This document shows positions 1 through 23,629 of a DNA stretch of 23,629 nt, piece by piece. The translations under genes were made by a program, and so were the position numbers. Numbering within the stretch: position 1 is the first letter of the stretch; every line of letters starts with the position of its first letter. The notes under the pieces are model-generated. The model was not told the DNA's origin. It worked only from the letters and a program-made list of their open reading frames with translations, and searched no databases. This stretch comes from a virus, in the IMG/VR virus record IMGVR_UViG_3300049830_000179, positions 1 to 23,629 of that record. One strand, given 5' to 3'.

Positions 1-270
1 GCAGCGGAGCGCGCGGAGGCTGCCGAAACAATTGCGCAGGCGAGCGCCGCAGACTTGACGCGCACGCGCACGGCCTCCGGCGTCCTTGCAACAGCAAAAA
101 CGGAATGGGCCTTCGAGATTACCGACTTCAACGCGATCCCGCTCGAAAAGTTGCGCTCATATATCAAGCGGGACGCCATCGAAGCGGCTATCCGCATGGC
201 GGTAAAAATGGGCAACCGCGAGTTGGCCGGCGTGCGGATTTTCGAGGAAGTGAAAGCGAGCTTCAGATGA
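1..270 (+). CDS. Phage protein of unknown function, C-terminal part only
   Basis: The frame is open from the first base of the window to a TGA at 268-270, so the N-terminus lies upstream. The visible 89 residues start with an Ala/Glu-rich stretch, probably helical, and end in a compact module with the pattern IPLEKLRSY-x10-IRMA and a final GVRIFEEVKASFR. From memory, this ending (GVRIFEE followed by a basic C-terminus) recurs in phage proteins encoded next to recombination genes; I cannot give it a function. Its stop overlaps the ATG of the exonuclease gene (ATGA), which suggests translational coupling and a shared recombination operon. Confidence 0.7.
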   Translation, partial: AAERAEAAETIAQASAADLTRTRTASGVLATAKTEWAFEITDFNAIPLEKLRSYIKRDAIEAAIRMAVKMGNRELAGVRIFEEVKASFR

Positions 271-989
271 AAATATTCGTCATCGACACCGAAACGACGG
301 GCCTTGACCCGAAAGAGCATTGCCTTGTCGAGGTCGCGGCTCTTGCGGTCTATCAAGAGGGAAACGGCTCTTGGAGCATCGGCGACGGCATGTCCAGCTT
401 CGTCAAGCCGTCGCGATTAATACCGCCAGAGGCCAGCGCCATTCATCACATCGTTGATTCCGATGTTGCCTATGCGCCGTCGCCTGACGAAGCGGTCAAT
501 AAAGTTGTGTCGTTTGAACCGGAAGAAGGCAACCCTATTTTCTGTGCTCACAATGCGCCCTTCGACCGCAGCTTTCTGCCGATGCTCGCCGATGCGCCGT
601 GGATCGACACTTGCCGCTGCGCCAAGCACATGTGGCCTGAAGCGCCAGCCTACGGCAACCAAGTCTTGCGCTATTGGCTTCGTCCAAAGCTGGACCTTCG
701 CGCGGAACTAGGCCGGCGAACTATGGCGCACAGTGCGCTATTCGACGCCACTGTGTCAGCGCACATTCTCCATCGGATGCTTCAAGAGCGGACGACCGAT
801 GACTTGCTTGCGTTGAGCGACAAGCCGGTTGTGCTCAAGAAAGTTGGCTTCGGTAAGCATTTTGGCGTGCTCTGGACCGAAGTGCCGATGGATTATCTGC
901 AATGGGCGACGCGCCAGGACTTCGATCAAGACGTTGCCTTCACGATCAAAACGGAAATTGGCAATCGCCAGAAAAGGAGATCGGCATGA
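267..989 (+). CDS. DEDDh 3'-5' exonuclease with ExoX-like C-terminal domain
   Basis: The 240-residue protein begins MKIFVIDTETTGLDP, the Exo I motif of DnaQ-like exonucleases (D7 and E9 as metal ligands). Exo II is probably the HNAPFDR segment, and the HSALFDA segment near 155-160 gives the catalytic His and Asp of DEDDh motif III. The last 45 residues (about 190-235: GFGKHFG, then VPMDYLQWA) match the small domain found at the C-terminus of exodeoxyribonuclease X. It probably degrades DNA ends for the adjacent RecT. I chose ATG 267 because it overlaps the preceding stop and starts exactly at the catalytic fold; an upstream in-frame extension only reads through the previous gene. Confidence 0.9.
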   Translation: MKIFVIDTETTGLDPKEHCLVEVAALAVYQEGNGSWSIGDGMSSFVKPSRLIPPEASAIHHIVDSDVAYAPSPDEAVNKVVSFEPEEGNPIFCAHNAPFDRSFLPMLADAPWIDTCRCAKHMWPEAPAYGNQVLRYWLRPKLDLRAELGRRTMAHSALFDATVSAHILHRMLQERTTDDLLALSDKPVVLKKVGFGKHFGVLWTEVPMDYLQWATRQDFDQDVAFTIKTEIGNRQKRRSA

Positions 990-2200
990 ACGCGGTCACA
1001 CCAGTCGAAGGCGCAACCGAAGTCGTCGAGCGCCCGAAAGAAAAGAGCCTTGGCGCGCAGTTAAAGGACAGGCAGAGCAATTTCGTTGCCGCACTGCCAG
1101 CGCATATCCCGGTCGAGCGCTTCATGCGCGTCGTCATGACGGCAGCACAGAACAACCCATCTTTGCAGCACGCCGACAGGCCTTCGCTATTCACTTCCTG
1201 CATGCGCGCGGCGCAAGATGGCCTGTTGCCGGACGGGCGCGAGGGCGCCTTGGTTATCTACAAGACCAAGGACGGCGACGCATGGATCGCAAAGGTTCAG
1301 TGGATGCCGATGATCGCTGGCCTCCGCAAGAAGGCGCGCAACTCCGGCGAAATTGTCAGTTGGGAAGCGCAGGTCGTTTACGCGAAAGACCATTTTGAAT
1401 TCGAGCTTGGTGACGACCCTTTCATCAAGCACAAACCGTTCATGGGCGGCGAACCTGGCCCCGTGATCGCAGCCTATTCGGTCGCGACGCTCAAGGGAGG
1501 CGAGAAGTCCCGCGAAATCATGACGCGCGCGCAAATCGACAAAGTGCGCGCTGCGTCGAAGTCGCCGACAAAGGGACCGTGGGTTGAGTGGTTTGACGAA
1601 ATGGCGCGCAAAACCGTCGCGCGCCGTCATTCGAAGGTGCTGCCGATGAGCACGGACCTTGACGACCTCATCCGCCGCGACGACGACCTCTACGACATGG
1701 CCGGCGCTCGCGACGACGCGAAGGCCGTTGCCGGACCAAAGGCGCGGACGCTCGCCGGTCGGCTCGATATGATCGCCGGGCCGGCGGACGCGAGCGAAGA
1801 CGCGCCCGCACACGATCCCGAAACGGGCGACGTCACACAAGAAACCACCGGCGCCGAGCCGGCCACCAATCCGCCTGCCGCAAAGCCGGCGGACACTGCG
1901 GCCACGCCAGCTGCGGGCCTTGAGAAAGGAACGTCTGCGCAGCCGACGAAGGACGCGGGGGCCGCAACAAGCCCCCCAGCCATGAAGGCCCCCGCGTCCG
2001 GGCCGCGCGAAACCGCCGATGACTTCCCCGGCGACCGGCCATCAAAGATGACGCCCGTTGCTCTTGCCCGCCAGCGGGGCGCGGAAGCCTGCCGCACGGG
2101 CGAGCCGCTCGACATCATGCCGCTCAAATACCGCGACCCCAAGCGCCGCACGGAATCTTCGGCGTGGCAAGAAGGATGGAACGATGAGGCGGCGCGGTGA
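986..2200 (+). CDS. recT: RecT-family single-strand annealing protein with Rmf/CrpP-like tail
   Basis: This 404-residue protein has the RecT core at about 20-250: SNFVAALP near the start, an FTSCMRAAQDGLLPDGREGALV block, WMPMIAGLRKKARNSG, and the WFDEMARKTVARRHSKVLP segment. RecT proteins anneal complementary ssDNA and work with an exonuclease, here the gene just upstream (ATGA overlap; GGAG ribosome site about 7 bases before ATG 986). Residues about 265-355 are an Ala/Pro/Thr-rich linker. Residues about 358-404 (ARQRGAEACRTGE, a central Pro, then SSAWQEGWNDEAA) resemble the ribosome modulation factor/CrpP small domain. Most RecT proteins end soon after the core, so the tail is unusual. Confidence 0.93.
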   Translation: MNAVTPVEGATEVVERPKEKSLGAQLKDRQSNFVAALPAHIPVERFMRVVMTAAQNNPSLQHADRPSLFTSCMRAAQDGLLPDGREGALVIYKTKDGDAWIAKVQWMPMIAGLRKKARNSGEIVSWEAQVVYAKDHFEFELGDDPFIKHKPFMGGEPGPVIAAYSVATLKGGEKSREIMTRAQIDKVRAASKSPTKGPWVEWFDEMARKTVARRHSKVLPMSTDLDDLIRRDDDLYDMAGARDDAKAVAGPKARTLAGRLDMIAGPADASEDAPAHDPETGDVTQETTGAEPATNPPAAKPADTAATPAAGLEKGTSAQPTKDAGAATSPPAMKAPASGPRETADDFPGDRPSKMTPVALARQRGAEACRTGEPLDIMPLKYRDPKRRTESSAWQEGWNDEAAR

Positions 2201-2252
2201 GACAGACAAAGCCGGCGCTTCCGCCGAGACAGCTTTATGTGAGGGTAGGACA

Positions 2253-2480
2253 ATGAACGATCAAGAATTTATTGAAATGGCCAAAGAATGCGCGGACGAA
2301 ATTCGGTCGCTGCGGCGGCGTCTTGCACAGGTTGAGCCTATGGCAGATGCGTACCAAAGAATAGCGACCGTGCTTGATCTTTTGCCGAAGCAGAGCGTCA
2401 TCACGTCAAGGATGCGATGCGCGGGGACTACAAAGCGTTTTTCAAAGGCGCATGGTCTTCAATCGTCGGCTGGGGACTGA
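2253..2480 (+). CDS. Small helical phage protein, possibly frame-disrupted
   Basis: 75 residues. The first 46 (MNDQEFIEMAKECADEIRSL, then QVEPMADAYQ and DLLPKQS) look like the coiled-coil start of a phage small-protein type I recognise by pattern only, where LLPKQS is normally followed by a further conserved helix. Here the remainder is basic and low in quality, while another frame over 2381-2509 encodes a more protein-like ending. ATG 2253 has GAGGG about 7 bases upstream. An alternative ATG at 2184 also has AAGGA upstream and overlaps the recT end, adding 23 residues. Function unknown. Confidence 0.5.
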   Translation: MNDQEFIEMAKECADEIRSLRRRLAQVEPMADAYQRIATVLDLLPKQSVITSRMRCAGTTKRFSKAHGLQSSAGD

Positions 2481-2509
2481 GCAACCGCGTCAAAGATCAG
2501 GATTGGTGA
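2417..2509 (+). CDS. 30-residue ORF or displaced C-terminus of the preceding gene
   Basis: ATG 2417 is preceded by AAGGA at a 4-base spacing and opens a 30-residue frame (MRGDYKAFFKGAWSSIVGWG, then 10 more residues). The frame is open back to 2378 without a start codon. Its amphipathic, Trp/Phe-rich composition looks more like real protein than the overlapping end of the 2253 gene. It may be a tiny independent gene or the true C-terminus of the 2253 protein after a one-base frame change near 2379-2383. Confidence 0.35.
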   Translation: MRGDYKAFFKGAWSSIVGWGLSNRVKDQDW

Positions 2510-2514
2510 GCGAC

Positions 2515-2733
2515 ATGACCAATTCACGCCTCCATTGCTGTGTGCCATTTTGCGCCCGGACAACCGTGCCGAAAAACGGCTGGGATGAATGGCTGTGCCA
2601 GAAACACTGGCCCGGTGCGGACCATAAATTGCGGGCGCTCAAGTTGCGAGCCGAAAAATTCAATCGCCAATGGCTCTATCAGCGCGCTTGGGCGCGCTGC
2701 AAGCGCCAGGCAATCGAAAGAGCACTGACATGA
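2515..2733 (+). CDS. Small cysteine/histidine-rich protein
   Basis: 72 residues. The N-terminal half holds HCCVPFC, then WLCQKHW about 20 residues later, a Cys/His spacing that could bind one zinc ion. The C-terminal half is basic and helical (LRALKLRAEKFNRQW, then arginine/lysine-rich). Such proteins are common in phage early regions and may bind nucleic acid, but the function here is unknown. The ATG lies 5 bases after the TGA at 2507-2509 with GGTGAG as ribosome site. The end overlaps the next ATG. Confidence 0.65.
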   Translation: MTNSRLHCCVPFCARTTVPKNGWDEWLCQKHWPGADHKLRALKLRAEKFNRQWLYQRAWARCKRQAIERALT

Positions 2734-2993
2734 CCCTTCCCCGCACCGCAGAAGACGCATTGGCGCATAAGATCGGCGGACTGATCGCCAAGCAGCGCGG
2801 CTGCGGAATTCTCATGCCGGGAGGCAATCACATTGTCTGCCGAGAGACGCGCTTGCCGAAAGATCAGCGCGTAGCCGGCGCATGCGGCTGCTTTGAACTG
2901 GCTGAGGATATTCTGGCGATGACCGCGCCGGCAACCGAACTCGACCGCCTGCGCACCGTCATTTCCCTATGTGCCGGATCAAGAACTTTCTAG
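2730..2993 (+). CDS. Hypothetical phage protein
   Basis: 87 residues starting MTLPRTAEDALAHKIGGLIA, with ATG overlapping the previous stop (ATGA). Three of its four cysteines are in RGCGIL, IVCRE and ACGCFE settings. I do not recognise a family. An upstream in-frame start at 2670 would overlap the previous gene by 64 bases and is less likely. Confidence 0.6.
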   Translation: MTLPRTAEDALAHKIGGLIAKQRGCGILMPGGNHIVCRETRLPKDQRVAGACGCFELAEDILAMTAPATELDRLRTVISLCAGSRTF

Positions 2994-3005
2994 AGGATGC
3001 AGCCG

Positions 3006-3107
3006 ATGGAATTTGAATATTACACTGAAGGATTCGAAGACGCATGGCGCGGCGGACTATCCGCATCCGCCCTCGCACCGGAGGACAAGACAGATGGCGG
3101 CGAATAG
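3006..3107 (+). CDS. 33-residue hypothetical peptide
   Basis: ATG 3006 opens a 33-residue frame (MEFEYYTEGFEDAWRGGLSA, ending EDKTDGGE). A purine-rich AGAGGA lies about 10 bases upstream. The GFEDAWRGG stretch is reminiscent of the first helix of Rmf/CrpP-like domains, but the protein is too short to assign. It ends inside the start of the DUF5131 gene (14-base overlap), consistent with coupling. Confidence 0.4.
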   Translation: MEFEYYTEGFEDAWRGGLSASALAPEDKTDGGE

Positions 3108-4086
3108 CAAAATCGAATGGTGCCATCACACCATGAATTTTTGGGTCGGCTGCACGAAGGTCAGCGCGGCATGTGATCACTGCTACGCCGAGGGCTGGGC
3201 GAAACGCACAGGGCAGGCCGGGCTTTGGGCAGGCGAGCGGCGGCGCACGAGTGCGGCCAATTGGAAGCAGCCGCTCAAGTGGAATCGTGAGGCCGAGGCA
3301 ACAGGCCAGCGCGCGCGTGTGTTCAGCAATTCGCTTGCGGACTTTTTCGACAACCAAGCGCAGCCAGAGTGGCGCGCGGATGCATGGAAGGTCATAGCAG
3401 ACACGCCGTGGCTCGACTGGCTGCTGCTGACCAAGCGCCCGCAGAACATCCGCAAGATGCTGCCGCCGGATTGGGGCGACGGCTGGCCGAATGTTTGGCT
3501 GGGGACGACGGCGGAAAACCAGGAGGAAGCGGATCGCCGCATCCCGCACCTTCTCGCCACGCCGGCGGCGGTGAGGTTTGTCAGCGCCGAGCCGCTGCTC
3601 GCGCCGATTGATTTCACCGGCACGACGCTGGAAGACGCCATTGCGAGTTTCAAGGATTGGGGCTTCCACTATCCCCCAAGCGACAAGCCGCCGCCGCGCC
3701 TCGACTGGATCATCACCGGCGGCGAGTCCGGCGCGCACGCGCGCCCGATGCATCCCGACTGGGCAAGGTCAGCCAGGGATCAATGTAAGGCGGCGGGAAC
3801 GGCGTATTTCTTCAAGCAGTGGGGCGAGTTTTTGCCGGTTGGTCAGCATTTGCCCGGATGCGGAAAAATCCACGGCGCTACCGCCGTAAAGCCGGGCCGA
3901 ATGAAACTGCACTATGCCGGCTCTTCCAAGCTTGGACCGAAATATGCTTTCGCCGACAAAGGCGTCGCGTTCGCATCGACGCACGACAACCGCTTGACGT
4001 TCCGCGTCGGCAAATCCCGCGCCGGCCGCCTGCTCGACGGGCGCGAGCACAACGCCATGCCGGGAGGCTCACATGCCAATGATTGA
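3094..4086 (+). CDS. DUF5131 family protein (phage Gp37/Gp68)
   Basis: 330 residues. The signature is at the N-terminus: KIEWCHHTMNFWVGCTKVS, then AACDHCYAE, giving C20-x6-C27-x2-C30. Downstream are family blocks around FSNSLADFFDN, WLLLTKRP, NVWLGTTAEN, VRFVSAEPLL, DWIITGGESG and YFFKQWGEF. The family is widespread in phages and prophages. The three-cysteine cluster and TIM-barrel-like periodicity suggest a metal or Fe-S centre, possibly radical-SAM-like, but I know of no established activity. ATG 3094 (GGAGG about 10 bases upstream) starts directly before the conserved region. The C-terminal 50 residues are variable and basic. Confidence 0.88.
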   Translation: MAANSKIEWCHHTMNFWVGCTKVSAACDHCYAEGWAKRTGQAGLWAGERRRTSAANWKQPLKWNREAEATGQRARVFSNSLADFFDNQAQPEWRADAWKVIADTPWLDWLLLTKRPQNIRKMLPPDWGDGWPNVWLGTTAENQEEADRRIPHLLATPAAVRFVSAEPLLAPIDFTGTTLEDAIASFKDWGFHYPPSDKPPPRLDWIITGGESGAHARPMHPDWARSARDQCKAAGTAYFFKQWGEFLPVGQHLPGCGKIHGATAVKPGRMKLHYAGSSKLGPKYAFADKGVAFASTHDNRLTFRVGKSRAGRLLDGREHNAMPGGSHAND

Positions 4087-4315
4087 CCTTGATGCGCTGC
4101 GGCGCGGGATAGACGGCTCTGAAATGGATCGCGAGAATTATGTTTCTTGGGGCGCAAGTCCTGAATATCTCGCCCAACAGAAAGCCGTCGTATCCGCCGC
4201 CCGCGCCTATCTCGCCGCCGTGGCGAGTCCCGATCAAACCGATGCGGCAGCGCAAGCCATCATCGCTGAAGGATACAACCCCGCGCTGGCGCAAGCGAAT
4301 GGAGAGACGGGATGA
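4073..4315 (+). CDS. Small acidic helical phage protein
   Basis: 80 residues (MPMIDLDALRRGIDGSEMDR; Ala-rich helix in the second half). ATG 4073 is preceded by GGGAGG and overlaps the end of the DUF5131 gene by 14 bases; a second ATG at 4079 is also possible. No motif recognised. The stop overlaps the next ATG. Confidence 0.6.
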   Translation: MPMIDLDALRRGIDGSEMDRENYVSWGASPEYLAQQKAVVSAARAYLAAVASPDQTDAAAQAIIAEGYNPALAQANGETG

Positions 4316-4554
4316 GCACAGTCGGATCGAGCCTGCTGGACGAAATTGAGCGCGTATCGGCGTTGCTGGAGAAACAGCGCCAGCGGCATGACGAGATGCG
4401 AGGCTGGCAGCGCATTTTGATCGTGACCGGCATGGAGCCGATGCTGTTCATGATGAAAAGGGAAATTGACCTGGCGAAGGCGTCTGTCGCGAGCGACGAC
4501 GCGATTGCGTGCATCCGCTCGCTCAAGGCGTTGCAGGGCTATGCCGATGACTGA
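4312..4554 (+). CDS. Small coiled-coil phage protein
   Basis: 80 residues, nearly all helical by composition: LLDEIERVSALLEKQRQRHD, then FMMKREIDLAKASV. The first half looks like a coiled coil. No family recognised. It starts by ATGA overlap with the previous stop and ends inside the beginning of the zinc-ribbon-like gene. Confidence 0.6.
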   Translation: MSTVGSSLLDEIERVSALLEKQRQRHDEMRGWQRILIVTGMEPMLFMMKREIDLAKASVASDDAIACIRSLKALQGYADD

Positions 4555-4780
4555 CCTTCCCGCCACCGCGCTGAGGCCAAAGCACATCGCTCAAGACTTT
4601 GACCTTCGCCCCCTGTTTCATATGGAAACGTGCGAGCAATGCGGGAATCTGCATCTGGTTACGCCGTGCAGATACGGTCGATGCCGCAAGTGCAATTTCC
4701 CCATCGGTCCCGACGAGCCTGATCGAGCGCGCGAACTAAAAAGGCTTACAACTTCGCATGGAGCGGGCGCCGATGAGTGA
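4541..4780 (+). CDS. Zinc-ribbon-like small protein
   Basis: 79 residues. The core is CEQCGNLHL, then PCRYGRCRKCNF, with CxxC and CxxC pairs about 15 residues apart and one extra Cys: a probable four-Cys zinc site. It starts at ATG 4541 (or ATG 4547), overlapping the previous gene by 14 or 8 bases. The tail is basic. A role in nucleic-acid or protein binding is plausible but not shown. Confidence 0.55.
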   Translation: MPMTDLPATALRPKHIAQDFDLRPLFHMETCEQCGNLHLVTPCRYGRCRKCNFPIGPDEPDRARELKRLTTSHGAGADE

Positions 4781-5243
4781 CGCCACGAATCCCGTCACCG
4801 CCATCTATCCGCCACCGAAAAGCGAGATGGCAAAACACATCAACGAGCTTGTTGCATTCCTGCGTGACGGGCATAGCGGGCGCGCAGAGTTTCTTTACGC
4901 CATCAACAGCGCAGTCGCGCATGCTGACTATCTTGAGGATCGCTGCGTGGCGCTGGCTGCCGACAACATTGCAATGCGAGACCATCTTGCGATTCCATTC
5001 CCGATGGCGATGAGCGTTGAAACATACGCATCCCATGCCGTTCCTTTCGAAAGAATATTCGAATGGCGGCTTCAACCGATCAGTTGGCAGTTGCGCGTTT
5101 CATTGCCAGAAAGCCGCTACGAGACCGCCGATAAATTCCGCAAGCTGCGCTGGCAGACGTTGCGCAGCGCGTTCAAGATGGTGAGAAAGCAGGTTGAAAC
5201 AGCAATGGAAGATTTGGCGCGACGGAGCCGGTCTGATGGCTGA
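4773..5243 (+). CDS. Hypothetical phage protein
   Basis: 156 residues (MSDATNPVTAIYPPPKSEMA). The central part is helical with a leucine/alanine heptad tendency (HINELVAFLRDGHSGRAEFL), and the end is strongly basic and helical (FRKLRWQTLRSAFKMVRKQV). No family recognised. ATG 4773 overlaps the previous stop region and has GGAGC about 9 bases upstream; ATG 4758 is an alternative adding five residues. Confidence 0.6.
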   Translation: MSDATNPVTAIYPPPKSEMAKHINELVAFLRDGHSGRAEFLYAINSAVAHADYLEDRCVALAADNIAMRDHLAIPFPMAMSVETYASHAVPFERIFEWRLQPISWQLRVSLPESRYETADKFRKLRWQTLRSAFKMVRKQVETAMEDLARRSRSDG

Positions 5244-5511
5244 TGTCCCTGTCCCGACACGCGACATTCTCACCCGCCTTGAACAAGGTTGGTCATGCCG
5301 GCGGTGCAAATGCAGGTCATGCTATAATGGGTATGAGAACCACGAGCACGGCTGCACCGACGGCCCGGATTGCGTCGAAACACGCGAGCGGTTACGTGCC
5401 CGCTGCATAATAGACAGTATCGTCGCCCGCGCCGCCGCCGACGAGATTAAGGCCTTGCGCCGGCAGGTTGCGGAGATGACGGCGCGCAATGCGATGGGGG
5501 ACGGGATATGA
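5236..5511 (+). CDS. Cysteine-rich small protein
   Basis: 91 residues. The N-terminal half contains six cysteines (WSCRRCKCRSCYNGY, then HGCTDGPDC) plus two histidines, which suggests one or two zinc sites. The C-terminal half is a helix (IVARAAADEIKALRRQVAEM). It overlaps the previous gene by 8 bases. Function unknown; the layout (Cys-rich head, coiled-coil tail) fits a small regulatory or adaptor protein. Confidence 0.55.
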   Translation: MADVPVPTRDILTRLEQGWSCRRCKCRSCYNGYENHEHGCTDGPDCVETRERLRARCIIDSIVARAAADEIKALRRQVAEMTARNAMGDGI

Positions 5512-5567
5512 TCCGCCAGCCCGTCCCGGCTCGCGGCGCGCAAGGCTTTTGGAGGTGGACGCCGTGA
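5508..5567 (+). CDS. 19-residue coupling peptide (possible)
   Basis: ATG 5508 overlaps the stop of the previous gene (ATGA) and opens a 19-residue frame (MIRQPVPARGAQGFWRWTP). Its TGA overlaps the GTG start of the next gene (GTGA). The frame spans exactly the gap between two genes, so it may carry ribosomes to the GTG start at 5564. It could equally be chance. Confidence 0.3.
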   Translation: MIRQPVPARGAQGFWRWTP

Positions 5568-5875
5568 CCAGCGCCGCCTCCAAAACCTATAAAGTCGGCC
5601 GCGACAGCTTTGCGCGGCAAGTGTCGCTGACCTGCGAGATGCGATCAAACGGTCATCGGAAGTGGACGCTGCATCGGGAAGCCTCTAGCCAGCGCGACGA
5701 GTCCATCATCGTTTATGATCTCAGCGACAGCATCCTGATTGAGATTGGCAAAGCCGCCTGCCACGAGAGATACCAAGCGGCCCGCCAAAGAGGATGTAGC
5801 GAGCCTTGTTTCGACTATGGCGACCCGATCTCGTGTCTCTGCACGCGGCACGACAAGATCGTGAGCGGCCCATGA
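5564..5875 (+). CDS. Hypothetical phage protein, GTG start
   Basis: 103 residues (GTG start; TSAASKTYKVGRDSFARQVS follows). I chose GTG 5564 because a strong GGAGGTGG ribosome site begins 13 bases upstream, whereas a start at 5489 would overlap the previous gene and add a low-quality segment. Four cysteines sit in the last 30 residues (GCSEPCFDYGDPISCLCTRHD), a possible metal site. No family recognised. Confidence 0.6.
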   Translation: MTSAASKTYKVGRDSFARQVSLTCEMRSNGHRKWTLHREASSQRDESIIVYDLSDSILIEIGKAACHERYQAARQRGCSEPCFDYGDPISCLCTRHDKIVSGP

Positions 5876-6192
5876 CCCGCCAGTTCAAATCCCGCGATCC
5901 CATCGCGCAACAGCTTGAGCGCCAGCACGATGCGCATCCGCAGCCTTACGCATATGCCGTCGCTCAAATCGACAGTGGATTTTGGGTTGCCGGCGTTTGG
6001 GCATTCAACCATCCGGGCAGCGACTATGACCAGAGCTATGACAAGGTCGTCAAGGAATGCGCAAAACGAAATTTGAAGCATGTCGTCGCGCTCGGCATTG
6101 CCGATAATAAAATGCCGTGGGGCAAGAAGGGAAGCGGCGACGTAAGCCCCTACACCTATCGGCAATACTACGAAGGTTGCCTTTCAAAATGA
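5872..6192 (+). CDS. Hypothetical phage protein
   Basis: 106 residues, ATGA overlap with the previous gene. The sequence has a regular mixed alpha/beta look (YAYAVAQIDSGFWVAGVWAF, then KHVVALGIADNK and YTYRQYYEGCLSK). No family recognised. It precedes the excisionase-like gene and overlaps its start. Confidence 0.6.
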   Translation: MTRQFKSRDPIAQQLERQHDAHPQPYAYAVAQIDSGFWVAGVWAFNHPGSDYDQSYDKVVKECAKRNLKHVVALGIADNKMPWGKKGSGDVSPYTYRQYYEGCLSK

Positions 6193-6581
6193 CCCGCCCC
6201 CGCCCTGCCATGCCGCTGGAGCCGCTGCATTGCGATATGCGGGACGCCGCCGCGCGCCTGGGCGTCGGGCGCCGCTGGCTACAGGACTTTCTAAAAAACC
6301 ATCCGCATTATAGGCTGGCAGGCGCCAAGAAGCTTTTCAGCGCCGACGACCTTCACTGCCTTTCGGAAGCGATGCGCCCATGCTCAAACTCAAACCGCCC
6401 CGCGCGGGGAAATCGCCGCATTGGACCATCCGGGGGACGCACCTCGGAACACGCGTTAACCGAAGCGCTAAAACTGGCGAGCGAAGGCTTGCCGCGAAGG
6501 AACTCGCGAAGGTCCGCGACGACATCGAAAGTGGCCGTTATGCCAAGGCCGGCGCGCCAACCTTCGCCAGCGCAGCCGTGA
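6189..6581 (+). CDS. Helix-turn-helix / excisionase-like protein
   Basis: 130 residues. The N-terminal 65 residues hold a MerR/Xis-type HTH pattern: CDMRDAAARLGVGRRWLQDF, then RLAGAKKLFSADDLHCLSEA. The second half (RPARGNRRIGPSGG, then TEALKLASEG) also matches my memory of such proteins in alphaproteobacterial prophages, so translation probably runs to 6581 and overlaps the integrase gene by 202 bases in a different frame. By position it would be the directionality factor for the integrase, or its repressor. ATGA overlap with the previous gene. Confidence 0.7.
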   Translation: MTRPRPAMPLEPLHCDMRDAAARLGVGRRWLQDFLKNHPHYRLAGAKKLFSADDLHCLSEAMRPCSNSNRPARGNRRIGPSGGRTSEHALTEALKLASEGLPRRNSRRSATTSKVAVMPRPARQPSPAQP

Positions 6582-7054
6582 GCTATATGCAGGCCGGCGG
6601 CGACCGGCGCTTTCTGGCGCCCTTGATCAAACATTTCGGCACGAGTCCGCTCGCCAGCATCGGGCAGGCTGAGATAGACGCGGCGGCGCTGGCGCTCTAT
6701 CCGCGCGCCAGCCCGGCAACGCGCAACCGGCAGGTCTATGCCGTGGCGTCGGTCGTTATTCGCCGCGCCGGGGTCGCACTGGCGTTGAAACGCCCCAAAG
6801 GCTCGCAGGGCGCGCCAAGGACAGACTTTCTCGCCCCCGACGCGGCATTCTCCCTGCTGGACGCCGCAGCCGCCGTAGGGGCGGATTTTGGCGCGCTCTG
6901 CACCTTCCTGCTTTATACCGGCGCCCGGCTGTCCGAGGCGCTGGCGCTGCGCTGCGATGACGTTGATCTTGCCCGGCAAAGCGCGACGCGGATATTGCGG
7001 CAAAATACATGGGAGACAACCAGCCGAAAATCGGTTTGGAGGTTCCGGGCCTGA
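6380..7054 (+). pseudogene. int: Tyrosine recombinase (phage integrase), truncated in the catalytic domain
   Basis: The frame begins MLKLKPPRAGKSPHW, then a WTIRGTHLG strand region, a core-binding domain (about 50-130, including SPATRNRQVYAVAS) and the start of the catalytic domain (TGARLSEALALRCDDVDL), which carries the first catalytic Arg. After about residue 200 the sequence becomes unrelated basic filler and stops at residue 224. The second catalytic box (H-x-x-R) and the nucleophilic Tyr, normally another 120-150 residues on, are absent. Homology switches near 6975-6990 to a PTH2 fragment in another frame. The product should not be able to recombine DNA. Confidence 0.82.
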
Positions 7055-7227
7055 TGGAATTGATGAGCATCGAGAAACGAGCCGCAGCCAAGGGCATTCC
7101 GCATTTTGTTGTGACCGACGCTGGCCAGACGGTGTTTGACCAGCCAACGGTCACATGCATCGGGATAGGGCCGGCAACGAAGGCGCAGACCAATTCGATT
7201 ACGCGCGGCGCGCAAATGCGGAAATAG
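6967..7227 (+). pseudogene. PTH2-type peptidyl-tRNA hydrolase, C-terminal fragment
   Basis: From about 6967 this frame reads into a PTH2 fold end: QPKIGLEVPGLMELMSIEKR, then AKGIPHFVVTDAGQT, PTVTCIGIGP and a final NSITRGAQMRK. DAG-x-T and the T-x-x-x-IGP loop are hallmarks of PTH2 enzymes, which free tRNA from stalled peptidyl-tRNA. The N-terminal third, with the conserved Lys/His/Ala-rich catalytic segment, is missing and replaced by integrase sequence. ATG 7009 exists but has no good ribosome site. Some phages carry such hydrolases close to tRNA genes, as here. Confidence 0.65.
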
Positions 7228-7258
7228 AAAAACGCCCGGATCCTTGCGGGAGCCGGGC
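7227..7258 (-). terminator. Intrinsic terminator of the tRNA transcript
   Basis: Read on the - strand: GCCCGGCTCC, loop CGCAA, GGATCCGGGC, then GTTTTTC. The stem has 9 pairs and one mismatch and is followed by five T. It closes leftward transcription through the tRNA region directly against the end of the PTH2 fragment. An outer inverted repeat (AACGCCCGG at 7231-7239 with CCGGGCGTT at 7276-7284) offers a competing longer hairpin. Confidence 0.6.
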
Positions 7259-7643
7259 CTGATGCTTCATTCGGGCCGGGCGTTACCCCGGCATATGGAC
7301 TTCAGCAGAAGAGCGCAGTCCAATCGTCATACTAGGCTCGCCGCAACAGTGTGCCGGACTGGATTGCCGTGTTTGTATGCCCGTCGGTGCTTACCCTAGA
7401 ACGGGCCACGCACAACCAAGATACCCGGTAGTAACCCCTGCGACCTCTTCACTTCCGAGCGGGACTTCCTGCGTCCGAATGAACTGTTGAACTCGGTTCC
7501 GGTCTTTCCCGGATGTCATCGGTTTGGCGGCAATTTCGTACCGCCCTCTGCCTTTCGGCATCTGCCCGCATTGCCAAGAGGCGGACCTTTGGCGCACCCA
7601 ACCGAAACGCTCGCCTATGCGCCCTCGCGGGCATCTCTAAAAC
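7228..7643. other. Gene-poor convergence region with several hairpins
   Basis: No convincing gene. The only longer frame is 7597-7391 on the - strand (68 residues, GTG start, no ribosome site, codon use unlike the neighbours). Paired elements are visible: a 6-bp closing pair CCGGCA/TGCCGG (7288-7293 with 7352-7357) enclosing TGGACT/AGTCCA (7296-7301 with 7317-7322); GGCGG/CCGCC (7526-7530 with 7541-7545); and a GNRA-loop hairpin, TGCC-GAAA-GGCA on the - strand (7549-7560). It could hold an uncharacterised small RNA or be leftover sequence. Confidence 0.4.
7391..7597 (-). CDS. Doubtful small ORF downstream of the tRNAs
   Basis: 68-residue frame with GTG start; an internal ATG gives a 56-residue product starting MPKGRGRYEIAAKPM. 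It is co-oriented with the tRNAs, but there is no ribosome-binding site, many GGG codons and no recognisable motif beyond a single QCGQ. Listed only because nothing better covers the region; more likely non-coding. Confidence 0.15.
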   Translation of the reverse strand: MRQRSASWQCGQMPKGRGRYEIAAKPMTSGKDRNRVQQFIRTQEVPLGSEEVAGVTTGYLGCAWPVLG

Positions 7644-7720
<77 letters not shown>

Positions 7721-7727
7721 ACGAAGC

Positions 7728-7801
7728 TGGCTCTCCCTCACAGATTCGAACTGCGATCTTCTAATTCAAAGTCAGGTGTCCTACCGTTAGACGAAGGGAG
7801 A
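7728..7801 (-). tRNA. tRNA-Gln (TTG)
   Basis: 74 nt with encoded CCA and G discriminator. Acceptor stem TCTCCCT/AGGGAGA is perfect (7 pairs). D arm GTCT/GGAC with AACGGTA loop; anticodon loop CTTTGAA gives anticodon TTG; T arm CGCAG-TTCGAAT-CTGTG. The anticodon stem CCTGA/TTAGA has one wobble and one C/A mismatch. It is the first gene of a two-tRNA unit read leftward and carried by the phage, probably to supply CAA/CAG decoding. Confidence 0.87.
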
Positions 7802-7834
7802 TCGTCTAGCGTTGTTGCTGGTAGAAAATGACTT

Positions 7835-7850
7835 CGCTTCGCATGAAGCG
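7835..7850. promoter_or_regulatory. Palindrome upstream of the tRNA unit
   Basis: CGCTTC-GCAT-GAAGCG is a 6-bp inverted repeat lying 34 bases upstream of the tRNA-Gln 5' end and just past the late-operon terminator. Its position fits an operator or part of the tRNA promoter; no clear -35/-10 boxes are visible, so the role is open. Confidence 0.3.
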
Positions 7851-7880
7851 TCACTGCCACAAATCGCGGTGGCGCGCAAC

Positions 7881-7914
7881 AAAAAATCCCCGCCGCCCTT
7901 TCGGGAGACGGGGA
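7881..7914 (-). terminator. Strong intrinsic terminator of the late operon
   Basis: On the - strand: TCCCCGTCTCCC, GAAA tetraloop, GGGCGGCGGGGA, then TTTTTTG. Twelve-position stem with one wobble and one mismatch, a GNRA loop and six T. It lies 77 bases after the last late gene and separates the lysis/tail operon from the tRNA unit. Confidence 0.85.
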
Positions 7915-7990
7915 GACAAATCCCGTTTGACCTGATTGCGGGCAGGCGCGGGACCGGAACCCGCCAAAGCCGTCGGGTGCGGCGGCAGCT

Positions 7991-8379
7991 CTATGACGGC
8001 GTGCCGGATTTCTGCTCAAGCCCATAGAACGCGGGCAGGAATGCCGGCGGGATATTGAGCGGCGGCTGACAGGACTGCACCCCGTCAAAAAACCGCACAT
8101 AGGCGCCGCCATTTTCCAGCAGAACAATCGTCGCTTGGTCCCCCGGCGGGAGCGTGTTGGGCGTTCCGGGGAGCGCCATTGAAATGCCGCGCGCAAAATC
8201 CATTTGCCGTTTGGATAGCGGCATCAGGATTCCGTGGCGGTTGTAAGCTTCGGCTTGGAGGTCTTGCAGTTTGATGCACTCCTTTTCGTCAGCGGCGATA
8301 GCGTGTCCACTGCCCCCCCCCCCAAGGCGACCAGCGCCATGACGACCTGCCCGGCGCGGCCAAAGTCGAAAGACAGCAT
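7991..8379 (-). pseudogene. Secreted protein interrupted at a poly-G tract
   Basis: AGGAGG followed by ATG (8379-8377) starts MLSFDFGRAGQVVMALVALG, a signal-peptide-like segment. The gene then enters a run of 11 G on this strand (C run 8313-8323). As written, the frame leads to a stop after about 50 residues. With 12 (or 9) G it continues through GSGHAIAADEKECIKLQDLQ and the whole frame to 7991 (LPPGDQATIVLLENGG, then AYVRFFDGV), about 129 residues with likely cleavage after AIA. The open downstream part alone begins at an internal ATG 8224. Function unknown; exported by composition. Either a sequencing error or a real slippage site. Confidence 0.7.
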
Positions 8380-8388
8380 ATCAGCCTC

Positions 8389-8541
8389 CTAGAACCAAGA
8401 TGAACCCGGTCTGGCGCAGCCGGAAAACAGCGCAATCGTGGCAACCGCGGCAATCCCAAAAAGCGCGGAAATTACCATGCGCCAGCCGCCCTCCCAGCAA
8501 TCCCACCAGGCCACTATCCGGGCGTCTGCTTTGGTCAGCAT
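8389..8541 (-). CDS. 50-residue membrane or lipoprotein
   Basis: MLTKADARIVAWWDCWEGGW is followed by one hydrophobic segment (about 23-40, MVISALFGIAAVATIALF) and SGC (FSGC, a possible weak lipobox) with a short polar end. A GGAGA ribosome site lies about 8 bases before the ATG, and the stop overlaps the ribosome site of the next gene. It may be a lipidated or single-pass inner-membrane protein; its place beside the lysis genes suggests an envelope role. Confidence 0.6.
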   Translation of the reverse strand: MLTKADARIVAWWDCWEGGWRMVISALFGIAAVATIALFSGCARPGSSWF

Positions 8542-8551
8542 GTCCAGTCTC

Positions 8552-8752
8552 CTATTCCGGCGCGCGCCGGCAAATGATGATGACTTGCTCGCCCGGCTCT
8601 ATCCCGCCGACCTGCGCGGCCAATGTAGCCTGGGCATTGCGCTGGCAGCCCATGAGCGTTGACGCCATCGGGGCAATCGTCGTTCGCACCGACGTGTTTT
8701 CATCGCAGACCGGCGCGCCCGCGAGGCAGACGAAAATAATCGGGAGGATCAT
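8552..8752 (-). CDS. Small secreted cysteine-containing protein
   Basis: 66 residues beginning MILPIIFVCLAGAPVCDENT, a short signal sequence, followed by a small domain with further cysteines (MGCQRN, IIICRR) that could form disulfides in the periplasm. ATG 8752 overlaps the preceding stop (ATGA); the longer frame to 8860 only reads through the upstream gene. No family assigned. Confidence 0.62.
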   Translation of the reverse strand: MILPIIFVCLAGAPVCDENTSVRTTIAPMASTLMGCQRNAQATLAAQVGGIEPGEQVIIICRRAPE

Positions 8753-9186
8753 TCCGTCACCATGAAAATGTTGCTGTCGAACGACACGGTGCGCTCGACA
8801 AACAAGGTAGTGAACCGCCATGAGGTCTGGATGTAATAGGCGCCGACCGGCAGGTCGCATTTATCGTGGCCGATCCACCAGACCAAAGTCAGTTGTGGCG
8901 GGAAGCGCACATCAGGCCGGTAATCGCTCTGCCCCGATCCGGAGCAAACGAGATAGAAATTCGGCGAGTCTTCCTTGTCGGCGCGCCGCACCGTGACGGT
9001 CCACTGCGCATGAAATTGGCGTGCGACATTGCGGTCAACCAGCATCACAATCGGCTCTCCGACCTTCGCGTTTTTGGCGAAAACCTTGCGGACCTCCATC
9101 CACATCGCGTTCGGCAGGATCAGCGGCTCAAACAAGGCCCAAACGACCATCAGCCACGGGACCATGAGCGCGGCGAAGCGGATCAC
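8749..9186 (-). CDS. Membrane-anchored protein with external domain
   Basis: 145 residues from GTG 9186, which overlaps the preceding stop (GTGA); ATG 9207 would add seven residues. One N-terminal transmembrane segment (about 4-24, FAALMVPWLMVVWALFEPLI) is followed by a beta-rich domain of about 115 residues (GEPIVMLVDRNV, QFHAQWTVTVRR, NFYLVCSGSGQS, RFTTLFVERTV). This topology puts the domain outside the inner membrane. Not recognised as a holin or spanin. Confidence 0.65.
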   Translation of the reverse strand: MIRFAALMVPWLMVVWALFEPLILPNAMWMEVRKVFAKNAKVGEPIVMLVDRNVARQFHAQWTVTVRRADKEDSPNFYLVCSGSGQSDYRPDVRFPPQLTLVWWIGHDKCDLPVGAYYIQTSWRFTTLFVERTVSFDSNIFMVTE

Positions 9187-9440
9187 CTTATGATCCCCTT
9201 GATCCATTCGATAGAGCTTCCCTTGACGATGAAATACGCCGCGACCAGCCACCCGAGATAAGTCAGAACTTTGCGCACCACGCTGGCGGCGACGCCGAAA
9301 GCGGCAAGCCCCCGCCACATCGCGGCTACCTGTTTCAGCGCGGCGGCGTCTTCCTCATTGAATATCGTAATCTCATGCGCATCGATGAGTTCGGCCATCC
9401 TCTCCAGAATTTCGTCTGGACGCTTGCCCTTGTCCGTCAC
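9183..9440 (-). CDS. Single-pass membrane protein
   Basis: 85 residues from GTG 9440 (GTGA overlap with the o-spanin stop); a TTG at 9455 would add five residues. The N-terminal half is charged and helical (DEILERMAELIDAHEITIFN), then MWRGLAAFGVAASVVRKVLT and a hydrophobic segment YLGWLVAAYFIVKG. Its size, charge pattern and place in the lysis region allow a holin-like role, but phage proteins of this build also serve elsewhere. Confidence 0.6.
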   Translation of the reverse strand: MTDKGKRPDEILERMAELIDAHEITIFNEEDAAALKQVAAMWRGLAAFGVAASVVRKVLTYLGWLVAAYFIVKGSSIEWIKGIIR

Positions 9441-9721
9441 GGCAGGCCCCGGCAAATTCGGCTTTCCAGATGCATGCGATATCCACGCCCGACAACAGTC
9501 ACAGCGTCCGGGTGAAGCACAACCAAATCAGCCGCAGCGCCCAACTCACGTCCCGATAGGGGCTGTGGACATAGCGGGGCCAACTGGCGGCGGATTTCCG
9601 TCGCGCGCTCATTTGCTGTCCCCGTTGACTGCACTGCCGCCAGCGGCTTTGGCTGCGTCGCGCAAGCGCTTAACAAGATCGGCAGGAGAGCCGTCGCCAA
9701 TATCGACCTGACTGCGTTCAT
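9437..9721 (-). CDS. o-spanin-like lipoprotein (Rz1-type)
   Basis: 94 residues: signal peptide with lipobox L17-S18-A19-C20 (LPILLSACATQ), then a short proline-containing linker and a compact end. The start lies inside the i-spanin gene and the frames overlap by 113 bases, the arrangement known for Rz/Rz1 pairs. Such a lipoprotein sits in the outer membrane and joins the inner-membrane spanin to fuse the membranes at lysis. Confidence 0.65.
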   Translation of the reverse strand: MNAVRSILATALLPILLSACATQPKPLAAVQSTGTANERATEIRRQLAPLCPQPLSGRELGAAADLVVLHPDAVTVVGRGYRMHLESRICRGLP

Positions 9722-9869
9722 CGGCTGTCCTCGCTATGATCCGTTCCGTTTCGTCCGCCGCGCGCTCCGCCCCAAGTTCCTGCGCGTTCTCATTCGACCG
9801 CTTGTCGCGAAACCAGTTGAGGCCGAAGGAGGCGAGCGCTTTCAGGATCAGGCTGATCAGCCAACTCAT
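9609..9869 (-). CDS. i-spanin-like membrane protein (Rz-type)
   Basis: 86 residues beginning MSWLISLILKALASFGLNWF (N-terminal membrane anchor), followed by a charged helical region (NENAQELGAERAADETERII) and a polar end: the usual plan of inner-membrane spanins. ATG 9869 overlaps the stop of the upstream lipoprotein gene. Assigned from topology plus the embedded o-spanin gene, not from sequence similarity. Confidence 0.62.
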   Translation of the reverse strand: MSWLISLILKALASFGLNWFRDKRSNENAQELGAERAADETERIIARTADERSQVDIGDGSPADLVKRLRDAAKAAGGSAVNGDSK

Positions 9870-10258
9870 GGCGCGTTTTTCACCGTGCTGTCCTGAATCG
9901 TCTGGTAAGCCGCGAGCACATTGGCCAGCGCGCCGCCCCAATTCAGCGAACCGTCCGCGTTGACCGGCGGTCGCTTGCAGTTGCTCTTGATCGTCTCGAC
10001 CGCCAGCGTTTCCGCCGCCAGCGTGGCCGGGCCGATATAGCCAGCGGCTACGTGCTGGTTGAAATACCCAATGGCTGTCTGGATGTAGCCGGACTTCGAA
10101 TTGAATGCGGCACAAGCAGCGCGGGCGGCAAGTTCTTTGTTGTCGCTGGCGAATTGCTCAATGCTGGCTAAGCTGCAGCTGGACAGCGCCAGCGCGGCGG
10201 TAAGTGCGAGCGCAATTCCGCCGCCGGGGCGGGCATACATGATGATTTCGCGTTTCAT
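9866..10258 (-). CDS. Lipoprotein
   Basis: 130 residues. A signal peptide rich in Ala/Leu ends in L25-S26-S27-C28 (ALALSSCSLAS), a good lipobox. The mature part has CAAFNSKSGYIQTAIGYFNQ and a helical Ala-rich region with two further Cys. ATG 10258 follows GGAG at about 9 bases; ATG 10240 is possible. Similar proteins occur in phage lysis regions, but I cannot name a function. Confidence 0.68.
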   Translation of the reverse strand: MKREIIMYARPGGGIALALTAALALSSCSLASIEQFASDNKELAARAACAAFNSKSGYIQTAIGYFNQHVAAGYIGPATLAAETLAVETIKSNCKRPPVNADGSLNWGGALANVLAAYQTIQDSTVKNAP

Positions 10259-10259
10259 G

Positions 10260-10409
10260 TCAAATTACTCCGAGCAGCAGAAGGACGAGCAGGATGACGA
10301 CAAGGCCGCCGAAGCCGCCGGTTGAGTAAGGCCCCCATTCCTGATGCCATGAGCCGAAACCGCCAAACAACAGTAGGATGATCAGAATGAGGACAATGGG
10401 GTTTCTCAT
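10260..10409 (-). CDS. DUF3309-like small membrane protein
   Basis: 49 residues: MRNPIVLILIILLLFGGFGS, then WHQEWGPYSTGGFGG and LVVILLVLLLLGVI. Two hydrophobic segments flank a short polar loop with a W-x-Y-x-S-G-G pattern, matching the DUF3309 family, small proteins common in Proteobacteria. Overlaps the holin-candidate stop (ATGA). Confidence 0.8.
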   Translation of the reverse strand: MRNPIVLILIILLLFGGFGSWHQEWGPYSTGGFGGLVVILLVLLLLGVI

Positions 10410-10744
10410 CTCGCCACGACCTTGTTTGATGGCTGCGCATCGGCGGTCACGGAATTGTTGACAACAATTTGCTTGACCTCTGGATTGGCCGCGACAGCGG
10501 CTATTTGTGATGCGCGGCTGGCTGTCCACATCGCGTATGCACCCGTCGAAAGACTCACGACCGCAGACACGCCAGCAAGCAATTCCGCCACACCGTGACC
10601 GATTTGATCAACCGCTGCTTTCAGCGATGCCGCGGATTCTGGCGTCATGAAGTGCAGCACGGTCAGCATGCCGGTGAGCGTCGCCGTGATTTGAATGGCG
10701 TGACGACCGACAGCCGCCGTTTCATCTTTGGTTGGCAGTCTCAT
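10406..10744 (-). CDS. Holin candidate
   Basis: 112 residues with two likely membrane segments: about 19-34 (ITATLTGMLTVLHFM) and about 53-74 (GVAELLAGVSAVVSLSTGAYAM, split here by a short loop), then MWTASRASQIAAVAANPEVK and a polar end. This order, including the SR-x-x-QI-x-AV-x-x-x-P-E-V end, is typical of small holin-type proteins in alphaproteobacterial phages. A holin would set the time of lysis by opening the inner membrane for the endolysin encoded upstream. Confidence 0.65.
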   Translation of the reverse strand: MRLPTKDETAAVGRHAIQITATLTGMLTVLHFMTPESAASLKAAVDQIGHGVAELLAGVSAVVSLSTGAYAMWTASRASQIAAVAANPEVKQIVVNNSVTADAQPSNKVVAR

Positions 10745-10770
10745 GGCTTATCCCAGCGTCCTTTGATTAT

Positions 10771-10789
10771 GCCGCGCATCCGGCGCGGC
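10771..10789 (-). promoter_or_regulatory. GC-rich hairpin before the holin candidate
   Basis: GCCGCGC, loop CGGAT, GCGCGGC forms a perfect 7-bp stem in the short gap between the secreted-protein gene and the holin candidate. No T tract follows, so a transcript-stability or translation-control role is more likely than termination. Confidence 0.4.
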
Positions 10790-10796
10790 GCGGCAG

Positions 10797-11123
10797 TCAC
10801 ACCCCGGACGGCGGGATGAAAAAGCAGTAGACGATGGTCACGCCGCCGTTCGGGAGCCTCTTGAAGAACGCCCAGTACAGCCCGTCATTCGCCAGCGCGG
10901 GCAGCGCCTTGTCCATCGGGATCGGCTCGGGATAATCCGGCAGCACATAGCCCTGCGCGGTGATCATGACCGCCTCTGGCTTGTACCAATGCACGTCCTC
11001 GGGGCCGCAGCATTGAGCCTTCACCCACTTTGGCACATCGCCGCCGTCGCCCCATTGATCATGCGCGCGCGCCGGGACAGCTGCGCAAAGCGCGGCGAAA
11101 GCGAGGGCAACGCGCAGGATCAT
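10797..11123 (-). CDS. Secreted small protein with CCGP motif
   Basis: 108 residues: signal peptide MILRVALAFAALCAAVPARA, cleaved before HDQWGDG. The mature protein has VPKWVKAQCCGPEDVHWYKPEA and YWAFFKRLPNGG with a final VYCFF. I recognise this as a family of periplasmic hypothetical proteins often found in phages of Rhizobiales and relatives; the function is unknown. Overlaps the next upstream gene by ATGA. Confidence 0.75.
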   Translation of the reverse strand: MILRVALAFAALCAAVPARAHDQWGDGGDVPKWVKAQCCGPEDVHWYKPEAVMITAQGYVLPDYPEPIPMDKALPALANDGLYWAFFKRLPNGGVTIVYCFFIPPSGV

Positions 11124-11248
11124 GGCGACATGGCCATGTCAATCGCCGTGCCGATAAGGCCAAGCAAGCCGCCGATCACCACGGCGGCCATCCAGCCAAA
11201 GGCCAGCACAGCGAGCAGCTCGCCGAACGCGCGTGAACCGCCAGACAT
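11120..11248 (-). CDS. 42-residue membrane protein
   Basis: MSGGSRAFGELLAVLAFGWM followed by AAVVIGGLLGLIGTAIDMAM: one long or two short hydrophobic segments. GGTGGAG lies upstream of ATG 11248. Too small for family assignment; pinholin-like or accessory lysis roles are possible. Confidence 0.55.
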   Translation of the reverse strand: MSGGSRAFGELLAVLAFGWMAAVVIGGLLGLIGTAIDMAMSP

Positions 11249-11265
11249 GGGCTTGCTCCACCCTG

Positions 11266-11370
11266 CTATCTGACAAAATCGAGAAACAACGCTCCAGCGA
11301 TAAGGACCAGCCAAAGCGCGAAGACTCCTAAGCCTTCGCCGCTGCCAGCCCCGCGCGATCCCGCCGCCAT
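11266..11370 (-). CDS. 34-residue single-pass membrane peptide
   Basis: MAAGSRGAGSGEGLGVFALW followed by LVLIAGALFLDFVR. One membrane segment with a Gly-rich head. The ATG is 3 bases after the endolysin stop. The longer frame in the same phase reads through the endolysin gene and is rejected. Confidence 0.5.
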   Translation of the reverse strand: MAAGSRGAGSGEGLGVFALWLVLIAGALFLDFVR

Positions 11371-11372
11371 GG

Positions 11373-12092
11373 TCAGGCCTCGCTCAGCGCGCTGGCCGTG
11401 CTGTGCTGCACGCCATGGTCCAGCATGTCGGGCGCGGGCGGGCCGGCGGGCCACGCATAGGAATTGACCCGGTTGCGCGGGATGCGTTCGATGCACACGC
11501 GGTCGCCCTGGTTGCCGCCTAGCGCCCAGACGTTCACGGCGTCAAAGCCGGCGACGAAAAACACATGGCCGCCGCCTTGGCGCTTTTTCGTGCCGACCGC
11601 GCCCACCGCCGGGGCGGGCAGCTTTGTCCCCCATTTGGCATAGTCGAGCGCCCATAGCGTGCCCGTGCCGGTCAGCCCCGCGTCATGCAGCACGCCGCCG
11701 ACAAAGGCGGCGCACCAGGGCACGGCGTCATGCCTGACTTCCGGGTGGCCGGCCTTGGCATAAAACGCCACGACCTTCGGATTGTCAGCTTCGCCCGGCC
11801 CCTCTGCAAGGCCGAGATAGCTGGCGGCAATGCCCATCCATTTGAGCACGGCGCGGCGGGACGGCGCGGAAGCCGGGCCGGCAATGCCGCCAGGTTCCGC
11901 GCCGACCGGGGCGGCGGTCAGGCCAAGCGCGGCCAGGGTCAGCGGCCCGGCCTCACCATCCGGCGCAAGCCCGGCGCCGCGCTGAAAGGCGATGACGGCG
12001 GCGCGCGTCGCTGGCCCGGAGTCGCCGTCAACGTCCAGCGCGGGATCCGCGCCATGCGCGTTCAGCGCGGTTTGCAGGGCCTTGACATCCAT
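11373..12092 (-). CDS. Endolysin: peptidoglycan-binding domain plus TIGR02594/CHAP-like peptidase
   Basis: 239 residues. Residues about 1-60 (MDVKALQTALNAHGADPALD, then DGDSGPATRAAVIAFQ) are a PG_binding_1 domain. After an Ala/Pro linker, residues about 85-220 form a TIGR02594-type cysteine peptidase with C127 (VPWCAAF), H176 (GGGHVFFV) and N194 (GGNQGD) as the likely triad. It would cut cell-wall peptides after holin opening. ATG 12092 has GGAGG about 8 bases upstream; the frame extends to 12386 but that part is arginine/proline filler opposite another gene. Confidence 0.88.
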   Translation of the reverse strand: MDVKALQTALNAHGADPALDVDGDSGPATRAAVIAFQRGAGLAPDGEAGPLTLAALGLTAAPVGAEPGGIAGPASAPSRRAVLKWMGIAASYLGLAEGPGEADNPKVVAFYAKAGHPEVRHDAVPWCAAFVGGVLHDAGLTGTGTLWALDYAKWGTKLPAPAVGAVGTKKRQGGGHVFFVAGFDAVNVWALGGNQGDRVCIERIPRNRVNSYAWPAGPPAPDMLDHGVQHSTASALSEA

Positions 12093-12112
12093 TGGCTTGC
12101 CTCCAGCAAAGC

Positions 12113-12136
12113 GCGCCGCCCGTCGCGGGGCGGCGC
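12113..12136 (-). promoter_or_regulatory. Hairpin in the endolysin leader
   Basis: GCGCCGCCC, loop CGCGAC, GGGCGGCGC is a perfect 9-bp stem ending 21 bases before the endolysin ATG and just before its GGAGG ribosome site. No T tract is present. It may tune lysin translation or protect the transcript. Confidence 0.45.
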
Positions 12137-12150
12137 CAGGGTGATGCGCG

Positions 12151-12342
12151 TCAGACGACGGGCGCGGGGGCGAAGCGCGCGGCAAGCTTTGCCGCCGCCG
12201 TCGCCATGTCGGCTGCCATCGTGGCGAGCGGCGCAAGGTCAACGGCGCCGGGCGCGACAGGCGATGCGACGGCCTTGTCAATCTCGACAACGAGAGCGTC
12301 AAAGCCGGTTTTGATCGCGGCAACTTCCGAGGATGTAAGCAT
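12151..12342 (-). CDS. Small Ala-rich helical protein
   Basis: 63 residues from ATG 12342 (GGAG about 8 bases upstream): MLTSSEVAAIKTGFDALVVE, then a long Ala-rich helix. The frame continues upstream to ATG 12441 and would add a His/Arg-rich 33 residues (MPHRHRHHAAHLLTRIAEFG); that start has a weak ribosome site. No family recognised; it lies between the tail and lysis genes. Confidence 0.55.
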   Translation of the reverse strand: MLTSSEVAAIKTGFDALVVEIDKAVASPVAPGAVDLAPLATMAADMATAAAKLAARFAPAPVV

Positions 12343-12459
12343 TCGGGTTTCTCCTTTTTGCAAAACTTCGCCGAGACGAAGACCAAACTCCGCGATCCGC
12401 GTCAGCAGATGCGCGGCATGATGGCGATGGCGGTGAGGCATGGGTTCAATATTCCGCGG

Positions 12460-15039
12460 TCAGTCGAGATAGGCGCCCCAAAGCCGCGCCGCGTCGCTGT
12501 TGACGCCAACGCGGCCCCAGCCCGCGAAAGCCGTTGAATTCGTCGCGTCCAGATTGCCGAGGAAGGCGTAGGTCGGCGGTGGCCCGATGGCGACAAACAC
12601 CGACGCCAGACTCGGATAGGGGAACTGCACGTTCATCGGCCCTACCGTCGCGCCGTCATAATCGACGCCGCCGCCTGACCAATGGAAATTGTCGGTCAGG
12701 TTGTAGGCGGGGCGATATAGGGCGGAAAACACAATGCTGTCCGCTGCACCGACGCCGGCACCGGTGACATTGGCGGAGAGCGTCACTGTCGTTGCGGTTT
12801 TCGACAGCACCGTTGTCCCCGCCGGAATGACGGTTGACGCGGTCAAATCCGCGACAGCAATGCCAACGGTGACGAACGCCGGCACCGAAGCGAAATTGAG
12901 AACCGCGCTGCCCGCGCTTGTCACTGCATTGACTGTCGCGTTGCTGCTGATGTTGCAGACCGAATAGGAAACCGAAATATAGAAATCCACCGCGACGGCG
13001 AAGTTTCCGCGCAGCGAATTGTACTTGACGCAGTTCATGTTGAACGCGGCCTGCGCGTCATAGATGTAATTGCCGGTGGCTATATTGTTGTAGCTGCCGA
13101 GGTCGAAATAGATCGCGGCGGTCAGGCCTTGGCCGGGGTTATCCCAGCCGGACGGATGCATGTGCGCGAAGAAATTGGCATAGACCATAAACGCCGGGCG
13201 GTTCACATCGTCTGGCGCATTTGTGTTTGTCGGGGCGGCGCCCGTCAGATTGCCATTCGCGTAAAGCCCGGCCACGTCAATGTTGAGGTCCGGGCAATTC
13301 TGCGCGCGCGAGTGATGGAAGCGCTGGTCCGAATAGTAGAACGGCGTGAAGGCGGCACCCCAGCCAAAATAGACGCAGCCCGTGGCGACGCGGCTGATAT
13401 CGACATGGTTCACGTCGCATCGGCTCACCGTGCCGCAGAACACGCCGACGCCGGAATACTCATGGCCGATGTCGCGAATGACCGTGTTGCCGATTTCGAT
13501 CTGGTCGATCTGCGAAGGCGCGGGCGTTGAGGTGACGGCGAAGTCGAGACAATGCGCCTGGATTGCGGTCGAGGCGATGTTTGAAAACAGGCTTTCGTCA
13601 ATAGAGATTTGCTTTGCGCCGCAGCCGATCTGAATGCCCTGCCCGCCAAGGCCGGTGAACGCCACGCGGTAGAAACTGATGTTTGTCGAGTTCTTGACCG
13701 TGACCGCGCCGGGGACGGTGCCGAAGCCGTATGTCACCCCGGAAAGCGTCAGATAGGTGCCGGGCGCGTAGCCGACATAGCCGTTTGTCGAAGGCGTGTT
13801 CCAGTCGAAGAACTTGACCGGGACGGACCATCGGATATTTGACGCGCCGTCGAGCGCGAGGCCGGTCGCGACGCCGTTGGCGACATAGACGCCGAGCGCT
13901 TGGACCTGCGCCAGCGTCGTCGTGCCGGCGGGCTGGTAGAGGTTGAGATAGCCGAGCGCCTGATCGAAGCAAAACGAACCGGCATAGGTGAGATAGGCGC
14001 ACGAGCTTTTGAGAAAATAGTGCTGGCCGACATCGTGATATGGCCCAATGGCAAAGGGCATATTGGTGATCGTCGCCGAGCACGGATTCTGATTGTTCGA
14101 CCCGCCAAGCCCCTTGCAAAACTCCAGCGTCCGCGCCGGGTCTTGCGGCGTGGCGGAAACCGTGCCGTCGCCATTATCGGCGAGCGTCAGATTGGGCAGG
14201 CAAGTCACGTTCCAGGCGAGCGGAGCGCAGACTTCGGCATAGGCCAGCGGGGAACCTGCGGCCATCAGTCCGGCAATTGGCAGCGTCAACTTGCGTGCGG
14301 AAAACGAAAACGAGTCCGCAGCGCCTACGCCCGCGCCGGCGACGTTGGCTGACAGTGTGACCGTGGTTGAGGTTTTCGACAGCACCGTTGTGCCGGCTGG
14401 AATGGCCGTTGTCGCGGTCTGATCGTTCGCGGTCATTCCGACCGTGATGAACGCCGGAACAGATGCGAAGTGCAGCACCGCGCTGCCCGCAGCCGTCACC
14501 GCATTGACGGAGGCAGTTCCTTCATTCCATGACGCGATGACGTTCGCGAGGCCGGGCGTGGTGTAGGGCTGATACTTCGCGAGTTCAAGCGACTTGCCAT
14601 CGCCGGTCCACGCGTGCCGCAGCTTCGGGCTTGTCCCGACATTGGCGTAATAGGTCTGGCCGGCGCCTTGCAGGATCGTGTGCGTCAGTGTCGCGCCGAC
14701 AAGCTGCCCGAGCGCCGTGCCGCAGTCGGCGGTGCCAAACCAGACCGGATGCGCCAGCGTGCCGGACTGCCCCGCGCCGAACGTGACGGTCGCCGGCGGA
14801 ACATAATCGCCGACGATGCAAACCGTCGGGTCAGCGCCGCCTGCCGCCGACGTTGAAGCCGCCGTAGCCGCCGCGAGCAACGTCAGTTTTGGCGAGCCGA
14901 GCGTGCCGGGATTGCCGTCGTTGCCCGTCGCCTGGTTGACATAGAGCTGCGTGCGCGCCGCGCTTGGCGCATTGCAGCCGCTGAGGCATAGCGCGGTCAG
15001 CGCCAGCGCGGACGCCCAAGTGAAGCGTGGCAAGATCAT
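12460..15039 (-). CDS. Lipid-anchored right-handed beta-helix protein
   Basis: 859 residues. N-terminal signal with lipobox L19-S20-G21-C22 (ALCLSGCNAP), then YVNQATGNDGNPGTLGSPKL, the N-cap pattern of pectate-lyase-like beta-helix proteins. The central part (about 370-680) has the short beta/turn repeats of such a helix (NISFYRVAFTGLGGQGIQIG, QISIDESLFSNIASTAIQA, NISSNATVN). A module of about 70 residues occurs twice (about 178-248 and 703-773). By position it is a tail-fibre-operon product, possibly a polysaccharide-binding or -cutting protein, but the lipobox points to membrane anchoring. ATGA overlap with the upstream gene. Confidence 0.75.
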   Translation of the reverse strand: MILPRFTWASALALTALCLSGCNAPSAARTQLYVNQATGNDGNPGTLGSPKLTLLAAATAASTSAAGGADPTVCIVGDYVPPATVTFGAGQSGTLAHPVWFGTADCGTALGQLVGATLTHTILQGAGQTYYANVGTSPKLRHAWTGDGKSLELAKYQPYTTPGLANVIASWNEGTASVNAVTAAGSAVLHFASVPAFITVGMTANDQTATTAIPAGTTVLSKTSTTVTLSANVAGAGVGAADSFSFSARKLTLPIAGLMAAGSPLAYAEVCAPLAWNVTCLPNLTLADNGDGTVSATPQDPARTLEFCKGLGGSNNQNPCSATITNMPFAIGPYHDVGQHYFLKSSCAYLTYAGSFCFDQALGYLNLYQPAGTTTLAQVQALGVYVANGVATGLALDGASNIRWSVPVKFFDWNTPSTNGYVGYAPGTYLTLSGVTYGFGTVPGAVTVKNSTNISFYRVAFTGLGGQGIQIGCGAKQISIDESLFSNIASTAIQAHCLDFAVTSTPAPSQIDQIEIGNTVIRDIGHEYSGVGVFCGTVSRCDVNHVDISRVATGCVYFGWGAAFTPFYYSDQRFHHSRAQNCPDLNIDVAGLYANGNLTGAAPTNTNAPDDVNRPAFMVYANFFAHMHPSGWDNPGQGLTAAIYFDLGSYNNIATGNYIYDAQAAFNMNCVKYNSLRGNFAVAVDFYISVSYSVCNISSNATVNAVTSAGSAVLNFASVPAFVTVGIAVADLTASTVIPAGTTVLSKTATTVTLSANVTGAGVGAADSIVFSALYRPAYNLTDNFHWSGGGVDYDGATVGPMNVQFPYPSLASVFVAIGPPPTYAFLGNLDATNSTAFAGWGRVGVNSDAARLWGAYLD
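12723..12933 (-). repeat. Internal module, copy 2 (C-terminal) of the beta-helix lipoprotein
   Basis: Encodes VNAVTSAGSAVLNFASVPAF, then IPAGTTVLSKTATTVTLSAN and a GAGVGAADS end. Pairs with copy 1 at 14297-14508. The DNA copies share long identical runs (for example a 20-base stretch around GACAGCACCGTTGT), so duplication is recent or maintained by conversion. Confidence 0.8.
14297..14508 (-). repeat. Internal module, copy 1 (N-terminal) of the beta-helix lipoprotein
   Basis: Encodes VNAVTAAGSAVLHFASVPAF, then IPAGTTVLSKTSTTVTLSAN and the same GAGVGAADS end. It looks like an immunoglobulin-like or carbohydrate-binding beta-sandwich; I infer this only from its alternating hydrophobic pattern and Thr/Val richness. 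Confidence 0.8.
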
Positions 15040-15365
15040 TTCTCCGCGCCAGCCTCTGTGTTGGCTTCCATGATGGCGACGCGGGCTTGAGCGTCAGAAA
15101 GCGCGGCGTGAGCCCTCGCTTTGTCTTCCGTGAGTTCGGCGACCTTATCGGCGAGCGCGCGGTTTTGCGCATGCGTCGCGACGTTGATATCGGCGAGCGC
15201 CTTTGGCAGGTCGAAGCCGCGCGCCTTGGCCTGCGCCGGCATCATTGCGTCGCTGATCGCAAGCGTCGGCTTGCCGAAAGCGTCAACGCCGGCGTCGGCG
15301 AGCACAACGTGATAGGCGCCGCTGCCGTCGCTTTGACCGCGCCACAAAAATTCATAGAGAAACAT
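15036..15365 (-). CDS. Fibre-associated small protein
   Basis: 109 residues starting MFLYEFLWRGQSDGSGAYHV, then FGKPTLAISDAMMPAQAKAR and a coiled-coil C-terminal half (ALADKVAELTEDKARAHAAL). Similar proteins stand beside tail-fibre genes in alphaproteobacterial phages; a chaperone or fibre-attachment role is possible but unproven. A strong GGAGG lies before ATG 15365. Confidence 0.65.
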   Translation of the reverse strand: MFLYEFLWRGQSDGSGAYHVVLADAGVDAFGKPTLAISDAMMPAQAKARGFDLPKALADINVATHAQNRALADKVAELTEDKARAHAALSDAQARVAIMEANTEAGAEK

Positions 15366-15380
15366 TCCCGCGCCTCCTGA

Positions 15381-17006
15381 TTACAGCGACCCGAAGGCCA
15401 TTTCCTGCCAAGCCGCGCCGTCATAGACGTGCGTCACCCATTGGCTGGCCGTCAGCGCTTTGCCGCTTGCCGTGAAGGTGAAGCCGCCGAGCGCCGCCGG
15501 CGATGCGGTCAGGCGTTTCATGCCTTTGTAGGCATTCGTCGTTCCGTAGGTCAGCGTCAGGTTGCCGGTCAGCGTCGTGGTGAAGAGCTGAATGTTTGCG
15601 TCGGTCAGCGCTGCGAGCGTCACCGCGCCGGTCGTCGTGGCGTTGGCGTTGTAGTTTTCCTCGCGCGACAGGCGCCAGTTTGTGCCGTCTGAAACCGCTT
15701 GGCCGCCGCCGCCGCCAAGGTCTGAAATATAGATAGCCTGGCCCGCCGCCGTAGACGCCGCCGGCAATGTCCCGATGGTGTAGGAGCGAAGGCGCAGCAC
15801 GCGGTTCGCGTCAATGACGGGGTTTGTCCCGAACATTGACAGGCCGACACCCGCCTCCAGCCGCATGACTTCGATTGGCGTAACTGACCCGGAAACCGAC
15901 AAGTTGAAGGTGAAGGACGTTTCCATACTCGTGCCAGACGGCGCGGAGTCCTTGACCAGACTTGAAAAATATCCGCCCGAGACAAAGCCGCCGCCGGCAT
16001 AGGCGTTGAACGAATATCGGCCGATCTCATCGCTTGTTGAGACGCTTGCGGGGGATGCCAGAGTTCCCCTTGACTTCCTTGCGATAAAGACGCCCGCCGA
16101 CGCATCCGCCGAGCTGCGCTGCAAGGTGACGGTCGTTGATCCCTCGCCTAGCGCTTGCGTGGTGACAGCGCCCGCCCCGGCAAGATAGTTCGTCACCGTC
16201 CCCGCAATGGTCAGGGTTGTGAACGTGCCCGCTGCGGAAGTCGTGCCGCCTATGATCGCATTGTTGATCGTGCCGCCGGATATCGCCGGCGTGGTGAGCG
16301 CCGCCGACGTTGCGAGGGCGACCGCCCCCGAGCCGGTGACGCCGTTCGACAGGTCGGCCGCCGCGGCTTGTGTCACCACGCCGGCGCCGCTGCCCTTGAG
16401 CGCGCCGGTGATCGTGCCCGCGCCGCCGCGCGCCGCCGCGACTGTGCCCGACGTGAGATTGCTCGCGTTTCCGGAAAACGCGGTCGTCGCAAGCTTCGTT
16501 GACGAGTCCAGCGCGGTAGGCGTCGGCGCGGTAGGCGTGCCGGTAAACGCCGGCGAGGCGAGCGGCGCAAAGACATTTGGCGAGAAGATCGTCATCCAGT
16601 TTGCGGACGGCGGCACGCTGCCGATATTCGCGAGGGTCGCGATGTAAAGGCCGTTACTGGCGTCGGAGACGATATCCAGCGCGTAATATTGCGTTGCGGG
16701 ATTGTGCAGGCCGCGCGGCGTCGGCGAAAGGCTGGCGGGGAACAGAACATCCCAATTCGGCGAGCCTTCGAATGGCGCGGCGCCGACATTGACGGCTTTC
16801 GAAATCCAGATGATCGCGGCGTTCGAGACAAAATCGCCGGGCGAATATGTCGTCCCGTTCGCCCATTGGCCGCGCCACTGGACGCCGAGATAGTTGACCA
16901 TGTCGGTGAGAATGTCCGCGACATTCGGCGGCGTAATTGCGCGGGTGCCGTTGACGTAAATTTTCGCCACGATCGCGGCGATGATGTCGGCGCGGGTTTT
17001 GGCCAT
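15381..17006 (-). CDS. Tail fibre protein
   Basis: 541 residues. The N-terminal part (MAKTRADIIAAIVAKIYVNG, then GQWANGTTYSPGDFVSN) is a fibre base with a carbohydrate-binding-like W-x-x-G-T-x-Y segment. The middle is made of Thr/Ser/Ala/Gly-rich beta repeats (TGTPTAPTPTALDSSTKLAT, GGTTSAAGTFTTLTIAG) of phage fibre shafts. The C-terminal third is a receptor-binding-like tip (VTLAALTDANIQLFTTTLTG, then WVTHVYDGAAWQEM). It probably contacts the host surface. Confidence 0.82.
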   Translation of the reverse strand: MAKTRADIIAAIVAKIYVNGTRAITPPNVADILTDMVNYLGVQWRGQWANGTTYSPGDFVSNAAIIWISKAVNVGAAPFEGSPNWDVLFPASLSPTPRGLHNPATQYYALDIVSDASNGLYIATLANIGSVPPSANWMTIFSPNVFAPLASPAFTGTPTAPTPTALDSSTKLATTAFSGNASNLTSGTVAAARGGAGTITGALKGSGAGVVTQAAAADLSNGVTGSGAVALATSAALTTPAISGGTINNAIIGGTTSAAGTFTTLTIAGTVTNYLAGAGAVTTQALGEGSTTVTLQRSSADASAGVFIARKSRGTLASPASVSTSDEIGRYSFNAYAGGGFVSGGYFSSLVKDSAPSGTSMETSFTFNLSVSGSVTPIEVMRLEAGVGLSMFGTNPVIDANRVLRLRSYTIGTLPAASTAAGQAIYISDLGGGGGQAVSDGTNWRLSREENYNANATTTGAVTLAALTDANIQLFTTTLTGNLTLTYGTTNAYKGMKRLTASPAALGGFTFTASGKALTASQWVTHVYDGAAWQEMAFGSL

Positions 17007-17021
17007 CAGGATCGCCCCGCG

Positions 17022-18551
17022 TCAGTACGTATAGATTTTGAGAATCAGCGCGCCGTTGACGCCCGCGCCCGAAGCATTGGGGCCGGTAGCGCTGCCACCC
17101 GAGCCGCCCGCGCCGTAGTTCATCCATTTCGTCGGCGTTGAGTTGACGCCAAGGCCGTTTGTGCCGACGAGGCCAGGCAGGCCGAATGCCGTGGCGATTG
17201 AGCCGAGATTATTGACGCCGCCAACGCCGCCTGTGCCTGGCAAGCCCGTCGCGCCAATGCCGGCCTGGCCGCCGCCAGCCGTCATTCCAGCGACGGTTGA
17301 CGCCGCGCCGTTATTGCCATTTGCCAGGACGGCGGAAGTCACCGCCGCGCCGCCCGCGCCGATAACAACGGCCAGAGAAGCGCCGACCTGAGTCGGGGAG
17401 AGTTGCCCCTCAATGACGCCGCCCGTGCCGCCGCCGCCGCCGAAGTTAGACCCGCCGGTGGAAACGCCCCCGGATGCCCCGCCGCCTATGAGGGCAAAAT
17501 CGGCATAGAGAAAGCGGGGAGGCGGCGTGAACGTGCCGTTCGCCGAAAAGATTTGATAGGTCGGCGCGGCAAGGCGCTGGATGAGGTTTTGAACCTGCGA
17601 TGACAGCACATTGCCGACGACTTCAAAATACGTGCCGTCATAGACCAACTCGACAATCGAATTGGCGATGAGGTCGCCGTTGCCAAGGCTGGTCAGGTCG
17701 CTGCGCGCGCACGCCACAAAGCCAAGCCCACTGACGTTTATCTGCGTCTGCCCCGTGACCGTGTTGGCGATCTTGACAAAAAACCGCTGATATTTTGCGT
17801 AAGCGGCAACCGGCGGCTGCGGATTGATGACAATCAGGTTTGGCGTGACGCTTACGTCGTCAAAGCCGATCCATTTACTGTTTTGGATCGCGGCGGGAAT
17901 CGTCGGCAGTTTCACCGGAATGAATGACGCCGGCAGGTAGGGCGTGATGTTGCCGGACGTAATTGTGGTCTGCCCGTTGACCAAGGTGACATAGAACAGG
18001 CCGGTCCAGCCGGCGTCTGGCGTCGGCGCGATTTGCGTGCCACTCGTCGCGGCGACGCCGGCCTTGACCTGAATCGACGCAATGCCGAGCCGGTCGGTGT
18101 TCTGTGACGCGCCGCTGTTGTTCGGCCCCTGGAACGGAACCGCCGGGTTCGAGACGTTGTAATACGGCAGCAGGCGCGGGTTGGTGTCGAGATCGGCGTA
18201 GCGCGTCTCGATCAAGAAGACCTGCGCAAAGCCCGCGGTGACCGGCGGGACGAACACAATCGGGTCGTTCAGCGGCATCAAGCCCTGTTTGACCAGCGGT
18301 ATCGTGGTGTTGGCGGGCAGGCTCGACCAAGCCGTCGCCTCAAGGCTGTCCTGCACATAGATAGCGCCAGGCGTCAGGATCGCGGTCAGGCTGGCCGGGG
18401 CGGTAGGGATGCAGGTGAAGCCGTCAACAGCCGCCGCCGTGCCAAGCGTCGCCTGCGCAAGGCCGCCAAGCCCCGCCATGGCGTTCTGCTGCGGCTGCAA
18501 CGAGTCGGTTTCCTGCACCAGCGCGCCGAAATATGTTGTTCTGCGGTCCAT
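17022..18551 (-). CDS. Tail fibre / tail-associated protein with glycine-rich tip
   Basis: 509 residues. The N-terminal 350 residues (MDRRTTYFGALVQETDSLQP, LTPGAIYVQDSLEA, GNGDLIANSIVELVYDGTYF) resemble the base part of phage tail proteins of the type found after gpI. From about 360 there is a long glycine-rich region (ALIGGGASGG, GGGGGTGGVI, GTGGVGGVNN, AGGSGGSATG) like the polyglycine-II tips of fibre adhesins. Preceded by a terminator-like hairpin, with GGGAT as ribosome site. Confidence 0.78.
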   Translation of the reverse strand: MDRRTTYFGALVQETDSLQPQQNAMAGLGGLAQATLGTAAAVDGFTCIPTAPASLTAILTPGAIYVQDSLEATAWSSLPANTTIPLVKQGLMPLNDPIVFVPPVTAGFAQVFLIETRYADLDTNPRLLPYYNVSNPAVPFQGPNNSGASQNTDRLGIASIQVKAGVAATSGTQIAPTPDAGWTGLFYVTLVNGQTTITSGNITPYLPASFIPVKLPTIPAAIQNSKWIGFDDVSVTPNLIVINPQPPVAAYAKYQRFFVKIANTVTGQTQINVSGLGFVACARSDLTSLGNGDLIANSIVELVYDGTYFEVVGNVLSSQVQNLIQRLAAPTYQIFSANGTFTPPPRFLYADFALIGGGASGGVSTGGSNFGGGGGTGGVIEGQLSPTQVGASLAVVIGAGGAAVTSAVLANGNNGAASTVAGMTAGGGQAGIGATGLPGTGGVGGVNNLGSIATAFGLPGLVGTNGLGVNSTPTKWMNYGAGGSGGSATGPNASGAGVNGALILKIYTY

Positions 18552-18563
18552 GACGATCCCAAC

Positions 18564-18586
18564 AAAAAAGCCGCGCGAGGCGGCTT
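18564..18586 (-). terminator. Intrinsic terminator between the tail and fibre genes
   Basis: On the - strand: AAGCCGC, loop CTCGC, GCGGCTT, followed by TTTT to make a six-T run. A perfect 7-bp stem and a T tract, ending 13 bases before the fibre ATG. It would reduce transcription into the two fibre genes, the beta-helix gene and the lysis genes. Confidence 0.65.
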
Positions 18587-18629
18587 GAAAAACGGCTTGT
18601 GGTGCGTGGTCTTTGGCGCGGCGGGCGGG

Positions 18630-18932
18630 CTATGCGGCGTTGGCGATGGCGACGCCGGGCGTCGGCGTTACGACATAGGCCTGACCGCCGGACTGGATTT
18701 TAAAAAGGATCAGCTTTCCGCTTGCCGTCGGGAGTTCAACGACATGGTTTTCGCTGTTGAACTCCACCACGATCACCGGCATGGCGACGCCGGTTTGCGG
18801 GTCTATCCGCTGTTCCTTCACGAGTTTCTGCGTCAAGGGCGGCGGAGTCGTCAGCGTCGCGATTGTTGCGTCGTCAAGTTCGACCTTGCACAACGGGCGC
18901 AGATTGAAGTGGTTGCGGACCTCAACAAGCAT
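18630..18932 (-). CDS. Small tail-region protein
   Basis: 100 residues from ATG 18932 (AGAGGG about 8 bases upstream); a TTG at 18959 overlapping the previous stop would add nine residues. MLVEVRNHFNLRPLCKVELD, then RIDPQTGVAMPVIVVEFNSE: a beta-rich small protein. No family recognised. Lies between the gpI-like gene and the terminator, so it is the last gene of the baseplate segment. Confidence 0.62.
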   Translation of the reverse strand: MLVEVRNHFNLRPLCKVELDDATIATLTTPPPLTQKLVKEQRIDPQTGVAMPVIVVEFNSENHVVELPTASGKLILFKIQSGGQAYVVTPTPGVAIANAA

Positions 18933-18955
18933 GCGGATTTCCCTCTTGAAATTTT

Positions 18956-19663
18956 TCAAGACCAGTCATTCGAGAAATCGTAGGACCAATCGTCGCCGAA
19001 CAGCGCGGACGGCCCGTCGGTAATGCGCATCCAGACAATCACACCGGCGGCGCGCGCCGCGTCCGCCGCCGCGAAAATATCGGCGTCAACCACGTCGCCC
19101 GCGACCTGCGAAAGATTGATGTACCAGGCATTTGCCGAATAAAACCCGTAGCCATAGCCCGGAATGTTCGGAATGCCGGCGCCGAGCGGGCGGTAGGCGT
19201 TGACGAAAACCTGATAGGGCAGTGACAGCGAGCCGTAATAGCCCGCCTGCCCGTAATAGGCGTTTTTCCCGTAAGCGGCGGTGTCGTTCGGATTCCACGG
19301 CTCAATGATCTTTGGCACGCGCCCGGTCACATCGGCGATGGCTTGCGAAAGCCCTTTGCGCGTCGCGCGCTCGCGAACGATTTCCGCGAGAATGCGAGCC
19401 AGAAACAAGGCGTCGTTCTCGCCTTTCCGGCGCGTGAACCGGACCCCGAAAAAATCCCACGCGGCAAGGTCGAGAAAGCCGTCGGTTGTGGTTTGCAGCC
19501 GCGTTTGCGCTTTGGCGTATTGCGTCAGCGCGTAATCGAAAGCCTCGCCGTCCGCCGCGCCGGCGAGCAGCGCCGACACCTCATCGGATTTGTCGCGGAA
19601 CCATGACGCCGGAAGCAGCGCCTTGAGCCGCGCCAGCGTGTCCTTTGCGTCGCCAACGGCCAT
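18956..19663 (-). CDS. Tail protein, P2 gpI-like
   Basis: 235 residues. The first half (LARLKALLPASWFRDKSDEV, DFFGVRFTRRKGENDALFLA, RKGLSQAIADVTGRVPKIIE) matches the pattern of P2-type tail protein I / DUF2612-like baseplate proteins: long helices, then an R-K-x-L-x-x-A block. The second half is aromatic and Gly/Tyr-rich, probably the fibre-facing part. It directly follows baseplate J, the order seen in P2-like phages. Confidence 0.72.
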   Translation of the reverse strand: MAVGDAKDTLARLKALLPASWFRDKSDEVSALLAGAADGEAFDYALTQYAKAQTRLQTTTDGFLDLAAWDFFGVRFTRRKGENDALFLARILAEIVRERATRKGLSQAIADVTGRVPKIIEPWNPNDTAAYGKNAYYGQAGYYGSLSLPYQVFVNAYRPLGAGIPNIPGYGYGFYSANAWYINLSQVAGDVVDADIFAAADAARAAGVIVWMRITDGPSALFGDDWSYDFSNDWS

Positions 19664-19664
19664 G

Positions 19665-20798
19665 TCAGGACACCGCGCCGACGCCGACTTTTATGGTCTT
19701 GCCGATAGCGGGCGTCAGGTCCGCCGTGCCGCTGTTCAACGTGACGCCGGTGACGTTCGTCACGCCTGGAACGCCATAGGCCACAGCGGCGAGTTGCGAG
19801 AACGGGAGCTTTGTCTCCAGCCCGAGTGCATTGATGAATGCATTTACCGCGGCATAGACCTGCCCGACGACGGTCGGGTGAAAATAGCCCGCAGCCGTGA
19901 CAATCGTCATGGTGTAATTGGCGGCGAGAGTCGTCGCGCCATAGACGCCGGCGCGCACGCTGGCGGCGCGAACCGCGTCAACGGCGATGCCCGCTGCGGT
20001 GACCAAGGCCGCCGGCGGCGCGCCGCTGCCGTCGTCAACAAAGATCGTCACCATGCCAAGATCGGCGGCGCCGTTCGGGTCGATTTGCTCATGCACCGCG
20101 ACTTGCAGCCCGACTTGCAGCGAGAGGATAGCATAGGTCAGAGCCGCGACCGTGGCCTTCGACAGCGCGTTGAACCAAAGCATTACCCGCGTGCGCAGTC
20201 CGTCGTCGCTTTCCCCGTCAACGCCATTGGTGAAGGCCGCCGGATTGACCACAGCGTCGACGCCGCCGCTCGGAAATGTCGAAGCGATGAGCGATATCGC
20301 GCCGGACGCCACATTGCCCTGCGCGCCGCCGTTGACCGCCGCGACCGGAACGCTGACGCTGGCGACATTCGCCGGCATGGTGTAGCCTCCAAGCACGGCG
20401 GAATAGGCGGTGTTTGACGTGTCGGCATAGACAGCAAAGCGCTGACTCCCGTCCGCCGTGCGCAGTATTGAGCCGACCGGGATAAACGGCGCTGTGGCGC
20501 TTACCGTGTTGCGCGACAAGGTGACCAGGCCGGTCGCGAACGTCGCGCCGAGCCGGCTTAGCCCGAACTGCCCGACGAATGTGTCGAGGTCAGGTCCGCT
20601 TGAGGTTTGCGCCCGCGTGACGGCGAGCACCTGGACGATGAGGGCCTGAAGCCAAAGCGCATTTGCCGCGTCGGCTTCCGCCACGGCGCGGAGAATTGAG
20701 CCGACGGAGAAATCAACAAGGTCCGGCGAGCGCGCCTGAACGCCGGCGGAGAAGCCCTGCACAAGCTGCGAAAAGCTCTTTGTGTTCAACGTCGCCAT
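19665..20798 (-). CDS. Baseplate protein J (gp47-like)
   Basis: 377 residues. Start NTKSFSQLVQGFSAGVQARS, then VDFSVGSILRAVAEADAANA and a LDTFVGQFGLSRLGATFATG block: the typical N-terminal of baseplate J family proteins. The C-terminal half has GESDDGLRTRVMLWFNALSK, LGMVTIFVDDGSG and PFSQLAAVAYGVPGVTNVTG. In P2/T4-like phages this protein forms the wedge of the contractile-tail baseplate. Confidence 0.9.
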   Translation of the reverse strand: MATLNTKSFSQLVQGFSAGVQARSPDLVDFSVGSILRAVAEADAANALWLQALIVQVLAVTRAQTSSGPDLDTFVGQFGLSRLGATFATGLVTLSRNTVSATAPFIPVGSILRTADGSQRFAVYADTSNTAYSAVLGGYTMPANVASVSVPVAAVNGGAQGNVASGAISLIASTFPSGGVDAVVNPAAFTNGVDGESDDGLRTRVMLWFNALSKATVAALTYAILSLQVGLQVAVHEQIDPNGAADLGMVTIFVDDGSGAPPAALVTAAGIAVDAVRAASVRAGVYGATTLAANYTMTIVTAAGYFHPTVVGQVYAAVNAFINALGLETKLPFSQLAAVAYGVPGVTNVTGVTLNSGTADLTPAIGKTIKVGVGAVS

Positions 20799-21214
20799 CA
20801 GTTGCCAGCCTCAAGCGAAATGCTGTTGCGCTGCGATTGCGAAAACGGCTGCGCGTATATCGGGAAAGAGATCGCTACGGATTTTTGCGCGAAAGCGTCC
20901 GTGTATTTCATGCTGACCGAAATGCCGTTCAAAAATCCCGAGACCTTGATCACGGGCGCCGGGCTACGCGCCACGGCGTCCTCAAGGAAAATCTGCGAGC
21001 GGATGATCGCTGAGATCACCCGGTCATCGCGGATTTGCCCGATGCGCTGCGGAATGCCGGCGCCGTAATTCGGGTGAAAAATGTATTCGCCTTGCGCGGT
21101 CATCAGCCGACGCAGGATGCGTTGAATTCCAAGCGTGATGCCGTCAACCGTCGCAAGGTCGCCGGTCAGGGACGCTGAAAGGTCGCCCGTCCAGTTGTGC
21201 GCGATGTCGGCCAT
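20798..21214 (-). CDS. Baseplate wedge protein, gp25/P2 W-like
   Basis: 138 residues. GITLGIQRILRRLMTAQGEY, then FHPNYGAGIPQRIGQ and ISAIIRSQIFLED follow the gp25-family layout. The family links baseplate wedges to the sheath and has a lysozyme-like fold without activity. One-base overlap with the J start. Confidence 0.82.
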   Translation of the reverse strand: MADIAHNWTGDLSASLTGDLATVDGITLGIQRILRRLMTAQGEYIFHPNYGAGIPQRIGQIRDDRVISAIIRSQIFLEDAVARSPAPVIKVSGFLNGISVSMKYTDAFAQKSVAISFPIYAQPFSQSQRNSISLEAGN

Positions 21215-21475
21215 TTACGAAACATTCCAGTTGCCGGACCCGGTGGTGATCACCGCACCGCAAGAGCACAGACTGCCGACGCGGGCGACCGCCAGCCCGT
21301 TGCATTTCCAGTTGAGCGAGCCTGTCGTGATCGTCACCGGCCCGTGTATTGCGCACGCTGCGGAATCCGTGACGCGGGCGATCTTGATGCCGTTGCATTT
21401 CCAGTTGGGCGAGCCTGATGTGATCGCGCCGCCGTGATCCAGCGTGTCTCCGATGCGCGCGACGGGCGTGCCCAT
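21215..21475 (-). CDS. PAAR-type spike tip protein
   Basis: 86 residues: MGTPVARIGDTLDHGGAITS, then two copies of the pattern N-W-K-C-N-G with ARV, and CAIHGPVTITTG and CSCGAVITTG loops. His and Cys at regular places fit the metal-binding tip of PAAR proteins, which cap the gpV spike of contractile tails. Overlaps the gpV stop region. Confidence 0.85.
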   Translation of the reverse strand: MGTPVARIGDTLDHGGAITSGSPNWKCNGIKIARVTDSAACAIHGPVTITTGSLNWKCNGLAVARVGSLCSCGAVITTGSGNWNVS

Positions 21476-21978
21476 TACGCCAGATTGCCGCCGCCGGTGA
21501 AGGTCATCGGCGCGCCTGCCGTGAGGTTGATCGCTTGCCCGGCTTGCAGCGCCATGGCTTGGCCGGCGGTGGTTTGCATGCCCTGCGCCGAGGTGTGAAC
21601 AATACTGCCGTCGGGCTTCAGGTTCAGCAGCGAGCCGGATTGATGCTTGACCAGTATCTCGCCGCTTTGCACGGTCGGCGGAACTTCCTTGTCGCTGAAC
21701 AGTCGTCCGGCGATAAACGGCACGGTGATGTCGCCGCCGACAAAGCCCATGACGTACTGATCGCCGATTTGCGGGCCGACCGCGACGCCCCAGCCCGCGC
21801 CGATATGCCCCGTCCCGATAGGAATGAAACCGGATTCAACATCTTCGGGCTTGCGCATCAGCTTCACTGCATGCGTCTTCGGGTCGTAGCTTGTGACAAG
21901 GCCTATCCGGTGCGGCGACCGCAGCGCCAGCGCGCGCTCAATGCAGCGGAAGACAAACTGCTCAAAGCCCTCGCTCAT
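21475..21978 (-). CDS. Baseplate assembly protein V (tail spike)
   Basis: 167 residues with an OB-fold-like N-terminus (RIGLVTSYDPKTHAVKLMRK) and QIGDQYVMGFVGGD, followed by a C-terminal beta-prism with SGSLLNLKPDGSIVHTSAQG and repeated QA-x-x-L turns (QAMALQAGQAINLTAG). This matches gpV/gp45 trimers that pierce the host envelope. It precedes PAAR and overlaps the gpD end. Confidence 0.8.
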   Translation of the reverse strand: MSEGFEQFVFRCIERALALRSPHRIGLVTSYDPKTHAVKLMRKPEDVESGFIPIGTGHIGAGWGVAVGPQIGDQYVMGFVGGDITVPFIAGRLFSDKEVPPTVQSGEILVKHQSGSLLNLKPDGSIVHTSAQGMQTTAGQAMALQAGQAINLTAGAPMTFTGGGNLA

Positions 21979-23018
21979 TTGCGGCCCTTTTTCGCGGTCT
22001 TTGTCGAGATCGACATGCGGTAGCCGTCATGGCCCATTTTGTGATCGATGTGATCGATGTGGTAGTTCTGGTCGAAGCCCGAGTTCGTTCCGGAAAACGC
22101 AATCTGGAAATACGGCGTCAGCGTCACATCGCCGGGCATGTCGATTGTCAGGTCGAACTCATGCCGCGCGTGTTCTTTCAGCTTGCCCTTGGCGTGGTGA
22201 TCGGCTTGGGCCTGCGTGCGGTGGTGATGGTGATATTCGTAAAGCTGTTCGTCGCCGTCGCCGCTGCTCGCCTCGCTTTCGATCAGCTGCTTTTTCTTGT
22301 GATCCCAGGATTTGACCTTGACCTTGATTTTTTTCGCGGCCTGGAAATTGCGGCCGAGTTTGATCGAAATCAGACCAGACGATTGCGCGACGGTGTGCGC
22401 GTCCGGCGGGCGGAACATCACCTTGTAAGTCGGCAGCGCGTCGTCATCGATTTTTTTGAAATGCAGCTTGTCGCCATTGACCGCGAGAACCTTGCCCTCA
22501 AACTCCGCAAGCTTTTTCAGCAGCGTCCATTCGGTCTGGTTGTCTGTGATCTTGGCCTGTTCGGCGGTGTAAATACGGCCCGCCGTCACCGTGCCGCCGT
22601 CGCTGTCGAGTGACAGCCCGTGGCGCCCGGCGATGGTCCGCGCGATGTCCTCATGGCTTTGATTGATGAATTTCTCGTTCGTCTTTTTTCGGTTGATCTT
22701 GGCCGACGCGTCGCGCCCGGACAGGCTGACGTGAACGCCCTCGCCCGCCGCGTCGATGTCGGCCTTGTCGAGGTGGCCCTTGAACATCACGGTCGAGGCG
22801 CTGTCGCCGATGGAATAGCGCACCTCAACCGCCACGTCTGAATTGCTGGCGATCCAGTCCAGCCCGCGCCCGAATTCCGTCATTTTGGCCAGCGGAATCT
22901 TGGCGCTGAACGTGCCGGCATGGGCCTTTTTCGTCTGCCCGACGCTGCAATCCTCGCAGGGGATCGCCGCGCCGGCGAGGCTCACCGTGGCGCGGGGCGC
23001 GCGCGAGACGCTTGGCAT
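21975..23018 (-). CDS. Phage late control / tail protein D (gp27-like hub)
   Basis: 347 residues. GTFSAKIPLAKMTEFGRGLD, VTAGRIYTAEQAKITDNQTE and a WTLLKKLAEFEGKVLAVNGD segment are gpD-family blocks. A natural run of four His sits in LYEYHHHHRTQAQADHHAKG. The protein forms the baseplate hub above the spike. Overlaps the gpV start by ATGA. Confidence 0.86.
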   Translation of the reverse strand: MPSVSRAPRATVSLAGAAIPCEDCSVGQTKKAHAGTFSAKIPLAKMTEFGRGLDWIASNSDVAVEVRYSIGDSASTVMFKGHLDKADIDAAGEGVHVSLSGRDASAKINRKKTNEKFINQSHEDIARTIAGRHGLSLDSDGGTVTAGRIYTAEQAKITDNQTEWTLLKKLAEFEGKVLAVNGDKLHFKKIDDDALPTYKVMFRPPDAHTVAQSSGLISIKLGRNFQAAKKIKVKVKSWDHKKKQLIESEASSGDGDEQLYEYHHHHRTQAQADHHAKGKLKEHARHEFDLTIDMPGDVTLTPYFQIAFSGTNSGFDQNYHIDHIDHKMGHDGYRMSISTKTAKKGRK

Positions 23019-23021
23019 GGC

Positions 23022-23261
23022 TTAGAGGCCGAAAATGCCGCCGTTGCCGCCCTTGATCTTGACCGGGGGCAGCGACAGCTCAAGAAAAGCGCCGGGCTGA
23101 ATGAACGGGTCGGCCACGCCGCCGAGCGCCGCGAGGTTCAACTGCGCGATGCGATTCCATTGCGTCGCGTCGCCGAGATAGAACGCGGCGAGCGCGAAAA
23201 GATTGTCGCCGGGCCGGGCCGTGATGACTTGTGCGAAAGCCGAGACAACGACGCCGGACAT
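23022..23261 (-). CDS. LysM-domain tail protein, P2 gpX-like
   Basis: 79 residues. ITARPGDNLFALAAFYLGDA, then WNRIAQLNLAALGG and a final PPVKIKGGNGGIFGL: a single LysM motif of the gpX (tail protein X) family, which sits next to gpD in P2-like phages and serves in tail assembly. Confidence 0.85.
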   Translation of the reverse strand: MSGVVVSAFAQVITARPGDNLFALAAFYLGDATQWNRIAQLNLAALGGVADPFIQPGAFLELSLPPVKIKGGNGGIFGL

Positions 23262-23267
23262 ATCGAC

Positions 23268-23612
23268 CTACCCCGTTGCGTTCTGCAGGGCGAAGTTGAC
23301 CCCGCCGACCGCGCCCTTTTGCGTCATGAGAACGCCAATGTTTTGCATCGCCGCGATTTGGGCGAGAAGCCCGGCGGCGAGGTCCGGCGCAAAACCGCCG
23401 GCAACCACGCCAGCAACGCCCGTGGCGGCGCTGGACAGGATCAGACCGTCAGTGGCCGCTATCGCCGCGTCAACCGCGCTGGCGGCCTTCTGTGCGGCTT
23501 GTATCGCCGGCGCCAGCGTGGCCAATGAGGCGCTGTCAAGCGGCGAGGCCGCGTCAACCGCCGCCGAAAGGTCGGCGATGCGCGCCTTCACCGCGTCCAG
23601 CACAGCCGTCAC
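23268..23612 (-). CDS. Tail-region protein, Ala-rich
   Basis: 114 residues from GTG 23612 (GTGA overlap with the upstream stop). MTAVLDAVKARIADLSAAVD, then a long Ala-rich helical region and a C-terminal MTQKGAVGGVNFALQNATG. No family recognised; by place before gpX it is a tail assembly or tube-associated protein. Confidence 0.6.
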   Translation of the reverse strand: MTAVLDAVKARIADLSAAVDAASPLDSASLATLAPAIQAAQKAASAVDAAIAATDGLILSSAATGVAGVVAGGFAPDLAAGLLAQIAAMQNIGVLMTQKGAVGGVNFALQNATG

Positions 23613-23629
23613 TGGAACGCCCCCGCGCC
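23609..23629 (-). CDS. C-terminal end of the upstream tail gene
   Basis: The last six residues (GAGAFQ) and a TGA that overlaps the next GTG start. Nothing more of this gene is in the window; gpU-type or a DNA-circularisation protein are typical at this position. Confidence 0.4.
   Translation of the reverse strand, partial: GAGAFQ

Follow-up and report, generated by a model that had tools for sequence, protein, structure and literature searches.

The founding member of the glycosidase family GH141 is the alpha-L-fucosidase BT_1002 (BT1002; 5MQP), and the fold of the family is a right-handed parallel beta-helix with an inserted beta-sandwich domain. BT1002 requires two aspartates, D523 and D564 (PMC10154630, PMC12786026), and this catalytic pair is conserved in Xyn141E (PMC5593877). 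In phages, glycan-cutting enzymes are already known on the virion, and small lipoproteins are known to serve exclusion; the gene of one of them, the T5 exclusion lipoprotein Llp, adjoins that for the receptor-binding protein (PMC9586334). The window analysed here, that is, the whole stretch of DNA, is a virus record of 23,629 bases, and it carries next to its tail fibre genes a gene, P0001, whose product is predicted to be an exported lipoprotein and a distant relative of GH141.

Gene neighbourhood and reading frame

The minus strand of the window encodes, in this order, baseplate genes, two fibres, P0003, P0001, a 63-aa ORF, endolysin, small exported or membrane proteins and a spanin-like pair (Table 1). 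The original prediction gave the 859-residue ORF at its exact coordinates, was silent on its strand, which is minus, and placed it inside the tail-fibre operon; the gene does adjoin the fibres, but it marks the far end of their block, with the fibres on one side and the lysis genes on the other. The ATG of P0001 overlaps the stop codon of P0003 by 4 nt (ATGA, 15036-15039) and has GGAG 3-6 nt upstream, and, judged by this overlap, its translation is coupled to that of P0003. In consensus scans of the minus strand, 9000-19000 showed no sigma-70-like promoter, and the stretch from the stop of fibre 2 to the start of P0001 showed no terminator-like site. The GC3 of the gene (0.77) equals that of its tail-gene neighbours. 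The suggestion of a moron, in the strict sense of a gene transcribed independently between a promoter and a terminator of its own, is not supported, given the coupling, the lack of a promoter-like site in these scans and the GC3; a recent foreign insertion was rejected on the same GC3 value.

The ATG is the earliest start codon after the preceding in-frame stop, and the 18 residues of open frame between this stop and the ATG contain no start codon. Within codons 1-134 the only in-frame ATG, GTG or TTG codons are 1, 3 and 54, of which the latter two are TTG; TTG54 lies within the conserved domain, which begins at about residue 30, and has no Shine-Dalgarno. Because TTG3 and TTG54 are the only alternative starts and the domain extends from about residue 30, all plausible products of the gene should retain the lipobox. 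Homologues starting after the lipobox had been named as evidence that would speak against a lipoprotein; for P0001 itself there is no plausible start that skips it. An artefactual start was considered and rejected, there being no alternative start ahead of the domain.

The lysis block also encodes, at 10797-11123 (minus strand), a protein of 108 aa that matches no family and has a signal peptide of the cleavable type, and a second lipoprotein of 130 aa with an LSSC lipobox is located downstream of the endolysin (9866-10258, minus). The spanin-like pair (9437-9875, minus) consists of an i-spanin (phrog_214) and an out-of-frame overlapping lipoprotein ORF, a candidate o-spanin. Farther along are complete genes for tRNA-Met and tRNA-Gln (7644-7801, minus). 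Between them and a truncated tyrosine integrase (6380-7054), which it directly follows, lies a fragment (7002-7226, plus; PF01981, 1.7e-14) that encodes a PTH2-type peptidyl-tRNA hydrolase reduced to its C-terminal two thirds and resembles decayed or junction DNA. Genomes from the order to which L054 belongs contain sequences that match the tRNA-Met gene at up to 92% identity, and as a pointer to the host the tRNA pair yielded generic tRNA-Met matches only.

Table 1. Features of the P0001 region, in the order in which they are read on the minus strand.
Feature	Position	Strand	Evidence
Tail fibre 1, conserved N-terminal fibre module and Gly-rich C-terminus	17022..18551	-	family searches, fibre-module comparison
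Tail fibre 2	15381..17006	-	phrog_22682, 1.6e-5
P0003, 109-aa ORF without assigned function, overlapping the P0001 start by 4 nt	15036..15365	-	
Shine-Dalgarno region GCGGAGAA directly 5' of the P0001 ATG	15040..15047	-	sequence inspection
P0001, GH141-like glycosidase, predicted lipoprotein, 859 aa (ATG at 15039, stop at 12460)	12460..15039	-	ORF list, PDB match, HMM
Signal peptide and lipobox, residues 1-22 (LSG-C22)	14974..15039	-	sequence, lipobox rule
N-terminal beta-helix cap, residues 30-106 (YVNQATGNDGNPGT)	14722..14952	-	GH141 HMM domain 1, i-E 0.014
74-aa module copy 1 (residues 175-248), separating the cap from the catalytic helix	14296..14517	-	sequence comparison
GH141-like catalytic region, residues 336-707	12919..14034	-	HMM domain 2, i-E 4.7e-17; PDB match
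Codon of D588 (DVAGLY), counterpart of BT1002 nucleophile D523	13276..13278	-	alignments, motif scan
Codon of D646 (IYFDLGS), counterpart of BT1002 acid/base D564	13102..13104	-	alignments, HMM, motif scan
74-aa module copy 2, residues 700-773	12721..12942	-	78% aa identity to copy 1, dN/dS 0.16
63-aa ORF without assigned function, with Shine-Dalgarno	12151..12342	-	
Endolysin ORF, PG_binding_1 and TIGR02594; true start probably 3' of TTG	11373..12386	-	domain matches

Relationship to GH141 and the active site

A sequence search of the PDB with P0001 returned one match, BT_1002 (E 1.3e-5, residues 440-627). With a profile of P0001 and BT_1002 segments, GH141-like proteins were detected in the genome of an alphaproteobacterium (L168, E 3.4e-21) and, once the profile was extended, in 48 of the 246 genomes of Planctomycetota, the phylum of Limnoglobus, P0001 itself being one row of these first-look profiles. 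An independent HMM was built from 34 bacterial GH141-like proteins, with P0001 and BT_1002 left out and the database size set to 177,635. It matched P0001 at E 1.5e-21 in two stretches, residues 14-106 (the cap) and 336-707 (the catalytic region), and reported none of 500 shuffled sequences, while the best other phage ORF reached 2e-4 via a generic cap motif only. By these alignments P0001 is a distant relative of GH141, with about 23% identity to the characterised enzyme BT1002 across the core; the family membership, well supported, had been missed by the original prediction. Its proposal of a beta-helix after the lipobox draws support from the match to 5MQP, a solved structure, and from the independent HMM, not from a model (single-sequence AlphaFold2, pLDDT 34); a 230-residue insertion in the HMM alignment would agree with the fold of the family. 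In place of the generic beta-helix coat that it envisaged, P0001 is better read as a GH141-like glycosidase with both catalytic aspartates kept. No family was assigned to P0001 by Pfam or PADLOC, and NCBIfam gave a chance match only. A PHROGs match (phrog_6002, 8e-6) was rejected as the identity of the protein, its best stretch being confined to the repeated module.

D588 and D646 of P0001 align with D523 and D564 of BT1002 (chain D528 and D569 in 5MQP, where the numbering is offset by 5 and Q336 is chain 341). The first catalytic motif occurs in all 34 bacterial relatives and the second, searched with a narrow pattern, in 26 of them; the distance between the two motifs is about 20 residues longer in P0001. 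The active-site Gln of BT1002 (Q336) and Xyn141E is absent from P0001 in the alignment of the PDB match, and the DEGS motif reads DLGS. From the conserved pair we infer an enzymatic activity, and the loss of the Q336 counterpart suggests a substrate that probably differs from that of BT1002 and Xyn141E. Because of the low core identity and the altered active-site residues (Q336, DEGS), P0001 could also be inactive, or act on another substrate.

The mature protein would begin almost directly with the GH141 cap, and one copy of the 74-aa module is inserted between cap and core, the other following the core. The dN/dS of 0.16 between the modules, together with the native GC3, indicates a functional resident gene on which, in the two copies at least, purifying selection acts. 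P0001 showed no resemblance to the fibre modules, while the N-terminal fibre module is common to 163 other ORFs in the loci examined. The best reading of this domain structure is that of a bacterial-type glycosidase probably captured by the phage.

Lipoprotein signal

The N-terminus of P0001 (MILPRFTWASALALTALCLSGC22NAPS) has a single Arg, a hydrophobic core without charge, an LSGC lipobox and Asn at +2, so that the n-region charge, the hydrophobic core and a [LVI][ASTVI][GAS]C lipobox near residue 15-35, as looked for in lipoproteins, are all present. This lipobox had been called textbook: the LSG-C22 signal is convincing, but the word is slightly generous because residue -4 is Cys, which departs from the strict PROSITE lipoprotein pattern. 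A simple rule, which is not SignalP (a basic residue in the n-region, an uncharged hydrophobic core and [LVIMFA][ASTVIGLC][GAS]C at residue 15-35), was applied to 1,344 ORFs of at least 300 aa, each read from its first Met, from 166 sources, the window and 165 loci. The sole gene to pass was P0001, which is in the set twice (window and L001), and the chance pass rate of the rule is 0.12% for random N-termini of P0001 composition and 0.6% for shuffles of its own N-terminus. The predicted export signal is well supported by these scans, and we infer from it lipidation and the location and facing of P0001 in the outer membrane; the default facing of outer-membrane lipoproteins is the periplasm. 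Signal peptides are found in many of the bacterial GH141-like relatives and a lipobox, by a similar rule, in one (L180).

Homologue searches and related phages

A search of 50,697 phage records at E up to 10 yielded no close homologue of P0001, and neither did plasmids, viral contigs or genome contigs; the viral and genome scans worked with short exact peptide patterns, by which distant relatives are easily missed. In one order, 397 genomes gave only two matches, both short, weak and of no value. Neither canonical GH141 in the viral collections searched nor a homologue with the same gene context in any of the collections searched was found, and the literature on GH141 with phage, judged by titles, abstracts and counts, held no phage GH141. 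Thus P0001 would be the first GH141-like enzyme in a phage within these collections and sensitivities, a limit set by the weakness of the scans for distant relatives. The comparison of phages with bacteria that had been proposed as a check on the gene found no homologue in the phage records searched and, by the profile searches, bacterial-type relatives that are often secreted.

Among related phages, the closest by baseplate J (L086, 65%) carries in the slot after the fibres an acyltransferase 3 gene (5e-24; 16779-18017) on the opposite strand, and L012 carries there an acyltransferase-SGNH gene (14553-16469), also on the opposite strand, which is the only detectable homologue of the former among the loci searched. 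O-acyltransferase genes of this kind typically modify O-antigen. In two loci with related baseplates (L006 and L122) a cap motif similar to that of P0001 is fused behind the conserved fibre N-module, in a virion-borne form. L006 and L007, baseplate relatives with about 50% identity, are found in planctomycete genome records, and this phylum is rich in GH141-like enzymes. The baseplate operon of L004 encodes a 1,273-aa protein (1510-5331) with fibronectin III-like repeats, the C-terminal half of which looks glycosidase-like by eye.

Possible function

We give about an even chance to the reading that P0001 is a captured GH141-like glycosidase which, exported as an outer-membrane lipoprotein, cuts a host surface glycan late in infection. 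On this reading a GH141-like gene of bacterial type was captured by a phage whose baseplate is of the contractile type, and it now closes the tail-fibre block. Its product would be made when the late genes are expressed, leave the cytoplasm through Sec, receive its lipid from the host at Cys22 and be anchored by it in the outer membrane. It might then cleave a surface glycan of the host, most plausibly the one bound by the fibres, and with this glycan lost, progeny and competing phages would be kept from adsorbing again, whether to the dying cell or to debris; expressed from a prophage, the same protein could bring about superinfection exclusion. An alteration of the host surface had been foreseen by the original prediction and is the most economical reading of the lipoprotein signal, the absence of a virion module and the secreted bacterial homologues, although not as a mere coat. 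A lipid-anchored enzymatic receptor destroyer, that is, an exported glycosidase matched to the phage's own fibres and stripping the receptor from cells and debris, is a tentative proposal, and on balance a doubtful one.

Since P0001 is predicted to be exported and lipid-anchored and keeps both catalytic Asp, it is more likely a tool trimming the surface sugars of the infected host than a part of the virion. A tail-borne depolymerase, its signal ignored or tolerated, would fit the position of the gene after the fibres, the predicted right-handed beta-helix, a usual tailspike fold, and the similar cap borne on fibres by L006 and L122; the reading is nevertheless quite improbable, as P0001 lacks the N-module shared by the 163 ORFs in the loci examined, has a lipoprotein signal present in no other of the long ORFs scanned and has bacterial homologues that are stand-alone enzymes, often secreted. 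The least probable reading is that of a catalytically dead GH141-like scaffold that acts as an adhesin on the surface or masks a receptor. The diverged surroundings of the active site (the Q336 counterpart and the altered DEGS motif) and the duplicated modules, which may bind something, could be cited in its favour; against it, both catalytic Asp are retained at about 25% identity overall.

Two further readings keep an exported enzyme and change its use. A lysogenic-conversion or fitness gene, expressed from the prophage and lending the lysogen a new surface trait by trimming its capsule, or a new nutritional one by degrading environmental glycans, with no direct role in infection, would agree with the plant or algal glycans degraded by known GH141 enzymes (PMC10154630, PMC12786026, PMC5593877), with the frequent secretion of the bacterial homologues, the integrase remnant in the window and the O-acyltransferases occupying the same slot in related phages. 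It is unlikely, however, because a gene that is coupled to late genes and has no separate promoter-like site on the minus strand would hardly be expressed in a silent prophage, unless there is a promoter of non-sigma70 type. An improbable alternative is that the exported enzyme and the adjacent lysis block open a capsule or exopolysaccharide for the escape of progeny; the late-operon position directly upstream of the endolysin and spanin-like genes would suit such a helper, but a lipid anchor is unnecessary for this role and no published precedent was found in the literature searched.

Comparison with known systems

With the GH141 enzymes (BT1002/5MQP, Xyn141E and Wf141s) P0001 shares the N-terminal helix cap, the long insertion, both catalytic Asp and, by prediction, the catalytic parallel beta-helix region and secretion. 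Unlike them, it has a predicted lipid anchor and two copies of an unrelated module and is encoded by a phage, and it differs from BT1002 also in its diverged core and the longer spacing of its catalytic motifs. With virion beta-helix tailspike depolymerases it has in common that it is a phage protein predicted to form a beta-helix and to act on glycans, but it carries an export signal and no virion-attachment module. The OafA-like O-antigen acetylase genes of L086 and L012 share with it the slot after the fibres and a predicted change of a surface glycan; they encode integral-membrane acyltransferases on the opposite strand, whereas P0001 is a predicted lipoprotein hydrolase in the late operon.

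T5 Llp and Cor resemble P0001 as phage lipoprotein genes beside a receptor-binding gene. These small lipoproteins jam an outer-membrane protein receptor, and Llp is not an enzyme, whereas P0001, with 859 aa and a hydrolase domain, is a predicted enzyme for a glycan. If the proposed function is true, a lipidated glycosidase beside the fibres would unite the two strategies of virion glycan cutting and lipoprotein exclusion, and receptor destruction via an exported enzyme would become directly testable. Such an enzymatic receptor destroyer would be a counterpart of Llp-type exclusion, following the same logic as viral receptor-destroying enzymes.
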